A stretch of DNA of 64,000 nt from Pseudomonadales bacterium (GTDB taxonomy: Bacteria; Pseudomonadota; Gammaproteobacteria; Pseudomonadales; Azotimanducaceae). The notes under the pieces are model-generated. The model had not been told where the DNA came from and did no database searches. It saw only the letters and a program-made list of their open reading frames with translations. This document shows, piece after piece, positions 1 to 64,000 of the stretch. The stretch's first letter is position 1. Each line of letters starts with the position of its first letter. A program made the translations under genes and the position numbers. The DNA lies in NCBI GenBank assembly GCA_023300545.1, contig JALZVT010000107.1, positions 1 through 64,000 on the forward strand. Direction: 5' to 3'.

Positions 1-840
1 GGACTCAACAAGTCGAATAGGAAAACGGGCCGCGGCAGCGGCCGTAGTGAGTCCGCCCCCCGAGGTCATCAATAGCAGCGCAGCGTTCGAGCCTGCCTGT
101 GCAAGACGCTGCTCAAGCTGCGAGATATACCCTGCCATCAATGGTCGTACGTAGGCGTTTGCCACCGCCGTAGAAAGACGCTCATATTCTCTGATCTCGG
201 GACAGACGGCGCTGGCGAGCGTCAAACTGATGTTTGGCAGTGCATTTTGTATCCGCTCGGCAATCGCCTCTTCGTGCACTGGGTTGGCGTAGGCGTGCAA
301 TAAACCAATAGCTACGCTTTCAACCTCGGCCGTACGCACTACATCAATCGCTGCATCAACACTGCCAAGGTCGAGTGGAATACGCACACCGCCAGTCGCA
401 TCCAGACGTTCACGAACGGGTAAGCGCAAAGGCCGTGGCACCAACGGCGCAGGTCGAACAATATTCAAATCGTACTGTTCAAAACGATTCTCGTGGGCCA
501 TCTCCAGCACGTCGCGATGACCTTCAGTGGTCAAGAGCGCGGTTTTGGCCCCACGACGCTCAATCAGCGCGTTAGTCGCAAGCGTGGTGCCATGTAAAAC
601 CAGGTCAATCTCAGACAGCCGCGCGCCTGCTTTGGCAATGATTTCATGCACGCCATTCATCACCGCGTCAGCGGGTGCGTCATGGGTAGTGAGCAGTTTG
701 GTGCTGTGCAGCGCACCCCGCCATTGCAAGACCACATCGGTAAAGGTCCCGCCGATATCAATGGCCAGACGGTTTGAACCGACTCCGGAAGCGACATCCG
801 GACGGGATTCACTAGGCTTGTTGGACGATCGATCAGGCAT
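1..840 (-). CDS. Hydantoinase/oxoprolinase family protein, N-terminal part (gene continues beyond the window)
   Basis: Translating the reverse strand from an ATG at 840 gives 280 residues with no stop before the window edge, so only the N-terminal part is present. Residues 28-36 read DIGGTFTDV, the glycine-rich nucleotide-binding signature of HyuA/oxoprolinase proteins, and residues 83-90 read HGTTLATN, a second family hallmark. The family performs ATP-dependent opening of cyclic amides such as 5-oxoproline, hydantoins or N-methylhydantoin; the substrate cannot be told here. It is divergent from the metallophosphoesterase at 925, with 84 bases between the starts. No strong ribosome site was seen upstream of the ATG. 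The partner HyuB-type gene, if present, would lie outside the window. Confidence 0.9.
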   Translation of the reverse strand, partial: MPDRSSNKPSESRPDVASGVGSNRLAIDIGGTFTDVVLQWRGALHSTKLLTTHDAPADAVMNGVHEIIAKAGARLSEIDLVLHGTTLATNALIERRGAKTALLTTEGHRDVLEMAHENRFEQYDLNIVRPAPLVPRPLRLPVRERLDATGGVRIPLDLGSVDAAIDVVRTAEVESVAIGLLHAYANPVHEEAIAERIQNALPNISLTLASAVCPEIREYERLSTAVANAYVRPLMAGYISQLEQRLAQAGSNAALLLMTSGGGLTTAAAAARFPIRLVES

Positions 841-924
841 AAGGCGATGCTGTGTTCCGGCTTATTTCAACGGGCCGGATGATACACTTCCAATGGCTTC
901 ATTTTTCGACTGATCAGGCTTCTC

Positions 925-2616
925 ATGCCGGCACCTCACGCTTCCAACTCGTCGCCCTCAAACCGCAACAAACGACCGGACATGGTGCACTGGTATCAAC
1001 CCTTGTTGCTCATTCGCATTGGTGTTCGGGCACTGGTTGCCACCGTGGTTGGGCAGATTGCCGATAACCGCGAACTCCAGGCCATGGACTACCGCAACCA
1101 AGACAATACATGGGACTACAGCGACCGTGACGAGCTGTGGTTCGACTTTGTGGCAGACATTGGCGATGGCTGGGAAGCCAGCCACGCTGTGGCCAGTGCA
1201 CTCGCCCAAAACGAACTGAGTCTCGAGAGTGTCGCGTTACCCCGGGCAGAGCTGTTGCTGATTGGCGGGGATCTGGTTTACCCCGACCCTAGCCACGAAG
1301 CGTATCTGAGCCGAGCCCTAAGCCCCTATCAAGCGGCGTGCGAATCCAACGATGACTTTACGGCGGATATGTTCGCCGTACCTGGCAACCACGACTGGTA
1401 TGACGGTTTGCATGCCTTCCAGGATATTTTTTGCCACGACCCAGCAGAGGCTCCAGAGTGGCCCTTTGGGTGCTGGACCAAGCGTCAAACACACAGTTAC
1501 TTTGCCCAACAGCTGCCGCACGATTGGTGGGTGTTGGCTCCGGATGCGCAGCTAGACAATCGGGTTAACCCGTCACAGCGAGCGTATTTTCGCCGAGTCA
1601 GCGAACATATGTCAGCAAATGCTCGAGTGATTGTGATTGCGCCGTTTCCGAACTGGGCCCTGGTTGACCCTGACGCAAACGACGCCGCGTTGGCTTGGAT
1701 AAACAGGCTCTGCGGCAGTGTTAACGCACGCGTTGCTCTGGTGCTCACAGGTGACCTGCATCACTACTCCCGTTATGAGAGCCAGACGTCTGGGCCGGCT
1801 CTCATCACTGCCGGCGGCGGTGGCGCGTTCTTGCATCCCACCCATACCCTCCCCGACTCAGTCACACTGCGCACGTTTGCCGGTGCCGATCAAACAACGG
1901 TTGTTGAAAAAAAAACCACCTGGCCTGCAGGATCAACCAGCCGAAAAATGACGCTAGGTAATCTGCTGTTTCCGATTAGTAACTGGCAGCTGTCGTTGTT
2001 TGTGGGCTTTGTTTACACAATGCTCGCGTGGGTTTTGGAGACTCGCTTGTTAGTGGGTGATGCAACCGTAAGCACGCTGTTTCACAACATGCTGGAAAAC
2101 CATGACGGTATCAGCGGCACACTGACCCGTATGCTGGCCATGCTGCCCAAATCACCAGAATTCGCATTGGTATTGTTACTTACCGCCCTGGGTTTGACCG
2201 CATTTAACGAAAACTGCAGCAACAGAGTTCGTTTGCTACTTGGCACCCTGCATACGGCGCTGCACCTTGTCGGCCTGATCATTACCTACTGTGGCGCCAT
2301 CGCAGTGACCGGCTGGCTCGACGCGCAACTCAATACTCTGAGCTTTTCGTTTTTCTGGTTTCTGCTGAGTATGGTGGTGCTGGGTGGCGGCGTGGGTGGC
2401 GCTGTGATTGGGGTTTATCTCTCGCTGTCGTTGAATGTATTTGGCGCTAACCTAACCAATGCCTTCTCCTCGTTACGCCTCTCGGGCTATGGCAATTTTC
2501 TTCGTATGCACATCAATACTAACGGTGAACTCACTGTTCACGCACTCGGCATCGAACAGCCCAGCGGTGATTCATCAAACGTTAAAGCTATCGATTCGAA
2601 GGTGGTTATTCAATGA
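925..2616 (+). CDS. Metallophosphoesterase with C-terminal membrane domain
   Basis: A protein of 563 residues whose N-terminal half carries calcineurin-like metal-binding motifs: D78 in FVADIGDG, GGD at 114-116, GNHDW at 154-158 and LTGDLHHYSR at 264-273. The usual first DxH motif appears replaced by the D78-containing segment, so this is a divergent member. Roughly residues 345-500 contain about four hydrophobic stretches, which suggests that the C-terminal half anchors it in the inner membrane. The phosphoester substrate is unknown. Its stop overlaps the start of the GMC oxidoreductase by four bases (ATGA), so the two are probably translationally coupled and may act together. An internal ATG at 982 is an alternative start. 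Family assignment is firm, role is not. Confidence 0.85.
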   Translation: MPAPHASNSSPSNRNKRPDMVHWYQPLLLIRIGVRALVATVVGQIADNRELQAMDYRNQDNTWDYSDRDELWFDFVADIGDGWEASHAVASALAQNELSLESVALPRAELLLIGGDLVYPDPSHEAYLSRALSPYQAACESNDDFTADMFAVPGNHDWYDGLHAFQDIFCHDPAEAPEWPFGCWTKRQTHSYFAQQLPHDWWVLAPDAQLDNRVNPSQRAYFRRVSEHMSANARVIVIAPFPNWALVDPDANDAALAWINRLCGSVNARVALVLTGDLHHYSRYESQTSGPALITAGGGGAFLHPTHTLPDSVTLRTFAGADQTTVVEKKTTWPAGSTSRKMTLGNLLFPISNWQLSLFVGFVYTMLAWVLETRLLVGDATVSTLFHNMLENHDGISGTLTRMLAMLPKSPEFALVLLLTALGLTAFNENCSNRVRLLLGTLHTALHLVGLIITYCGAIAVTGWLDAQLNTLSFSFFWFLLSMVVLGGGVGGAVIGVYLSLSLNVFGANLTNAFSSLRLSGYGNFLRMHINTNGELTVHALGIEQPSGDSSNVKAIDSKVVIQ

Positions 2617-4277
2617 ACGTCAATCGTCGTTTGAGCACACCCGTAACTTCGGCAAAAGCGGTGTACGAGGCCATTGTCATTGGATCAGGCTACGGCGCTT
2701 CCGTTGCAGTGAATCGGTTAGCCGGTCTTGGCGTAGATGTTGCGCTCCTTGAGCGCGGCCCTGAACGCGTGCCCGGCGAGTTTCCAAAAACCTTAATCGA
2801 CGCGGCCCAAGAATTTCAATTGCAGCGCAAAAGCAGTCATGTAGGCCGCGAGGACGGCCTGTTTGATTTGCGCGTGCAGGAGGATGTATCGGTCTTGCTG
2901 GGGTGCGGCCTGGGCGGCACCTCACTGATCAATGGCAATGTCATGCTGCAGCCTGAAGCTGCCGTCTTGCAGGCCGCAGAATGGCCAAGCGTGCTGCGCA
3001 ATGACGCTGATGGTGCACTTGCTGCGGGTTACAAACGAGCGTTGTTGATGCTTGAGTCCACACCGTATCCCAACACCGTAACTCTCGAAAAACTGACCGC
3101 GCTCAAGCAACAGGCCAGCGCACTCAACGCCACAATGACCTTGCCGCCGATCAATGTGACCTTCAGCGAGCGCGAAGACACCATTGGCGCGAGCCAACCC
3201 GCCTGTACGCTGTGTGGCGATTGCTGTTCAGGCTGCAATGTCGGGGCAAAGAACACCACGGCTATGAACTACCTGCACGACGCCAAAGACAAAGGTGCTG
3301 CGTTGTTTACCGGGGCGCAGGTGCAGTGGGTTGAACAAACAGCGCAGGGCTATCGCGTTCACTACGATCTGATCGGTCCAGCGGCACAGGGCGAACAGCC
3401 CGCACCAACCTCCCGTTCGATGGAGTGCAAAACGCTGTTTCTGGGTGCCGGTACGCTGGGCTCAACCGAGATCATGTTGCGCAGTAAAGCGCGCGGTTTG
3501 GAGCTCTCGATGCGTCTTGGTGAAGGCTTCTCAGGCAATGGCGACGTGCTGGCCTTTGGCTACAACAACGACGTTCGGGTGAATGGCATTGGCATCGGGC
3601 ACCCTCCGCGCGATGGGGCTGACCCCGTTGGCCCGGTTATCGCTGGCCTTATAGATCTGCGCAACAGTGGCAAACTGGCAACCAACATTGTCATTCAGGA
3701 AGGCGCTTTGCCAAGCCCACTAGCGCCCCTGTTGCCGGCGATGCTGGGCAGTGCTTCACCGTTGTTTGGGGTCGACACCGATCACGGCGACAGCACCGCT
3801 GAAGTCTTGCGGACGTTAAAATCACTCGCTCGCGGGGCGTATAAAGGTGCTGTCGCCAACACCCAGACCTTTTTGGTGATGGCCCACGAAGCCAGCCAAG
3901 GGCGCATGCAACTCACTGACGACGCACTCACCATCAACTGGCCTGACGCTGGGCGCGACCCGGTGTTCCAACATATTAGTGCACTGCTTGAAAAAGCGAC
4001 CGCGGCAACCGGTGGCACCTATATTGCCAATCCAATCTGGAGCAAGACGCTGGGCCGCAATCTGGTCTCTGTGCACCCACTGGGTGGCTGCAGCATGGGC
4101 GACACCAGTGATCAGGGTGTCGTCGATGATCGCGGGCGCGTCTTCGATGGCGCCGGCGGCGTCTACGCCGGTCTGCATGTGCTCGATGGCTCGATCATTC
4201 CAGGGTCGCTAGGCGTCAACCCATCACTGACCATCACCGCCGTTGCAGAGCGTGCACTCGCGCTTTATTCGCGATGA
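2613..4277 (+). CDS. GMC family oxidoreductase, ChoD/cholesterol-oxidase-like, with ferredoxin-type cysteine cluster
   Basis: A 554-residue flavoprotein. Residues 24-30 (GSGYGAS) form the FAD dinucleotide-binding loop and E47 the ribose-binding acid. The C-terminal part has HPLGGC with H488 and a conserved asparagine near N536, the expected catalytic pair of GMC oxidases and dehydrogenases. Residues 198-208 contain five cysteines, four of them spaced CX2CX2CX3C (198, 201, 204, 208), like a [4Fe-4S] ligand set; I recall a similar cluster in ChoD-like actinobacterial proteins. No signal peptide is evident. Likely oxidation of a sterol or long-chain alcohol, but substrate is inference. It overlaps the upstream phosphoesterase (ATGA) and its 3' end overlaps the convergent adenosyltransferase by 13 bases. 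Confidence 0.85.
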   Translation: MNVNRRLSTPVTSAKAVYEAIVIGSGYGASVAVNRLAGLGVDVALLERGPERVPGEFPKTLIDAAQEFQLQRKSSHVGREDGLFDLRVQEDVSVLLGCGLGGTSLINGNVMLQPEAAVLQAAEWPSVLRNDADGALAAGYKRALLMLESTPYPNTVTLEKLTALKQQASALNATMTLPPINVTFSEREDTIGASQPACTLCGDCCSGCNVGAKNTTAMNYLHDAKDKGAALFTGAQVQWVEQTAQGYRVHYDLIGPAAQGEQPAPTSRSMECKTLFLGAGTLGSTEIMLRSKARGLELSMRLGEGFSGNGDVLAFGYNNDVRVNGIGIGHPPRDGADPVGPVIAGLIDLRNSGKLATNIVIQEGALPSPLAPLLPAMLGSASPLFGVDTDHGDSTAEVLRTLKSLARGAYKGAVANTQTFLVMAHEASQGRMQLTDDALTINWPDAGRDPVFQHISALLEKATAATGGTYIANPIWSKTLGRNLVSVHPLGGCSMGDTSDQGVVDDRGRVFDGAGGVYAGLHVLDGSIIPGSLGVNPSLTITAVAERALALYSR

Positions 4278-4846
4278 ATGTTCTGTTGCCAAAGCCGTTC
4301 AGAATCGCCGCGTTCGGCGCATAGCCAACGCGCGGCGACAAACAGAAAATCGCTGAGTCGATTTAGATAAATCAGGCTTGCGACATTTAGGCCAGCACCG
4401 TCCGCCCCACTTCGATTCAGGGCCACTAAACGGCGCTCGGCACGCCGGGCTGAGCTGCGTGCAAGGTGCAGGCCAGCCAATGCTTTACTGCCACCGGGCA
4501 GAATAAAATTGGCCAGTGGCGGCAGCTTGTCGTTCATGCCGTCTTGCCACAGCGTCAGGCGCTGGTGATGAGCCTCGGTGAGTATCACCTCTGGTGGCAT
4601 TGCCAATTCCCCACCCAGATCAAACAGATCGTGCTGAATGGCGATCAATCGCCCTTGCAGCAGGTTAGCGGCATCTGAGCCGTCATCAAGCTCAGCCACG
4701 GCAAGCCCAACAGCGCAATTTAGTTCATCGACACAGCCAATCGCTTCGATGCGAGGGTCGTCTTTGCCAAGACGATTGCCCCCAACAATACCTGTGGTGC
4801 CGTCGTCTCCGGTGCCGGTCGTAATACTGGTCAGTCTGTTGGCCAT
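4265..4846 (-). CDS. Cob(I)yrinic acid a,c-diamide / cob(I)alamin adenosyltransferase, PduO type
   Basis: A 193-residue protein of typical PduO/MMAB length. The N-terminus holds the ATP-binding signature TGDDGTTG followed by GGNRLGKDDPRIEAIG and VDELN, and the middle has the arginine-rich helix ARSSARRAERR characteristic of this fold. It transfers the adenosyl group of ATP to cobalamin, making coenzyme B12 in the cytoplasm. No B12-dependent enzyme is visible in the window. The gene is monocistronic, convergent with and overlapping the end of the GMC gene by 13 bases, and divergent from the thiolase gene, whose start is 73 bases away. Confidence 0.93.
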   Translation of the reverse strand: MANRLTSITTGTGDDGTTGIVGGNRLGKDDPRIEAIGCVDELNCAVGLAVAELDDGSDAANLLQGRLIAIQHDLFDLGGELAMPPEVILTEAHHQRLTLWQDGMNDKLPPLANFILPGGSKALAGLHLARSSARRAERRLVALNRSGADGAGLNVASLIYLNRLSDFLFVAARWLCAERGDSERLWQQNIHRE

Positions 4847-4918
4847 AGCGGGTCTGTTGTCCTGTTGCTGGCGAGTGCCTAAAATAGACGGTGGAGACTA
4901 TCAAATTAGGGAACTCAC

Positions 4919-6151
4919 ATGAACGACGCTTACATCATCGACGCAGCGCGCACACCGCGTGGCATCGGCAAAGCCGGCAAAGGCGCACTGTCTGAACTGC
5001 ACCCCCAACGCCTGCTTGCACAGGTGCTCGAGGGCATTCAACAGCGGAACGACCTCAACACCGCTGAGGTAGACGATGTGATTGTGGGTTGCAGCACCCA
5101 GCAAGGCAAACAGGGCTGCTGCGTCGGTCGCATGGCTGTACTTGATGCCGGCTGGGACACCCAGGCGCCGGGGTTCACGCTCGATCGTTTCTGCGGCTCC
5201 GGCATCACCTCAGTCAACCTGGCGGCAGCCAACATCATGAGTGGTATGGCTGACATGAACGTGGCGGGCGGCGTTGAAATGATGTCGTACACGGGCACAC
5301 TAAAAGGTGACAGTCTGGTTATCGACGGCGGCAACCCGCATTTGCGCGACATCCATGCACAGCCGCACCAGGGCATCTGCGCTGACATGATCGCAACCCT
5401 AGACGGTTTTTCGCGGGACGAGCTAGACGCGCTTGCAGTGGAAAGTCAAAAACGCGCCAAGCACGCGATTGATAACGGTTACTTCGACAAAAGCGTGTTA
5501 CCGGTTCACCACCTCGACGGCACACTCGCCCTCGACCGGGAAGAGTTTCCACGTCCCGGAACAACCATGGAATCGTTGGCCGAACTAAAAACAGTGTTCT
5601 CACAGTTTATGGATTTACCAATCGACGGCAGCGGCGAAACCTTTAATCAGTTAGTGGCTCGCGCCTACCCAGATATGAAGATCAACCACGTTCACCACGC
5701 TGGCAACTCATCCGGTGTTGTCGACGGCGCTGCTGCGCTGTTGTTGTCGAGCAAGGAATACGCTGACAGCCAGGGTTGGAAACCGCGCGCGAAAATTCGC
5801 GCTATGGCAACGGTTGCGGGTAGCCCAACACTCATGCTCAACGAGCCTGTACCCGCCGCACAAAAAGCGCTGAAGAAAGCCGGCATGACTCTCAACGACA
5901 TCGATCTGTTTGAAGTCAATGAGGCGTTCTCAGTTGTGGCTGCGAAGTTCATTCGCGATCTCAAGCTTGACCCAGCAAAGGTCAACGTTAATGGCGGCGC
6001 AATGGCGCTGGGTCACCCCATTGCGGCCACCGGCTCAATTCTGATTGGCACCGTGCTGGATGAATTGGAGCGTCGTGACCTGAGCACTGGGCTCATCACC
6101 ATGTGCACCGGCGGCGGCATGGCCCCGGCGATTGTGATCGAGCGGGTTTAA
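4919..6151 (+). CDS. Thiolase family protein (acetyl-CoA C-acetyltransferase / 3-ketoacyl-CoA thiolase)
   Basis: A full-length thiolase of 410 residues with the complete active site: nucleophile C92 in DRFCGSG, H366 in GGAMALGHP and C396 in MCTGGGM near the C-terminus. It either condenses two acyl-CoA units or cleaves 3-ketoacyl-CoA by thiolysis; direction and chain length are not readable from sequence. A purine-rich ribosome site (TTAGGGA) lies about seven bases upstream of the ATG. It stands alone between two reverse-strand genes. It fits the fatty-acid/steroid-like catabolic repertoire elsewhere in the window, but no gene partner adjoins it. Confidence 0.93.
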   Translation: MNDAYIIDAARTPRGIGKAGKGALSELHPQRLLAQVLEGIQQRNDLNTAEVDDVIVGCSTQQGKQGCCVGRMAVLDAGWDTQAPGFTLDRFCGSGITSVNLAAANIMSGMADMNVAGGVEMMSYTGTLKGDSLVIDGGNPHLRDIHAQPHQGICADMIATLDGFSRDELDALAVESQKRAKHAIDNGYFDKSVLPVHHLDGTLALDREEFPRPGTTMESLAELKTVFSQFMDLPIDGSGETFNQLVARAYPDMKINHVHHAGNSSGVVDGAAALLLSSKEYADSQGWKPRAKIRAMATVAGSPTLMLNEPVPAAQKALKKAGMTLNDIDLFEVNEAFSVVAAKFIRDLKLDPAKVNVNGGAMALGHPIAATGSILIGTVLDELERRDLSTGLITMCTGGGMAPAIVIERV

Positions 6152-6170
6152 GCGCCAAGGCCCAGCGATC

Positions 6171-6194
6171 GGGGTCAGAATTAATTCTGACCCC
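6171..6194. repeat. Perfect 24-bp palindrome between convergent genes
   Basis: The 12-base arm GGGGTCAGAATT is followed directly by its exact reverse complement AATTCTGACCCC. It sits in the 55 bases between the ends of the thiolase and yqjG genes. It could form a hairpin in transcripts from either side and so act as a bidirectional terminator, although no clear T-run follows. From memory, GGGGTCAGA...TCTGACCCC palindromes are dispersed in many gammaproteobacterial genomes and are associated with REP-type (RAYT) transposases; no such transposase is in the window. Confidence 0.8.
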
Positions 6195-6206
6195 TGTTTC
6201 ACACCG

Positions 6207-7151
6207 CTATCCACGCCCATGCGGTGCGGCCCAGTCGTCCTCGGGGCCCAGCGGAATAATCCCGGTTCCCGACCAGTAAATCCCCTTAAACGCCTCCCAA
6301 TCCACAGTCTCCGCTACCCGCGGTTGCTGATACAGATCCCGCGCGTACGCCCATAAATTCGGGTAATCAACAACGCGCTTTAAGTTGCAACGAAACCGGC
6401 TGTAGTACGCCAGATCGAACCGCAACAGAGTGGAAAACAGACGCCAGTCAGACTCGGTGATTGCGGCGCCCAACAGAAATCGCTGGTTCGCAAGAATTCG
6501 TTCTAACCGATCCAGCTCCGCAAACACCTCCCGGTAGGCTGCGTTGTACGCCATCTGACTGCCAGCAAATCCACAGCGATACACCCCGTTATTCAGGCCA
6601 TCGTAGATGTGCGCGTTCATGGCGTCGATCGCATCACGCTGCTCCGTCGGATAGTAGTCGACTGGGTTGTCGGCAAACGCGCTGAAGTCCGAATTCAACA
6701 TACGCAGAATGTCAGCCGATTCGTTATTAACAATGGTGTTGAGTTTTTTGTCCCACAATACCGGTACCGTCGCGCGCCCGGTAAACCCCGCATCTGCATT
6801 GCTATACACTTCATGCAGGTGCTTCACGCCACTGAAATGATCGCTACTGCCACCTGCCGCATCAACAAAGGTCCAGCCTTGCTTGCCCATACCCGGCTGG
6901 CTTTCGCTCATACTGATGACCTGGGTGAGGCCTTTCAAATTGCGCATGAGAACGGCACGGTAGGCCCAGGGACAGCCCACATTGACATACAGGTGATAGC
7001 GCCCCGATTCAGCTCCAAACTTCGCTGTAGGATCACTCTCTACCCAATCACGCCAGGGACTCTCGGTGCGCTCAAATTGGCCCTCTTTGCCCTGTCGCGC
7101 GGTTGGCGGCTCATCTGCCCACTGACCGTCAATCAATTGCCCCATTTGCAT
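6207..7151 (-). CDS. yqjG: Glutathionyl-hydroquinone reductase (YqjG/ECM4 family glutathione S-transferase)
   Basis: A 314-residue protein aligning by eye along its length with E. coli YqjG. It begins (M)GQLIDGQW, carries the active-site motif NVGCPWAYR with C60, the glutathione-site segment TVPVLWDKK, NNESADILRM, and ends with the family's IIPLGPEDDW...PHGR tail. It reduces glutathionyl-hydroquinones in the cytoplasm with release of oxidised glutathione. The reading frame starts MQMGQL; by comparison with E. coli, the second methionine (7145) may be the true start. No good ribosome site precedes either. It is divergent from the acyltransferase gene. Assignment is firm; the physiological quinone is not known. 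Confidence 0.93.
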   Translation of the reverse strand: MQMGQLIDGQWADEPPTARQGKEGQFERTESPWRDWVESDPTAKFGAESGRYHLYVNVGCPWAYRAVLMRNLKGLTQVISMSESQPGMGKQGWTFVDAAGGSSDHFSGVKHLHEVYSNADAGFTGRATVPVLWDKKLNTIVNNESADILRMLNSDFSAFADNPVDYYPTEQRDAIDAMNAHIYDGLNNGVYRCGFAGSQMAYNAAYREVFAELDRLERILANQRFLLGAAITESDWRLFSTLLRFDLAYYSRFRCNLKRVVDYPNLWAYARDLYQQPRVAETVDWEAFKGIYWSGTGIIPLGPEDDWAAPHGRG

Positions 7152-7173
7152 CGCCGAGTAAAAGGATTGCCAT

Positions 7174-7179
7174 ATTATA
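7174..7179 (-). promoter_or_regulatory. Possible -10 element for yqjG
   Basis: On the reverse strand this reads TATAAT, inside an AT-rich patch in the 73-base divergent region between yqjG and the acyltransferase gene. It would place transcription start about 15-20 bases before the yqjG start codon. No convincing -35 hexamer lies 16-18 bases upstream, so the call rests on the -10 match alone. Confidence 0.25.
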
Positions 7180-7224
7180 TAGGTTTGGATTGTCTCTGCA
7201 GGTGCTGCCAGTTAGTGTGGAGCT

Positions 7225-7839
7225 GTGAAAAGATTTCTCTCTAGTACCTTATTAAAGCTGTGTGGTTGGCAAGTTCGCGGTGTCGCGCCGGAACACGACC
7301 AGTGTGTGATCATCGCGGTTCCGCACACGTCCAACTGGGATTTTGTCTGGATGAAGCTGATGGCCTGGTCCCTCGAATGGCAGGTCAACTGGCTGGGCAA
7401 GCACACGCTGTTCACCGGCCTTGCTGGGCTCGCTGGCCCAATCATGCGGGCGTGGGGCGGCGTACCTGTTGACCGACGGGGCAAACAAGATCTGGTGAGC
7501 CAGGTTATCGCACGGTTTAAAGCGGGCGAAAAACTGGCTCTGGCCATTCCGGCTGAAGGCACCCGGGATCGCTCTGAGAACTGGCGTTCGGGTTTTTATC
7601 ACATTGCCAAAGGCGCCCGAGTTCCTATCGTACTGAGCTTTCTTGACTACGGTAGCCGTACCGGCGGTATTGGCCCCACCGTAGAAACCACCAACGATCT
7701 AGCTGGGGATATGGATCGGATTCGCGCGTTCTACGCGGGTATGCAGGGTAAGTACCCGAACCTGTCAGGCCCGTCTTATCTTCGCGAAGAAAACCATCAA
7801 CCCTCAGCCGACAACCGGCCTGATAGTGATCCCCGCTAG
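7225..7839 (+). CDS. Small 1-acyl-sn-glycerol-3-phosphate acyltransferase-like protein (LPLAT superfamily)
   Basis: A 204-residue acyltransferase. The catalytic HX4D motif is HTSNWD (H34, D39) and the phosphate-binding EGTR motif is at 111-114. These define the PlsC/LPLAT superfamily that acylates lysophosphatidic acid or related acceptors at the inner membrane. The protein is shorter than classical PlsC (about 240 residues) and lacks an obvious N-terminal transmembrane helix. The start must lie upstream of H34; GTG at 7225 is the best candidate, but its GGAG (7219-7222) is only two bases away, an unusually tight spacing. Twenty bases separate it from the amidohydrolase gene, so the two may be co-transcribed. 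The acyl acceptor is unknown. Confidence 0.85.
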   Translation: MKRFLSSTLLKLCGWQVRGVAPEHDQCVIIAVPHTSNWDFVWMKLMAWSLEWQVNWLGKHTLFTGLAGLAGPIMRAWGGVPVDRRGKQDLVSQVIARFKAGEKLALAIPAEGTRDRSENWRSGFYHIAKGARVPIVLSFLDYGSRTGGIGPTVETTNDLAGDMDRIRAFYAGMQGKYPNLSGPSYLREENHQPSADNRPDSDPR

Positions 7840-7859
7840 TACTCTTTAGAGGCTAACCA

Positions 7860-9557
7860 ATGCCCTATCAAACCAGCGCTCGTTATTTACTCGCGTTTGT
7901 TGTTCTAGCCACTCTGGGCTGCGCGCCCTCACAGCCCATTACCTCCTCAAATAACGCCACTCAAACTGTCGATACGCTGTTTATTAATGGCCATGTTTTG
8001 ACCATGGCAACTGATCAACGCACAACCCTCGAAGCGCCAACAGCCGTCGCGGTGAGCCTCGACCAGATTGTCGCGGTTGGCGGGACTGAACTGCAGAAAA
8101 ATTACACCGCAACACAGGTCATCGATCTGGCGGGCGCCACGCTGTTGCCCGGCTTTAATGACACGCATATTCACATTGACGGTAACGCCGAGCGCTACAT
8201 TGATCTCACAAAGGTGACCTCAATTGCGCAAATGCAGTCACTGGTACGCGCGCGTGCACAACAGCTTGGGCGCAACGAATGGATAACAGGCTATGGCTGG
8301 TCGGAAGACGAACTGACAGAACGGCGCAAACCCACCCGTCACGATTTTGATTTTGCCGCCCCCAACAACCCACTCGTTCTGACCAGAGCAGGAGCCCACA
8401 GCGCTGTCGCTAACAGCATGGCATTAGAGCTGGCCGGTTTTAGCCGTAAATCGACAGACCCACAAAACGGCAGTCTGGAGCGGGATTCGAACGGTGCACT
8501 AACCGGGGTTATTCGCGAACGCCAAGATCTGTTGCTGGCACTGGTGCCGAGTGCCGCAGAGGCTGAACTCGCAGCAAGCCTTGCGGCGAACCTCGAGGCG
8601 CTGTTTGAGTTGGGTATAACATCTATCACCCAAGCCATGGCTGAACCCCACGAAATTGAACGCTGGCGGGGTGTCTATGCACAAAAACGGGGTCGCCTAC
8701 CCCGAGCCGCCGTGCAACTCGTTTGGCCAGGGCCTGTTAAATTTGCGGCATTTGAAGGGCGCTCAGGTGATGGAGACAAACACTTTCGGTTAGGTCCGTT
8801 AAAAGTGTTTGTCGACGGCGGCTTCACGGGCCCGGCCGCGTACACCAAAGCGCCCTATCGCAATGAGACGGAGTACCGCGGCAAACTCGCCTTAAGTCGT
8901 CAGGAACTCACGCAGATTATTACTACTGGCCACAACGCCGGTTGGCAACTGGGCATTCACGCCATTGGCGATGCCGCGATTGAGTTGGTGATTGATGAAC
9001 TTGTGAGCGCCATGACCGCCAGCAATAGTGACAACGCGGTAGGTCAACGTCACTACCTGAATCACTTCACTGTCATGCCCAGCGCCAAAACCATGCAGGC
9101 CATGGCGGCGAACAACATCTGGGTTACGCAACAGCCCAATTTCACCTACACCCTTGAAGGCCGTTACGTTGAGTATCTGGATGGCGAGCGACTCGAAACC
9201 AACAACGCCTTACGAACGCCCATGAACCATGGCGTGTTCATGGCCTTATCCAGCGACATTCTGCCCATCGGGCCAATGGTAGGTATTTATGCCGCAGTCA
9301 CCCGCAAAGGCATGTCGGGCCGTCAGTTTGGGCCAGGCGAAGCACTCACGGTCACGGAGGCGCTAGCTGGCTATACCCGTAATGCTGCGTTCTTCACCTC
9401 AGAAGAATCGACCAAAGGCACCATTGAGGTGGGCAAACTGGCCGACCTTATTGTTCTGCACGACGACCCTGAGTCGATCAACCCTGAGGCGTTGCTTAGC
9501 CTGCAGGTGCAACAAACATGGCTCGGCGGAAAACGGGTCTATCAACGCAAGCCCTAA
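7860..9557 (+). CDS. Amidohydrolase family 3 (YtcJ-like) lipoprotein
   Basis: A protein of 565 residues with a lipoprotein signal peptide ending TLGC (C21), so it is probably anchored on the periplasmic side of a membrane. The metal-dependent hydrolase fold is shown by HIH at 103-105 in GFNDTHIHIDG, IHAIGDAAIE, NHFTVMP and SSDILPIGP, and by the closing GKLADLIVLHDDP typical of amidohydrolases. YtcJ-like proteins hydrolyse C-N bonds of uncertain substrates. A GAGG ribosome site precedes the ATG by seven bases. It follows the acyltransferase closely and converges on the M81 peptidase gene with a 12-base gap. Lipoprotein export is uncommon for this family and may point to an exogenous substrate. 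Confidence 0.88.
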   Translation: MPYQTSARYLLAFVVLATLGCAPSQPITSSNNATQTVDTLFINGHVLTMATDQRTTLEAPTAVAVSLDQIVAVGGTELQKNYTATQVIDLAGATLLPGFNDTHIHIDGNAERYIDLTKVTSIAQMQSLVRARAQQLGRNEWITGYGWSEDELTERRKPTRHDFDFAAPNNPLVLTRAGAHSAVANSMALELAGFSRKSTDPQNGSLERDSNGALTGVIRERQDLLLALVPSAAEAELAASLAANLEALFELGITSITQAMAEPHEIERWRGVYAQKRGRLPRAAVQLVWPGPVKFAAFEGRSGDGDKHFRLGPLKVFVDGGFTGPAAYTKAPYRNETEYRGKLALSRQELTQIITTGHNAGWQLGIHAIGDAAIELVIDELVSAMTASNSDNAVGQRHYLNHFTVMPSAKTMQAMAANNIWVTQQPNFTYTLEGRYVEYLDGERLETNNALRTPMNHGVFMALSSDILPIGPMVGIYAAVTRKGMSGRQFGPGEALTVTEALAGYTRNAAFFTSEESTKGTIEVGKLADLIVLHDDPESINPEALLSLQVQQTWLGGKRVYQRKP

Positions 9558-9569
9558 CGGCGTGACTGA

Positions 9570-11153
9570 TCAGTAGTCTTGTCGTCGTCCCGCGTTAACG
9601 CCCTCCACCACATCCAGTGGGAAAATCGGCCGACGCACCTTATTAAAAGTGAGCTGTGAATAGTCTGACGTGCACACCCCAACGCCCGCACACTCGATAA
9701 CCTGTTTTGCCATGTCCCGGAACCCAACGCGGTAATGCACCCGACTCTTGAGCATGACGTAGCGTCGTGACCGAGGTTCAATGCCCATTGATCGAAAACA
9801 ACCCGGATCAAAGGGTTCAATGTGGCGAGAGATCACCACTACATCCACGTCATTCGCCAACCGCAATACGGCACTGTTCCCCATGTTCATAATCAACCCG
9901 CGGGCCATCGCCACGGTTGCCGGAAACTTGCCATCTGACAGCAGTTTCACACGGCCGGTAACCTGCAGCGGTTTGCTTTGTTCAACCAGTGCCGGCATGG
10001 GCAGCTTGCCACCCAAATCCAAAGTCACTTCAGCGCCAATGCCGGCAGCAAACATCTGTGCGACGCAGTCAGGATCAAACACACCAAACACCGCAACGTC
10101 GGTGAGCTCCGCTGCCAGCACGGCTGCAAGTACTTCTGTTGTGTCCATGGTGCCGCCCGAGGCGGTATTGTCATAATGATCGAGGATAACGACGGGACCG
10201 TCGCCCGCAGCCTCTGCAGCGACTTTGGCGCGATTCAAACTCGTCGCCAAAGGCTCAATCTCATAAACGAACTTTTCCCGATTTTCCCAGGACTGATCGA
10301 GCAACTCTTCACGAAGCTGCGTTGCACGCTGAAGATTGTTGTTGGCAACCACCACACAAGATAGGCCCGCGTCGTAAATATCAGCGTGGGGAAAACCAGT
10401 AAAAAGACTGGCCAGTGTCTCGCCATCAGATTCAATATCGACCACACGCGCTTGCAGCGCTTTGTTCGGTTCGTCGTCAGTGCCCTGGCGCATGACATGG
10501 GGCAGCATCGGCGCGTTGCCCCAGATCATAGTGGGCAGATAGTCGCCATCAAGGTGCCGGAACAACAGCCGCGCAGCTCGCTCGGCCGTAGTGTCCATGT
10601 CGATGTGTGGGTAGGTTTGGTAGCCCGCGATAAGGCTGCAGTTACTGACCATTAGCTCGGTGATGTTGGCATGCATGTCGAGTGCGACTGCAATCGGCAG
10701 ACTCGGACGCAATTCGCGGACGCGGCGCAACAATTCACCTTCCCCGTCATCAAAGGTTTTAGTGACCATAGCGCCATGTAGATCGAGCAACAGGGCGTCG
10801 CAGTCTTGGGCTGCCGCAAGAATAGCGGCCACCATAAATTCGTAAGCGTCGTTTTCTACCGGCCCCGAAGGTGCGGCATCACCAGCTACCGGCAGCGAGA
10901 CCCGAGCGTTGTTTTCTGCGCAGACTTTTAGGTAGCCCCCCAGGCAACTGGCGGTGTTGCTGAACGTAGCAATCGCGTCTTCACCTGACGGCGGGGTGTT
11001 GTCAGCCTTATCACTGCCACCTCGAGAGAACCGTGCTAGATCAGTAATAACCGGCGAAAAGGTATTGGTCTCGTGGCTCATCATCGCGACGACCACGTGG
11101 TAGCGAGGTTTTTTTAGCTTATCGCTCATTTCTACTCTACTTTCTGAACTCAT
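9570..11153 (-). CDS. M81 family metallopeptidase (MlrC, microcystinase C-like)
   Basis: A 527-residue protein with the M81 signatures SHETNTFSPV near the N-terminus, LLLDLHGAMVT, ALDMHANIT and TYPHIDMDTTAERAARL, which together supply the zinc-binding acids and histidines of MlrC. The first characterised member cleaves linearised microcystin fragments. Most homologues have no known substrate, and no mlrA/B/D gene is in the window. No signal peptide is visible, so it is probably cytoplasmic. Two starts are possible: ATG at 11153, with GGAA seven bases upstream, or ATG at 11129, giving MSDKLKKPRYH. It may follow a small Cys-rich frame (see findings). Confidence 0.88.
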   Translation of the reverse strand: MSSESRVEMSDKLKKPRYHVVVAMMSHETNTFSPVITDLARFSRGGSDKADNTPPSGEDAIATFSNTASCLGGYLKVCAENNARVSLPVAGDAAPSGPVENDAYEFMVAAILAAAQDCDALLLDLHGAMVTKTFDDGEGELLRRVRELRPSLPIAVALDMHANITELMVSNCSLIAGYQTYPHIDMDTTAERAARLLFRHLDGDYLPTMIWGNAPMLPHVMRQGTDDEPNKALQARVVDIESDGETLASLFTGFPHADIYDAGLSCVVVANNNLQRATQLREELLDQSWENREKFVYEIEPLATSLNRAKVAAEAAGDGPVVILDHYDNTASGGTMDTTEVLAAVLAAELTDVAVFGVFDPDCVAQMFAAGIGAEVTLDLGGKLPMPALVEQSKPLQVTGRVKLLSDGKFPATVAMARGLIMNMGNSAVLRLANDVDVVVISRHIEPFDPGCFRSMGIEPRSRRYVMLKSRVHYRVGFRDMAKQVIECAGVGVCTSDYSQLTFNKVRRPIFPLDVVEGVNAGRRQDY

Positions 11154-11735
11154 TTAGAGATTCCATGCAACCAGAACAACGTCCGAAGCCACCATTTGTA
11201 CCGCAGTAGGCGGGACAGACCAAACCAGTACGCCCGATCGACAGACTGGACTTACCGCCATAGTAGTCTGATGCACTTCGGGGCAATCCGCTGCTGGCGG
11301 CGGGTGCAGCAGGTATACTGCTGTTTGGCGTCTTGTAAGACGCAAAACTCGACTCCTCGACGCCATGATATAGCACCAAAGTCTCGACCAAATACAGACG
11401 GGACCCTTCCCTCTCGGCATGAGGCGGTGACAGCGAAGCGATCAGGTCGTGCGAGCTAGCGATGCGACACAGGTCAAATCTTCCCAGAGCCCCGTAGAGT
11501 GGTTGGCCTAATTGCTAAACGTCTGTTTTGCCGGCACGAAGATTGCGAGCATCTTACAAATCAGCAGCAAAATTACTTTAGAATGAACGCTCGAGAGGCG
11601 ATTGGAAATTGTCTGAAGGCAGATACGAACTCAGAGCGACCAAGAAGAGGCGATTAGCCAGTAACCTGCCGATAAAACGCCAGGATATAGGGCAAATACA
11701 CAGATGATTGGCCAACTGTTGGGTAAGTCGACTCA
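11154..11735. other. Intergenic region of about 580 bases between the M81 peptidase and TonB-like genes
   Basis: No firm gene was found. On the reverse strand a frame of up to 84 residues (11391-11137, TTG start) ends next to the peptidase start and has a Cys/Gly-rich C-terminal part; I do not call it a gene. On the forward strand, a 24-codon frame begins with ATG at 11583 and a 12-codon frame begins at 11704 and ends inside the start of the TonB-like gene; neither has a clear ribosome site. The word GAGGCGATT occurs twice about 60 bases apart (near 11595 and 11650). No convincing -35/-10 pair or terminator was recognised. Confidence 0.5.
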
Positions 11736-13490
11736 ATGACGGGGCTCAGCCTTGTCTCAGTCGGTGGTAATCACATTCAAAAAGGACAGACGTTGAACTC
11801 TGGGGAACTTTCGCAATTCACAAACCACTGGTACGTGACTGCCGGCGACGGCGATGTGGTTGTGCGCGTCTTTCCAGGTATGTGGCTCGGTGAGACGGAG
11901 AATGGGGAACTAAGCCTCGACGGCAGTGACGCACAGCTGTCTCTGAGTATCGGCAGTGACGAGTTATTGGCTGTGTTCGCTGTTAACGGTGGTGAATTAG
12001 ATTCTGAGGACGGGGAGTTCTGCGGGAGACGGCACCTCGCCTTCGACTCCGCCGCTACAATTAGACTGCCGAATAACATCTTGCGGTTCGATAAAGACAT
12101 TCTCGGCGAGGCAGGAAACGACCCAGCATTGCTGCAGTGTGCAGTGTGGCGATCGGTCGACACTGAAAATCGGACACCCGCAACGGGCAGCAGCGACACT
12201 GCGCAACCACCCCCTACTTTTGAACCAAGTGCGCTTGAACGCGATGAACACCAAAGCACATCTGCTACCACTGAGCAGCCGATCCCGCAGCCAATACCGC
12301 AGAAGGTTCCGGGCAAAACACCTGGCAGCCACAAAAAACGTCAGCGCGCGATCGTCGCCACCGCGTCAGCCGTGTTGGTGTGTGCCTTTATCGGAATTGT
12401 TTATTCGGGCATTCGCACTGTCGTTACGCCCGAGAAGGTTGCGATGGTGGAAGCGAGTCACCAGACAGTAGCTCAGGCGTCGACAGAGGCAGCACCCGCA
12501 CTGCCGGTCCGCGAGAAGGTACTTGCCACGAGCAAAAGCGCACCAGCACCAGCATCGATTGCGACGCCCACAACTACGGCACCAGAGAACACGTTGGTGA
12601 TCAGCATCCCACCAATCGAACTCGTGGCTAATGACATAACCTCGACGCCAGCGGTGGCCGCGGCAGAGCCGTTGTCGCAAAATCGCGCCACGCCTCAGAA
12701 TACGAATACAAACAGAAACACTGCCGCAACGCCGGCGATCACTGGATCGCGACAAACCAACCGGAACTCGGTGAACCGCCGCGAAGTCGCAGCCGCTGCC
12801 CCGGCCTTGTCAGAAGCCCAGACAGAAGCCCAGACAGAAGCGGAATCGCGACGCGAACAAGAGCAGGTGCAGGAGCAACAGCAGACGGCCCTGGTAACTT
12901 ACGAGCGTGATTTACTGGCCGCCGAATTGGCACTGGTGCAAGGCCGACTTACGCACCCGCCAGAAAGCAACGCGCATACGCTTTATAAAAAGCTGCTGGC
13001 TTCGAACCCGGAGTCTGCTGAGGCCAGGCGCGGCTTTCAAGCGTTGGGTGCGGCGCTTGTTAATCGCGCTTTCGCAGAAGTCGCCGCCAAGCGTTGGAGC
13101 GCTGCTCGGGCCACACTCGCGGCGGCGGCGGAAGCCGGTGCTAGTCCCAACCTCGTGGCGGATCTAAGTGGTGAGGTCGCATACCAGCAGCGGTTAGCCG
13201 ATGCCGAGGCCGGACGTTTCGCTGCACTCTATCCAGCGACTGAACTTGTTGCGCTGAATCGCACGACGCCACGTCTGCGCCGCTACACACCAGACGGTAT
13301 TGACAGCGTGCAAATCGAGTTCACGATATCGGTTTCCGGCAACGTGCAAGACATTGAAGTGCTTGGCGCACCACCGCAGCGACTGGAACGCGTTGTGCGC
13401 CAGGCCGTGACAGACTGGCGCTTTGAGCCCGTGTTGTCCGGCACCCGTCCGGTACCTGTGCGTACTCGGGTTGGTCTGGAAATACCCTGA
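11736..13490 (+). CDS. TonB-like protein: FHA-like N-terminal domain, one transmembrane helix, long linker, TPR-like segment and TonB C-terminal domain
   Basis: A protein of 584 residues. Residues 1-140 are beta-rich and cytoplasmic by topology; the string IGSDELLAVF...GRRHLAFDSAATIRL resembles a degenerate FHA fold. A basic patch leads into one transmembrane helix at about 204-222. Residues 230-380 are a Pro/Ala/Thr/Gln-rich linker containing the tandem repeat AQTEAQTEAE. Residues 395-495 are Ala-rich helices resembling TPRs. Residues 500-584 match a TonB C-terminal domain (VQIEFTISVSGNVQDIEV, AVTDWRFEP). No ExbB/ExbD pair or TonB-dependent receptor is in the window. It is followed 105 bases later by the giant adhesin, so a role in assembling or sensing the surface protein is inferred. 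The ribosome site is weak. Confidence 0.8.
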   Translation: MTGLSLVSVGGNHIQKGQTLNSGELSQFTNHWYVTAGDGDVVVRVFPGMWLGETENGELSLDGSDAQLSLSIGSDELLAVFAVNGGELDSEDGEFCGRRHLAFDSAATIRLPNNILRFDKDILGEAGNDPALLQCAVWRSVDTENRTPATGSSDTAQPPPTFEPSALERDEHQSTSATTEQPIPQPIPQKVPGKTPGSHKKRQRAIVATASAVLVCAFIGIVYSGIRTVVTPEKVAMVEASHQTVAQASTEAAPALPVREKVLATSKSAPAPASIATPTTTAPENTLVISIPPIELVANDITSTPAVAAAEPLSQNRATPQNTNTNRNTAATPAITGSRQTNRNSVNRREVAAAAPALSEAQTEAQTEAESRREQEQVQEQQQTALVTYERDLLAAELALVQGRLTHPPESNAHTLYKKLLASNPESAEARRGFQALGAALVNRAFAEVAAKRWSAARATLAAAAEAGASPNLVADLSGEVAYQQRLADAEAGRFAALYPATELVALNRTTPRLRRYTPDGIDSVQIEFTISVSGNVQDIEVLGAPPQRLERVVRQAVTDWRFEPVLSGTRPVPVRTRVGLEIP

Positions 13491-13595
13491 TAACTAAGTA
13501 ACCGGCAGCGAACCCACGATCGGCATCCACCGCAAGCACGCAAGCAAAGTGCCAAAACAGCGAAGATCAGTAACTTTTTCTGAGTACCAGCAACG

Positions 13596-16500
13596 ATGAA
13601 CAGCCCAGCAGTTTTAAACGATATCGCCCTGACCAAGCAACTTCCCGACGGCACGATTGAGTGGGTAACGCTGCAAGCCGTTGGACAAAAAGAACCAGCG
13701 AGTGCCGGAGTGTCGTACACGCTGATCGACCGCAGCCGCAGTTACGAAGCCCCGCAATCGCTCAGGTTAGAACGTCGAGGCGAAGACTTGGTTGTCGACT
13801 CTGAAGGTTCAGAGTTACTGGTCATCACCGGTTTTTTCGCGGCGGTGGGAACCAGTTTTTTCCCGGAGCCTGATATCGCGAGCGGCGCGGGTCCGTTCTC
13901 TGGACCGGCAATCACGCCAGACACCGAGACAGTTCGTGACTCGTCAGGTGGCCCGTTAATCGTTTGGGGCGGCGAGTCAGATGCCAATGACCAGCGCGCT
14001 GAGCAAGAGGCAGCAAGTCTCGTTGAAGAAAGCGGCGTGTCGCCGTGGGTCTGGGTGGGAGCCGGACTTGGTTTACTGGGAATTGCAGCCGCCGCCGGTG
14101 GTGGCGGCGGAGGTGGCGGTGACGACACTCTGACTCCTACCCCGGGTCCCACTCCACCGGAGCCAAGCGATACCACGCCTCCGCAGATCACCTCGAGCGA
14201 GACCGCCGCAGCGATTGATGAGAACAGCAGTGCCGGGCAAGCTGTTTATAGCGCGGTTGCGACGGATGCCGCTGCGGTGACCTGGAGCCTCACCGGCACA
14301 GACGCTGCGCTGTTTAGTATCAACGCCAGCACGGGTGTCGTCACGCTCGTCGAGAACCCCGATTTCGAAACACAACCGAGCTATGAATTCACTGTAGTAG
14401 CGACAGATGCGGAGGGCAATCAAAGCCAGCAATCCGTGGCGTTGGCCGTCAACGATCTAAACGATGCGGCCCCCCGAATAACCTCTGGCGCCATCGCCGC
14501 TACCCTGGAAGAAAACAGCGGCTCGAATCAAGCAGTCTATACCGCCACCGCCGAAGGTAGCGTGACCTGGAGCCTGGGTACTGGGGGTAACGCGGCGCAG
14601 TTAAGCATCAATGCAAACAATGGCGTAGTCACGCTGTCAACAAACCCCGATCACGAAACGCAGTCCAGCTTCAGCTTCACTGTTATCGCCACTGATGCCG
14701 ACGGTAACCGCAGCGAACAGCCTGTGAACCTGACAATCACCGACCTGGATGAGGTTGCACCAACCATAACCTCGGGTGCAGCAACCCAGGCGATCACTGA
14801 AAACGCTGGTGCGGGTCAGCTCGTGTACACCGCCACCAGCACCGATACCGGTGATATCGGCAGCGGCCCAATATCTTTTAGCCTTGCACAGGTTGGCGAC
14901 GCGACGGCGTTCACCATCGACTCAGTCTCCGGCGCGGTTACGTTGGTCGAGAATCCAAACTTCGAGACCCAATCCCGCTTTGACTTCACCGTTATTGCAA
15001 CCGATGGCGCGGGCAATAGTAGCCAACAGTCTGTCTCGCTGATTGTGAGCGATGTTGACGATACTGCGCCGAGCATCACCTCAGGCGCTATCGCCAATCC
15101 CATCGACGAGAACAGCGGTGCCGACCAGGCGATCTACACTGCCGCAGCCGAGGGTCTAGTGACCTGGAGTCTCGATGCAGGCGTCAACTCGGCTGACTTA
15201 AGCATCGATGCGAGCAGTGGCGTGGTGACACTCGCCACTGACCCCGACAACGAAACTCAGGCCGACTATACCTTCACCGTAATCGCAACCGATGCAGTCG
15301 GTAACAGTTCACAGCAGATCGTATCTCTGGCCGTCAATAACCTAGACGAAGTCGGGCCGTCCATTACCTCTTCTGCCACTGCCAATGCAATTAACGAAAA
15401 TTCAGGCGCAGGCCAGCTGGTGTACATCGCCACGAGCACCGACAACGGCGACGTCAGCACTGGCACGACCCAGTACAGCTTGGCACCCGGCGCGGACGCC
15501 GCGGCGTTTAGCATCAACGCCACCAGTGGCGCGGTGACCTTGATCGGCAACCCAGACTTCGAGACGCAATCGAGCTACATGTTCACGGTAATCGCGACCG
15601 ATGCGGCAGGTAACAGCACCCAGCAAGCGGTCTCGCTGGCTGTGAGCGACGTAGACGAGAATGCGCCGCAGATAACCTCCGGATCCACTGCTGTACCCAT
15701 CGACGAAAACATCGGAGTCGATCAGACAATCTTCACAGCAACCGCGCTCGACGCGGCGACCTGGAGCCTGGCGCCTGGCGGCGATGCCAGTGTTTTGAGC
15801 ATCGATGCAAACAGCGGTGTCGTCACGCTCGACATCGACCCCGATCACGAGACGCAACCCAGCTATGCATTTACTGTGATCGCCACCAACGCTGCGGGCA
15901 ACAGTTCCCAGCAGACCGTGTCACTGGCCGTCAACGACCTGGACGAAGTCGCGCCGACCATTACCTCCCAGGCCACTGCCAATGCGATTAACGAAAACTC
16001 AGGCGCGGGTCAGGTGGTCTACATCGCCACGAGCACAGACACCGGCGACATCAGTAATGGCCCGACTCAGTACACTCTGGCAGGCCCAGATGCAGCGGCA
16101 TTCAACATCAATGTAACCAGCGGCGCTGTGACATTGATCGGTAATCCAGACTTCGAGACTCAAGCAAGTTATTCGTTCACCGTCATTGCAACCGATGCGG
16201 CAGGCAACAGCACTCAGCAGGCCGTCTCGCTTGATGTGAACAATTTGGATGACAATGCTCCGGAGGTAACATCCGGAGCAACCGCAACACCCATCGACGA
16301 AAACATTGGAGTCGATCAAGTCATCTATGGTGCAACGGCAAGTGAGGGGGTCACCTGGAGCCTGGGGTCCGGCGGCGATGCCGGAGCGTTCAGCATCAAT
16401 ACCAACACCGGCGATGTTACGTTCAACATCAACCCAGACCACGAAACACAGGCAAGCTACTCCTTCACGGTCATCGCAACCGACGAAGCAGACAACGCTT

Positions 16501-19178
16501 CTGAGCAGACCGTATCACTGGCGATCAACGATCTGGACGAAGTCGCGCCCACCATTACTTCAGGGGACACTGCCGGTCCAATCGATGAGGGTAGCGGCTC
16601 CAACCAGTTGGTTTACAACGCAAACAGCACCGATACGGGAGATATCAGCACGGGCAGCACGATTTATAGCCTGACCGATGACGGCGATAGTAACGCCTTC
16701 ACCATTAACCCGAACAATGGCGTCGTTCGATTAATCGCAAACCCCGACTTCGAACTCCAATCCAGTTTCACCTTCACCGTGGAAGCCACTGACGCCGCCG
16801 GGAACAACAGCGAGCAGACGGTTACTCTTGCTGTGAATGATGTCGACGAGACTGGGCCGGAAATAGATTCCGGAGCAACCGCTGAACCCATCGACGAAAA
16901 TAGCGGGATCAATCAGATAATCTATACCGCAACGTCGAGCGAGAGCGACTTGACCTGGAGCCTGGCAGCTGGAGGCGATGCCGGTGACTTCATGATCGAT
17001 GAAAGCACCGGCCAAGTAACGTTCAACATCAACCCCGATCACGAAACACAGGCAAGTTACACCTTCACAGTAATCGCAACCGACGAGGCAGACAACGCTT
17101 CTGAACAGACTGTATCACTGGCGATCAACGATCTGGACGAAGTCGCACCAACCATCACCTCTCCCGCAATCGCTGATGCCATTGACGAAAACTCAGGTCC
17201 CCTTCAGTTGGTGTACACCGCCACCAGCACCGACACCGGCGACATCAGCACCGGCTCAACCGAGTACAGTCTGGCCGGCCCAGATGCTGATGCGTTCACT
17301 ATCAGCGCAACCAGCGGCGCTGTGACATTGATCGCCAACCCGGACTTTGAGGTGCAACCGAGCTACTCATTCACGGTTGTCGCGACCGATGAGGCAGGCA
17401 ACTTCAGCGAGCAAGCGGTTACGCTTGCTGTGGATGATGTGGCCGAGAGTGGGCCGGATATAACATCTGGAGCCACCGCTGCAGCCATCGACGAAAACAG
17501 CGGAATGAATCAAGTAATCTACAACGCGCAGGCAGGCGAGATTGTGACCTGGAGCCTGGCACCTGGTGCCGACAGCGCTTTGAGCATTAATCCAAATACC
17601 GGCGCCGTGACGCTCGCCGTCAACCCTGATCACGAAACACTGCCCAGTTACGCATTTACGGTGGTTGCCACCAATTCAGCAACAACCCCCATCAGTTCGC
17701 AACAGGCTGTGACCCTGGATATCAACGACCTGGACGAAATCGCACCAACCATTACCTCCGGTGCGACTGCTGACACGATCGATGAGGATAGTGGTGCCAA
17801 TCAGGTGGTGTATACCGCCACCAGCACCGACACTGACGACATCAGCACCGGTTCAACCCAGTATAGCTTGGCGGGCCCGGATGCTGATGAGTTCAGCATC
17901 GATGCAACGAGCGGCGCTGTGACATTGATCGACAACCCCGACTTTGAACTCCAATCCAGTTTCACATTCACCGTGGAAGCCACTGACGCCGCAGGAAATA
18001 GCAGCCAACAAGAAGTCACTCTCGACATCAACGAACTTGATGAAGGTCAACCCAGCGTTGTCAGTGTTGAACTTACCGACGCGATCGGCGCCGCAGACAA
18101 CGTACTCAATGCCGGCGACACCATACGCGTGACCGTGACTCTAGACAGCCCTGTTACCGTAGATGACACAGACGGGACGCCACAGATCAGCCTGGCTATC
18201 GGCGCCACGACTGTGGTTGCAGACTTCGTCACTGGTGGTGACCCGGAGGAGCTCCTGTTTGAATACGTGATCCAGGCCGGCGATAACGATGCCGATGGCA
18301 TCAGCATTCCGACTAACGCCCTGAGCGCTAACGGTGGTTCAATAACCGACGCACTCGACAATGCCGCAGACCTCGACCACGCGGAGGTCGCAGACAACGA
18401 CGAGTTCATAGTAGACACCATCGCGCCAACGCTAGATTCGAGCAGCCCGACAGACGACGCCATCGACGTGCTTATCGGCGCTGATATCGTGCTGACCTTC
18501 GCCGAAGACGTAACAGCAGCCAGCGGCAGCATCACCATTAGCGACGGCACCGACTCACTGATAATTGACGTTGCCGACGCAACGCAGGTCGATGTGAACG
18601 GCGCCGTGGTCACCATCAACCCAACTACCGACCTTGATCCTAACAGCACCTACAATGTACAGATCGATGCGGACGCATTCGTTGACACCGCAGGCAACGG
18701 CTTCGCGGGCATCGATAATGAAACTGATCTGAATTTCGACACCGAGATTGCTATCGCCCCCTCCGCCACCGACTCGACCACTGTCGTTTTCGATCTGCCA
18801 GAAGGCGATCTTGCCAGCCTCAGTGGACGCCAGTTCGGTGTGGCCACCAGCGACGACATTAATATCCTTGTTGCCAGCCAATCGACCTTGAGCGGCGTAC
18901 AGCGCTTCAGCGGCGCGGACGACCTCGGCAGCGATAGCCGCATCACGCTGGTCAGCGACAGTGCCGAAGTGGAAGTCTATTGGGAAACCGACGCCGATAC
19001 TGCGGCACTATTCGAAGGCAGTTCCTTTGAACGAACAACTGAAGTCGATAATGACAGCCCCGGATTGTTCGAAAATTCCTCTGACCTGGAGCTTTTCGGC
19101 AATCAAAACGCTGATCTGGATCAGCTCAATCTCACTGACCTGCCGATTGGAATTCTGACGTCGCAGGGATTGGTGTGA
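13596..19178 (+). CDS. Giant surface adhesin with 13 cadherin-like repeats, probable type I secretion substrate
   Basis: An 1860-residue protein. Residues 1-150 form an N-terminal domain like the BapA/LapA prefix region, followed by a hydrophobic, glycine-rich stretch at about 151-175 ending in eight glycines. Residues 195 to about 1483 are 13 tandem cadherin-like domains, each opening with PxITS...IDENSG and closing with FTVIATDxxGNxSxQxVSL. A further Ig-like domain (about 1485-1605) and an SbsA-type Ig domain (IAPTLDSSSP, about 1605-1715) follow, then a unique C-terminus of some 140 residues. No RTX nonapeptide repeats are visible. The ABC/HlyD/TolC genes downstream suggest export by type I secretion. 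The cadherin folds imply calcium-dependent rigidity and cell or surface adhesion. The stop overlaps the GTG start of the sulfotransferase gene. Confidence 0.88.
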   Translation: MNSPAVLNDIALTKQLPDGTIEWVTLQAVGQKEPASAGVSYTLIDRSRSYEAPQSLRLERRGEDLVVDSEGSELLVITGFFAAVGTSFFPEPDIASGAGPFSGPAITPDTETVRDSSGGPLIVWGGESDANDQRAEQEAASLVEESGVSPWVWVGAGLGLLGIAAAAGGGGGGGGDDTLTPTPGPTPPEPSDTTPPQITSSETAAAIDENSSAGQAVYSAVATDAAAVTWSLTGTDAALFSINASTGVVTLVENPDFETQPSYEFTVVATDAEGNQSQQSVALAVNDLNDAAPRITSGAIAATLEENSGSNQAVYTATAEGSVTWSLGTGGNAAQLSINANNGVVTLSTNPDHETQSSFSFTVIATDADGNRSEQPVNLTITDLDEVAPTITSGAATQAITENAGAGQLVYTATSTDTGDIGSGPISFSLAQVGDATAFTIDSVSGAVTLVENPNFETQSRFDFTVIATDGAGNSSQQSVSLIVSDVDDTAPSITSGAIANPIDENSGADQAIYTAAAEGLVTWSLDAGVNSADLSIDASSGVVTLATDPDNETQADYTFTVIATDAVGNSSQQIVSLAVNNLDEVGPSITSSATANAINENSGAGQLVYIATSTDNGDVSTGTTQYSLAPGADAAAFSINATSGAVTLIGNPDFETQSSYMFTVIATDAAGNSTQQAVSLAVSDVDENAPQITSGSTAVPIDENIGVDQTIFTATALDAATWSLAPGGDASVLSIDANSGVVTLDIDPDHETQPSYAFTVIATNAAGNSSQQTVSLAVNDLDEVAPTITSQATANAINENSGAGQVVYIATSTDTGDISNGPTQYTLAGPDAAAFNINVTSGAVTLIGNPDFETQASYSFTVIATDAAGNSTQQAVSLDVNNLDDNAPEVTSGATATPIDENIGVDQVIYGATASEGVTWSLGSGGDAGAFSINTNTGDVTFNINPDHETQASYSFTVIATDEADNASEQTVSLAINDLDEVAPTITSGDTAGPIDEGSGSNQLVYNANSTDTGDISTGSTIYSLTDDGDSNAFTINPNNGVVRLIANPDFELQSSFTFTVEATDAAGNNSEQTVTLAVNDVDETGPEIDSGATAEPIDENSGINQIIYTATSSESDLTWSLAAGGDAGDFMIDESTGQVTFNINPDHETQASYTFTVIATDEADNASEQTVSLAINDLDEVAPTITSPAIADAIDENSGPLQLVYTATSTDTGDISTGSTEYSLAGPDADAFTISATSGAVTLIANPDFEVQPSYSFTVVATDEAGNFSEQAVTLAVDDVAESGPDITSGATAAAIDENSGMNQVIYNAQAGEIVTWSLAPGADSALSINPNTGAVTLAVNPDHETLPSYAFTVVATNSATTPISSQQAVTLDINDLDEIAPTITSGATADTIDEDSGANQVVYTATSTDTDDISTGSTQYSLAGPDADEFSIDATSGAVTLIDNPDFELQSSFTFTVEATDAAGNSSQQEVTLDINELDEGQPSVVSVELTDAIGAADNVLNAGDTIRVTVTLDSPVTVDDTDGTPQISLAIGATTVVADFVTGGDPEELLFEYVIQAGDNDADGISIPTNALSANGGSITDALDNAADLDHAEVADNDEFIVDTIAPTLDSSSPTDDAIDVLIGADIVLTFAEDVTAASGSITISDGTDSLIIDVADATQVDVNGAVVTINPTTDLDPNSTYNVQIDADAFVDTAGNGFAGIDNETDLNFDTEIAIAPSATDSTTVVFDLPEGDLASLSGRQFGVATSDDINILVASQSTLSGVQRFSGADDLGSDSRITLVSDSAEVEVYWETDADTAALFEGSSFERTTEVDNDSPGLFENSSDLELFGNQNADLDQLNLTDLPIGILTSQGLV
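14181..18046 (+). repeat. Thirteen tandem cadherin-like coding repeats, about 300 bases each, with a 600-base higher-order period
   Basis: Repeat starts are recognised by the encoded motif P-x-I-T-S followed by IDENSG or a variant. From the second repeat on, two forms alternate. A shorter form has a core like AEGxVTWSL. A longer form carries TSTDTGDIS(T/S)GxTxYSL. This makes a two-domain unit of about 200 residues. Part of repeats 8 and 10 is about nine-tenths identical at DNA level exactly 600 bases apart (about 16419-16558 and 17019-17158), which indicates recent duplication or gene conversion. This is protein-coding repetition, not CRISPR. Confidence 0.85.
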
Positions 19179-21379
19179 CGGATGCAACCAAGTGCCAACT
19201 GCACGATACGCAATTAGAGAAGTGGCTCAAAAACGATGAAATAGCGACGGCGGAGGCGTGGCTCGAGGAGAAACGCAGGGAGCTTGACCCCGAGCGCTGG
19301 TGCGTTCTGCTAAGCAACTGGGCGCGACATTTAGCTTTTGCTGATCGCCACGCGCAAGCCGAGGAATGGCTGCGCAGCGGAGTTCGGCAATACCCTGGCA
19401 ATCTGGAGCTACTTGGCCGACTTGCGGAACTGGTAAAAATACAGGGACGTACACGCGAAGCCATGGCATTGCTTCGTCGCGCGATAGCAGTGGCGAGCGA
19501 CGATGACGAGCAGTGTTTTACACAGTGGCTACGCCTGTCAGCACTCGCGTTGTCAGTAAACCCGCCCCTTGCAAAGATTGCCGCGGAGCAAGCAAATGAA
19601 TTGCTAACACGCTTAAAGCAAACCTCCGGGATGAGCGAAGATGACGGCAGCGAGCGAGCGCTGCAGCTCGAACTGGCCCTGGCGAACTGTGAGGCCCACA
19701 GCGAGAAGGTAAGCGTAGCGGAAGCCCGTTATCAGCACATACTTGAGCAGCAACCGCAGCAGCTTGGCGCCTTGCAAGGGCTTGGTCAGTTGATGTTGCA
19801 GCACGGCCGCATTGACGAGGCTATTGCACTGTTCGAACGGCTCAAGGCGGCCGACGCCGGGCAAGGCTACGGTGCGCTAATGCGTGTACGCCGATTTCCA
19901 GGCGATGTAGAGACACTAAATCGGCTCGAGAACCTAGCACGTACCCCGGGGTTCGAAGGCTCGGTTCGCACCGGATTGCTGTTCCAGCTCGCTGCTGCCT
20001 GGGAGAACCGCGGCTGCTACGAAAAAGCGTTCGCGCTTGCTGACGAAGCAAACGATGCCGCGCGCCGGATGCTGAACTACAACGCCGATCAACACCGTCA
20101 GCGCTGCGCGCGGATTCGTCACGCTTACCCAAAGACGCTGTATCAACATCGTAACCACAGTGGCGTCTCCTCAGAGCTTCCCGTGTTTGTGGTTGGCATG
20201 CCGCGCTCAGGCACCACACTTGTCGAGCAAATTCTTGCAAGCCACAGCGCTATCCACGGCGCCGGTGAATTAGGCACTATTCCACAGCTCATTGCCGGGT
20301 TTGAGCGCTGGGAACGACGCACAGGTTCCGGACGGCACTATCCCGATTGCGTAGATGATCTGGACCCAACTGTACTACGCGGTATCGCCGAACGTACGCT
20401 GCAGGACCTAAGGGCTCACGACCCTGATGCAGCCTACGTGGTCGATAAACTGCCACACAATTTTGAGCACATCGGTCTGATTCGCCTGGTGTTTCCAAAC
20501 GCAAAGATCATTTCGGTACGTCGCGATCCCCGCGATATCGCAATATCCAATTTTCTCATGGACTACGCCGCCAAACACAGCGGCATGGGGTTTGCCTACG
20601 ATCTGGATTGGATCGGACAGCAACTCACAGACCATAACGCGCTAATGCAGCACTGGCACGCAGTGTGCCCGGGCGAAATATTAGAGATCAACTACGAAGA
20701 CCTGGTCGACAACCCTGAAGCAGGTGCCCGCAAAATGTTGGCCTACATAGGCGTCGACTGGGAACCGCAGATCCTCGACTTTCACACCCTGGATCGCTCT
20801 GTTAAGACCGCGAGTGTTTGGCAAGTTCGCCAGCCCCTGTACACAAGTTCGAAAAATCGCTGGCAGCTCTACAGCAGCCACCTGCAGCCTTTGATCGCCG
20901 CAACAAATCGTCCCATGCGCAGTGAGCCCATTGAGATGATCACCCTGCCTGTACCGGGTTTGCTGAACACTGGGGTCGATCTGTTCCGCCGCGGTGACCT
21001 CGATGGTGCAGAGTACCGCTTCAAGCAATTGCTCCAGCACGCGCCAGATCACGCAGCCGCTGGCTATATGCTGGGGGTGGTCTATGTGCAGAAGGGTTCG
21101 CTGGTCGCGGGTGTGAAATTACTGGAAGATGCGTTGCAGCGTTGCCCGTGGAATCGTCACTGGCAGGCCGATCTGGCCAAAGCTTACCGGCTAACCGGCC
21201 GATCCCGCGACGCAGACGCATTGACCGTCAGCACGGCGACCGTCGGCACGGCGGTTGCGGGGCGGCCCACCGACGATATGAGGCAACAGTCCAATTCCGG
21301 ACCTGTGGGTCTCGACTATCTCTACTTTTCGGAAGAATCAGCATGCGCAAACTCTGGGCCCTCCTCGCCTACCGGCTAA
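19175..21379 (+). CDS. TPR-containing sulfotransferase
   Basis: A 734-residue protein. Residues 1-330 are helical, TPR-like repeats (AMALLRRAIAVAS, LGALQGLGQLMLQHGRIDEAI). Residues 337-349 read VFVVGMPRSGTTL, the 5'-PAPS phosphosulfate-binding loop, and ISVRRDPRDIAISNF supplies the 3'-phosphate-binding segment, so the middle is a sulfotransferase of the Sulfotransfer_3 type. Further TPR-like repeats fill about 600-700. There is no signal peptide, so it should act in the cytoplasm. The start is a GTG overlapping the adhesin stop (GTGA), and its 3' end overlaps the TolC-like gene by 37 bases. The position inside a secretion operon suggests that it sulfates the adhesin or a surface glycan; the acceptor is inference. 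Confidence 0.88.
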   Translation: MTDATKCQLHDTQLEKWLKNDEIATAEAWLEEKRRELDPERWCVLLSNWARHLAFADRHAQAEEWLRSGVRQYPGNLELLGRLAELVKIQGRTREAMALLRRAIAVASDDDEQCFTQWLRLSALALSVNPPLAKIAAEQANELLTRLKQTSGMSEDDGSERALQLELALANCEAHSEKVSVAEARYQHILEQQPQQLGALQGLGQLMLQHGRIDEAIALFERLKAADAGQGYGALMRVRRFPGDVETLNRLENLARTPGFEGSVRTGLLFQLAAAWENRGCYEKAFALADEANDAARRMLNYNADQHRQRCARIRHAYPKTLYQHRNHSGVSSELPVFVVGMPRSGTTLVEQILASHSAIHGAGELGTIPQLIAGFERWERRTGSGRHYPDCVDDLDPTVLRGIAERTLQDLRAHDPDAAYVVDKLPHNFEHIGLIRLVFPNAKIISVRRDPRDIAISNFLMDYAAKHSGMGFAYDLDWIGQQLTDHNALMQHWHAVCPGEILEINYEDLVDNPEAGARKMLAYIGVDWEPQILDFHTLDRSVKTASVWQVRQPLYTSSKNRWQLYSSHLQPLIAATNRPMRSEPIEMITLPVPGLLNTGVDLFRRGDLDGAEYRFKQLLQHAPDHAAAGYMLGVVYVQKGSLVAGVKLLEDALQRCPWNRHWQADLAKAYRLTGRSRDADALTVSTATVGTAVAGRPTDDMRQQSNSGPVGLDYLYFSEESACANSGPSSPTG

Positions 21380-22659
21380 CCATTGGACTGCTTGCCGGCG
21401 CATTGGCCACCATCGGTGGTGCTGGTGCACAAGCGACGGAGTCTGTGGATGGACTAGATGGCCTGGTTGCAGCACTCCAGGCCACCACAAGCAATCACCC
21501 GGCGCTCGCGAGCGAATCTGCGAAGGTACTTGCCGCGCACTATGCCGCCAGTGCAGAGCGCACCCAGCGGTTTCCTTCACTTTCGGTGCAAGCCCAGCAG
21601 TTTACAAGTGGCGGTCGATCGACAGTGGCAGGCGAAGACCTGACGCGCCCGGCGATTGTGCGGCTAAGACAGCCACTATGGTCGTTCGGTCGCATAAAAA
21701 GCAGCATCGCGGTGGCCAACGCGGGATTGAATACTGGCAAGGCAGATCAGCTGCGCGTACGCCGGCAGTTACTTGAAGCTACCGCAGCGGCCTATGCTGC
21801 TGTTCGTGGCAGTGCAGAGCACCTCGACATCGCGCGCAATAATGTGGTGGAACACACCAGGTTGCTCGAGCGGATTCGCGGCCGCGTGCAGGGACAGCTG
21901 GCGTCCAGCGCGGACGAGCGGCTGGCAACAACCCGACTGCTGCAGGCCAGGGGCGCACTGACGCGGGCAATGAGCGAGCTCGAGGGCGATCGGGAAGCGC
22001 TGATCGGGTTGACCCAGGTGGCGGTTGGCACCAGTCAACCGGTACCCGATAAACTTCTCAAGTTAGCCGAGAGTAACGAACTCATCGACAAAGCGATCAG
22101 CGGGCACGCCGACGTCCGACTTGCGCAACAGCAGCTTGCTGAAGCTGAGGCAGAGATCCAGGCCGTACGCCGGTCTGCGATGCCAACCATCTATCTGCAG
22201 GCAGACCGCTTGAATGATCAGCCGGCACTGGTTGATGATAATCAGCTCAGCGTTGTGTTCGAGGCATCCCTTGACAGCTTTGGGTTCGGCACCCGCCGAC
22301 GCACCAACGAAGCCAAGGCAAGGCAAAGGGCGGCCGAGGCAGAGGTTGCCGCTACGAAGGTTGAATTGCGTCGCGAGTTAAGCGCGTTACAACGAAATCG
22401 GCGCCTGCAGAGTGAGTTGATTGAACTTCACCAACAAGCCAGCGACGACCTCGAAGCGTTGTTGACCTCCTACCAGAGCCAGTACGATAGCGGTACCAAA
22501 AGCTGGCTTGATCTATTGAATATTCAGCGCGAGCTGTTCGAACAACGCAGCCAACTACTGCAGGCGCACAACGATTGGACTATTCAATCGCTCCAGCTCA
22601 GCGCACGAACAGGTGGCCTGGATGCGCTGGTTGAGGTCGACGGACTTTTTGATGGATGA
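21343..22659 (+). CDS. TolC family outer membrane efflux protein of a type I secretion system
   Basis: A 438-residue protein starting at ATG 21343, with GGAAG eight bases upstream. The same frame is open from 21142, but the upstream part lacks export features, while this start gives a clean signal peptide cut near AGAQA (residues 27-31). The mature protein has the duplicated long amphipathic helices of TolC (AAAYAAVRGSAEHLDIARNN, RLAQQQLAEAEAEIQAVRRS, LLTSYQSQYDSGTKSWLDLL). It should form the trimeric outer-membrane channel that docks to the HlyD-like protein. It overlaps the sulfotransferase 3' end by 37 bases and its stop overlaps the ABC gene start (ATGA). Confidence 0.9.
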   Translation: MRKLWALLAYRLTIGLLAGALATIGGAGAQATESVDGLDGLVAALQATTSNHPALASESAKVLAAHYAASAERTQRFPSLSVQAQQFTSGGRSTVAGEDLTRPAIVRLRQPLWSFGRIKSSIAVANAGLNTGKADQLRVRRQLLEATAAAYAAVRGSAEHLDIARNNVVEHTRLLERIRGRVQGQLASSADERLATTRLLQARGALTRAMSELEGDREALIGLTQVAVGTSQPVPDKLLKLAESNELIDKAISGHADVRLAQQQLAEAEAEIQAVRRSAMPTIYLQADRLNDQPALVDDNQLSVVFEASLDSFGFGTRRRTNEAKARQRAAEAEVAATKVELRRELSALQRNRRLQSELIELHQQASDDLEALLTSYQSQYDSGTKSWLDLLNIQRELFEQRSQLLQAHNDWTIQSLQLSARTGGLDALVEVDGLFDG

Positions 22660-24452
22660 GCAAGCCAGTGGTTGAGCAAATGCAGGTTCCCCAGACCGCG
22701 ATCAAGGATAATCTGGCAGGCCGACTGGTCTGGCAGGAGTTGTTCCGCGAGCGCGGCTGGCTGTGGCAGTTGGTAGTAGCCACCTGCGTGATTAATCTGT
22801 TCGCCGTATCTACCTCGCTATTTGCAATGCAGGTGTATGACCGGGTAGTGCCAACGCTTGCCTACACCACTCTGACCACATTGGCGGTGGGTATGGCCAT
22901 CGTAATCGTGCTGGATTGGACACTAAAAATAGTTCGCGCCCGAATCCTCGACAGCCTCGCCAGTGCCGTCGACAAACGCCTATCGCAGCAGGTGTTTGAG
23001 CACCTGTTGCAGCTTCGACTGGATGCACAGCCCCGCAGCCTCGGCACCCTGGCAGCCCAGATCACAAGTCTCGACACGGTCCGGCGTTTCTTCACCGCAA
23101 CGGTCATCTTTGCGCTGGTAGACCTGCCCTTTGCATTGATGTTTCTGGCTTTCATTATGGTTATCGGCGGCAAAGTCGCCTGGGTCTACGTGCTGTTGCT
23201 GCCGGCCGCGCTCCTGCTCGGACTGGTCGCTCAATGGCGATTAAAGGGGCTCGCTCGCGACCAGCTATCGCGCAGTAACGAGCGGCAAGGATTGCTCGTT
23301 GACAGTATCCGCGGTGCTGAGTCGATCCGTGCCAATAACGCAGGCGCCCGGTTTGCCGGCGAATGGCGCCAATTAACGCAAAGCATCAACCGCTACGGCG
23401 TTGCTCAGCGAGCGTTTAGCAACATGAGTGCGGTCACCACAAGCAGCCTGTCGGTTACCGCCTACGTTGCCGGTGTGGTGGTTGGCGTTGCGCAGATCGA
23501 AGCAGGCCTGTTAACGATGGGCGGCTTGATCGCCTGCACCATTCTCGGCGGCAGAGTCATCGCTCCCGTTGCGCAGAGTGTGCATCATCTTGTGCAATGG
23601 CAACACGTCAAGCAGGCGCTGCTTATGGTGCATGGCGTGCTCGCCCTCTCCCCCCAGCGACGACAGGACCAGCAACTGCTCGCACCCGCCACGCCGCCCG
23701 ACTCGCTGACCCTCGAGGATGTTCGCTTCGCCTATCAAACGTCACAGGTGAACCAATTGAACATCGACCAATTGCATTTCAGTCCGGGTGAACGTGTGCT
23801 GCTGCTGGGCCCGGTGGGCTCCGGCAAATCGACACTGCTCAAAATTCTCGCCGGTTTGTATCAACCGCAAGCCGGACGAGTACGGCTGGGTCTGGCTGAT
23901 TTGTGGGCGGTCGATCCAGAGCTTGTCAGCGCCTGGGTCGGCTATCTGCCGCAATCGGTGCAACTGTTTCGCGGCACATTGCGATCGAACCTCAGCCTGA
24001 CAGGGGCAGCCAGCGATGACCGCCTGCTCGAAATCAGCACGCAACTCGGCATAGATGCGCTGTCTGCGGACAGCGAGTTCGGCATGGACTTGCCCATCAG
24101 CGAGGGCGGCGAGGGCCTTTCCGGCGGGCAGCGTCAACTGGTGGCGCTCGCACGCGTATTCATCAATCAACCCCGTATCTGGCTGTTTGACGAACCCACC
24201 GCGTCAATGGACCGGGATATGGAACAACGGGTGTGGAAAGCTCTGGAGCAGGCGTTACGACCGGAGGACATCGTCGTTGTTAGCACCCACCGGCCAATGC
24301 TCGCCTCGAGGTTGGTCAACCGTGTCCTCATCATGCAACACGGGCGCATCGTTCAGGATGGCAGCCCTGATACCTTGCTGCCGCGAATGGCTGGCCGGCC
24401 CTCCTCGCCCACCGCAAAGGCCGCTGACAATGGACAAAATGATGCCCTCTAA
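22656..24452 (+). CDS. Type I secretion ABC transporter, permease fused to ATPase (LapB/PrtD-like)
   Basis: A 598-residue half-transporter. About residues 30-320 form a six-helix membrane domain. The ATPase follows, with Walker A GPVGSGKST at 385-393, signature LSGGQ at 488-492 and Walker B IWLFDEP (D512, E513). Bacteriocin-type C39 peptidase residues are absent, and the N-terminus is short, so processing of a double-glycine leader is not expected. It should dimerise in the inner membrane and energise export of the upstream adhesin. Start and stop overlap the neighbouring secretion genes, which indicates one operon. Confidence 0.93.
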   Translation: MSKPVVEQMQVPQTAIKDNLAGRLVWQELFRERGWLWQLVVATCVINLFAVSTSLFAMQVYDRVVPTLAYTTLTTLAVGMAIVIVLDWTLKIVRARILDSLASAVDKRLSQQVFEHLLQLRLDAQPRSLGTLAAQITSLDTVRRFFTATVIFALVDLPFALMFLAFIMVIGGKVAWVYVLLLPAALLLGLVAQWRLKGLARDQLSRSNERQGLLVDSIRGAESIRANNAGARFAGEWRQLTQSINRYGVAQRAFSNMSAVTTSSLSVTAYVAGVVVGVAQIEAGLLTMGGLIACTILGGRVIAPVAQSVHHLVQWQHVKQALLMVHGVLALSPQRRQDQQLLAPATPPDSLTLEDVRFAYQTSQVNQLNIDQLHFSPGERVLLLGPVGSGKSTLLKILAGLYQPQAGRVRLGLADLWAVDPELVSAWVGYLPQSVQLFRGTLRSNLSLTGAASDDRLLEISTQLGIDALSADSEFGMDLPISEGGEGLSGGQRQLVALARVFINQPRIWLFDEPTASMDRDMEQRVWKALEQALRPEDIVVVSTHRPMLASRLVNRVLIMQHGRIVQDGSPDTLLPRMAGRPSSPTAKAADNGQNDAL

Positions 24453-25659
24453 CGACGCATCTCACCCGATCAATGCCGCCGACCAACGATGGGCAGATCG
24501 TCTGCAACAGGCGCACCGGGGCCGTCACCGCCCGGTGCTCGCGGTCATAACTCTCGCGGTCGTCGCGTTTCTGGCCTGGGCCGCTTTCTTCCAAATCGAC
24601 CAGGTTGCGCGCGCCGCTGGCGAGGTAATAACCCGCAATCGGGTACAGGTAATCCAGTCTGTAGATGGTGGTGTGCTCGACGAACTGCTGGTGCGCGAAG
24701 GCGATCAGGTGCAGCCTGGGCAGGTGCTGGCGCGCCTGAAACAAACACGCTTCGCGTCGTCGGTTGACGAGATTCAGATCCACCTGTACGCGCTTGAGGC
24801 CAAAGTGGCGCGCCTGCGCGCGGAAGTCCTTGGCGACGAGGAGCTGGCGTTCGCCGACGAGTTAGCCAAACGGGCGCCGGCGACCACCCGGGTCGAGCAG
24901 GCACTGTTCGCGCAGCGCCGCACAGGCCTCAGTGAAGAACTTCGCACACTTCAAGTCACCGTAGATCTCGCTCAACGCGAACTTAGCCTGGTGCAGGCGT
25001 TGGTGAACGATGGCAACGCCAGCGGCGCGGAGCGGCTGCGCGCAGAACGTGGTGTGAACGATGCTCAGGCTAACTTGATAAACCGGCGTAATCGGTTTCT
25101 CGAAGAGGCGCGGCTCGAACTGACTACCGTGGAAAACGAAATCGCACAGAACGAGCAAATGCTCATTCGGCGCTTGGAAGAACAATCCGACAGCGTATTC
25201 ACCGCGCTAATGCTCGGTATCGTCAAGAACATACGAATCACCACGGTCGGTGGCGTGCTGGGCCGCGGCGAAGAGCTCATGCAGATCGTACCCATAGAAG
25301 ATGAGCTGCTTATCGAAGCGCGCGTGAGCCCTTCAGACATCGCTTCGGTGCAACCTGGGTTAGCAGCCAGCCTGCGGTTCGACCCGTTTGACTACACCAT
25401 CTATGGCGCTGCTCCAGCCGAAGTAACTTACGTAAGCGCCGATACGTTGAAGGAAGAATCCGAACAAGGCACCGCGGTGTACTACCGCGCACACATCAAG
25501 CCAGTTGGCTTCCCGGTACGAACAACAACAGGGCAAGAGCTGAAGCTGGTTCCGGGAATGACTGTGCAGGTGGATATCCGTACCGGGCAACGTTCATTGA
25601 TGGACGTGCTGTTAAAGCCGTTGCGCAAGACGCTGGACCAGTCGTTTGGCGAGCGTTGA
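24430..25659 (+). CDS. HlyD family type I secretion membrane fusion protein
   Basis: A 409-residue adaptor starting at ATG 24430, nine bases after AAAGG. The frame is open further upstream, but only out of phase within the ABC gene. It has one transmembrane helix at about 34-54, a biotinyl/lipoyl-like half at 76-103 (VQSVDGGVLDELLVREGDQV-like), a long coiled coil around 110-260, and the C-terminal HlyD segment (VSPSDIASVQPGLAASLRFD, PGMTVQVDIRTGQRS). It bridges the ABC exporter to the TolC-like channel across the periplasm. It overlaps the ABC gene by 23 bases. Confidence 0.92.
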   Translation: MDKMMPSNDASHPINAADQRWADRLQQAHRGRHRPVLAVITLAVVAFLAWAAFFQIDQVARAAGEVITRNRVQVIQSVDGGVLDELLVREGDQVQPGQVLARLKQTRFASSVDEIQIHLYALEAKVARLRAEVLGDEELAFADELAKRAPATTRVEQALFAQRRTGLSEELRTLQVTVDLAQRELSLVQALVNDGNASGAERLRAERGVNDAQANLINRRNRFLEEARLELTTVENEIAQNEQMLIRRLEEQSDSVFTALMLGIVKNIRITTVGGVLGRGEELMQIVPIEDELLIEARVSPSDIASVQPGLAASLRFDPFDYTIYGAAPAEVTYVSADTLKEESEQGTAVYYRAHIKPVGFPVRTTTGQELKLVPGMTVQVDIRTGQRSLMDVLLKPLRKTLDQSFGER

Positions 25660-25735
25660 TTTTACTGAAAATCTCTATTGCATTGCTGCGCAACAAGCTG
25701 GCCTACTAGCGCCTAGTATTTAGTCCGGAGTTCTC

Positions 25736-26641
25736 GTGTATCAGGAACATTTTGGCTTGTTGAACAAGCCGTTCTCGTTTTCCACTGATGCCTCGTGTTT
25801 CTTCATGAGCAAGCAACATGCTCTTGCAATGGCTTCAATGCAGTACGCGATGCTCAGCAATGCCGGCATGATTCTGATTTCCGCGGAATCAGGCTGCGGC
25901 AAGACCTTGTTGGTGCGGCGCTTTGCCTCCAACCAGGATAATTCGGTGCGGATGGGGTTCATAAACAACACTCACGTCGATTTCGGCCGAGTGATGCCCT
26001 GGATCTTGTCTGCTTTCGAGTTGCACGCCTCATCGACTGACGAGGTTGAAATGCAGGAGGTGCTGGTTAAGTTTCTAGACGATATGGAAGAGCAACAAAA
26101 GCGCGTTGTGCTGGTGATTGATGAGGCGCATAACCTAAGCCCCACGGCACTCGAAGAGCTGCGGCTAGTGCTGAACGAGAACACGACAGAACGCAGGGGC
26201 ATTCAGTTGGTGTTGCTTGGGCAGCCTTCTCTGGCTGAAAAGCTTCGTCAAAAGTCAATGGTTATGCTGTCACAACGCATCGCTCTTGACCTTGAGCTAG
26301 AGGCGTTTAATTTCCAAACAACGTATGACTACATCAGTTTTTGCTTGAGTTTGCAGGGCGGCAAGCCCGAGTTGTTTGACTATGTTGCGCGATCAGCAAT
26401 TTTTTATCACAGCCACGGAATCCCTAGACTGATAAATAGCCTGTGTGATTTGGCGTTGGTATTTGGCTACGGCGACTCGCTCGATTCCATAGACTACGCA
26501 GTGATTGACAAAGTTCTGCTTAGTAAAAAGGTTGGCCTTCACTACTACGCCAGCATTGAACGCTCAAGCGAAGCTGAGGCTTTGCACGCCGCCATCAATG
26601 AGACCCACGGTATTGATATAGCCCGCTCCAGCCGCGGTTAG
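25736..26641 (+). CDS. ExeA/GspA-like AAA ATPase
   Basis: A 301-residue cytoplasmic ATPase. The N-terminus YQEHFGLLNKPFSFSTDA is the classic start of ExeA/GspA-type ATPases and supports the GTG at 25736, which has GGAG five bases upstream. Walker A is ESGCGKT at 51-57 and Walker B is VVLVIDEAHNLS (D129, E130). No transmembrane helix or peptidoglycan-binding domain follows, unlike full-length ExeA. Such short proteins occur in secretion and polysaccharide-export loci; the partner here is unknown. It lies 76 bases after the HlyD-like gene on the same strand. An inverted repeat, ACTAG-CGC-CTAGT at 25705-25717, precedes it and could be an operator. Confidence 0.88.
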   Translation: MYQEHFGLLNKPFSFSTDASCFFMSKQHALAMASMQYAMLSNAGMILISAESGCGKTLLVRRFASNQDNSVRMGFINNTHVDFGRVMPWILSAFELHASSTDEVEMQEVLVKFLDDMEEQQKRVVLVIDEAHNLSPTALEELRLVLNENTTERRGIQLVLLGQPSLAEKLRQKSMVMLSQRIALDLELEAFNFQTTYDYISFCLSLQGGKPELFDYVARSAIFYHSHGIPRLINSLCDLALVFGYGDSLDSIDYAVIDKVLLSKKVGLHYYASIERSSEAEALHAAINETHGIDIARSSRG

Positions 26642-26653
26642 TGGCTACCGTTC

Positions 26654-28285
26654 CTATTCGTTAGAAATAGTGATCTCTTTGTCGGTAATAAACTCAAGCA
26701 ACGCGGGCTGCCCGTTTTGTGTGGCCTCAATACCGCGCTTAATGGCTGCAACAATGTCGTTCGGATCCTCTACTCTTTCACCGTAGGCACCAAAGGCCTT
26801 TGCCATATCGGCGTAATGGCCGGAGATATCAGTCGCGCCATACTTTTCCTGACTCACCGGCATAATCGGAATTTCAATAGCCATGGAAAAGTTGTTAAAG
26901 AGAATCGACAAAATCGGAATACGCTCGCGGGCCGCTGTCTCCAAATCCATGCCGGTAAAACCAATCGCCGCATCACCCCACACGTTGATGCACAGTTTGT
27001 CGGGTTCCGCGAGCTTCGCGCCCATAGCCAGACCAAGGCCATACCCCAGCTGGGTGGTTTTACCCCAGCCAATGTACGACAGCGGTGTCGTGCTTTCCCA
27101 AAACGGCGTGATCTGATCGCGCGGGCTACCCGCATCATGAGTGATCACCACCTTGGTCTTGTCGACAATCTTGTTCAGTTCCCACAGCACGCGGTAGGGA
27201 TTGATCGGCGCACTGTTGTTAGTGAGCTTGGGCATCCATTCACCCAGCCAGGCCTCGCGCAGCACGCTGATTTTTTGTGGCGCATCAGCACGCGTGTTGG
27301 CTTTGCTCTTATCTTTATCTGCCATGGCCGCGATTAGGCTCTGCAACGTTAGCTTGGCGTCACCAATGAGTCCGTATTGGGCGGGCACGTCTTTATTAAG
27401 GTCCATCGGATCAAGGGTTGCGTGCACAATGGTCTTGCCTCTGGGCATTTGCACGCCAAAGCCAGTTAGCGCAAAGCTGCAACCGATGCCAAAGATCACA
27501 TCAGCGTCACTAAGGTAGGCCTTTACGGGGCGTGGATTCGCGCGGCCACCAGAGCCCAGCGATAATGGGTGATCCTCAGGAAAGGCGCTCTTGCCTTCGA
27601 TGGAGGTTGTCACCGGAATATTCCAGGCTTCAGCCAACGCCTTCAGTTCGTCCCAAGCGCGCGCGTAGTGCACGCCTTGGCCGGCGTAAATCACAGGGTT
27701 GTCTGCGTTTGCTAGCAATTCGGCCACCTCTGCAACTGACGCAGGGTCTGGTGCGGTGCGTGACTTAAAGCTTGGTACATAGGTCCAGTTGTCCGGCACG
27801 TCTTCACCAAACACATCCAGTGGCACTTCAACCATCACCGGACCAGGCCGGCCGTTACGCAACTGAAAAAACGCACGACGCATGACTTCAGGTAGTGCTT
27901 TGCCCATGGTGAGCGGTTCAGCCCACTTGGTGATGTGCTTCATGTTCAAGGTGGAATTGAAGTTCGGATAGTAATGCGCGAGGCGTCGCGGGTAGCCTGC
28001 GGGCAACACCAACAGTGGCACCGATTCAGAAAAAGCCTGGGCCACACCGCCAAAGGCGTTTTCGGCACCCGGCCCGTGCTGCATGGCAAACACACCAATC
28101 TTGTCACCCGATGATAATCGGGAATAGGCATCAGCCATGTGCAGGCCAATGCGTTCTTGCCGCACGATAACCGTGCGAATGTCTTCAGCGGCGCAGCTTT
28201 CAATCAGGGGGTTTACCGGATAGGCAAATAGATGATCGACCCCTTCCGCTTTTAACACTTTGGCAATGGCTTCTACGACTTTCAC
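26654..28285 (-). CDS. Thiamine-diphosphate-dependent enzyme (acetolactate synthase / oxalyl-CoA decarboxylase / 2-hydroxyacyl-CoA lyase superfamily)
   Basis: A 543-residue protein with the three-domain layout of this superfamily. The N-terminal domain has the catalytic glutamate E44 in RQERIG and QHGPGAENA. The C-terminal diphosphate-binding motif is GDAAIGFTGMDLETA...LFNN, in which the GFxGMxxET string resembles oxalyl-CoA decarboxylase and 2-hydroxyacyl-CoA lyase more than biosynthetic acetolactate synthase. It starts with GTG overlapping the stop of the upstream CoA-transferase (GTGA), so the two are co-translated. Oxalyl-CoA decarboxylase with formyl-CoA transferase is a known pairing of the same two families, which makes a CoA-thioester substrate likely. 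The exact reaction is open. Confidence 0.85.
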   Translation of the reverse strand: MKVVEAIAKVLKAEGVDHLFAYPVNPLIESCAAEDIRTVIVRQERIGLHMADAYSRLSSGDKIGVFAMQHGPGAENAFGGVAQAFSESVPLLVLPAGYPRRLAHYYPNFNSTLNMKHITKWAEPLTMGKALPEVMRRAFFQLRNGRPGPVMVEVPLDVFGEDVPDNWTYVPSFKSRTAPDPASVAEVAELLANADNPVIYAGQGVHYARAWDELKALAEAWNIPVTTSIEGKSAFPEDHPLSLGSGGRANPRPVKAYLSDADVIFGIGCSFALTGFGVQMPRGKTIVHATLDPMDLNKDVPAQYGLIGDAKLTLQSLIAAMADKDKSKANTRADAPQKISVLREAWLGEWMPKLTNNSAPINPYRVLWELNKIVDKTKVVITHDAGSPRDQITPFWESTTPLSYIGWGKTTQLGYGLGLAMGAKLAEPDKLCINVWGDAAIGFTGMDLETAARERIPILSILFNNFSMAIEIPIMPVSQEKYGATDISGHYADMAKAFGAYGERVEDPNDIVAAIKRGIEATQNGQPALLEFITDKEITISNE

Positions 28286-29544
28286 TCGGTGCTCTCCTGA
28301 GGTGTTCCAATAATTCCCAACGCAATCAGTTCATCGATGCGGCCGTCGTCTAATCCATATTCTCGCAACAGCTCCCGAGAATGAGCGCCGATGCTCGGCG
28401 CCCTACCCGCTACTCGCTGGGGCGAACCGCTGATTGCAAACGGCGTTGCCAGAGCCCTGTCATAACCCGGCTCATCGCTGTCGGTGGGCACGATTAGACC
28501 GTTGGCGATCAACTGTGGGTCGACCACAACTTCAGCATTTTTGAACACTTTGGAATGCACAATACCAGCGGTTTCAAGCAGTTCGCAGGCCTGTTCGATG
28601 CTCACGTCGGCAAAGGCATCGGCAATAAGTTGCTTGGCCGCAAAGCGATTTTTGAACACTGCTTTAATACGCGAGAAACGTTCATCTTCGAGCCACTCCG
28701 CATGCCCCAGACCAGTGGCGAGTGCGGGCCAGTCGCGCTTCATGTTCTGTACGGCCAGCATCACATGACGTCCATCATTGGTGGCGTACACGTTAGAAAA
28801 CGGGCTCGACCAACCCTCAAGATCACGCCGAGCGGCGTGGTCAACACCGGTCATGGCCGCCTGCAGATTCAGGCCATTGGCCCAGGCGCCGGTGTTCGCA
28901 AGCGAGGTGCTGACCATGCTGCCTTCACTAGTGCTGTCGCGCTTACGCAGCGCGAGCATAATACCGCCAAACAGCGACATGGCGGTGGCGTGGTCGCCGA
29001 CCCCACCCGCCGGTGGTGAGGGCAGACTGTCTTTGTGATACATCATGTCGGAGATGCCCGTGCGGGCGAACCAGCCCGTGAGATCAAACGCGGGGCGGTT
29101 GGCGTCTGCGCCATAAAGCCCGTAACCGGAAATCTGCGCAAAGATAAGTCTAGGGTTCACGGCGTGCAGGTCATCCCAGGTGAGCCGATATTTGGCCAGC
29201 TGTTCTGTGCGGAAGTTGAACACGATGACATCCGCAGTCCGCGCAAGCTCCAGCAACACTTCTCGGCCTTCGTCGGTCGCTATGTTCAAGGCCAATGAGC
29301 GTTTATTACGACCCGTGAGCTGCCAGGAGTGGTCAATGGGATGGCCGCCCGCGATGGTCCGATGTCGATCACCAGTCAGCGGCTCGACCTTTATCACAGA
29401 TGCACCGTAGTCGCCCATGATGGTTGCCGCACAGGGGCCAGCGAGAAACGACGCCGCGTCGATCACTCGAACACCGGCAAGGATGCCCGATTGCTGAGCC
29501 TCCTCGGCCGGAATTGCTGGCTGGATGCCATCGCTACTGCTCAT
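28282..29544 (-). CDS. Family III CoA-transferase (CaiB/BaiF, formyl-CoA transferase-like)
   Basis: A 420-residue protein with the family III hallmarks: VRVIDAASFLAGPCAA and MGDYGASVIKVEP near the N-terminus, NKRSLALNI, and the nucleophilic aspartate D154 in PAFDLTGWFARTG, which forms the aspartyl-CoA mixed anhydride. It moves CoA between carboxylic acids in the cytoplasm. It is the first gene of a two-gene unit with the TPP enzyme (four-base overlap) and is divergent from the acyl-CoA ligase at 29684. The donor and acceptor acids cannot be deduced. Confidence 0.92.
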   Translation of the reverse strand: MSSSDGIQPAIPAEEAQQSGILAGVRVIDAASFLAGPCAATIMGDYGASVIKVEPLTGDRHRTIAGGHPIDHSWQLTGRNKRSLALNIATDEGREVLLELARTADVIVFNFRTEQLAKYRLTWDDLHAVNPRLIFAQISGYGLYGADANRPAFDLTGWFARTGISDMMYHKDSLPSPPAGGVGDHATAMSLFGGIMLALRKRDSTSEGSMVSTSLANTGAWANGLNLQAAMTGVDHAARRDLEGWSSPFSNVYATNDGRHVMLAVQNMKRDWPALATGLGHAEWLEDERFSRIKAVFKNRFAAKQLIADAFADVSIEQACELLETAGIVHSKVFKNAEVVVDPQLIANGLIVPTDSDEPGYDRALATPFAISGSPQRVAGRAPSIGAHSRELLREYGLDDGRIDELIALGIIGTPQESTE

Positions 29545-29683
29545 CAGGTAGTCCCTATTTATTATCCCTAAGGCTGAGCCTAGCGCGATGGCTGCCGGCT
29601 CGCTAGCACCGTTCGTAGAGACAGTAACCTGCAGGCCATAGTTCCGTTATGCTCAACCCACGAAGAATTCGAGAGCACTGTTT

Positions 29684-31198
29684 ATGCACACCTTTGCAAG
29701 CCCGCTGCGTCACGCGATGCAGTCTTCCCCTGACAAACTAGCCGTGGTTTCTGACGAACGCAGATTCACTTATGCCGAGCTCAACGAGCGCTGTGAGCGC
29801 CTCGTTGGTGCGCTCTCAGCCCTCGGCCTTGAGCACGGCGACCGCGTTGCGATCCTTTCGAACAACTCCCACGAGTTCATTGAGAGCTATGTGGGCGTCC
29901 CGGCTGGCGGGCTTGTGATTGTGCCGCTAAACACCCGTCATGCCTTGCCAGAGTTGCGCTACGCACTGGAAGACTCAGGCGCCAAGGTGCTGATTATCGA
30001 TCGCGATCCGGGTGAGCTGACCGACCTCGTAGAGCACGTGATTATGTGTGGTGACGATTACGATGCCCGACTGGCACAAGCGAGCCCCGTCGCACTCGGC
30101 CAAGCGCTGCACGAAAACGATTTAGCCGGGCTGTTTTACACCGGCGGCACCACCGGCAAATCAAAAGGCGTGATGCTTAGTCATCGCAATCTGCTGGCCA
30201 ACACTCAACATTGGATGCTTGCGGCGCCACAAACGCCGGACGATGTGTTTCTGATCGTGGCCCCGCTGTTTCATGCCGCCGGTTCAAACGGTGTTCTCGC
30301 CAGCATCTGGACGCTCGGCTGCCAAGTAACCCTGGGCAGCTTCGCACCGGATGTCGCGCTTGATCTGATTCAAGAACACCGAGCGACGATGACCCTCGGT
30401 GTGCCGACCATGTTGTCTGCGATGGCAGAAACCCAGCACGCCCACCCCAGAGACTGTGCCAGCATGCGCTTGATCGCCCACGGCGGCTCACCAATTGCCA
30501 CTGAGGTGGTGCGTCGTACCAGCACAGCCTTCCCCGCCGCACAAATGATGGAGGTGTACGGCTCTACAGAGACCGCCCCCCTATGCACAGTGTTACCCAA
30601 TGAAGAACAGCTGCTGGATAAGCCTCGCGCACGATCCTGCGGACGCCCCATCATCGGCTGTGAAGTCACTGTGCGTGATCCACAGGGTAACGCGTTGGCC
30701 AATGGGGAAATTGGCGAGGTTGTGGTTAGCGGTCCAAATATCATGCAGGGCTACTGGCACAAAGAAGAACAAACTAAAGCCGTGCTCACCCCCGAAGGCT
30801 ATTGGACAGGTGATCTAGGTTACCTGGACGATGAAGGCTTTGTGTTTTTGGTTGATCGCAGCAAAGACATGATCGTCTCCGGCGGTGAAAACGTGTACTG
30901 CACCGAGGTTGAGGAAGTGCTGTATCAACACCCGGGCGTACTGGAAGCGGCCGCCTTTGGTGTACCCGACGAAAAGTGGGGCGAAGCCGTATGGGCAACC
31001 GTAGTACCACGAGAAGGCGCTAATGCCCTGAACGTCGATGAGCTCATCGGCTTCTGCAAAGAACATATCGCCGGCTATAAAGTGCCAAAGGGCATTGATG
31101 TGCAAACAGAGCCGCTACCCAAATCGGGCCCGGGTAAGGTCTTAAAGCGCGAGTTGCGCGCTCCGTTCTGGGAAGGCAAGGACGCGTCGGTTAACTAG
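29684..31198 (+). CDS. AMP-binding acyl-CoA synthetase
   Basis: A 504-residue adenylate-forming ligase. The P-loop YTGGTTGKSKG lies at 152-162. VYGSTETAPL, TGDLGYLDDEGF and the C-terminal lysine motif KSGPGKVLKREL complete the ANL-family set. It activates a carboxylic acid to its acyl-CoA through an acyl-adenylate. It is monocistronic, divergent from the CoA-transferase/TPP pair and convergent with the small lipoprotein gene. Length and motifs fit medium-chain or aromatic acid:CoA ligases; the substrate is not determined. Confidence 0.92.
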   Translation: MHTFASPLRHAMQSSPDKLAVVSDERRFTYAELNERCERLVGALSALGLEHGDRVAILSNNSHEFIESYVGVPAGGLVIVPLNTRHALPELRYALEDSGAKVLIIDRDPGELTDLVEHVIMCGDDYDARLAQASPVALGQALHENDLAGLFYTGGTTGKSKGVMLSHRNLLANTQHWMLAAPQTPDDVFLIVAPLFHAAGSNGVLASIWTLGCQVTLGSFAPDVALDLIQEHRATMTLGVPTMLSAMAETQHAHPRDCASMRLIAHGGSPIATEVVRRTSTAFPAAQMMEVYGSTETAPLCTVLPNEEQLLDKPRARSCGRPIIGCEVTVRDPQGNALANGEIGEVVVSGPNIMQGYWHKEEQTKAVLTPEGYWTGDLGYLDDEGFVFLVDRSKDMIVSGGENVYCTEVEEVLYQHPGVLEAAAFGVPDEKWGEAVWATVVPREGANALNVDELIGFCKEHIAGYKVPKGIDVQTEPLPKSGPGKVLKRELRAPFWEGKDASVN

Positions 31199-31222
31199 GC
31201 GCCAGGCGGTTATAAGCCGGTT

Positions 31223-31825
31223 CTAGTTACTCCACACGCTGTTGCTGGCGGCGGCGTTTTTTAACAACTCCGCGAGTCGGCCCTGAACTAGGGCTTTGCG
31301 TTGCTTGGGGTCTTCTATAGGTGCAGGTCCAAGGTAGCTGTCTATTGCCAGGCTACCGACTTGGCTTAACTGCTCACCAGCGCCTTCAAACAGGGCAATG
31401 TTGCCGTCGATCAGTGATACTCTCACAGCGTCATCCACCCACAGGGCATCGGCCTTCGGCGTGACGACCACCAGGTGCTGGCCTAGGCTTGCGCCAATCC
31501 CCGGGTTCTTCATCGTCTTTGGCGACGCATCAATGTTGCTATCGTACCAACCGCGTTGCGCGCCTCGCAGCAGAGCAGCACCTTGCAAAAAGGCGGCACC
31601 GTCACGCAACTCGATGCTATAGATCGCACCGGTTCGATCATCCAGTCGAATGCTGCCGCCCATGCTGCCTACGGTGGCACTCTTTTGCGCTTTGGAGTCG
31701 ACAACACTGGCCTTTAGCGGGGCGTCTGTTGCCGCAACAACGGCCTGCGGCACGTCCTCGCTACAGGCGCTTAACAGTGTAAACGCGCAAAGGTTGAGGG
31801 CCGCAAGTTTCAAAAAGAGCTGCAT
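31223..31825 (-). CDS. Hypothetical lipoprotein
   Basis: A 200-residue protein that I do not recognise. A signal peptide with lipobox LLSAC (C21) predicts a membrane-anchored periplasmic or outer-membrane lipoprotein. The mature part holds hydrophilic beta-like segments (GSIRLDDRTGAIYSIELRDG, VVVTPKADALWVDDAVRVSL) and a C-terminal helical tail. It sits between the convergent acyl-CoA ligase gene (24 bases away) and the acyl-CoA dehydrogenase pair, 77 bases downstream of the latter on the same strand. Expression with the dehydrogenases is possible but unproved. Confidence 0.7.
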   Translation of the reverse strand: MQLFLKLAALNLCAFTLLSACSEDVPQAVVAATDAPLKASVVDSKAQKSATVGSMGGSIRLDDRTGAIYSIELRDGAAFLQGAALLRGAQRGWYDSNIDASPKTMKNPGIGASLGQHLVVVTPKADALWVDDAVRVSLIDGNIALFEGAGEQLSQVGSLAIDSYLGPAPIEDPKQRKALVQGRLAELLKNAAASNSVWSN

Positions 31826-31902
31826 ATCTGCCTAATTTCATGGTCTGAAACGCAAGTTTACGTCTAAATTGAGCTCAGCCCAACTCTGTCGTGAAATTTG
31901 GG

Positions 31903-33024
31903 TCAGTTCCCGAGTAAAAGTGGCTGCAAAGCTGCCCAGTGATAAGGCGAATCGCCAAACTGGTACTGCAGCCAGAGCGCCCGCCGCAGATACAGCTGGG
32001 CATCACACTCATAGGTAAACCCAAACCCGCCGTGGAACTGTATAGCGCGATCAGCCGCAAAATTGTAGGCGTCATCACTCTCGGCCTTAGCCATACGCAG
32101 CGCCACTTCGGCATCGTCTTGTGCGCTCAGCAGCGACGCCGCGTGGTAGACGTGGGAGCGCGCGCGCTCTAACCCCATCAGCATGTCGACCGTGGGATGC
32201 TTCAGTGCCTGATAGCTACCGATCTTGCGACCAAACTGAGTGCGTGTGTTCAGATATTCAACCACCAGATCGATAGTTGCATGAATGCCCCCGCAGGCGT
32301 CTGCCGCATGCAATAACCAGGCAGCCTGTTCGGTGGCCTGCAGGGCCGCAGCGGCCGCCGCACCGGTGATGAGCTGATCGGGCTCGACCCGAACGCCATC
32401 CAAGACAACGCTGTAGCTACGCCGAGTTTCGTCGAGCACAACGTCACGACTGATCTGAGTGGTTGGAATAGCAGCGCTTGGTAGCAGTGCAATAGCAACC
32501 TGCCCGTCAACCCGCACAGAAATCGCAATCAACTCAGCGATTTGGGCATCAAGTACCAATGTTTTTGAACCGCTGAGCACACCCGCGGTAAGCGTTGTCG
32601 AGATGGCCTGCAAGTCCCAGCTGCCATCGTTTTCCGCAAAGGCGATCGTTGCGGCGCTGCCTGCCACTATCTTTGGCAGCCAGTGCGCCTGTTGCTCGGC
32701 GTTAGCCCCTGCAACCAGAGTTTGGGTCGCTAACTGGGTAGCCACAAAGGGCCCACCAAACAGGTGCCGTCCCATTGACTCCGCTAAGGGCACCACGGCC
32801 GCTAACCCCAGATCACTACCACCAAAGTCTTCGGGAACCGCAACCCCCGTCCACCCAAGATCGACGATCTGCTGCCAAACATCGGCCCGAACGCCGCTAT
32901 CAGTTAGCACTAGGTCTCGTACTTCAGCAATCGGTGACGCGGCCTTACAAAATTCGACCGCCGTATCGAGCAGCATCGACTGCTCTTCGCTAAAGCTCAT
33001 GGTGTTTTTGAGTTCTGCACTCAT
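31903..33024 (-). CDS. Acyl-CoA dehydrogenase family protein, shorter partner of an adjacent pair
   Basis: A 373-residue FAD enzyme. ATG 33024 is chosen because GAGGAG lies shortly upstream and the family sequence begins there (SFSEEQSMLLDTAVEFC); the open frame extends further but without family features. The C-terminal segment AIQFHGGFGFTYECDAQLYLRR is a strong acyl-CoA dehydrogenase signature. It lies 28 bases after the second dehydrogenase on the same strand. In steroid catabolism, paired FadE/ChsE proteins of about 370 and 400 residues form heterotetramers, one subunit providing the catalytic base. The sizes here fit that pattern, but it is inference. Confidence 0.88.
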   Translation of the reverse strand: MSAELKNTMSFSEEQSMLLDTAVEFCKAASPIAEVRDLVLTDSGVRADVWQQIVDLGWTGVAVPEDFGGSDLGLAAVVPLAESMGRHLFGGPFVATQLATQTLVAGANAEQQAHWLPKIVAGSAATIAFAENDGSWDLQAISTTLTAGVLSGSKTLVLDAQIAELIAISVRVDGQVAIALLPSAAIPTTQISRDVVLDETRRSYSVVLDGVRVEPDQLITGAAAAAALQATEQAAWLLHAADACGGIHATIDLVVEYLNTRTQFGRKIGSYQALKHPTVDMLMGLERARSHVYHAASLLSAQDDAEVALRMAKAESDDAYNFAADRAIQFHGGFGFTYECDAQLYLRRALWLQYQFGDSPYHWAALQPLLLGN

Positions 33025-33052
33025 GGGACGTTTCTCCTCAGGTGAGTGTGGA

Positions 33053-34246
33053 CTAGTGCTTGGGTAAACCGAGCACGCGTTCGCCAATAATATTGGCCTG
33101 CACCTGAGAAGTGCCGCCGCCGATCGTGGCCGAGAAGGCGTTGAAGTAAGACCGTTGCCACTTGCCACCTTCTATCGCCTGGGCGTCCCCCATATAGCGC
33201 GCGCCGTTCGCGCCCTGCAGGGCGATTGCAAACTGACACAGGCGCCGCCGATGTTCGGTGTGGCGCAGCTTCCCAGACAGTGCCAGCGCGCCCGGTCGGT
33301 CAACGACCAGCGCCGGATGCTTGGCGCGTGCGGTGGCCAGTCTGTCACCCTGCTCTTCGCTCAAAAAACGCACCAACTGATCGCGTACCCAGGGGTCTTC
33401 AATAGCGGGCTTGCCGTGGCGTTTGGCTCGCCGGGCAAGTTCGACCACGTCTGCCACCTTCATCGCAATCATGCTGGTACCACCAGCCTGACCGCCAGAC
33501 ACGCCGCGTTCGAACGTCAGCGTTGACATGGCTACCTGCCAGCCCTCGCCTTCGGCACCCATACGGCATGTCGCTGGAATACGCGCGTCGTTAAAAAACG
33601 TTTGGTTGAAGCCAAATTCGCCCGTCAGCTTGCGAATGGGCTGAACCTCAATTCCCGGCGACTCCATGGGCGCAAGGAAAAAACTGAGTCCGGCGTATTT
33701 GTTACTCGCGTCAGGGTCGGTACGCGCCAGCAAAATCATGTGCTTGGCGTGCTGCCCAAGGCTCGTCCAAATCTTGCTGCCGTTGACAATATAATCATCG
33801 CCATCACGGACAGCTCGGGTTTGCACGCTGCCAAGGTCAGACCCATGGTCGGGCTCTGAAAAGCCCTGGCACCAGATTTCTGACGCGGACAGAATAGCCT
33901 GAATGTAACGCTGCTTTTCGTCCTCGCTACCGCGACTCAAAATCAACGGCCCCGCCCAATTCAGGCCAATGGTGTTCATCATAAAGGGCGTATTCAGTCG
34001 CGCCATCTCGGCCGTGACAATATCTTGCAGCGCCTGGGGCTTGCCACCCCCGCCGTACTCTCTGGGCCAAGACATGCCCAGATAGCCTGCCTCGTAAACC
34101 TGTTGCTGCCAGTCGCGCAGGTAGTGGAATTGCGAGTCGGTGCCCACCTCCATAAAGGTTTCAGGCAGTAAAAAATCGGGCTCTGCAGGACGGTTCTCGC
34201 TCAACCAGGCAGACACTTCGCTGCGAAATTCGGCTAGTTCACTCAT
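33053..34246 (-). CDS. Acyl-CoA dehydrogenase family protein, longer partner
   Basis: A 397-residue protein starting at ATG 34246, with GAGAAAG upstream; a longer frame to 34330 lacks family features. It shows the family's middle domain (WCQGFSEPDHGSDLGSVQTRA, DDYIVNGSKIWTS) and the C-terminal FAD-binding tail GGGTSQVQANIIGERVLGLP. It catalyses alpha,beta-dehydrogenation of an acyl-CoA with electrons passed to ETF. It is first in an operon with the shorter dehydrogenase downstream (28-base gap), and divergent from the SDR gene. The substrate may be a branched or steroid-like acyl-CoA by analogy with paired FadE proteins. Confidence 0.9.
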   Translation of the reverse strand: MSELAEFRSEVSAWLSENRPAEPDFLLPETFMEVGTDSQFHYLRDWQQQVYEAGYLGMSWPREYGGGGKPQALQDIVTAEMARLNTPFMMNTIGLNWAGPLILSRGSEDEKQRYIQAILSASEIWCQGFSEPDHGSDLGSVQTRAVRDGDDYIVNGSKIWTSLGQHAKHMILLARTDPDASNKYAGLSFFLAPMESPGIEVQPIRKLTGEFGFNQTFFNDARIPATCRMGAEGEGWQVAMSTLTFERGVSGGQAGGTSMIAMKVADVVELARRAKRHGKPAIEDPWVRDQLVRFLSEEQGDRLATARAKHPALVVDRPGALALSGKLRHTEHRRRLCQFAIALQGANGARYMGDAQAIEGGKWQRSYFNAFSATIGGGTSQVQANIIGERVLGLPKH

Positions 34247-34402
34247 AGCGCGGCTTTCTCTCTCTTTCCAGCCTGTAACGCTATCGACCTTTACGAGAAG
34301 GGTCAATTTCGCAGTTCTTGGTGGGTTCATAGCCGGGTTTTTAGCGGGGTTTATTGACTCGCTTTCACCGAACCGGCCTAATCGTTTTGCCCAGATTACC
34401 CA

Positions 34403-35221
34403 GTGAACACAGTCATGACCGATTCCTCTGCCCCCGCCACCGCAACCGTCACTTACCCAACACCCAATTTCTCAATCGACCTGACGGGACAGGTCGCCTT
34501 TGTTACCGGCACAACGTCTGGCCTTGGCAGGCGCTTCGCAGACGTATTGGCGGCGTGTGGTGCAAAGGTTGCGATTTCCGGGCGCCGGGCTGAACGGTTG
34601 GAAGAACACGCAGCACAACTGCGCGCTAGAGGAGCTGAGGTTGCGGTCGTACAGCTCGATATGACGGACTCCCAGGCCGTAAAAGACTCGGTTGCCATTG
34701 TCGAAGAACAACTGGGGCCAGTCACCATATTAGTGAACAACGCGGGCATTCCCGACGCTCAGCGCGCCCACAAAATGTCGTTAGAATTGATTGATAACGT
34801 CATTGATACCAACCTGCGAGGCCCCTACGTACTGTCGTGCGAAGTCGCGCGTCGGTTGATTGAGTTAAAGCGCCCTGGACGCATGGTGAACCTTTCGTCC
34901 ATTGCCTATCGCCATTACTCGGGCAATGGTGCCGCGCTGTATTCAACAACCAAGGCTGGCATAGCCCGTATGACCGAAGCGCTGGCCGTTGAGTGGTCGC
35001 GCTATCACATCAACGTCAATGCCATCGCGCCCGGTGCCTTTCATTCAGAGATGATGGACGGCATGGTCGAACGTATCGGCGACCTCGCCGCGCATTTTCC
35101 GCGCAAACGTATTTGCGACCCCGCCCTCATGGACAGTACGCTGCTGTACCTGGTATCACCAGCTTCTGAAGCGGTAACCGGCGTTGTGATCGAACTTGAT
35201 GATGGCCAAGGCCCGCGTTAG
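34403..35221 (+). CDS. SDR family oxidoreductase
   Basis: A 272-residue short-chain dehydrogenase: nucleotide-binding TGTTSGLG at 35-42, VNNAG at 111-115, catalytic serine in NLSSIA (165-166) and YSTTK with Y180 and K184. Residues RR at 61-62, after the second strand (ISGRR), suggest preference for NADP(H). GTG at 34403 or ATG at 34415 may be the start. It lies 45 bases before the GMC dehydrogenase on the same strand, so the two probably form an operon for oxidation of an alcohol or ketone, divergent from the acyl-CoA dehydrogenases. Confidence 0.92.
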   Translation: MNTVMTDSSAPATATVTYPTPNFSIDLTGQVAFVTGTTSGLGRRFADVLAACGAKVAISGRRAERLEEHAAQLRARGAEVAVVQLDMTDSQAVKDSVAIVEEQLGPVTILVNNAGIPDAQRAHKMSLELIDNVIDTNLRGPYVLSCEVARRLIELKRPGRMVNLSSIAYRHYSGNGAALYSTTKAGIARMTEALAVEWSRYHINVNAIAPGAFHSEMMDGMVERIGDLAAHFPRKRICDPALMDSTLLYLVSPASEAVTGVVIELDDGQGPR

Positions 35222-35266
35222 TCGATTGTTGATTATCGAAGCGGTTATAGTCTTGGAGACCGCACA

Positions 35267-36907
35267 ATGACCACCTGGGATTACGTCGTCGTTGGAGCGG
35301 GCTCGGCCGGCTGTGTATTGGCCAATCGCCTCAGCGAAGATCCGACGGTAAACGTGTTGCTAGTCGAGGCTGGCGGGCCACCTCGGCGCTGGTTCGACTT
35401 TGGTATTCCGTCGCGGATGCCCAGCGCGTTTTATTTGCCGATGGGTCAGGCCGCGTATGACTGGCGCTTCGAGAGCGAACCCGAAGCACAGCTGAACCGC
35501 CGTCGTATTCATTGTCCGCGAGGACGAGTTCTAGGCGGCTCATCGTCTATTAACGGCATGGTTTACGTTCGTGGCCACGCTGAAGACTTTGAGCGCTGGG
35601 AAGCATTGGGCGCATACGGCTGGAGCTACGCTGACGTACTGCCGTATTTTCGTCGAGCCGAATCAGCGCGCGATGCGCAACGCGATACCGCTTACCGCGG
35701 TGACAGCGGCCCGCTGGTTACAACAGCTGGCAACCTGACCAATCCGTTACACGAGGCGTTTTTATCCGCATGTGAAGAAGCCGGCCACGGTCGCTCGAAA
35801 GATCTAAATGGTTATCGCCAGGACGGCTTCGGCACCCTGCCAATGACAGTTGATAAGGGCCAGCGTTGTTCAACCAACACCGCTTATTTGGCGCCGGTAC
35901 GTGACCGGAAGAATCTGCGTGTACTAACCAACGCCCAGGTCAAACGCCTGCAAATTGTCAACGGCAAGTGTCAAGGCGTTGAACTCGCGATGGGTCGCAA
36001 CGCGGTGAAGGTCAGCGCCGGCACAACGGTGCTGTCGGCGGGTGCCATCGGTTCCCCCCAACTTCTTATGTGTTCAGGCATTGGCCCGGCAGATCATCTG
36101 CGCGCCACTAGCATCGGTGTGCAACTCGACAGCCCCGACGTTGGGGGCAATCTGCGCGACCACTTGGAAGTGTATGTGCAGCAACGCTGCAAAGCGCCCG
36201 TCACCCTGAATACCCAATTGGGCTTAGTGGGCAAAGGCTTAATTGGTGCGCGCTGGTTGCTCCGGCGAGACGGACTCGGAGCAACGAACCATTTTGAAAC
36301 CGGTGGTTTCATTCGTCATGAGCCCAACGCTCCGTGGCCCGATATACAGTTCCACTTTTTGCCAGCGGCAATGACCTACGCCGGCGAATTGGCAACCGAG
36401 GGGCACGGCTTTCAAGCCCACGTAGGACCAATGTCTTCGGAATCAAAAGGTACCGTGCGACTGCGCACTGCAGATTCATCAGACGCACCCGAGTTGCGTT
36501 TTAATTATATGAGTGATGACGCTGACTGGGGCGTGTTCCGCGCCGCCATTCGTCATGTGCGAGAGATATTTAAGGCGCCCGCTCTATCTGAATTTAGCAA
36601 CGGCGAGATCAGCCCGGGCGCCGACGCAGACAGCGACAGCGCACTCGACGCCTTTGTGCGAGCGCACGCCGAAAGTGCCTATCATCCTTGCGGTACTTGC
36701 CGCATGGGTAGCGACGACGCGGCAGTGGTTGACCCACAAGGTAGGCTACGTGGCATCGATGACCTGTGGGTCGCTGATGCGTCAATATTCCCGCATCTGA
36801 CCAACGGCAATCTGAATGCACCGACCATAATGCTGGCAGAAAAAATCGCTGATCATTTGCGCGGCGAGCTAATGCCGCGCCAGGAAGAGGAGTGGTTTCG
36901 CGGTTAG
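35267..36907 (+). CDS. GMC family oxidoreductase (choline/alcohol dehydrogenase-like)
   Basis: A 546-residue flavoprotein with FAD motif GAGSAG at 10-15, GRVLGGSSSINGMVYVRGH, and the C-terminal catalytic pair H473 (YHPCGTCRMG) and N517 (GNLNAPT), the spacing found in choline dehydrogenase and AlkJ. Membrane-associated relatives oxidise aliphatic alcohols and pass electrons to quinone. No signal peptide is seen. It is downstream of the SDR (45-base gap) and nearly abuts the convergent SH3/CsgG-like gene (three bases between stops). Unlike the GMC protein at 2613, it has no CX2CX2CX3C cluster. Confidence 0.92.
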   Translation: MTTWDYVVVGAGSAGCVLANRLSEDPTVNVLLVEAGGPPRRWFDFGIPSRMPSAFYLPMGQAAYDWRFESEPEAQLNRRRIHCPRGRVLGGSSSINGMVYVRGHAEDFERWEALGAYGWSYADVLPYFRRAESARDAQRDTAYRGDSGPLVTTAGNLTNPLHEAFLSACEEAGHGRSKDLNGYRQDGFGTLPMTVDKGQRCSTNTAYLAPVRDRKNLRVLTNAQVKRLQIVNGKCQGVELAMGRNAVKVSAGTTVLSAGAIGSPQLLMCSGIGPADHLRATSIGVQLDSPDVGGNLRDHLEVYVQQRCKAPVTLNTQLGLVGKGLIGARWLLRRDGLGATNHFETGGFIRHEPNAPWPDIQFHFLPAAMTYAGELATEGHGFQAHVGPMSSESKGTVRLRTADSSDAPELRFNYMSDDADWGVFRAAIRHVREIFKAPALSEFSNGEISPGADADSDSALDAFVRAHAESAYHPCGTCRMGSDDAAVVDPQGRLRGIDDLWVADASIFPHLTNGNLNAPTIMLAEKIADHLRGELMPRQEEEWFRG

Positions 36908-36910
36908 GTT

Positions 36911-37894
36911 CTAGCGTGTGAGGTAGTCTGAGTGGATCCAACCGGTATTGCCGAATGCCTCAATTTCCCACCAATCACCTCGAGTCGATCCAGTGGCCGT
37001 AACATTGGTGCCCTTAACCAGCTTGGTCAGCACCGGAGCTGTGGTTGAGGGGCCAGTGCGGAAGTTCACGGCAGCCGCAACCACCCAACCCGCATTATCG
37101 ACATTGGCATCGTCCAAGCCGCCCAGTTGCGACACCATCTTATTGTGTGCATCCATAAATGCAGATGCAGTCACTTTGCCGATATCGGTTTTTTCCCAAG
37201 CGCCACCACCGCCAACGGCCGGAATACCTGCGATCCAACCAATCGCCCGCAAATCAAGATCTGTTTTTTTCGCGCTGCCTTCCGCCATCACTTCTTGCAC
37301 GCCCGTGCGAACGTCGGTGAGTGACAACATCACTTGGGATTCTAGACGTTTGCCCTTGAGTCGACCCGCAAGGGCACCCGCGCGACCCGGCAGCAGCCCG
37401 GCCAGGCCACCGCTGGCGCCGCCAGCGTTACTGTCTTTATGCACAATCTGGGGCGTGATCACATAGTCAGCAGCAACCATCTGCCCTTTACCCATGTTAG
37501 CGCCTTTCTGGAACTCGCCTTTGGCGGCAATCGCCCGTTCCCGTTCCATGGCTTTACTGCCAGCGCCGCGGTCAACAATACGAAAGCAGTTACTCTGTGC
37601 CATCATCAGTTTGACCAAAGCCACTGGGCTTGAGAGACCGTAGTGGTGATAGTAGGTTCTGCTGGGCTCGATTAAGGCCGCGGTGCCGATTGGCTTAGGA
37701 CAGGTCACCAGGTCGCCTGGCGCGCCACTGGCGCCGTTAGGGCCGGCAGAACCGGACACCTCAGTCCCCCCCTGACCGCGCTTTATTTTGTTGAAACCAA
37801 TACCCGTCGAGAAGACGAGTGATAGGCCAATAACAAGTCCCAGCGTGATTTGGGTCGGTTTCAACGCGGTTGAAGTATTCGGTGTAGCAATCAT
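36911..37894 (-). CDS. CsgG-like protein with C-terminal SH3 domain, membrane anchored
   Basis: A 327-residue protein starting at ATG 37894 with AGGAG seven bases upstream. Residues about 13-32 form one hydrophobic segment without a lipobox. A Gly-rich stretch (SGSAGPNGASGAPGD) leads to a CsgG/LpoB-like domain (SSPVALVKLMMAQSNCFRIVDRG, MVAADYVITPQIV, MLSLTDVRTG). The last 70 residues are a bacterial SH3 domain (VNFRTGPSTTAPVL, WWEIEAFGNTGWIHSDYL), usually a cell-wall ligand binder. Unlike CsgG it is not a lipoprotein and no curli genes are present. It probably faces the periplasm and touches peptidoglycan. It is divergent from recQ. Function unknown. Confidence 0.75.
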   Translation of the reverse strand: MIATPNTSTALKPTQITLGLVIGLSLVFSTGIGFNKIKRGQGGTEVSGSAGPNGASGAPGDLVTCPKPIGTAALIEPSRTYYHHYGLSSPVALVKLMMAQSNCFRIVDRGAGSKAMERERAIAAKGEFQKGANMGKGQMVAADYVITPQIVHKDSNAGGASGGLAGLLPGRAGALAGRLKGKRLESQVMLSLTDVRTGVQEVMAEGSAKKTDLDLRAIGWIAGIPAVGGGGAWEKTDIGKVTASAFMDAHNKMVSQLGGLDDANVDNAGWVVAAAVNFRTGPSTTAPVLTKLVKGTNVTATGSTRGDWWEIEAFGNTGWIHSDYLTR

Positions 37895-38028
37895 GGTTGC
37901 GCTCCTGCGGCATGACGGGACGGGTTGTGAATGGCCTAAGTCTGCCGTAAGTCAGGGACAACACCAAATCACCAGAACTGGTGGCCTGCTTTATACTGGA
38001 GCCCCCTTCAGAACGTGCCATAGCGCCC

Positions 38029-39963
38029 ATGACTCCCAGTCTGCCAATCTCGATAGTCCGAAAGCCTCAGGATGTGCTCGAAACCCTCTTTGGCTACGGT
38101 GAATTCCGCTCCCAGCAGGCCGCCATTATCGAGGCCGTTATGGCAGGTCGCGATGCGCTGGTCATCATGCCCACCGGCGGCGGTAAGTCGCTGTGCTACC
38201 AGGTACCCAGTCTGTGTATGGATGGCCTGGGCATTGTGGTCTCGCCATTAATTGCCTTAATGGCTGATCAGGTGTCCTCGCTGAACCAGCTGGGCGTGCG
38301 GGCCGCTTACTTGAACTCAACACAGGAGTTCTCGGTACAAATGGACGTGATCAATGCCGTTCGCAACGGCGAACTCGACCTGCTGTACGTTGCGCCAGAG
38401 CGATTGCTGAAAGAGCAAACCTTAGAGGTATTGCGCCAAATCAAGGTTGCGCTTATCGCTGTCGACGAAGCTCACTGTGTATCGTCTTGGGGACACGACT
38501 TTCGCCGTGACTACCTCGAACTGCATTTACTGAAGCAGCATTTTCCGAACGTGCCACGTATTGCGCTAACCGCCACCGCTGACGAACGAACCAGAGATGA
38601 CATTGCGCATAACCTGCAACTGCAGTCGCCCGATATTTTCATCGATGGCTTTGACCGCTCAAACATTCACTACCGCGTGGCGCTGAAAGACAGTCCCAAG
38701 AAACAGCTGCTGGAATTTTTACAGCAGCGAAAGGACGAGGCCGGCATTGTGTACTGCCTGTCGCGCCGCGCAGTCGACGCAACGGCAACCCTGCTTGCCG
38801 ACAACGGTTACGACGCGCTGCCCTATCATGCCGGGCTCGATGCTGCCGTTCGCGCTCGTCATCAAGAGCGGTTTTTGCGTGAAGACGGTGTCATCGTCGT
38901 GGCCACCATCGCGTTTGGTATGGGCATAGACAAACCAGACGTGCGCTTTGTGGCCCACATGGACCTGCCTAAGAGCATTGAGGCCTACTATCAGGAAACC
39001 GGCCGCGCCGGTCGTGATGGCGCCCCGGCCCAGGCGTGGATGGTGTATGGCTTGCAAGACGTGGTGCGCATGTCGCAGATGCTCTCGGAGTCTCAGGCTG
39101 ACGAGGCGCACAAGCGCATAGAAAACGAAAAACTCAACGCCCTACTGGGTTGGTGCGAAGTGACCGCCTGTCGGCGTGCGGCATTACTCAACTATTTTGG
39201 TGACACACTGCAAACCCCCTGTAGCGGCTGCGATGTGTGCGACACCCCACCCAAAACATGGGACGCGCTAGAGTCTGCGCAAAAGTTCATGTCTTGCGTG
39301 GTGCGAACGGGTCAGCGATTTGGCGCCGGACATGTGATCGATGTGCTACGGGGCGCAGACAAAGAGCGCGTACAGCAATTGCAGCACGACACCTTGCCGA
39401 CCTTTGGTATTGGCGGTGATCTCAGTGAAGCGCAATGGCGCTCGGTGGTTCGGCAGTTAATTGCTCAGGGCTACCTCTACGCAGATGCAGCTCGTCACGG
39501 TGGACTGCGTTTGTCAGAACACGCTCGACCGCTGCTGCGCGGCGATGTGCCGTTGCAGCTGCGCGTCGACGCAACCAGCAAAGGGAGCAGCAGCAGTAAA
39601 TCTCGCTCGAACCGCGCGCGATCTGAACCCGCGATCGAGCTGTCAGAACTCGATACCATGGTGTTTGAAGAGCTGAGAGCGACACGCAAACGCCTGGCTG
39701 ATGAACAGAGCGTGCCGCCCTATGTGATTTTTCACGACGCAACGCTGCGCGAAATGGCCCAGCTGCGCCCGGCAACCGCCAATGAGATGTTGGGTTTGAA
39801 CGGTGTTGGCCAAACCAAGCTCGATCGTTACGGCGCCGCATTTCTTCTGACTTTGGGCGGCGGCGATGCAGCCGAGATGGCTGGCCCCGACTACGAGTCA
39901 CAACCCGGTCTGGAAGAACAATACGGCAGTTGGTCAGATGAGGAGCCAACTGAGTTTGGCTGA
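38029..39963 (+). CDS. recQ: ATP-dependent DNA helicase RecQ
   Basis: A 644-residue helicase starting at ATG 38029; the frame is open from GTG 37981 but the extra residues are not family-like. Walker A is PTGGGKS at 48-54, and [14 protein letters not shown] contains motif II. The zinc-binding module [18 protein letters not shown]...CSGCDVC lies near 375, followed by the RQC winged helix and a C-terminal HRDC domain ([20 protein letters not shown]). It unwinds DNA 3' to 5' in recombination repair and fork processing. A TATACT at 37992-37997 is a possible -10, without a good -35. Length is near that of the E. coli protein. Confidence 0.95.
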
Positions 39964-39995
39964 GCTTTAGGCCGGAGATTGCGGGTATTGCAGCG

Positions 39996-40001
39996 TATAA
40001 T
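39996..40001 (+). promoter_or_regulatory. Possible -10 element for the TAXI/TRAP operon
   Basis: A perfect TATAAT lies in the 167-base gap between recQ and the TAXI binding-protein gene. The hexamer 17 bases upstream (CGGAGA) is a poor -35, and TTGCGG is too close. If used, the leader would be about 120 bases and would include the hairpin at 40061-40079. Confidence 0.3.
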
Positions 40002-40060
40002 ATCCCAACGGGATGAGCCCACCACAAAACGCCCGACCCGTATTGTCCCTGTCTGTTTTG

Positions 40061-40079
40061 GGCAAGCTCTCGGCTTGCC
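40061..40079 (+). promoter_or_regulatory. Hairpin in the presumed 5' leader of the TAXI/TRAP operon
   Basis: GGCAAGC, a five-base loop (TCTCG) and GCTTGCC make a perfect seven-pair stem. No T-run follows on either strand, so a simple terminator is unlikely. It could be a transcript-processing or regulatory element, or the recQ transcript end. Confidence 0.35.
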
Positions 40080-40130
40080 TCCGCTCCCGTCAGGTTTATC
40101 AGCCGCTATCAGTTGAGTATTTTCTTTACT

Positions 40131-41342
40131 ATGCGCCTTAAGCTATTGTTTTTTATCGCCTTCCTCCTACCCGCCTTGGGCACGATGAGTACCCCGGTTA
40201 TGGCAGCGGACCAGGCAACCCCACCCAGCCAATACCCGGCAGTGCCTAAAGACGACCTGCCTAAAGCGATGGCATGGAGCGCCTACAACCTGGGGTCTAC
40301 GGGCTACAACCAGGCGGTTGCCATCGGCAAGGTGCTTAAGAACAGCTATGGCACCACGTTGCGTGTCGTACCGGGCAAGAACGACGTCTCCCGTCTGCTG
40401 CCCTTGATGAAGAAACGAGTGCAGTTCTCTGCCAACGGCTCCGCGACCTATTTTGCTCAGGAAGGCGTGCAGCAGTTTGCCTCACCGAAGTGGGGACCAC
40501 TGCCGTTGCGCCTGGTGTTTATGAGCAGTGGTGATAGCAATCAGGCGCTGGCCGTTGCGGCAGATACCGGCATCACAACACTGGCAGGCCTGCGCGGCAA
40601 ACGGGTGCCCTATGTGCGCGGTGCACCGGCACTCAATGTAACCACCGAGGCCTACCTCGCCTGCGCCGACCTGGGATGGGACGATGTGATCAAGGTCGAG
40701 TTCCCGGGCTATGGCGCGATGTGGAACGGCATTGTTAACGGCCAGATCGATGCGGCTTATGCCACCACGGTTTCAGGCACAACACGCAAACTAGAGGCTT
40801 CACCAAGAGGCATATTCTGGCCCACCGTGCCACACGCTGACAAAGCCTGCTGGCAGCGCGTTCAGGCAAAGTTACCGCTGATTACACCGCACATCGCAAC
40901 GCGAGGCGCAGGTATCAGCGAGGCCAACCCCCACGAAGGTGGCACTTATCCATACCCACTGTTGATCACACTAGACAGTGCAGACAGCGATCTGGTGTAC
41001 GCGGTAGCCGCCGTGGTGCACCAGCACTACGACGACTTCAAAGACGCTGATCCCGGCGCCATCGGCTGGGCCTTAGAACGCCAGATACTCAACTGGGTAG
41101 TGCCGTTTCACGATGGCAGTATTCGCTATTTGCGGGCCGCTGGGGTGTGGAGCGACGAACTGGATAGCCACAATGATGCGCTGATTGCCCGGCAACAACT
41201 GCTGCTCGCCACCTGGAAAACGTATAAGCAAACGGCACCCGGCAACGCCCCTGCCGCTAAAGACGCCTTCAGCGCCGGTTGGATGACCGCACGCGCCACA
41301 GCGCTTGACGCTGCCGGTATGGATCCGGTCTGGCGCGAATAA
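40131..41342 (+). CDS. TAXI family TRAP transporter solute-binding protein
   Basis: A 403-residue periplasmic binding protein. ATG 40131 is chosen because it gives a normal signal peptide (MRLKLLFFIAFLLPALG...VMA); the frame can begin at TTG 40113 instead. The TAXI signature is seen in WSAYNLGSTGYNQAVAIGKVLK and in ANGSATYFAQEGVQQF, with a later GYGAMWNGIVNGQIDAAYAT. It captures a solute for the fused TRAP permease whose start overlaps its stop (TAATG). TAXI systems are often assigned to carboxylates such as 2-oxoglutarate or glutamate, but the ligand here is unknown. The protein is longer than typical members (about 320-350 residues). Confidence 0.9.
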   Translation: MRLKLLFFIAFLLPALGTMSTPVMAADQATPPSQYPAVPKDDLPKAMAWSAYNLGSTGYNQAVAIGKVLKNSYGTTLRVVPGKNDVSRLLPLMKKRVQFSANGSATYFAQEGVQQFASPKWGPLPLRLVFMSSGDSNQALAVAADTGITTLAGLRGKRVPYVRGAPALNVTTEAYLACADLGWDDVIKVEFPGYGAMWNGIVNGQIDAAYATTVSGTTRKLEASPRGIFWPTVPHADKACWQRVQAKLPLITPHIATRGAGISEANPHEGGTYPYPLLITLDSADSDLVYAVAAVVHQHYDDFKDADPGAIGWALERQILNWVVPFHDGSIRYLRAAGVWSDELDSHNDALIARQQLLLATWKTYKQTAPGNAPAAKDAFSAGWMTARATALDAAGMDPVWRE

Positions 41343-43162
41343 TGACTGACGCTTGGGAGAGTAACTCGGTATTGAGGGCCGTCACGGCGATTGTCGGTTT
41401 TATGGCTGTGGTTTTGGCCATGGACACTCTGCGTTTGTTTGGTGGCGAACAGTGGCTCTCGTTCGCGATCTCCCTGGAGACCCATTTCTATTTTGCGCTG
41501 TCCGCGTTGCTGCTGCCCCTAACCTTTCTTAACTATCGAACCCACGCTGTGCTCGATGTCGTGTTGGCATTGGCTGCTGCGCTGGTCTGCGGCTATCTGT
41601 TCACTCAGGCCTACGCCATTGTTGACGAAGGCTGGGAGTTTGGTGCACCGCAGTACGCTACCTGGGCCTCGGTTGGGCTTTGGGTATTGTTGCTCGAAGC
41701 TGTACGTCGCGCAGGTGGTTTTGCGTTGGCGTTGATTGCGGGTGCCTTTTCGTTCATGCCCGTGTTCGCTGAGCATTTGCCCGGCCCGTTTGCTGGTCTT
41801 GCCTCAAGCCTTTCTGAAACCGCGGCCTATCACGCACTCAGCATAGAGAGCATTTTCGGCTTGCCGTTTCGTGCCTTTGCCGAACTGGTTATTGGCTTTC
41901 TAGTATTTGGTGTCGCCCTGCAACGCACCGGTGGCGGACGGTTTTTCCTGGACCTGGCGTTTAGTTTGCTAGGCCATGTTCGAGGCGGCCCGGCCAAGGT
42001 ATCGATTGTGGCCAGCGGCTTTATGGGATCGATGAGCGGCAGCGTCGTCACTAACGTTTTAACAACAGGGCAGATGACTATCCCCGCCATGCGCAGTTCT
42101 GGCATGTCTGCCGAACGTGCTGCCGCGGTCGAAGCCTGCGCCAGCACAGGCGGTGTACTACTGCCGCCAATTATGGGCTCTACCGCCTTTGTGATGGCCA
42201 CCTTCCTCGATGTGCCCTATTACCAGGTGGCACTGGCGGCGGCGATACCGGCGCTGCTGTATTTTGGCGCCCTGTTTCTGCAATTGGATGCTGAGGCGGG
42301 CAGAGACAACCTTGCCGGCCAGCCCAAAGAAACGCTGCCTCGCGTTGGCGCAACATTGCGAGCGGGCTGGTTTTATTTGGGCGCCTTTGCCCTGCTGGTG
42401 TTTTTGTTACTGGTATTGCAACGCGAAGCGTTTGCGCCCTACTACGCAACCGCAGCCCTGGTGGTTCTGAATCAATTTTCACCAGACCATCGCTGGCACT
42501 TGAGCGACGTTGTCGATTTTTTAGCCGCCGTCGGTAAACTGCTGGGCGAGCTTTTTGCCGTGCTTGCCGGTGTGGGCCTGATTGTCGGAGCGCTATCTGT
42601 AACCGGACTTTCGGGCACGCTGGTCAATGATCTACTGTATCTGGCCGGGGATAGCGTTGCGCTGCTGTTGCTGATGGGCGCCGCCGCAAGCTTTATGCTG
42701 GGTATTGGCATGACCGTCACCGCAGCCTACATATTTCTGGCGATAGTTCTCGCGCCAGCGTTGGTGCAAGCCGGGTTAAGCCCGATGGCGGTGCACCTGT
42801 TTATTCTGTATTGGGCCATGCTGTCGTTTATAACACCGCCTGTCGCTCTGGGTGCGTTTGCCGCAGCCTCCATTGCCAACGCCCGGCCAATCGCCACCGG
42901 CATTGCGGCCATGAAACTGGGCGGCGCCATCTATTTATTACCCTTTCTGTTTGTTGTTCACCCCGCCTTAATTCTGGAAGGCACGACCACAAGCGTTCTA
43001 ATCGCCATTGCCGCAGCGATTGCAGGTTTGTTTTTGCTGGTCGGCGGTATGCAGGGTTTTTTACCTTTGTTAGAACGACGCTTAGGCACGTTCGCCCGCC
43101 TGGTTTGTGCGCTGGGTGGAATGGCTGTTGCCGCATCGCCCGTCTTTTTAACGGGCGGCTAA
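41342..43162 (+). CDS. TRAP transporter fused permease (DctQ-DctM fusion)
   Basis: A 606-residue, very hydrophobic protein with many transmembrane helices. The N-terminal third corresponds to the small DctQ-like subunit and the rest to the large DctM-like subunit (LVFGVALQRTGGGRFFLDLA, SGSVVTNVLTTGQMTIPAM, VEACASTGGVLLPPIMGS, FILYWAMLSFITPPVALGAF). Fused permeases are usual partners of TAXI binding proteins, and the one-base overlap with the binding-protein gene (TAATG) supports this. Uptake would be driven by a sodium or proton gradient. It converges on the crotonase gene with a 13-base gap. Confidence 0.93.
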   Translation: MTDAWESNSVLRAVTAIVGFMAVVLAMDTLRLFGGEQWLSFAISLETHFYFALSALLLPLTFLNYRTHAVLDVVLALAAALVCGYLFTQAYAIVDEGWEFGAPQYATWASVGLWVLLLEAVRRAGGFALALIAGAFSFMPVFAEHLPGPFAGLASSLSETAAYHALSIESIFGLPFRAFAELVIGFLVFGVALQRTGGGRFFLDLAFSLLGHVRGGPAKVSIVASGFMGSMSGSVVTNVLTTGQMTIPAMRSSGMSAERAAAVEACASTGGVLLPPIMGSTAFVMATFLDVPYYQVALAAAIPALLYFGALFLQLDAEAGRDNLAGQPKETLPRVGATLRAGWFYLGAFALLVFLLLVLQREAFAPYYATAALVVLNQFSPDHRWHLSDVVDFLAAVGKLLGELFAVLAGVGLIVGALSVTGLSGTLVNDLLYLAGDSVALLLLMGAAASFMLGIGMTVTAAYIFLAIVLAPALVQAGLSPMAVHLFILYWAMLSFITPPVALGAFAAASIANARPIATGIAAMKLGGAIYLLPFLFVVHPALILEGTTTSVLIAIAAAIAGLFLLVGGMQGFLPLLERRLGTFARLVCALGGMAVAASPVFLTGG

Positions 43163-43175
43163 GCCAATTCCGGGC

Positions 43176-44066
43176 CTAGTCTTTAGGCGTAGGATCGTCG
43201 GCTTCGCCATAGTCTTGCCAGGGCGCGTCGCGCTCGCGAATCACCTCTCGAAAGCCCTTGTCTGCAAAACTCTCAGCCCAGCGATACGCCTCCTCGGTGT
43301 GTCGGGTCATACCGTCAAACAGCGTGCCGAGCATCTGCGTGGTACGCAGGCCCATGTTTTCAAACGCCTGATTGATCAGCAGCTTGTTAAGTGCGAGTTG
43401 GTTGGCCGGAATGTGCTTAAACCGCATGGCCTCAGCTTCGATAGCGCCCGCTAACTCATCGTCAGGTAATACGTGCGAGACCAAGCCTATGCGCGAGGCA
43501 GTGGCCGAGTCGATGGCCCGCCCCGTTAACAAGAACTGTTTGGCGTGCTCTAGCCCCAATCGATATACCCACATCATTGTGGTCGGCGTGCCGTAGATTC
43601 GACTGGGTGCGTAGCCGATGTGCGCCGACTCAGCCATGTACAGCAGATCGCAACACAGGATGAGGTCGGTTGCCCCGCCAATCGCCCAGCCCTTAATCTC
43701 ACCCAGCACTGGTTTTGGGCATTCCCAAATGCTCATAAAGCGACGTACGTTGTTGCCCATAAACTGCTGGTCTCGGACGGGGTCCCAAGCGCCCTCGCGA
43801 CTCGACGGCGTGGTAGCGCCGTAAGGCATGTCCCAACGGCCCCTATCGGTCAGGTCATAGCCAGCCGTGAGTGTGTCACCCACGCCGCGCAACACAATGG
43901 CCGCAACCGCTGGCGAGCGACGGGCCTTATCGACGCTCTCCGCAATACCTTCCACCACACTCTCGGTGAGGGTGTTCTTCTTGTGCGGTCGATTAATGGC
44001 GATAATGGCGATGCCGTCGCGCTCTTCGTACAGCACGTCGCTGGTTAGATCGTTTTGCTCACTCAT
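43176..44066 (-). CDS. Enoyl-CoA hydratase/isomerase family (crotonase) protein
   Basis: A 296-residue crotonase. The oxyanion-hole regions are visible as IVLRGVGDTLTAGYDLTD and IKGWAIGGATDLILCCDLLYMAESAHIGY; the C-terminal part has LALNKLLINQAFENMG. Members hydrate enoyl-CoA, isomerise double bonds or cleave rings in fatty-acid, aromatic or steroid catabolism. The usual hydratase glutamates are not obvious in the segments inspected, so hydratase activity specifically is not claimed. It is monocistronic and divergent from the hydrolase-like lipoprotein gene. Confidence 0.88.
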   Translation of the reverse strand: MSEQNDLTSDVLYEERDGIAIIAINRPHKKNTLTESVVEGIAESVDKARRSPAVAAIVLRGVGDTLTAGYDLTDRGRWDMPYGATTPSSREGAWDPVRDQQFMGNNVRRFMSIWECPKPVLGEIKGWAIGGATDLILCCDLLYMAESAHIGYAPSRIYGTPTTMMWVYRLGLEHAKQFLLTGRAIDSATASRIGLVSHVLPDDELAGAIEAEAMRFKHIPANQLALNKLLINQAFENMGLRTTQMLGTLFDGMTRHTEEAYRWAESFADKGFREVIRERDAPWQDYGEADDPTPKD

Positions 44067-44150
44067 TTAGGCACCCCGCCCGGATTGGGCTACTATTTGC
44101 ATCGCGTAGAGTCGCTGTTTGCCACTCGTTTGTAAAAGGAACGCGTATTG

Positions 44151-45245
44151 ATGATTAACTCTGTGGCCTTTTTTTGCGGTGCCCTGTTTCGCAGCCGCAC
44201 CCTACTGTGCGGCGCCCTTGTGGTGATGTTGACGGGCTGCGGTGACAACAGAGGGTGTTTTGGCCTGTGCGATGCCCGTGACGATGACGATGACGACGAC
44301 GCAGAGGTGGTTATCGACCCAACCGCCGACCTGAGCTGTTATCCCGCCTCTGGGCTGAGCGCACGCGCTGCTGAAGCCTATGTCGCTGACGGCCTTGGCA
44401 CCCAGGTTTTGCGTTTCTTTGACTCAGCAGCGGCGTCAGCAACCGTTAATCGACCCGTGTTGGTGTGGATCACCGGAGACAGTTGGGCAACAAACATTGG
44501 AGTTACAGATGCTCCCCAAAAAGCCCAGGACATCGCAACGCGTCTGGGCGCCCACTTTGCTACCGTCAGTTATCGCAGCTCGAATGAAGCGGGTTGGCCT
44601 GCACAGATTCAAGACGTAAAAGCCGCTCTGCGATTTCTACGCGCACAAAACGCAACCAATGAATATCGCATTGATACCAACCAGATTTATATCGGTGGCG
44701 ATCAGGCCGGCGCTCACCTTGCCGCACTCACGGCCACCACCAATGGCGTCATGGATTTCGAGCCCGCCACAGATATCGATCAACCGGATACGATCAATCT
44801 GCTGATCACGCTAGGCGGCGCGTTTGACCTGGAAACGCTACCGACAGACAACTCAGAGCTTGAAACTCTGTGCCAGGATTCGGAATTTACGCCCAGACTG
44901 AACGCGACAGAGATTCGAAATCTCTTTGACTGCACAACACCAGAGTCGGGCGAAGACGCTCTATCAACCTGTGACGCGGAAGCGGTGAGATTGGCTGGCC
45001 CTGCTCAGTCGTTGGGAACCGAAGACCCTCTGGTACTGATGTATCACGGCGCGCTGGATTGCCAGGTGCCCAGTGCTCAAACCGAGCAATACAACGAGTT
45101 GTATACCGAAAGTTCGATCTTAAACGGCCGGCAAATATTTACCTTACTGGCTAACGATGACGCCTCCCTCGATAGCCTGACCGCACAGGCTGTACTCGAA
45201 GATCTCGTCACCTCTCCCTCGTTCGACTGCGACGACGAGACCTGA
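44151..45245 (+). CDS. Alpha/beta-hydrolase-like lipoprotein lacking the nucleophilic serine
   Basis: A 364-residue lipoprotein. ATG 44151 follows AAAAGGA; a TTG three bases earlier is also possible. The lipobox is MLTGC (C30), and residues 44-50 are seven consecutive aspartates. The rest looks like a carboxylesterase/alpha-beta hydrolase: VLVWITGDSW where HGG is expected, IYIGGDQAGAHLAALTA where GDSAG is expected, and MYHGALDCQVP containing the likely acid. Q185 replaces the nucleophilic serine and no histidine is found near the expected C-terminal site, so the triad appears lost. It is probably a non-catalytic binding or structural protein on the membrane. A 59-base gap separates it from the downstream ligase gene. 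Confidence 0.75.
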   Translation: MINSVAFFCGALFRSRTLLCGALVVMLTGCGDNRGCFGLCDARDDDDDDDAEVVIDPTADLSCYPASGLSARAAEAYVADGLGTQVLRFFDSAAASATVNRPVLVWITGDSWATNIGVTDAPQKAQDIATRLGAHFATVSYRSSNEAGWPAQIQDVKAALRFLRAQNATNEYRIDTNQIYIGGDQAGAHLAALTATTNGVMDFEPATDIDQPDTINLLITLGGAFDLETLPTDNSELETLCQDSEFTPRLNATEIRNLFDCTTPESGEDALSTCDAEAVRLAGPAQSLGTEDPLVLMYHGALDCQVPSAQTEQYNELYTESSILNGRQIFTLLANDDASLDSLTAQAVLEDLVTSPSFDCDDET

Positions 45246-45304
45246 GTCTGATGTAAGCTCTTTGCCTTAGGGGAAAACTAGAACAACACGGCGGAGGACA
45301 ATCT

Positions 45305-46858
45305 ATGTATCCAGGAAAGTGGGGAATTGAATGCCCGAATAAGGCGGCGGTGATTCACGCCGTTTCCGGCGAGACGATTACACATGGAGAACTTAACGGG
45401 CGATCGAACCAGCTCGCCCAGTTAATGTGGAGCCGTGGATTACGCCCCGGCGACCACATGGCGATCTTCATGGAGAACAACCTGCGCTATTTTGAGGTTG
45501 TGTGGGCAGCACTCCGTTCGGGCTTGTACATAACCACGGTGAACCGTTACCTCACCGACGAAGAAGCCGGCTACATCATCACCGACTGCGAAGCCAAGCT
45601 GGTGGTCGCTTCACAGCATCTGGCCGAGACCGCGCAACGACTACCCGAACTGGCACCCAGCTGTGATCATTGGCTAATGGTAGACGGCAAGATCGATGGT
45701 TTTGAAGCCTATGAGACCGCCATCGCCGATGCGCCAACCACCAATCTCGCTGACGAACCCGCGGGAGCCACTATGCTTTACAGCTCTGGCACAACGGGTC
45801 GCCCCAAAGGTATCAAGCGGCCGCTGAGCGGTCTAAAGGTGCATGAAGAATCTGGGCCCGTTGGTGCGCTGCAGAAAAGCCTCTGGGACTTTGGCGAAGA
45901 AACCATTTATCTGTCTCCTGCGCCGCTGTACCACTCGGCCCCTATCGGGTTTTGTGTCGCCGCACAGGCATTAGGCGGCACGGTCGTTATGATGCCGAAA
46001 TTTAATGAAGTCGGTGCGCTGCAGGCGATTCAGGATTACCGCGTTACCCATAGCCAATGGGTACCAACCATGTTTACCCGCATGCTCAAACTACCCGCCA
46101 CAGATCGCGATGGCTTTGACCTGTCGAGTCACAAGGTTGCTGTGCATGCCGCAGCACCCTGTCCAGCCGGCATCAAACAGCAGATGTTCGATTGGTGGGG
46201 CCCCATTCTGAACGAATACTACGCCGGCACAGAACTAAACGGCCTCACCCACGTTGGCCCCGAAGAGTGGCTCGCGAATCCGGGGACGGTGGGTAAAGCC
46301 GTTATGGGCATCATTCATATCTGCGCTGAAGACGGCACCGAGTTGCCTGCCAACGAGCCCGGAATGGTCTATTTTGAAATGCCTGAATTGTCCTTCAGCT
46401 ACCACAACGACGCGGGTAAAACGAAAGATGCACAGCACCCTGCACATCCGAATTGGAGCGCGCTTGGTGATGTGGGCTATTTGAATGACAACGGTTTTCT
46501 GTTTCTGACCGACAGAGCCACCTTCATGATCATTTCTGGCGGCGTAAATATTTATCCCCAAGAAATTGAAGACGCGATGATCATGCACGACAAGGTGGCT
46601 GATGTTGCCGTGGTGGGTGTGCCGGATGAGCAGATGGGCGAGGCCGTTAAGGCCGTAGTGCAAGTGCCAGCGGGGGTTAGCCCAAACGAGGAGCTTGCTG
46701 CCGAGCTAATGGCCTACGCTCGAGAACACATCGCGCATTATAAATGCCCAAAGAGCATCGACTTTCTCGATGAGCTGCCGCGTCTGCCAACCGGCAAACT
46801 CTACAAGCGTCTGCTAAAAGATGCCTACTGGGGCAAGACAGGGTCGCGCATTGTCTGA
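45305..46858 (+). CDS. Acyl-CoA synthetase (AMP-binding), FadD3/fatty-acid ligase-like
   Basis: A 517-residue ANL ligase with P-loop YSSGTTGRPKG, the adenine-site YYAGTELNG, LGDVGYLNDNGFLFLTDR and the C-terminal lysine segment RLPTGKLYKRLLKDAYW. A strong ribosome site (GGAGGA) precedes the ATG. It converts a carboxylic acid to acyl-CoA. Its 3' end overlaps the APC permease frame by 38 bases, suggesting coupled expression of uptake and activation. The motif set resembles long-chain or steroid-side-chain ligases of actinobacteria and marine gammaproteobacteria; the substrate is inference. Confidence 0.92.
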   Translation: MYPGKWGIECPNKAAVIHAVSGETITHGELNGRSNQLAQLMWSRGLRPGDHMAIFMENNLRYFEVVWAALRSGLYITTVNRYLTDEEAGYIITDCEAKLVVASQHLAETAQRLPELAPSCDHWLMVDGKIDGFEAYETAIADAPTTNLADEPAGATMLYSSGTTGRPKGIKRPLSGLKVHEESGPVGALQKSLWDFGEETIYLSPAPLYHSAPIGFCVAAQALGGTVVMMPKFNEVGALQAIQDYRVTHSQWVPTMFTRMLKLPATDRDGFDLSSHKVAVHAAAPCPAGIKQQMFDWWGPILNEYYAGTELNGLTHVGPEEWLANPGTVGKAVMGIIHICAEDGTELPANEPGMVYFEMPELSFSYHNDAGKTKDAQHPAHPNWSALGDVGYLNDNGFLFLTDRATFMIISGGVNIYPQEIEDAMIMHDKVADVAVVGVPDEQMGEAVKAVVQVPAGVSPNEELAAELMAYAREHIAHYKCPKSIDFLDELPRLPTGKLYKRLLKDAYWGKTGSRIV

Positions 46859-48245
46859 TTCGCAAGCGGAAGCTAATGCATCGAGAAACCCCGAAGGTCT
46901 GAAAAAAGTACTCAATGCGCCGCAAGTTATTGCGTTGTCGTTTGGTGCAATGATCGGCTGGTCTTGGGTGTTGCTGTCGGCTAACTGGGTCGCTGATGCA
47001 GGCTCCATCGGCGCTCCACTCGCCTTTCTGATCGGCGGGTTGGCCATTTTGTTTATTGGCTTGCTGTATGCCGAGCTTGCATCTGCCATGCCACAAGCTG
47101 GCGGCGAACACGTGTATGTACTGCGCGCGCTGGGCCCACACGCATCGTTCTGGTGCAGTTGGGCGCTGCTCATGGCCTATGCCACGGTCTGCGTATTCGA
47201 GGCGGTGGCGCTACCCACTGGTGTGGAATACCTGTTGCCGCAGATTCGCTTTAAAACCTTGTGGCAAGTTGAAGGCTCGCCAGTTGACGCGGGTTTTGTC
47301 TTGGTTGGTGTTGTCGGCTCGCTACTGGTCACCTGGGCTAATTATATGGGCATTCGCACCGCTGCCATTGTCCAAAGTGTGGCAACGGCTATCATCGTGC
47401 TCTGCGGCGTTCTGTTAATGACCGGGGCGGCCACCAATGGTAGTCACGTAGAGGCAGCTCCCGCTTTCACGAACGGCATTGCCGGTATAACCGCGGTCAT
47501 TATCATCGTTCCCGCAATGCTGGTTGGGTTCGACGTTATTCCCCAAAGCGCTGAAGAAATTAACCTGCCACCGCGCGCGCTAGGTGTTCTGCTCGCAGTA
47601 TCTGTGGCCTTTGCGATTGCCTGGTATGCGTTGATTTCTTACTCGGTAGGGCTGGGTATCAGCGCCGAGGGCCTACGCACAACAAGCATGGGCACAGCGG
47701 ATGCGGCGAGCAATCTGTGGGGCTCCCCATTAGCCGGGCAGCTACTGGTGCTGGGCGGCATTGGCGGCATTCTGACCAGCTGGAACGCCTTTGTACTGGG
47801 CGCGTCTCGATTAATGTTCGCAATGGCGCGGGATGGCATGTTGCCAAGTGCGTTTGCGCGCCTGCATCCGCAATACGGCACGCCGCACATTGCTGTTCTA
47901 ACCATAGGCATTGCCTGCGCATTTGCGCCGCTGGCCGGACGTACCATTTTGGTGTGGCTAGTGGATGCGGGCAGCTTCACCATAGTCGTGGCGTATTTAT
48001 TTGTCGCTGTCGCCTTTCTGGCTTTGCGCCGCAACGAACCCGACCTCGAACGTCCCTTCAAGTTGCCTGCCGGTGTTTGGTTTGGACGAATCGCACTGCT
48101 GTGTGGCGCCGCGCTGTTTTGTTTGTATCTGCCCTTTAGCCCTTCTGGATTGCTGTGGCCCCAGGAATGGCTGATTGTATTAGGCATGGGCATTCTCGGC
48201 GGCATCACTTATGCCGTTCATCGTGATGCCATAGCGGCTTTATAG
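46821..48245 (+). CDS. APC family amino acid/amine permease
   Basis: A 474-residue membrane protein with about 12 helices and the APC signatures VIALSFGAMIGWSWVLLS near the N-terminus, YAELASAMPQAGGEHVYV in the second to third helix region, and PQSAEEINLPPRALGVLLAV. The family exchanges or imports amino acids and related amines. The listed ATG lies inside the upstream ligase gene (38-base overlap); TTG codons at 46851 or 46854 would also give a plausible start, so the N-terminus is uncertain. Its stop lies within a 21-base tandem repeat. Confidence 0.88.
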   Translation: MPTGARQGRALSDSQAEANASRNPEGLKKVLNAPQVIALSFGAMIGWSWVLLSANWVADAGSIGAPLAFLIGGLAILFIGLLYAELASAMPQAGGEHVYVLRALGPHASFWCSWALLMAYATVCVFEAVALPTGVEYLLPQIRFKTLWQVEGSPVDAGFVLVGVVGSLLVTWANYMGIRTAAIVQSVATAIIVLCGVLLMTGAATNGSHVEAAPAFTNGIAGITAVIIIVPAMLVGFDVIPQSAEEINLPPRALGVLLAVSVAFAIAWYALISYSVGLGISAEGLRTTSMGTADAASNLWGSPLAGQLLVLGGIGGILTSWNAFVLGASRLMFAMARDGMLPSAFARLHPQYGTPHIAVLTIGIACAFAPLAGRTILVWLVDAGSFTIVVAYLFVAVAFLALRRNEPDLERPFKLPAGVWFGRIALLCGAALFCLYLPFSPSGLLWPQEWLIVLGMGILGGITYAVHRDAIAAL

Positions 48246-48283
48246 ATAGCCATAGCGACTTTATAGATAGCCATAGCGACTTT
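48228..48283 (+). repeat. 21-base tandem repeat, two full copies and a partial third
   Basis: Copies at 48228-48248 and 48249-48269 differ at one base, and the third stops after about 14 bases at 48283. The unit starts GCCATAGCG and ends TTTATAGATA. It covers the last six sense codons and the stop of the permease gene and the spacer before the thioesterase gene. Because the unit length is a multiple of three and contains an in-frame TAG, extra copies after the first do not alter the permease. It probably arose by slippage duplication. Confidence 0.85.
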
Positions 48284-48298
48284 AAAAAGAAGAACTAC

Positions 48299-48721
48299 AT
48301 GACCACAAAATCACCAGCAATCACGCCCGAGTTCTGGGAGCAGTTTAACGAGCTGCCCTTTCACCAGTATCTGGGACTGCAGTTGGTCGAACGCTCGGCC
48401 GATCACAGCAAATTGCAGCTGCGACGCACCGCTTCAACACCCACCGGCATCGGCGGCAGCGTGCATGGCGGCGTATTGGCGACACTGGTTGATATGACCG
48501 CTGTCGCCGCCGTCTTTGCCGGCCTAAAAGACGGCGATCAGCCCGCAGGCACCGCTGATCTGCAGCTGTCGTATTTGCGCCAGACCAAGGGTGATGTGGT
48601 GACGAGTGTAGGCACGGTGCTAAAGCGCGGCCGGCAACTGGCAACTATTGAAGTGAAGGTCACCGATGACAGCGGCGCCCTGTGTTGCACCGGGCGCGTG
48701 CTGTATGCGTTTCGGGCCTAA
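48299..48721 (+). CDS. PaaI family hotdog-fold thioesterase
   Basis: A 140-residue single-hotdog protein, the normal size for PaaI-like thioesterases. The motif GSVHGGVLATLVDMTAV contains the HGG oxyanion segment and the aspartate used by the family, and DLQLSYLRQTKGDV forms the conserved central strand. It hydrolyses acyl-CoA thioesters in the cytoplasm, possibly recycling CoA in the neighbouring acyl-CoA pathways. A GAAG ribosome site is near the ATG. It follows the permease and tandem repeat by 53 bases, and its stop overlaps the convergent phosphotransferase stop by four bases. Confidence 0.9.
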   Translation: MTTKSPAITPEFWEQFNELPFHQYLGLQLVERSADHSKLQLRRTASTPTGIGGSVHGGVLATLVDMTAVAAVFAGLKDGDQPAGTADLQLSYLRQTKGDVVTSVGTVLKRGRQLATIEVKVTDDSGALCCTGRVLYAFRA

Positions 48722-49779
48722 GTGCCCACCCGATTAACGGCCTGCTCCGCCAGCGTCAGTGCACGCAAGATACGCTCGCGCATCTCAGGCAGATCAACGT
48801 CTTCACTGCTTTTCTTACCTTCCACATAGCGCGCGTACACACCGTGCAAAATGGCCGCCGTTTTCCAACGATTAAAGCCGACGTAGTAATCCAGCTGTGA
48901 CAGATCACGCCCAGTACGCAGGGCATAGCGATCAGCGAGCTCTGTTCGGGTTGGGAAGCCCGCCGCGGCAGTCGCTGATTCCGGCGGCACAGGCTCAGTG
49001 TCTGTGGGGTCAGCCCACGGGTTGAGAGCGTAGGCCAGATCCGCCAGCGGATCACCCAGAGTTGATATTTCCCAGTCGACAACCGCCGCAACCTTGTGAT
49101 CAGGACCAAACAGACAGTTGTGGGGCCCGTAATCGCCGTGTACGACGCGCGCCGGTCCCTGCTCGGGCATGTTCTCTAAAAAGTAGCGCTGCAACTCATG
49201 GGCGCGTGGGTCGTCTAGCTCTGCAGCCTCAATCGATGAGGTCCAGGACCGGTACCAAGTTTTTAGCTGTCGACCCACGTAGTTTTCTTTCTTGCCGAGG
49301 TCGCCAAGACCCACTTCATCAGGGTCAACCTCATGCAGTGCAGCCAACGTATCGATAAACGAAAAAGCGAGATCTTTGCGCGCGTGTTCTGGCACCAAGG
49401 CCTCAGTTTCTTCCGAGTTGTACAACGGGTGGCCATCGATCAGACCCATCACATAAAACCAGGCACCCGTGACATCGGGTGACTCGCAAAAGCCAAAGGC
49501 CTTTGGTACGGGGACACCCGTTGAACCCAGTGCAGAGATCAGGGACCACTCCCGACTCATATCGTGAGCTTTCGGCAGCAGCACACCCTGCGGAGGTCGT
49601 CTAATAACGGCCTGCTGACCGTTCACGTCTTCGATCTGATAGGTCAGATTAGAGTGTCCACCCTCCAACCGAGTCCATTTGAACGGCGGTGCAAGCTCGG
49701 CAATGTTGGCTTTAACCCAGGCTTCGACAGCCGGAACGTCGTAGCCCTCGGGCCCTAGACTTTCATCGTGCGCACTCAT
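48718..49779 (-). CDS. Phosphotransferase family protein (aminoglycoside-phosphotransferase fold, ACAD10/FadE36-type)
   Basis: A 353-residue protein with the APH kinase core: RLEGGHSNLTYQI (nucleotide loop), VHGDYGPHNCLFG (catalytic loop, HGDxxxxN) and VVDWEISTLGDPLADLAY (metal-binding aspartate). Proteins of this length and motif set are commonly linked to acyl-CoA dehydrogenases and may phosphorylate hydroxyacyl-CoA, as known for ACAD10/11, rather than give drug resistance. Its stop overlaps the thioesterase stop by four bases, convergently. The tRNA-Ala gene lies 184 bases upstream on the same strand. Confidence 0.88.
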   Translation of the reverse strand: MSAHDESLGPEGYDVPAVEAWVKANIAELAPPFKWTRLEGGHSNLTYQIEDVNGQQAVIRRPPQGVLLPKAHDMSREWSLISALGSTGVPVPKAFGFCESPDVTGAWFYVMGLIDGHPLYNSEETEALVPEHARKDLAFSFIDTLAALHEVDPDEVGLGDLGKKENYVGRQLKTWYRSWTSSIEAAELDDPRAHELQRYFLENMPEQGPARVVHGDYGPHNCLFGPDHKVAAVVDWEISTLGDPLADLAYALNPWADPTDTEPVPPESATAAAGFPTRTELADRYALRTGRDLSQLDYYVGFNRWKTAAILHGVYARYVEGKKSSEDVDLPEMRERILRALTLAEQAVNRVGT

Positions 49780-49963
49780 AGTGATTCCCTCTCCAATAGG
49801 CTTAATAGTACAAGAATTGAAGGCACAGCCGGACTGAATTGACGGCGGCAGGAAAAGGAATTCTGTGACGAGAGACGACAGCCAGTTCAGACAGCTAGTC
49901 CGCAGAAGGTACGGTGGCTGTCATAGGTGTGTCATAGGTGTGTTACGGATTCTTCGCCAAAAG

Positions 49964-50039
49964 TGGTGGAGCCAGGCGGGATCGAACCGCCGACCTCCTG
50001 CGTGCCACGCAGGCGCTCTCCCAGCTGAGCTATGGCCCC
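49964..50039 (-). tRNA. tRNA-Ala (anticodon GGC)
   Basis: The reverse strand gives a 76-base cloverleaf. The acceptor stem GGGGCCA pairs with TGGCTCC (one G-T), the D-arm is in AGCTCAGCTGGGAGAGC, the anticodon stem CCTGC/GCAGG encloses loop GTGGCAC with anticodon GGC, and the T-arm contains GTTCGATCC. The 3' CCA is encoded. No T-tailed terminator was recognised downstream. An 11-base direct repeat (GTCATAGGTGT, at 49920 and 49931) lies just beyond its 3' side. No integrase or other island gene is near. Confidence 0.97.
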
Positions 50040-50176
50040 AAAGCGAGGCGCGATATTAGGTATGCCCTGTTGGGGTGTCAAGGCTTGCGCCAAATAACCG
50101 CTAAACGCATTGAGTAAATATATTATGTTAAATAGCAACTAACCCTCTAAATGACCAAGCCAATAAATAGCCAACC

Positions 50177-51061
50177 TCAGTCCCAGGCCAAAATCTGCTG
50201 CTGTAGCATCTCAACAACGGCGTCCGGACGTTCCATCGGAATAAAATGACTGCAATCCGCCCAAAAATGCTCAACCGCATTGGGAAACAGATTAACCAAG
50301 CCAGGCCAGGTCGGTGAGGACGTGAAATCGATCGCGTCACCAACCGGTGTTCTGGCGCGCACGATCACAACAGGCGCATCGACCGATTTGATGCGGTCAA
50401 ATATCTCAGGGGCACCTCTGGATGTCATATAAACCTGAGCCTCGATCTTCGGATCGCACAGCAATCGATAATCGCCGGCTGGTGTCTGCACCAGACCATG
50501 CTCACAGTAAGCGCGCAAAATATCGGGGTGATACAGACTGAACGCCCCTTTGCCCAGCAGCCGATCAATCATTTCTTGCGGTGACGCAAACGAATTTCTG
50601 CGCTTCGAGGCTGGGTGTAACTCAGCGTCCGGCCCCAGCTTTGCCATTGGCGCGTAGTGTTCAGGCATCGATACGGTGGGATCAAGTAGCAGCAAACTTG
50701 CAAACGCCTCTGTGTCTGATGCCGCATCGATCATTCCAAAAGAGCCCATTGAGTGACTGATGCCAATGGCGCGCTTTAAACCGAGCGCTTGCACAAAGGC
50801 TCGCTGGTCGTCGCCATAGGTCAACCAGCTCTCGGCGGCCAGCGACTCACTGCGGCCGTGGCCGCGCTGCTCGAGCGCGATGCAATGATGGTTTGGGAAC
50901 CGGGCGATGTGGTAATCCCACACTCGAGCATGAAAGCCGGTGGCATGCACAAACAGCAGCGTCGGCGCATCCGGTGCGGGTTCGCCGTACTCAAAATACG
51001 CAAGCGTTGCGCCATTTACTGTCACAAATTTAAGTTGGGGTTCGCGCGTTACGACTGACAT
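50177..51061 (-). CDS. Alpha/beta hydrolase
   Basis: A 294-residue alpha/beta hydrolase. The oxyanion region is LLFVHATGFHARVWD, the cap-side motif is IALEQRGHGRS, and the nucleophile elbow is AIGISHSMGSFG, in which the first glycine of GxSxG is a serine (SHSMG). A catalytic acid and histidine are likely in VVIVRARTP...D and in DCSHFIPME. No signal peptide is seen. Ester or lactone hydrolysis is probable; the substrate is not known. It is the third gene of a run after gltX and the SDR, 21 bases after the SDR stop, so co-transcription is likely. Confidence 0.88.
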   Translation of the reverse strand: MSVVTREPQLKFVTVNGATLAYFEYGEPAPDAPTLLFVHATGFHARVWDYHIARFPNHHCIALEQRGHGRSESLAAESWLTYGDDQRAFVQALGLKRAIGISHSMGSFGMIDAASDTEAFASLLLLDPTVSMPEHYAPMAKLGPDAELHPASKRRNSFASPQEMIDRLLGKGAFSLYHPDILRAYCEHGLVQTPAGDYRLLCDPKIEAQVYMTSRGAPEIFDRIKSVDAPVVIVRARTPVGDAIDFTSSPTWPGLVNLFPNAVEHFWADCSHFIPMERPDAVVEMLQQQILAWD

Positions 51062-51082
51062 TCAAAACTATCCAAAAAAATT

Positions 51083-51889
51083 CTAGCGGGCGTCTTTGCC
51101 ATATACGGCGTCAATAAACGGCTCCAACGCCGGGCCTCGGCGCAGATGATGACCGCCATCTACCGAAAGATTAACCCCAGTGATCCAGCCAGCCGTTGCA
51201 CCGCACAGGAAACCAACCGCACTGGCAATATCGTTGACCTGGCCATGCCGGGCGAGCGGCATACAATCGAGGTAGTCCTGGTAAATGGCTGGGGTTTGCA
51301 ACAACGCATCAGCAAGCTCCGTTTCCACCAACCCCGGACAGACTGAGTTGACCCGAATGTTCTTATGCCCCAATTCATCAGCGCAGTTACGCACCAGCAT
51401 ATCAATCGCCGCTTTGCTCATGGCATAAGCGCTCATATAACGATGCGTGCGAACACCGGCGATACTGGAAATTCCACAGAGCGCTCCCCCGCCATTCGCA
51501 GCAATCGCATTACCAGCGTGTTTAAACGTCAGCAATGCACCACGGGCATTAACCGCCATGATCTGGTCAAAACTGTCGACGTCTGTGGCACCTAGGGGCG
51601 CTAGTCCACCCATACCGGCATTGGCAACGGCCACGCGTAATGGCGCGACGGTATTGATTGTGTTCACGGCGTCGACCAGGTCAGCCTCGACACTCACGTC
51701 TCCAGCGCAGGTGAAGACCTGAGCACCGTCGACCGCCGCTCGGAGCTGCTGCGCACCGTCATCCAAACGTTGTTGAGAGCGCCCAAACAGCAAAACTGCA
51801 GCGCCCTCTCGAGCGAAGGTTTCAGCACAGGCCAGACCAATGCCAGAGCCGCCCCCGGTTACCAGCGCTGAAGACCCGGCGCGACTCAC
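51083..51889 (-). CDS. SDR family oxidoreductase
   Basis: A 268-residue short-chain dehydrogenase with TGGGSGIGLA (cofactor loop), VANAGMGG, catalytic serines in GISSIAG and the YAMSK catalytic Tyr/Lys. The segment FGRSQQR after the second strand fits NADP(H) use. The start is a GTG that overlaps the gltX stop (GTGA), so translation is probably coupled to gltX. The alpha/beta hydrolase follows after 21 bases. A dehydrogenase plus hydrolase behind a tRNA synthetase gene is probably co-expression rather than shared function. Confidence 0.92.
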   Translation of the reverse strand: MSRAGSSALVTGGGSGIGLACAETFAREGAAVLLFGRSQQRLDDGAQQLRAAVDGAQVFTCAGDVSVEADLVDAVNTINTVAPLRVAVANAGMGGLAPLGATDVDSFDQIMAVNARGALLTFKHAGNAIAANGGGALCGISSIAGVRTHRYMSAYAMSKAAIDMLVRNCADELGHKNIRVNSVCPGLVETELADALLQTPAIYQDYLDCMPLARHGQVNDIASAVGFLCGATAGWITGVNLSVDGGHHLRRGPALEPFIDAVYGKDAR

Positions 51890-53478
51890 GAACCACTATC
51901 CTCTTTGTCGACCGTGACTATCTCCGCCTCTGAGCGCGCAATTAGGGCGCGCCAGGATTTCTCAAAACGTTTGGTTTCTTTCTTCGAGACACCACCAAGG
52001 GCTTCAAGTGCCGAGCGCAGTCGCATTCGCGTAACGTCCGCGCCCAACAGCGCCATGGAATCAAACAGCGGCAGCGTCACCGCTTTGCCGCCGATAGCAA
52101 CAAACAACGGGCCCAGGAAGTCCTTGAGCTTGAGTTCCAGACCTTCCGCGAGTGTTGTACATATAGCAAAAATACCATCACGCTCCCAACCACGAGACTC
52201 GTCAAACGAACGCAGAGCGTGATCAAGGATTTGCCGTGCCTGATCGCTGGCCACCCGCTTGTGATCAAAATCGTCTGCTGTCAGGTCTGCGCGATCACCG
52301 ACCAAATAATCAACCTGCGGCGCTATGTCGGCAAAGCGGTTCGTGCGCTGATGAATGAGTGGCACCAAAGCACGCAAACGATTGCCTTGGGTAAACCAGG
52401 CAATGGCGCGCTCGGCAAACTCGTCTTCAGACAACGCCCGCAGATATTCACCGTTTAGCCAATTGAGTTTGTCGATGTCGAACACCGGGCCACCCAACGA
52501 GATGCGCTCCAAGCTAAACGCGTCCTGCATCTCAGGCAGCGAGAAAATTTCACGCTCGTCAGGCATAGACCAGCCCATTCGGCCTAGATAGTTGGCCACG
52601 GCTTCAGGCAGGTAACCCATATCGCGATAGTAGGTTACGCTCGTTGGGTTTTTGCGTTTTGATAGTTTTGACGAGTCTGGGTTTCGCAGCAGCGGTAAGT
52701 GCGCGTGTATCGGCATTTCCCAACCCAGCGCGTCGTAAAGGCGCGCGTGCTTGGGCACTGAGTTGATCCACTCTTCGCCACGCATAACATGGCTGATTTC
52801 CATCAGATGATCGTCAACAACCACTGCCAGATGGTAGGTCGGCATGCCATCACTTTTTAGCAGGATCTGCATGTCCACCTGTTGCCAGGGAATTTCGATG
52901 GTGCCACGCAGTGCGTCTTCGAAGCTGAAAGTGCCGTCTACCGGCACAACCAATCGAATAACGTGAGCGTCTCCCGCTGCAATCTGTTTGGCCGCCTCGG
53001 CCGGCGCAATGCTCTGACACAGCCCGTCATACCGAGTGGTTTTGCCCTCTGCGCGCTGGGTTGCACGCATTTCATCAAGGCGTTCGTTGCTGCAGAAACA
53101 AGGAAAAGCATCACCCTGACTGACCAGCTGGTCAGCGTAGCCTCGATAGATGTCCTGCCGCTCGCTTTGTCGATAAGGACCGTGAGGGCCACCGACATCG
53201 GGGCCTTCGGTCCACTCGATGTTCAACCAGCGCAGGGCATCGAGAATCGTAGCCTCAGATTCTGGAGTACTGCGTGCCTGGTCCGTGTCTTCGATGCGCA
53301 CTAAAAATTCTCCGCCCTGACTGTGGGCGTAGACCATATTAAACAGCGCAATATAGGCCGTACCCATATGCGGGTCGCCGGTCGGCGAAGGTGCGATACG
53401 GGTGCGAACCTTTTTGGCACCCGCAGGCGGGTTAGACGACGATCTGGCGGGTGAGGTGGCGGACGATGTAGACGACAT
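51886..53478 (-). CDS. gltX: Glutamate--tRNA ligase
   Basis: A class I synthetase of about 530 residues. HIGH-type motif PSPTGDPHMGT follows VRTRIA, and SKLSKRKN is the KMSKS-type loop near residue 270. FLVRIEDTDQARS, GPYRQSERQDIY and RGEEWINSVPKH are further GluRS hallmarks. It charges tRNA(Glu) in the cytoplasm. ATG 53478 is preferred; a TTG at 53499 would add seven residues. Either way, a Ser/Ala-rich extension of some 20 residues precedes the conserved core, which is unusual for bacterial GltX. The stop overlaps the SDR start. Confidence 0.95.
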   Translation of the reverse strand: MSSTSSATSPARSSSNPPAGAKKVRTRIAPSPTGDPHMGTAYIALFNMVYAHSQGGEFLVRIEDTDQARSTPESEATILDALRWLNIEWTEGPDVGGPHGPYRQSERQDIYRGYADQLVSQGDAFPCFCSNERLDEMRATQRAEGKTTRYDGLCQSIAPAEAAKQIAAGDAHVIRLVVPVDGTFSFEDALRGTIEIPWQQVDMQILLKSDGMPTYHLAVVVDDHLMEISHVMRGEEWINSVPKHARLYDALGWEMPIHAHLPLLRNPDSSKLSKRKNPTSVTYYRDMGYLPEAVANYLGRMGWSMPDEREIFSLPEMQDAFSLERISLGGPVFDIDKLNWLNGEYLRALSEDEFAERAIAWFTQGNRLRALVPLIHQRTNRFADIAPQVDYLVGDRADLTADDFDHKRVASDQARQILDHALRSFDESRGWERDGIFAICTTLAEGLELKLKDFLGPLFVAIGGKAVTLPLFDSMALLGADVTRMRLRSALEALGGVSKKETKRFEKSWRALIARSEAEIVTVDKEDSGS

Positions 53479-53578
53479 GGCGTACTGCGACTTACTCAAT
53501 CTTCGAGGAAGCCGCAGTGTACTTCAGCTGGTTCCCTTCCGCCTCTTAAGGCGAGCAGGAATCACTCGGACTTAAGAA

Positions 53579-54724
53579 TTAGAACCAGAACGACACAAAT
53601 GCCCGGATAACCGTGGCGTTGAACTCGTACAGTGGCTCTCCACCAGCGGCAAAGCTGCCTTCGACGCTTAGATCTCTGAAATCGTCGTACTGGAACTGGA
53701 CGTAATCAAAAAACATACTGACTTGCCCCTTATTGACGAACGGCAGCCATTCAGTTTCAAATTCCTGGCTCACCCCAACACCCACCGAATGAGTATTAAA
53801 ACTGGCCAATTCTTTGTCTCTAGCCAAGAAATTCTGCTGGTTGGAGCGTGAAAACAGGTCGTTGTAGAAGTCGGCAGACGTCTGGTTGTAATAGCGGTAG
53901 CGCACATCCAGCGTTAGTCCTTCCTCCAACGGATGGGTATAGGCCAATTCCACGTTATAAGCATTGATACCCCATGAATCGGTGTAGTACCGGCCTTCCG
54001 CCTTGAGGGCTGCGCGATAGGGCAGATAATACAATCCGCGCAGCGCCAATGCGCTGCTGGTGCGGGTGTTCGGGTAGCGCTCAGACTCGTAGTTGAACCC
54101 TCTGGTTGCGCTCGGGTCTTCAAACCGCACCTGCCGGTACGGATTATTGAGAAACCCTTCGTCAGAGATCCCTTCGTAGTTCAGGCTCACAACCATACTG
54201 GGCGTGACTACCTGGGTGAGATCAACGCGCCATGACTGATGCTTGGCATCCGCCTCAAACGTATCGTCGCCGTTTCTGCTGATGGTGTCCCAACCGCGCG
54301 AATATGCAATACCTAAGGTGGTCAAATCACCAAAGAAATCCTGGCTAACACCGAGGCGAACCGAATTACCTTCGTAATCGTCTTCGTCACTCTTGGTCCA
54401 GGCAAGTCCCATTGTGGTCTTGCCGCGCAGGTAATCTATGCCCGCGCTGGTTTGTTTGCGTTCTTCTGAGTAACTACTGGCCGTCGTAATAACGTCAATC
54501 GATGCACTGGACACAGAGTCGACGTAATAGTTACCCCACACCGACACCTTGTCTGCAATGCTCTTGCGAACGAGAACAGAAGGGCCATCAACGCTAAGAC
54601 CACCACCAGAGTAACCATGGTGCAAAAAGTCTACCCGGTCTGCTGGCAATACTGCTGCGCTGGCCTGCATGGCGCCGATCACGAACAGCGCGACACTCAG
54701 AACGGCCTTATTAATAGGGAGCAT
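53579..54724 (-). CDS. DUF3570 family outer-membrane beta-barrel protein
   Basis: A 381-residue exported protein. ATG 54724 gives a signal peptide ending MQASA, and it lies one base after the DUF4266 stop, so translation is coupled. The mature protein has alternating aromatic and polar strands through its length (MGLAWTKSDEDDYEGNSVRL, LTLDVRYRYYNQTSADFYN) and closes with a C-terminal phenylalanine (AFVSFWF), a beta-barrel insertion signal. The YSGGGLSVDGPSVLVRKS segment and the DUF4266 neighbour identify the DUF3570 family. No function is established. The barrel may be the outer-membrane partner of the DUF4266 lipoprotein. Confidence 0.82.
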   Translation of the reverse strand: MLPINKAVLSVALFVIGAMQASAAVLPADRVDFLHHGYSGGGLSVDGPSVLVRKSIADKVSVWGNYYVDSVSSASIDVITTASSYSEERKQTSAGIDYLRGKTTMGLAWTKSDEDDYEGNSVRLGVSQDFFGDLTTLGIAYSRGWDTISRNGDDTFEADAKHQSWRVDLTQVVTPSMVVSLNYEGISDEGFLNNPYRQVRFEDPSATRGFNYESERYPNTRTSSALALRGLYYLPYRAALKAEGRYYTDSWGINAYNVELAYTHPLEEGLTLDVRYRYYNQTSADFYNDLFSRSNQQNFLARDKELASFNTHSVGVGVSQEFETEWLPFVNKGQVSMFFDYVQFQYDDFRDLSVEGSFAAGGEPLYEFNATVIRAFVSFWF

Positions 54725-54725
54725 T

Positions 54726-54971
54726 CTAGTTGCAACCACATCCGCCGCCGGCACCGCCTTCGGCACCTCGGGCGCCTTCGCGTACTTGATACACATGATG
54801 TATGAATGCGCTCGCTACGGGATCGCGACCAAAGCTCATGATGGGGTCAGCCAGCTTGTTTCGTTCATAGGGGCTAACCCAAGGCTTGATATCAAGACTC
54901 GAACAGCCGCCACTCGCCAAGGCAAGCATAGCCACCAGTCCACTCAAAATAGTTTTACGATAGAGACTCAT
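54726..54971 (-). CDS. DUF4266 domain lipoprotein with Gly-Gly-Cys-Gly-Cys-Asn C-terminus
   Basis: An 81-residue lipoprotein: signal peptide with modified cysteine C23 (SGGC), then PWVSPYERNKLADPIMSF and ASAFIHHVYQVREGARGA, the full DUF4266 pattern. It ends in a glycine-rich tail carrying C78 and C80 in GGCGCN. The tail invites metal binding or thiol modification, which is inference. AGGAG lies seven bases before the ATG. It sits ten bases after the upstream barrel gene and one base before the DUF3570 gene. From memory, DUF4266 and DUF3570 genes are commonly neighbours and often accompany ApbE-type flavin transferases or TlpA-like proteins; neither is in this window. Confidence 0.88.
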   Translation of the reverse strand: MSLYRKTILSGLVAMLALASGGCSSLDIKPWVSPYERNKLADPIMSFGRDPVASAFIHHVYQVREGARGAEGGAGGGCGCN

Positions 54972-54981
54972 TGGGGATCTC

Positions 54982-55692
54982 CTAGAAAAAGACGGTTAAG
55001 CCAGCGGTAAGTTCGAAATTGTGTTTGGTTTCGCTCTCACCCAACAGATCACTTTTGAAAACGTGATCGCGAACGTCGACCCGAAATGCCAGCCAGTCGG
55101 TCGCAGCCAGTCGGTAACCAAGACCACCGTTGACCGTAAAGCGGTCGTCACCACCAAACTCTGATGAGCCAATGCCTGCGATCAGATACAGCCCACCTTT
55201 AAAAGCCCAACGGTCGGTGATGAACGCCTCACCGGGCAGCACATTGATTCCGACACTCATGTTGTAGTAACTAAAATCACGCTCATCGTCGGTTAACAGT
55301 TGCGCACCGCCAGAGAGCTGCTCGAAACTGGTTTGCCCCAAGGTCGAACTTGCATAGGCCGCCTCGACAAAGAAATCTTCGGTGATGTGATAAGCAGCGC
55401 GCACGCCATAGACAACGTCACTGCCGAAGTCTTCAACGCTGAGAACGCCGCCGAATGCGCCAAGCTCAAAATTTTCGCTATCGAGTCGCTCGATTTTCAC
55501 TTCGCGACGTTCAGGTTCGCGAACAATCAACGGTTCTAGCTCCAGGTCGTCAGCAGTCGCTGCATTTGCGTTCTGGACGCCAAACCCGGCTGTAAGTACA
55601 ACGGCACCAGCCAGCAGTACTACTCCGGCTAGTCGCTGTGCGTATTTCTTTAGGTGCTTTGCGTTAACTTGTTCTGAGCGAGCGGTCATCAT
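54982..55692 (-). CDS. Outer membrane beta-barrel protein
   Basis: A 236-residue protein. The start ATG 55692 overlaps the stop of the preceding gene (TAATG); the frame is open further upstream but inside that gene. A long N-region (KHLKKYAQR) and hydrophobic core end near ANAA, giving a signal peptide of about 45 residues. The mature part is an eight-strand-type barrel (DVVYGVRAAYHITEDFFVEA, FSYYNMSVGINVLPG, FKGGLYLIAGIG, LTAGLTVFF), ending in the C-terminal phenylalanine typical of outer-membrane porin-like proteins. Its place between an SH3/barrel gene and DUF4266 suggests a shared envelope complex; function unknown. Confidence 0.82.
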   Translation of the reverse strand: MMTARSEQVNAKHLKKYAQRLAGVVLLAGAVVLTAGFGVQNANAATADDLELEPLIVREPERREVKIERLDSENFELGAFGGVLSVEDFGSDVVYGVRAAYHITEDFFVEAAYASSTLGQTSFEQLSGGAQLLTDDERDFSYYNMSVGINVLPGEAFITDRWAFKGGLYLIAGIGSSEFGGDDRFTVNGGLGYRLAATDWLAFRVDVRDHVFKSDLLGESETKHNFELTAGLTVFF

Positions 55693-56507
55693 TACTGCTT
55701 GCCCAGAAAGACGCTGAATCCTGTCTTCCATTCGTTGATCTCCTGGTTGTCGTCCCGACTACTGAGAACGGTATGGCGCCGATATTCAAAATTCATCACA
55801 AACCGTCTGGTGAGGTATATGTTTGCACCCAGCCCTGCATTAACGATCTCGTCCGTTCGATCTTCGGCCTGGATGACTGTGGTTTGTGGTTTGGTGTGGA
55901 TTATGCCGGTGCCAATGGTGAAATAAGGTGACACGCGCCACTCTGGAAATGGGTACATCACCACATTTACGGTGCCCATCACGCCGTCAGAGAAGTTACC
56001 CAATAGCTGGGTTCCTGTGAGTCGTAACGAGATGTTTCGGGTAACACCATAAGCAAGGTAACCGTCAATGGTACGGGCGCCATCGAAATCACCCGCCGCG
56101 AATCCCATCTCCCATTTACGAGTCTCGAAGTCACCGCGAGTAACGCTGCCAAAATCAATGGCTTCGCCATCCAGATCTAAGGTGTCTCTGATTTGATTTA
56201 AAGGCACCCAACCGCGTTTGCTGATGTTTGCACCACGACGCAACTCAACCTTGAACCAGTCAGTTCGCCTCTTGAGTACCTTTATGGTCTCGCCTTCGCC
56301 GGCGACGTAAAAAACCGGATAACCACGACCCGGCCCTGTGTGCATTTCCAAAAATGGATCGGCAACGCGAACTTCAGGTGTTTCGTTGCTAAAAAGGTCG
56401 CCTATTCCAGCCTGAGCGGCCATAGCGTTACACGCCAACACACAGGCGAGCAGCACCCGACAACGAGTAGCTATTGTAATTTTCATTATTGTCTTCAATC
56501 TCTGCAC
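55692..56507 (-). CDS. SH3 domain plus outer-membrane beta-barrel protein
   Basis: A 271-residue exported protein. GTG 56507 is used because AAAGGA lies six bases upstream; ATG 56486 (MKITIATRC) is an alternative. A signal peptide ends near AMAAQA. An SH3-like domain follows (LEMHTGPGRGYPVFYV, WFKVELRRGANISKRGWVPL), probably cell-wall binding. The C-terminal half is a beta-barrel (DGYLAYGVTRNISLRLTG, PYFTIGTGIIHTKP, FVMNFEYRRHTVL), ending SVFLGKQ. The order SH3 then barrel could anchor the barrel to peptidoglycan from the periplasm. Its stop overlaps the next barrel's start, and the diheme gene ends 72 bases upstream. Confidence 0.82.
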   Translation of the reverse strand: MQRLKTIMKITIATRCRVLLACVLACNAMAAQAGIGDLFSNETPEVRVADPFLEMHTGPGRGYPVFYVAGEGETIKVLKRRTDWFKVELRRGANISKRGWVPLNQIRDTLDLDGEAIDFGSVTRGDFETRKWEMGFAAGDFDGARTIDGYLAYGVTRNISLRLTGTQLLGNFSDGVMGTVNVVMYPFPEWRVSPYFTIGTGIIHTKPQTTVIQAEDRTDEIVNAGLGANIYLTRRFVMNFEYRRHTVLSSRDDNQEINEWKTGFSVFLGKQ

Positions 56508-56579
56508 CGTTTGTCCTTTCCGGTTAGTCGCGAGTCTGTTTTAGAGCATCAATGGTTGAATGCCAGAACGATTGGTCGA

Positions 56580-59249
56580 TCAAGGCGGAACGGCAAACGG
56601 GTTGTTGTAGTACTGAGCACCCACATCGAGCCATTCGCTGAGTAGCTTAAGTTCCGTTCCTGAGAGATAGCCGTCATGGCTAGCCCCGGTCGAAAATGGC
56701 GCAAAGAAAGCTTGAGACGCAGCAGCACCGCCCACACTCATAGACGGCGTAACCCGATTCCCTTCCAACACGGGAACCGGCTGCCCTGCCCCGTCAAGAA
56801 TCAGAGTGCCATCTTCGTTAGTTTCAAATACCTGATTGCCATCGGCATCGAATACTGGATTTCCAATGTCCTGCAACGCGCCGTTGTTTTCTTCCTGCTC
56901 GTTGTCGTTAAAAAGCAGCTCACGATAGCTATTAAAGTGATCCGCCTGATCGGGAGATAAACCGTCCGACAAATCAAGCTGAGCCAATGGAACCTGCAGT
57001 ACGCCTGCAGTATCAGCAGGTGAATGACAGGTTGCACAGGTAACGTCAGTCAGCACAGTGACGCCATCTGCCGCGAGTGTTGAGCGATCGATCGTCCACA
57101 GCGGATGAATGTGGGTCTCGTAATTCACCGTAGTTCGACAGGCGGAATTCCAGGTTTGAACGCAGTTAACCGTTGTTGGCGGCGGCGTCCGTAGGTCTGT
57201 AAAGCGATAGTCGATATCAGCGTCTTTGGCGCGTACTGCAGGGTCAGTCCAGATATCCGTAAAGCGCAGATCTAAAGATGGCGTGCGTATCCCGTTTATT
57301 CGAGCGTTCACCTGCGCCATTGACTCGCCGGCGTTCGCAAACAGGCCGCCTTCGGTATTCGGATAGGGCGAGCCATCGACCGGAGCGCCCAAATGGGCTG
57401 AAGGCAACTGCGCATCTGCTCGACCATGAGCAACGGTGGAATCAGAATCATGACAACCCACGCATTCCCGCTCTTCGCCGGGGCGCATCTGCAACCAGTT
57501 TTGATGTCGCGGGCCAACTCGTTTGCCATCGGCATCGACAACACTGATGTAGAACGCAACGTTCGCAGGCACTTTCAGTTTCACGCTGCCATCGGGCTCG
57601 ATGGGAACATAGCCCATAATTTCACGCATCAACTGATCGCGAGAGCGGCCGAATGCTGTGTTGTTGATATCGACAATATCGTCGTCAGCCATTGAGACGG
57701 CCTTAACCAGACGTAGAAACCTAGCCGGGCGTTGCTCAGCAGCGGTTTGAGCGGGGTCAGCGATAGCCGCTATGGGCACCAACGCTTCGCCATCAATATC
57801 GTAGACACTGCGGATGTGCAGTACGCCCACACCCTCAGAAACCAGATCGGGGTCAAGATCAAGTCCAGCAACGCCATCCGGAATAGAGGCAGGCGACGCC
57901 CGATTTTCCATCACAACCGCTTCGGTTAACGCATCACCCTCTTCCGGCACAATAATGGGTTGCTGGGTGTTTTCAGTAAGATCGTGGATCCACACACCAA
58001 ACAGTGGATCAGCCTCTTCTAGGCCGAGCTCAAGATTGTCGTCGGTGCAAGGCATTACGTCAGTGCCGTCTGTTAGCCGGCACTGACTCCAGGTTACTAG
58101 TAACCGGTCTGTGCCGTCATACAGAGGTGCAATACTTGCATAACGCCCTGCTCGAGAAATAGCTTCGGTAAGTGTTAGATCGCCGGTAATCAACAGTTCC
58201 TGAGCTTGCGGAGTTACACCAGCCCCATTGGGTGTGGCAATGGTGTTGTCTGTGTAATTCGCAGTATCAATTGCTACCGGCAATGCACCTAGCTGGTCAG
58301 ATGCAGCACTAGGTCGTAACAACGCAAATAAACGGCCATCCGGGAGCTCCTGGGCTTCCACAAATTCAATATCAAAGTCTTCCGACAGGCTGCTGTGACT
58401 GTTAAGGCCGTACAGCAACTCTTGATTGCGACCATCAGGAGACATTGTATAAAGGCTGATTTGATCGTAATCGTCGATGTTGTCCCAGCGGCTATAGACG
58501 ACCCGACCATCACTCAAGAGCGCCGGATCCATATCTGAGCTTTGATTAAAGCTGATTTGCTGTAAACCCGAGCCATCGGTTTCTATGGTATGCAGTGTCA
58601 CTGCTTCTCGATCGCGATCTTCGTCGAGGTGAGAAAACTGCGGCTTCCCCTCATCCAGCAATATTGCTTTTGACTGACGCTGTCGCGTCGAGGCAAACAA
58701 AATTCGACCGTCTACCAAAAATCGTGGCGATAAGTCCTGCCCTTCTTCCGCAGCAATATCCGACTCAATGATTCGCTGCAAGGTCGTACTCGGATGGTCA
58801 TACAGCCAAATATTCCAGGTGGGCTGCTCGTCGTCATCGAGATCCGGGTCGCGCGGTGCGCGCATCGCAAACAGCAGCTGCGCCCCATCGTACGAGGCAG
58901 ACAGGTCTTTGACGTCGTAAAGCGGCAGATTGCCGTCTTTATCTACGTCAAACACACCTTCTGTTATTACTCGCTCAGCCGCACTCGGCGACGCGCGATC
59001 ACGAATGATCAACTGTGCGCCTGGGCGAAACTGAGCTGGATCGCGAACATTGTTTGACGGCAACACATCAACCTCGTTGCCATCTATAGACAGACGTAAA
59101 GAGCGCTTGACGTAAGCCAGCGGAAAGTCGACAGCGACTGGATCCGCTTCCTGTCCGCCGCCCAAAACGCCACTGTCCGATGATGATGAACCACCACCAC
59201 AGCCAACGAGTAACACACCTAACACGCCAGATGCTATGCAACGTCGCAT
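56580..59249 (-). CDS. HzsA-related diheme c-type lipoprotein with TolB-like propeller
   Basis: An 889-residue lipoprotein. ATG 59249 gives a signal peptide with lipobox LLVGC; an extended frame to 59351 adds no family features. The N-terminal half has TolB/PD40-like propeller repeats (LSASYDGAQLLFAMRA, LSPRFLVDGRILFAS, ALLSDGRVVYSRWD). The middle holds the hydrazine synthase alpha-type segment EPDGSVKLKVPANVAF, then PGEERECVGCH (C596, C599, H600). A second heme site, CATCH, is at 738-742. HzsA itself is part of anammox hydrazine synthase, but relatives without HzsB/C are widespread and uncharacterised; no HzsB/C gene is here. It probably resides in the periplasm or outer membrane and leads the leftward operon. 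Confidence 0.85.
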   Translation of the reverse strand: MRRCIASGVLGVLLVGCGGGSSSSDSGVLGGGQEADPVAVDFPLAYVKRSLRLSIDGNEVDVLPSNNVRDPAQFRPGAQLIIRDRASPSAAERVITEGVFDVDKDGNLPLYDVKDLSASYDGAQLLFAMRAPRDPDLDDDEQPTWNIWLYDHPSTTLQRIIESDIAAEEGQDLSPRFLVDGRILFASTRQRQSKAILLDEGKPQFSHLDEDRDREAVTLHTIETDGSGLQQISFNQSSDMDPALLSDGRVVYSRWDNIDDYDQISLYTMSPDGRNQELLYGLNSHSSLSEDFDIEFVEAQELPDGRLFALLRPSAASDQLGALPVAIDTANYTDNTIATPNGAGVTPQAQELLITGDLTLTEAISRAGRYASIAPLYDGTDRLLVTWSQCRLTDGTDVMPCTDDNLELGLEEADPLFGVWIHDLTENTQQPIIVPEEGDALTEAVVMENRASPASIPDGVAGLDLDPDLVSEGVGVLHIRSVYDIDGEALVPIAAIADPAQTAAEQRPARFLRLVKAVSMADDDIVDINNTAFGRSRDQLMREIMGYVPIEPDGSVKLKVPANVAFYISVVDADGKRVGPRHQNWLQMRPGEERECVGCHDSDSTVAHGRADAQLPSAHLGAPVDGSPYPNTEGGLFANAGESMAQVNARINGIRTPSLDLRFTDIWTDPAVRAKDADIDYRFTDLRTPPPTTVNCVQTWNSACRTTVNYETHIHPLWTIDRSTLAADGVTVLTDVTCATCHSPADTAGVLQVPLAQLDLSDGLSPDQADHFNSYRELLFNDNEQEENNGALQDIGNPVFDADGNQVFETNEDGTLILDGAGQPVPVLEGNRVTPSMSVGGAAASQAFFAPFSTGASHDGYLSGTELKLLSEWLDVGAQYYNNPFAVPP

Positions 59250-59685
59250 GACCAACCCTGATAAAGGATTAGCACCGGCGTTGTGTTCTTTGTGGTTAGA
59301 CAGCCATTTACACGCACTGTCTAACAACTGAATTTTTCGGTTTTGGGGCAAAAGATTTGCCTCGTAAACTTACAAGTTGCTCATATTCTTTCATAAGGCT
59401 TACACGCTCTTTGTGATGCGCAGCACAGCCAGCATGAGTCATGGTAATCACCTGAACCGACAACTGCCGTTGCGCGCCAGAAACCCATCAAAGGAACGAC
59501 CTATTACAGGTCACCTGCCCTTGAGAAACGGGACACGTATCACAGCTTGAATTTCACATTTACCCGAACCTTACATTTCGAATACACAGTCATCGCTTTG
59601 GACTAGCGGTGCTTGAGTGGATTGAGTATCCGACGCTACCGGCACGCAACGATCGCTGCCCTCGGATAAAAGCAGGGAGTACACC
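59250..59685. other. Divergent intergenic region, 436 bases
   Basis: It separates the leftward HzsA-related operon from the rightward cytochrome/LamG/DUF1501 set, so promoters for both should lie here. No convincing gene is present; the frame extending the HzsA-related protein to 59351 is not counted. A weak TTGAAT...TTACAT pair (18-base spacer, around 59550-59580) is the best forward promoter I see and is unreliable. A cluster of overlapping inverted repeats is listed separately at 59498-59517. AGGGAG at 59674-59679 is the ribosome site of the next gene. Confidence 0.6.
59498..59517. promoter_or_regulatory. Overlapping inverted repeats, candidate operator
   Basis: GACCT-ATTAC-AGGTC (59498-59512) overlaps CAGGT-C-ACCTG (59507-59517), so half-sites GACCT, AGGTC and ACCTG alternate within 20 bases. 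The position, in the middle of a divergent promoter region, suits a shared operator for both cytochrome gene sets. No regulator gene is nearby. Confidence 0.35.
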
Positions 59686-60927
59686 ATGAATCTTTTGGCC
59701 CTCGGCCAGGGGCGACGCAGTAACGTTGCGTCTCGCCTGATTTGTGTTGCTTTAACATGCGCTGTTTGTTTTGCAGCGCCTAGTGTCGTTGCTGACGATC
59801 GCAGTCAAGCCAAGCGCATTCACGATCGCTTGGCTGGCGTTCCAGCGACCGAAGCAGAACTTGATACGCTCGCGTCTCAGGTTGCTACTGACCCCATGCA
59901 AGCAGCCTTTGCCGCGATGGAAAACCCCGACTTCTACAACGTAACTCTGAAGAATTTCGCCGCGCCTTGGACAAATCGCGACTCTGATGTATTTGTTGCA
60001 CTTAATGACTACACCGCAACCATCATTGGCATGGTTCGCGACGATCGCGATTTTCGAGGTATTTTGAGTGATGACATCGTCTATCACGGTGCAGGCGTAG
60101 CCGGCGTACCGGCCTATTCCACGACCAACAATTCCCATTACGAAGCACTGGAAACCCAAGGGGTTAATCTTAAAGAGAACCTCACAGCAACACCCCAGTC
60201 TTCACTGAACGGGCTGCCCGCGGCTGCGACCGCGGGAGTCATTACATCAAGAGCGGCTGCAAAGTCGTTCTTCATCGACGGTACCAACCGCGCGATGTTC
60301 CGCTTCACGCTGCTCAATCACATGTGTAATGACATGGAGCAGATGCAGGACAGCACCCGGACTCCGGACCGTATTCGCCAAGACGTATCACGCAGTCCTG
60401 GCGGCGATAGTCGCGTTTTCCTCAATAATTGTATTGGCTGTCATTCTGGCATGGACCCCATGGCTCAGGCATTTGCCTATTATGATTACAGCTACGACGA
60501 AGAGAATGACCCAGAAGGCGATAACGGCAGAATCAATTACAACGGCTCAGGCGCACAAGATCCTGTAACCGGTAGCCGAGTTACGGAAAAGTACTACAAC
60601 AACGAAACAACCTTCCCCCAAGGCTTCCGTACACCGGATGAGTCTTGGAGTAACTACTGGCGCGCGGGACCTAACGCGGTGCACGGGTGGTCAAGCTCTC
60701 TCCCGGGATCGGGTAGCGGGGCTAAGTCTATGGGCCAAGAAATGGCCAACAGCCAGACCTTTGCTCAATGCCAGGTAGAAAAAGTATTCAAAAACGTGTG
60801 CGTACGACCGCCAGCTGACGGTGAGGATCGGAACCAGATTAACACCATGGTTTCGTCCTTCCAAAACTCGGGCTACAACCTTAAACAGGTCTTTGCAGAG
60901 TCTGCTGTTTACTGCATGGGCGAATAG
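59686..60927 (+). CDS. Exported monoheme c-type protein
   Basis: A 413-residue protein with a signal peptide (about residues 1-36, ending PSVVA). One heme-binding motif, CIGCH (C249, C252, H253), lies in FLNNCIGCHSGMDPMAQAFAYYDY, a context like the C-terminal heme-binding domains of planctomycete-type DUF1588/DUF1585 proteins; the match is from memory and only local. The N-terminal part is helical and I do not recognise it. AGGGAG six bases before the ATG is a good ribosome site. It leads a same-strand set with the LamG lipoprotein (12-base gap) and a DUF1501-like gene. A periplasmic electron-transfer role is inferred. Confidence 0.78.
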   Translation: MNLLALGQGRRSNVASRLICVALTCAVCFAAPSVVADDRSQAKRIHDRLAGVPATEAELDTLASQVATDPMQAAFAAMENPDFYNVTLKNFAAPWTNRDSDVFVALNDYTATIIGMVRDDRDFRGILSDDIVYHGAGVAGVPAYSTTNNSHYEALETQGVNLKENLTATPQSSLNGLPAAATAGVITSRAAAKSFFIDGTNRAMFRFTLLNHMCNDMEQMQDSTRTPDRIRQDVSRSPGGDSRVFLNNCIGCHSGMDPMAQAFAYYDYSYDEENDPEGDNGRINYNGSGAQDPVTGSRVTEKYYNNETTFPQGFRTPDESWSNYWRAGPNAVHGWSSSLPGSGSGAKSMGQEMANSQTFAQCQVEKVFKNVCVRPPADGEDRNQINTMVSSFQNSGYNLKQVFAESAVYCMGE

Positions 60928-60939
60928 CCTAGGGGACGT

Positions 60940-63396
60940 ATGATGACTATTAGCAAAATTCTACTCGGCACCCGCCTACTCGCTCTATTAACTGTTAGCA
61001 GTCTTATTAGCGCGTGTGGTAGCGGCAGTGGCGCTTCGGTCTCAGAGATTGCCCCCAGTTCAACACCGGAGGTGAGTAACTATTCTGGGCCCGCACCCGC
61101 CACGGCTGACGTACAGAACTTTAGGCTGGCAGTATGGGACAACCTGGTCCCTAACAATCGCTGCGGTTCCTGCCATAACGAGTCGCAAACGCCACGGTTT
61201 GTTCGAGCAGACGACATTAACATCGCTTTCGATACGGCCAACACTCTAGTCGACCTTAGCGACCCTTCAAAATCACTGCTTGTGAACAAGGTGCGCGGCG
61301 GCCATAACTGCTGGCTCACCGACGCCAATGCCTGCGCCGACATCATTGTTTCTTACCTCAACAACTGGGCTGGCGACTCACTCGCCGGAGCCGGAAACTC
61401 AGTTACACTCACTGCCCCAGCGCTGTTCAAGCCGTCTGCAAGCAAAAACTTCCCAGACACTTCTGCAGAATTTAGCAGTACGGTTTATCCGCTGCTGACG
61501 ACCTACTGCGCAGACTGTCACTCCGACACTTCGCCCACCCCACAGCAACCCTATTTTGCGTCAACAGACGTCGACACCGCCTACCAGGCCGCCAAAACTA
61601 AAATGGACCTCGCAACCCCCAGCAGCTCTCGGTTTGTTCTGCGTCTGGGCAGCGAGTTCCATAACTGCTGGAACAATTGCTCTAGCAACGCCATGGAAAT
61701 GGACAATGCCATCACCGCCCTCGCCATCGACATTGAGGCGACTGAGGTCGATCCAGATTTGCTGACCAGCATGGCGCTGTCATTGCCAGACGGAATTGTG
61801 GCAGCCTCCGGCGGCCGGTTTGAAACCAACGTCATCGCTTTATATGAGTTCAAAACTGGCTCTGGCAGCACAGCGTTCGACACCAGTGGTATCGAACCTG
61901 CTTTAAATTTGACCCTTTCTGGCGATGCCGATTGGGTCGGCGGCTGGGGCATTAGCATGGTCAGCGGCAAGGCTCAGGGATCAACCAGTGCGAGTGCGAA
62001 GCTGCACCAGCAACTAACCAGCACCAACGAATATACGATTGAAGCCTGGGTTGTTCCCGGCAACGTCACCCAGGACGGCCCCGCCCGAATTGTTAGTTAT
62101 TCCGGCGGCACTGATGATCGCAACTTCATGTTGGGCCAAACACTGTATGACTACGATCTGTTCAACCGAACCGATCAGACCGGCCCAGATGGTGAGCCTC
62201 GCTTGTCGACCCCAAGCGACGAAGAAATTTTGCAAGCGACCCTGCAGCACGTGGTTGCCGTTTATAACCCAACTGACGGTCGTCGCGTCTACGTCAATGG
62301 CGAACTCGCCTCAGAAGGTGACGATCAAACGCCTGGCCTGCTCAATGACTGGAACGACACCTACGCTCTAGCTCTTGGTTCTGAAGTAGACAACATGGAC
62401 CGCTGGGCGGGTACTGTGCGCTTGCTCGCCATCCACTCGCGCGCGCTTACCCAGGAACAAATCCAAACCAACTTCGAGGTTGGAGTGGGTGAAAAATACT
62501 ACCTGCTATTTAACGTCAGTGAGCACGTTGACATTGACGATGCGTACATCGTGTTTGAGGTCTCCCAGTTTGACTCTTACGCCTATCTGTTCGACACCCC
62601 GTTCTTTACGGTGCTGGGTAGTGAAACACCAGTGAACATCCCGGTACGTGGCCTAAGAATCGGAATCAACGGTCGCGAAGTTCTTGCCGGCCAGTCCTAC
62701 GCGAATCTAGATACCACAATAGACAGCGGCAGTTACACCGAATCTGCAGGCCAGCTACCACTGTCTGCGCTTGGCACCGTTGTTGGCGTTGAAAAAGGCC
62801 CCGAATTAGACGAGTTCTTTCTCACATTCGAGCAGCTTGGTGGCGCGACAAACGTGTTTGTCGAGGCAGCGCCCCCTGCCCCTCAACCCCCTGCTGATGT
62901 GCCTCGTGCGCCGTCAATTGGTGTCCGCGATTTTGCGGAGCTAAATGCCAGTCTGTCTATCATCACCGGCATTCCGACCACAAACACCAATGTGTCTGAA
63001 ACATACAACCAGGTGTTTCAGGCGCTACCCATCAATCCTGCGATCGAAGGCTTTATCTCGTCGCAACAGATGGCTATCACCCAACTCGCTATTCAATATT
63101 GCAATGAGCTGGTCAGCAGCCCGGCTCGGCGCACCGAGTTCTTTCCAGGATTCGATTTCGACGCAAACGTAAGCCAAGCGTTCAACAATACCGCTTTAGT
63201 GATTGACCCGCTGCTTGAGAGAGGCATCGGAACCGCAATCACTCAGCCAGACCATACAGCCGTACGGTCTGAGCTTGATGGGTTGATCACTAGGCTTTCG
63301 TCCTGTGGGGGCAGCTGTGAGCCGGACCGCACGGAACGTGTGGTGAAGGGAGCTTGTGCGGCCGTGCTGGGGAGCGCGGCGGTGCTTGTGCAATAG
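60940..63396 (+). CDS. Diheme lipoprotein with LamG-like domain
   Basis: An 818-residue lipoprotein (lipobox LISAC). Two cytochrome-like units occupy the first 250 residues. Each has a CxxCH site (CGSCH at 75-79, CADCH at 190-194) followed by an HNCW motif with extra cysteines (GHNCWLTDANAC, FHNCWNNC). About residues 300-530 are a LamG/concanavalin-like domain (ALYEFKTGSGSTAFDTSG, YTIEAWVVPG, HVVAVYNPTDGRRVYVNGEL), often a glycan-binding fold. The C-terminal 290 residues are unrecognised. AGGGGA precedes two consecutive ATGs; the second (60943) has the better spacing. It lies 12 bases after the monoheme gene. Surface or periplasmic redox/binding function is inferred. Confidence 0.82.
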   Translation: MMTISKILLGTRLLALLTVSSLISACGSGSGASVSEIAPSSTPEVSNYSGPAPATADVQNFRLAVWDNLVPNNRCGSCHNESQTPRFVRADDINIAFDTANTLVDLSDPSKSLLVNKVRGGHNCWLTDANACADIIVSYLNNWAGDSLAGAGNSVTLTAPALFKPSASKNFPDTSAEFSSTVYPLLTTYCADCHSDTSPTPQQPYFASTDVDTAYQAAKTKMDLATPSSSRFVLRLGSEFHNCWNNCSSNAMEMDNAITALAIDIEATEVDPDLLTSMALSLPDGIVAASGGRFETNVIALYEFKTGSGSTAFDTSGIEPALNLTLSGDADWVGGWGISMVSGKAQGSTSASAKLHQQLTSTNEYTIEAWVVPGNVTQDGPARIVSYSGGTDDRNFMLGQTLYDYDLFNRTDQTGPDGEPRLSTPSDEEILQATLQHVVAVYNPTDGRRVYVNGELASEGDDQTPGLLNDWNDTYALALGSEVDNMDRWAGTVRLLAIHSRALTQEQIQTNFEVGVGEKYYLLFNVSEHVDIDDAYIVFEVSQFDSYAYLFDTPFFTVLGSETPVNIPVRGLRIGINGREVLAGQSYANLDTTIDSGSYTESAGQLPLSALGTVVGVEKGPELDEFFLTFEQLGGATNVFVEAAPPAPQPPADVPRAPSIGVRDFAELNASLSIITGIPTTNTNVSETYNQVFQALPINPAIEGFISSQQMAITQLAIQYCNELVSSPARRTEFFPGFDFDANVSQAFNNTALVIDPLLERGIGTAITQPDHTAVRSELDGLITRLSSCGGSCEPDRTERVVKGACAAVLGSAAVLVQ

Positions 63397-63455
63397 AGCG
63401 CTGATAGCGCTCTAACAACGACTACGGCCATGACACCAGGTTTAAAGGAATACCC

Positions 63456-64000
63456 ATGTTAAAAATCAGTAAGCGCAATTACGACGACCCGCTTCGCCAT
63501 GAAAGCCACGCGCGGCCTCGCACCCGTCGAGAATTCCTGTCCCAGGGGTTCATTGGCGGTGCTGGAATGTGTGTTGGTGGCGCGTCGATAACGATTGGCA
63601 GCGGCAAAGACGCTCACGCTCTGTTTTTAGATCCGGAACTCGCTGACATCGTCCGTAACCAGTGCGGCGTCGCGGTTAACGGATCAGGCAAAATTCCATT
63701 CATCTGCTTCGACCTTGCCGGTGGTTCAAGCTCTGCCGGTTCCAATGTTCTTGTTGGCAAACAGGGTGGACAGCTCGATTTTCTGAGCACCGCCGGCTAT
63801 GAGCGACAGGGCTTACCGGGCGACATGATTCCTTCGATCATGAACCCACAGACGGGTGCTAGCGACTTTGTTGATCAACAGCTGGGCCTTGCGTTTCATT
63901 CTGATTCCGCGTTTCTGCGCGGCATGCTCGAGAAAGTAACCAGCCCTGCCAACCGCGCGAACATCAACGGCGCCGTGATCCCTGCCCGCTCAGAAAATGA
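63456..64000 (+). CDS. DUF1501-like exported protein, N-terminal part (continues beyond window)
   Basis: Only 181 codons lie inside the window, with no stop. AAAGGAA precedes the ATG. A Tat-like signal TRREFLSQGFIGG (R24, R25) is followed by a small-residue hydrophobic stretch, so folded export by the Tat system is likely. KIPFICFDLAGGSSSAGSN, GYERQGLPGDMIPS and LGLAFHSDSAFLRGML resemble the start of DUF1501/sulfatase-fold proteins that accompany cytochrome-type DUF1588/DUF1585 genes in planctomycetes and other bacteria. It is 59 bases after the LamG lipoprotein on the same strand and probably in its operon. The enzymatic part is not visible, so activity is not claimed. Confidence 0.7.
   Translation, partial: MLKISKRNYDDPLRHESHARPRTRREFLSQGFIGGAGMCVGGASITIGSGKDAHALFLDPELADIVRNQCGVAVNGSGKIPFICFDLAGGSSSAGSNVLVGKQGGQLDFLSTAGYERQGLPGDMIPSIMNPQTGASDFVDQQLGLAFHSDSAFLRGMLEKVTSPANRANINGAVIPARSEN

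Follow-up and report, generated by a model that had tools for sequence, protein, structure and literature searches.

A conserved divergent redox gene unit of Gammaproteobacteria associated with an Agl/Glt-like motor core

Eight genes for exported proteins, arranged in two divergent arms between positions 53579 and 64000 of a Pseudomonadales bacterium contig (JALZVT010000107.1, whose first 64,000 nucleotides are the window analyzed here), form a conserved unit in many Gammaproteobacteria, a conclusion that is well supported. The unit accompanies an Agl/Glt-like gene set that codes for TPR proteins, TolQ, two TolR proteins and a TonB protein of the AgmX/PglI type, and the unit and this motor core very probably constitute one functional system. 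The evidence is evenly balanced, in our judgment, on whether the unit provides the redox side of an envelope-spanning machine that is driven by protons, controlled by CRP and directed at a surface polymer. An earlier note on this DNA had proposed an envelope redox complex; its exported redox locus and likely common control have stood, but the name DUF1501 that it gave to one protein has not, and it did not see the Agl/Glt-like set, TlpA or ApbE, whose presence alters the nature of the system.

The divergent order, strands and spacings of the eight genes were confirmed. On the minus strand, the left arm codes for a DUF3570 protein described earlier as barrel-like (53579..54796, likely start 54724; PF12094, 145.8 bits, above the Pfam cut-off), a small exported DUF4266 protein with a CxCN tail (54726..54971; PF14086, 80.6 bits, above the Pfam cut-off), an outer-membrane β-barrel of the OMP_myx_plus family (54982..55731; TIGR04565, 167.6 bits for a cut-off of 60), an SH3 and β-barrel protein (55692..56507) and an HzsA-related diheme, lipoprotein-like cytochrome (56580..59351, likely start 59249). 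The SH3-barrel protein falls just short of two family cut-offs (SH3_3, 26 bits for 27; OMP_b-brl, 28.5 for 28.7), and its gene is syntenic in most loci compared. The plus-strand right arm codes for a PSD2/DUF1585-related monoheme exported protein of 413 residues (59686..60927), a diheme LamG lipoprotein-like protein (60940..63396; PF13385, Laminin_G_3, 79.3 bits, above the Pfam cut-off) and a Tat-exported protein (63456..64000) whose gene extends beyond the window and ends at position 65087 of the contig. Seventy-two bases separate 56507 from 56580, 12 separate 60927 from 60940, and 59 separate 63396 from 63456. The five CxxCH motifs claimed for three of the proteins were recovered, two each in the HzsA-like and LamG proteins and one in the 413-residue protein, and all five are invariant in alignments of 29 HzsA-like, 28 monoheme and 28 LamG sequences. 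No RNA family was found at the locus.

Conservation was assessed in 58 relatives and in 143 genomes drawn evenly from the class, in which absences are subject to draft assemblies; in one genome search, homologue scoring was limited to at most six candidates per genome. Among the relatives, 20 have both the HzsA-like and the LamG-diheme gene, one has HzsA only (G184), one has LamG only (G146, on a contig that begins inside the neighboring gene) and 36 have neither (p 2e-13 by Fisher's test, which ignores phylogeny). The corresponding numbers among the class genomes are 19, 2, 4 and 118. Independent occurrence of the two halves in related genomes, which the earlier note had named as evidence against its reading, is confined to one relative for each half and does not refute that reading. 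Exceptions in arrangement speak against strict coupling: in a divergent subtype (G044, G056, G126, and G184) the left half and motor genes are present with the right half not adjoining, and G064 and G075 carry the right half at another place. The tally of 30 adjacent pairs was made without the short loci L018 and L062 and hence missed G076, which is divergent in another locus map. In a further set of 80 named loci, the nearest 80 of at least 548 and all recruited by the Tat gene, the HzsA-like gene lies beside the LamG/"DUF1501" set in every one of the 70 loci that extend far enough upstream. The Tat protein itself was called in 73 of the 80, a low count because overlapping calls had been removed. 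Strain records that contain the unit include those of Alteromonas, Paraglaciecola, Glaciecola, Microbulbifer, Aliikangiella and Pleionea. A chance neighborhood is ruled out by this conserved synteny and by co-occurrence across relatives, class genomes and named loci.

Co-occurrence of the unit with the motor core was tallied with one query, the large TPR protein, which is found in 40 of 41 HzsA-bearing genomes. Among the 58 relatives, both genes are present in 21, HzsA only in none, TPR only in 4 and neither in 33, and the class genomes gave 20, 1, 15 and 107, respectively. The occurrence of the TPR protein without an HzsA-like gene in 4/58 and 15/143 genomes implies that this protein has other uses or partners. 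Core genes lie at most 15 kb from the unit in 21 of the 41 genomes. They are not within this distance in 20, including that of the window; some of these have short contigs, and both contigs are long in G147 and G182. The core joins sometimes after the DUF3570 gene and sometimes after the Tat gene, which ties both arms to it; core genes follow the right arm in G128, G131, G048, and G189, and the Tat gene in 10 of the 80 named loci, six of them from Microbulbifer. In the window genome the core is found on another contig (C1:40931-51679), together with TlpA and a contig-cut ApbE (C1:50143-51679), as identified with purpose-built HMMs whose labels (TPRs, TLPA, APBE, and others) may catch unrelated family members.

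The TolQ-like, TolR-like, AgmX/PglI TonB-like and TPR proteins are encoded in a single cluster, as is also described for the gammaproteobacterial core in PMC3169522. Core representatives score 69.6 bits for the AgmX/PglI domain (cut-off 40), 96.6 for MotA_ExbB and 47 for ExbD. The transmembrane Asp is kept in 18 of 18 rows for TolR2, and TolR1 has Asn at that position in 18 of 19 rows, the nineteenth being another ExbD-like gene. The TolQ/TolR motor, AgmX/PglI TonB-like protein, TPR proteins and barrels are shared with the Myxococcus Agl-Glt and Agl-Nfs systems, the latter of which transports a glycan polymer, and with the gltCDEG-aglRQS core present in Gammaproteobacteria, whose role was left unknown by Luciano et al., 2011 (PMC3169522, PMC3858216). 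In contrast to Myxococcus Glt, the core described here falls far short of the NCBIfam equivalog cut-offs (GltG, 24.3 of 650 bits; GltJ, 21.8 of 450; GltE, 32.2 of 225). It also differs from Agl-Glt and Agl-Nfs, as these are presented in the relevant sections of the two papers, by its ties to HzsA-like, PSD2-like and LamG-diheme cytochromes, TlpA, ApbE, DUF4266/DUF3570 and an alkaline phosphatase (AP)-like Tat protein.

The gap between the two arms contains a CRP-type palindrome, TGTGATGCGCAGCACA (59412..59427, unstranded), with one mismatch to TGTGAn6TCACA. Ninety-five divergent gaps were compared; counts refer to 85 of them, after exclusion of 10 that were near-duplicates or shorter than 60 bases, and densities to all 95. 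A site with at most one mismatch occurs in 29/85 gaps (0.9 expected), and 25/85 have no site within two mismatches. The density of such sites is 1.208 per kb in divergent gaps, 26 times the 0.046 per kb of the remaining gaps in these loci; coding DNA has 0.033. In the 85 gaps, neither an FNR pattern nor any of five scrambled palindromes exceeded chance, and CRP half-sites at a spacing of 5 or 7 were at chance level; those spaced by 4 and 8 were modestly more frequent than chance, with at most two mismatches in 23 and 24 gaps, respectively (shuffle maxima 20 and 21; approximately 12-13 expected). Scans with simple sigma-70 and terminator patterns gave no excess over shuffles. The window genome has one match to PF00325 (Crp). 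The strong enrichment of CRP-type sites lends substance to the earlier suggestion that both halves have a common control region: the divergent gap is likely a shared control site of both arms, where CRP is predicted to bind.

The DUF3570 family is flavinylated by ApbE, and in ApbE-DUF3570-thioredoxin-DUF4266 clusters it is found in association with DsbD and VIT1 iron transport (PMC8238504). All four families occur in the window genome, DUF3570 and DUF4266 in the window and TlpA and ApbE on C1. Also as in those clusters, DUF4266 has a CxC tail (CGCN in 34/34 alignment rows) and DUF3570 has two sites of similar pattern, in the window protein the candidate flavinylation sites DSVSSAS and DVITTAS in a motif alignment. 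The published [S/T]GA[S/T] motif is replaced in the latter by SSAS and TTAS, and is present in 6/33 genomes. Mostly SSAS/TTAS-like sites, together with the cytochromes and motor core, thus set the present system apart from the clusters in the pertinent part of PMC8238504.

In the right arm, the LamG protein has CxxCH motifs at residues 75 and 190, with a conserved H-N-C-W ... C stretch after each of them, and C75, H79, H122, C124, C190, H194, H241, C243 and the lipobox Cys26 are invariant in 28 sequences. The monoheme protein has a single CxxCH at residue 249, the position of which (CIGCH) is invariant. PSD2 (PF07624) matches 34 of 40 of its homologues at E<=0.01 (best 3e-07), and the window protein scores 18.3 bits, under the cut-off of 25.8. 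A PDB sequence search gave nothing convincing for it (best E 0.55), and a fold comparison by VIA against 53 chains only, uninformative either way, gave no clear match (best Z 4.3). The last protein has a twin-arginine motif (TRREFL) at residue 23, in agreement with its earlier designation as a Tat substrate. It had been named DUF1501, which we take to be PF07394; by sequence this identity is excluded, as neither the whole gene nor 46 homologues gave a match to that family at E<=0.1, the gene itself having no Pfam match at all at this threshold. It has no NCBIfam match at E<=0.01 and no convincing relative in a PDB sequence search (best E 0.14). A homologue model (pLDDT 75.1) aligns with choline sulfatase over 229 residues (VIA Z 11.6, rank 1, rmsd 4.0), with Z still 10.3 at rank 50, and Foldseek matches to it are weak (best E 0.011). 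As modeled, the protein has an alkaline-phosphatase-superfamily fold, which does not imply function.

For the HzsA-like protein, the match to the middle domain of hydrazine synthase alpha was confirmed (HZS_alpha, 62.3 bits vs. a cut-off of 26.6), and 5c2v_A is its sole PDB relative at E<=0.01 (E 9.3e-20). With that chain it shares a CxxCH middle domain, a second C-terminal heme and weak N-terminal matches, its own CxxCH motifs being at residues 630 and 772. Residue 35 (59249) is probably its true start, which places the lipobox Cys at residue 51. This Cys51 is invariant in the 29-sequence alignment and, like Cys26 of the LamG protein, makes its protein lipoprotein-like; judged from these residues, both look like lipoproteins. 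The family match might indicate a true hydrazine-synthase-like enzyme that forms an N-N bond, which we regard as extremely improbable. In hydrazine synthase, Tyr591, four residues past His587 of CxxCH, is the proximal heme ligand (PMC12607021); the window protein and the majority consensus of the 29 sequences have Ser at this position instead. In addition, the hydrazine-synthase equivalog NF052339 scores 45.1 bits for a cut-off of 800, and a Pfam search matched the beta/gamma subunits to none of the eight window proteins. On the missing Tyr ligand and the equivalog score we reject hydrazine synthesis, and these differences and its lipoprotein-like character distinguish the protein from hydrazine synthase alpha. 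More than 600 structural matches are reported for HzsA-alpha relatives, and the passage of PMC12758564 that deals with them gives no experimentally confirmed other function for the top ones.

Three other readings account for parts of the system. An extracellular electron-transfer conduit, in which barrels and lipoprotein cytochromes pass respiratory electrons through the outer membrane to an extracellular acceptor or from a donor and the motor genes are unrelated, would agree with the five c-type heme sites, the outer-membrane barrels, the likely lipoproteins and the DUF3570 protein, since DUF3570/ApbE clusters are interpreted as extracytosolic electron transfer in PMC8238504; we consider it unlikely, as no protein has more than two heme sites, the linkage to the motor core is left unexplained and no quinol-oxidizing membrane cytochrome was noticed next to the unit. 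Still less probable is a planctomycete-type sugar-oxidation pair of PSCyt/PSD and DUF1501-like proteins that merely sits beside an unrelated DUF3570 operon. PSCyt proteins of Verrucomicrobia and other PVC bacteria carry LamG modules, in Verrucomicrobia they associate with sulfatases, and nothing is known of PSCyt/PSD functions according to the section of PMC5615132 on these proteins. The right arm resembles them by its PSD2-like C-terminus, CxxCH, LamG module and conserved unknown neighbor, and the PSD2 matches of the homologues and the divergent subtype also favor such a pair. The features are, however, split here over two proteins, with PSD2 below its cut-off in the window and a connection to the HzsA/Glt-like system, and the HzsA-like and LamG genes are kept together class-wide with a common control site. 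The core genes that follow the right arm in four genomes and ten named loci also argue against it. Comparably improbable is a gliding or surface-movement machine whose Agl/Glt-like core serves motility or adhesion while the redox proteins regulate or mature surface disulfides: the core parts and TIGR04565 barrels would fit, and TlpA and CxC proteins suit thiol maturation, but the HzsA-like, LamG-diheme and AP-like proteins are unaccounted for.

In the preferred reading of a motor-driven redox machine, the locus would be the outer-membrane and periplasmic redox half and the Agl/Glt-like core the energy half. A cAMP-CRP-type regulator, presumed to bind the site observed in the divergent gap, would turn on both arms. 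The motor core, by analogy with the Agl/Glt/Nfs and Tol/Exb class, might then reach across the envelope and act upon the SH3-barrel and barrel proteins, while the LamG-diheme protein and the phosphatase/sulfatase-like Tat protein might hold, bind or cleave a glycan-like polymer. Electrons would be exchanged between this polymer on one side and, on the other, the monoheme protein, the HzsA-like diheme protein and the flavin site of DUF3570; TlpA and the CxC tail of DUF4266 might serve as thiol partners. We infer the surface polymer and the electron flow from three features only, the LamG module, the AP-like fold and the PSD resemblance. More tentatively, the system might belong to an undescribed gammaproteobacterial class in which a TolQR/Agl-type proton motor is coupled mechanically to a surface assembly of three cytochromes, a flavin barrel and a phosphatase/sulfatase-like protein that oxidatively processes a polymer while moving it, although we rather doubt this.

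Searches of open-licence PMC papers brought up no listing or passage with this combination of genes. Three puzzles, namely the Glt/Agl core, the HzsA-alpha relatives and the PSCyt/PSD proteins, meet here, together with the DUF3570/DUF4266 module, in a single conserved unit that carries a CRP-type site, and its presence in named strain records means that a single deletion series could address all these questions jointly. A motor to which Luciano et al., 2011 (PMC3169522) assigned no function can thereby be linked to a redox process and put to the test; if true, a motor-driven redox machine would provide a function for the gammaproteobacterial "core complex".

The divergent unit at 53579-64000 comprises, on the reverse strand, genes for DUF3570, DUF4266, TIGR04565 barrel, SH3-barrel and HzsA-like proteins and, on the forward strand, genes for a 413-aa PSD2-related protein, a LamG-diheme protein and a Tat protein. 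The positions, strands and spacings of the eight genes are all as the earlier note had described them, as are the five CxxCH haem sites spread over three proteins and the single twin-arginine protein. Pfam and NCBIfam assign the DUF3570, DUF4266, TIGR04565 barrel, HZS_alpha and LamG proteins, and the SH3-barrel protein falls slightly below its Pfam cut-off. The Tat gene extends past the window end, to C107:65087, and is followed in this genome by genes that we take to encode a methyltransferase and LpxC; among the loci mapped, the window's own family is the only one in which both genes lie 3' of the unit, and they were therefore left out of the system. Elsewhere in the window, 11736-21379 encodes a TonB_C protein, then a protein of 1860 aa with cadherin/Ig repeats and a TPR-sulfotransferase protein, possibly a surface adhesin set.

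Conservation was searched with the HzsA-like and LamG proteins in 58 relatives and 143 class genomes. Independent occurrence of the two halves in related genomes, which would have counted against the earlier proposal, is not the pattern seen: both proteins are found in 20 of the 58 relatives, the HzsA-like protein alone in 1, the LamG protein alone in 1 and neither in 36. The corresponding counts in the class sample are 19, 2, 4 and 118, three of the four LamG-only matches being partial and weak. In G146, the sole LamG-only relative, a contig end falls inside the neighbouring gene. Of the 41 HzsA-bearing genomes, 30 have the halves next to each other and 29 have them in divergent orientation (31 and 30 with G076 added); in G137 the right half is on the same strand as the left. 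Among the ten HzsA genomes without adjacent halves, contig ends cut four (G048, G160, G161, G176), the right half lies elsewhere in G064 and G075, and G044, G056, G126 and G184 have a divergent HzsA subtype (35-39% identical) with no adjacent right half; within this subtype, the search recovered a LamG relative in G044 alone, elsewhere in the genome (34% identity). In the 80 named loci found through the Tat protein, the nearest of at least 548, an HzsA-like gene is present in 70, and in each of the other ten the sequence preceding the match is shorter than 3.4 kb. One locus, L234, belongs to a MAG titled Klebsiella pneumoniae, probably a mislabel.

The suggestion that both halves share a control region is strengthened by a CRP-type palindrome in the gap between them, at 59412-59427. 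Such palindromes are perfect in 7 of 85 non-redundant divergent gaps (0.1 expected from shuffles), have at most one mismatch in 29 (0.9 expected) and at most two in 60 (13.1 expected, shuffle maximum 23); 25 gaps have no CRP-type site within two mismatches. In these gaps, the FNR pattern and scrambled palindromes were at or below chance, and half-site spacings of 4 and 8 modestly above it. Sites with at most one mismatch reach a density of 1.208 per kb in the divergent gap; at the same loci, the density is 0.046 for the 397 other gaps and 0.033 for coding sequence. Pfam Crp (PF00325) has one match in the window's genome, and CRP is predicted to bind at the gap.

The only PDB relative of the HzsA-like family at E<=0.01 is 5c2v_A (E 9.3e-20), and its best-matching segment extends to the first CxxCH. 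Whereas the haem of hydrazine synthase carries a Tyr ligand, according to the available text of PMC12607021, Ser replaces it in the window's protein and in the family consensus. The accessible part of PMC8238504 describes the DUF3570 family as an ApbE substrate and DUF4266 as bearing a CxC tail. The DUF4266 tail here is CGCN in 34 of 34 rows. At the first candidate flavin site of DUF3570, 33 genomes have [S/T]SAS (26), SGAS (5) or TAAS (1), or have lost it (1), and [S/T]GA[S/T] occurs at any place in 6 of the 33. ApbE genes are often near the unit despite these mostly non-[S/T]GA[S/T] sites, and DUF3570 may be considered a candidate for flavinylation.

On the right side, a relationship to PSD2 is seen in 34 of 40 homologues of the 413-aa protein. 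The LamG protein carries two CxxCH units, and after each of them an HNCW stretch includes an invariant His and Cys. The Tat protein matched no Pfam family. The model of a homologue aligns to sulfatases, phosphodiesterases and phosphatases with Z 11.6-10.3 among the 50 best rows, higher than the 7 to 8 that the tool's own note gives as a usual best Z; Foldseek alone gave no match to this model at E<=0.001. DUF1501 belongs to this superfamily, that of alkaline phosphatase, and the label DUF1501, which sequence does not bear out, is defensible at the fold level only.

Families other than the window's have a longer left operon. In 12 of 13 gaps examined, a TlpA-like gene separates the barrel and DUF4266 genes; DUF3570 is followed by ApbE (sometimes), a ~190-aa exported protein and an Agl/Glt-like motor core: three TPR proteins, a TolQ-like protein (MotA_ExbB, 96.6 bits), two TolR-like proteins and a TonB-like protein with an AgmX/PglI C-terminal domain (69.6 bits, cut-off 40). 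One TolR-like protein retains the transmembrane Asp (18/18 rows); the other has Asn in its place in 18 of 19 rows, the 19th being a different ExbD-like gene in G044. In G181 a second SH3 and barrel pair, thus duplicated in one genome, lies between ApbE and the core (C8:43500-44600; L101 16681-17569). In G169 an additional thioredoxin-like exported protein is encoded 3' of DUF3570, besides the normal TlpA (L100 3229-3996).

All 21 HzsA-bearing relatives and 20 of the 21 HzsA-bearing class genomes have the large TPR protein, in total 40 of 41 distinct genomes, the exception being G034; this protein also occurs without an HzsA-like gene in 4 relatives and 15 class genomes. Of the 41 genomes, 21 have core genes no more than 15 kb from the unit, in many cases 3' of DUF3570; in G128, G131, G048, G189 and ten named loci (six from Microbulbifer) the core genes are 3' of the Tat gene. 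The window's genome carries the core on contig C1, and immediately upstream of it are TlpA and a contig-cut ApbE; the parts absent from the window therefore exist in this genome, split off. Adjoining this core are genes that we take to encode an amidohydrolase (L151 7214-9554) and a two-subunit xanthine-dehydrogenase-like enzyme (4370-7181). Within the 19-20 kb of sequence covered, the core loci of G019, G086 and G193 (L158, L157, L160) lack every member of the eight-gene unit; they encode a longer TonB-like protein (~460 aa), perhaps reflecting a different use of the core.

In the available text of the sources, Agl-Nfs uses proton-motive force to move a glycan polymer over spores and the gammaproteobacterial core is proposed to be basal transport machinery without a known task (PMC3858216, PMC3169522, PMC5349195), and PSCyt/PSD proteins with LamG modules are tied by context to carbohydrate use (PMC5615132). 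From these reports together with the conservation found here, we propose that the unit and the motor core would form an envelope-spanning redox machine, proton-driven and CRP-controlled, acting on a surface polymer. Its conservation, linkage, control site and families are matters of observation. We infer that the parts would form a physical complex, that a polymer would be the substrate and that CRP would bind its site; the path and direction of the electrons are likewise putative. The earlier interpretation, an envelope complex moving electrons to or from an extracellular or periplasmic substrate with LamG for binding, finds support in outline and was incomplete. No report of this combination was found in the part of the open-licence PMC literature that was covered. 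We would place the system among machines of the Tol/Exb/Agl kind, as a variant with a redox module that is new to that kind in the text covered.
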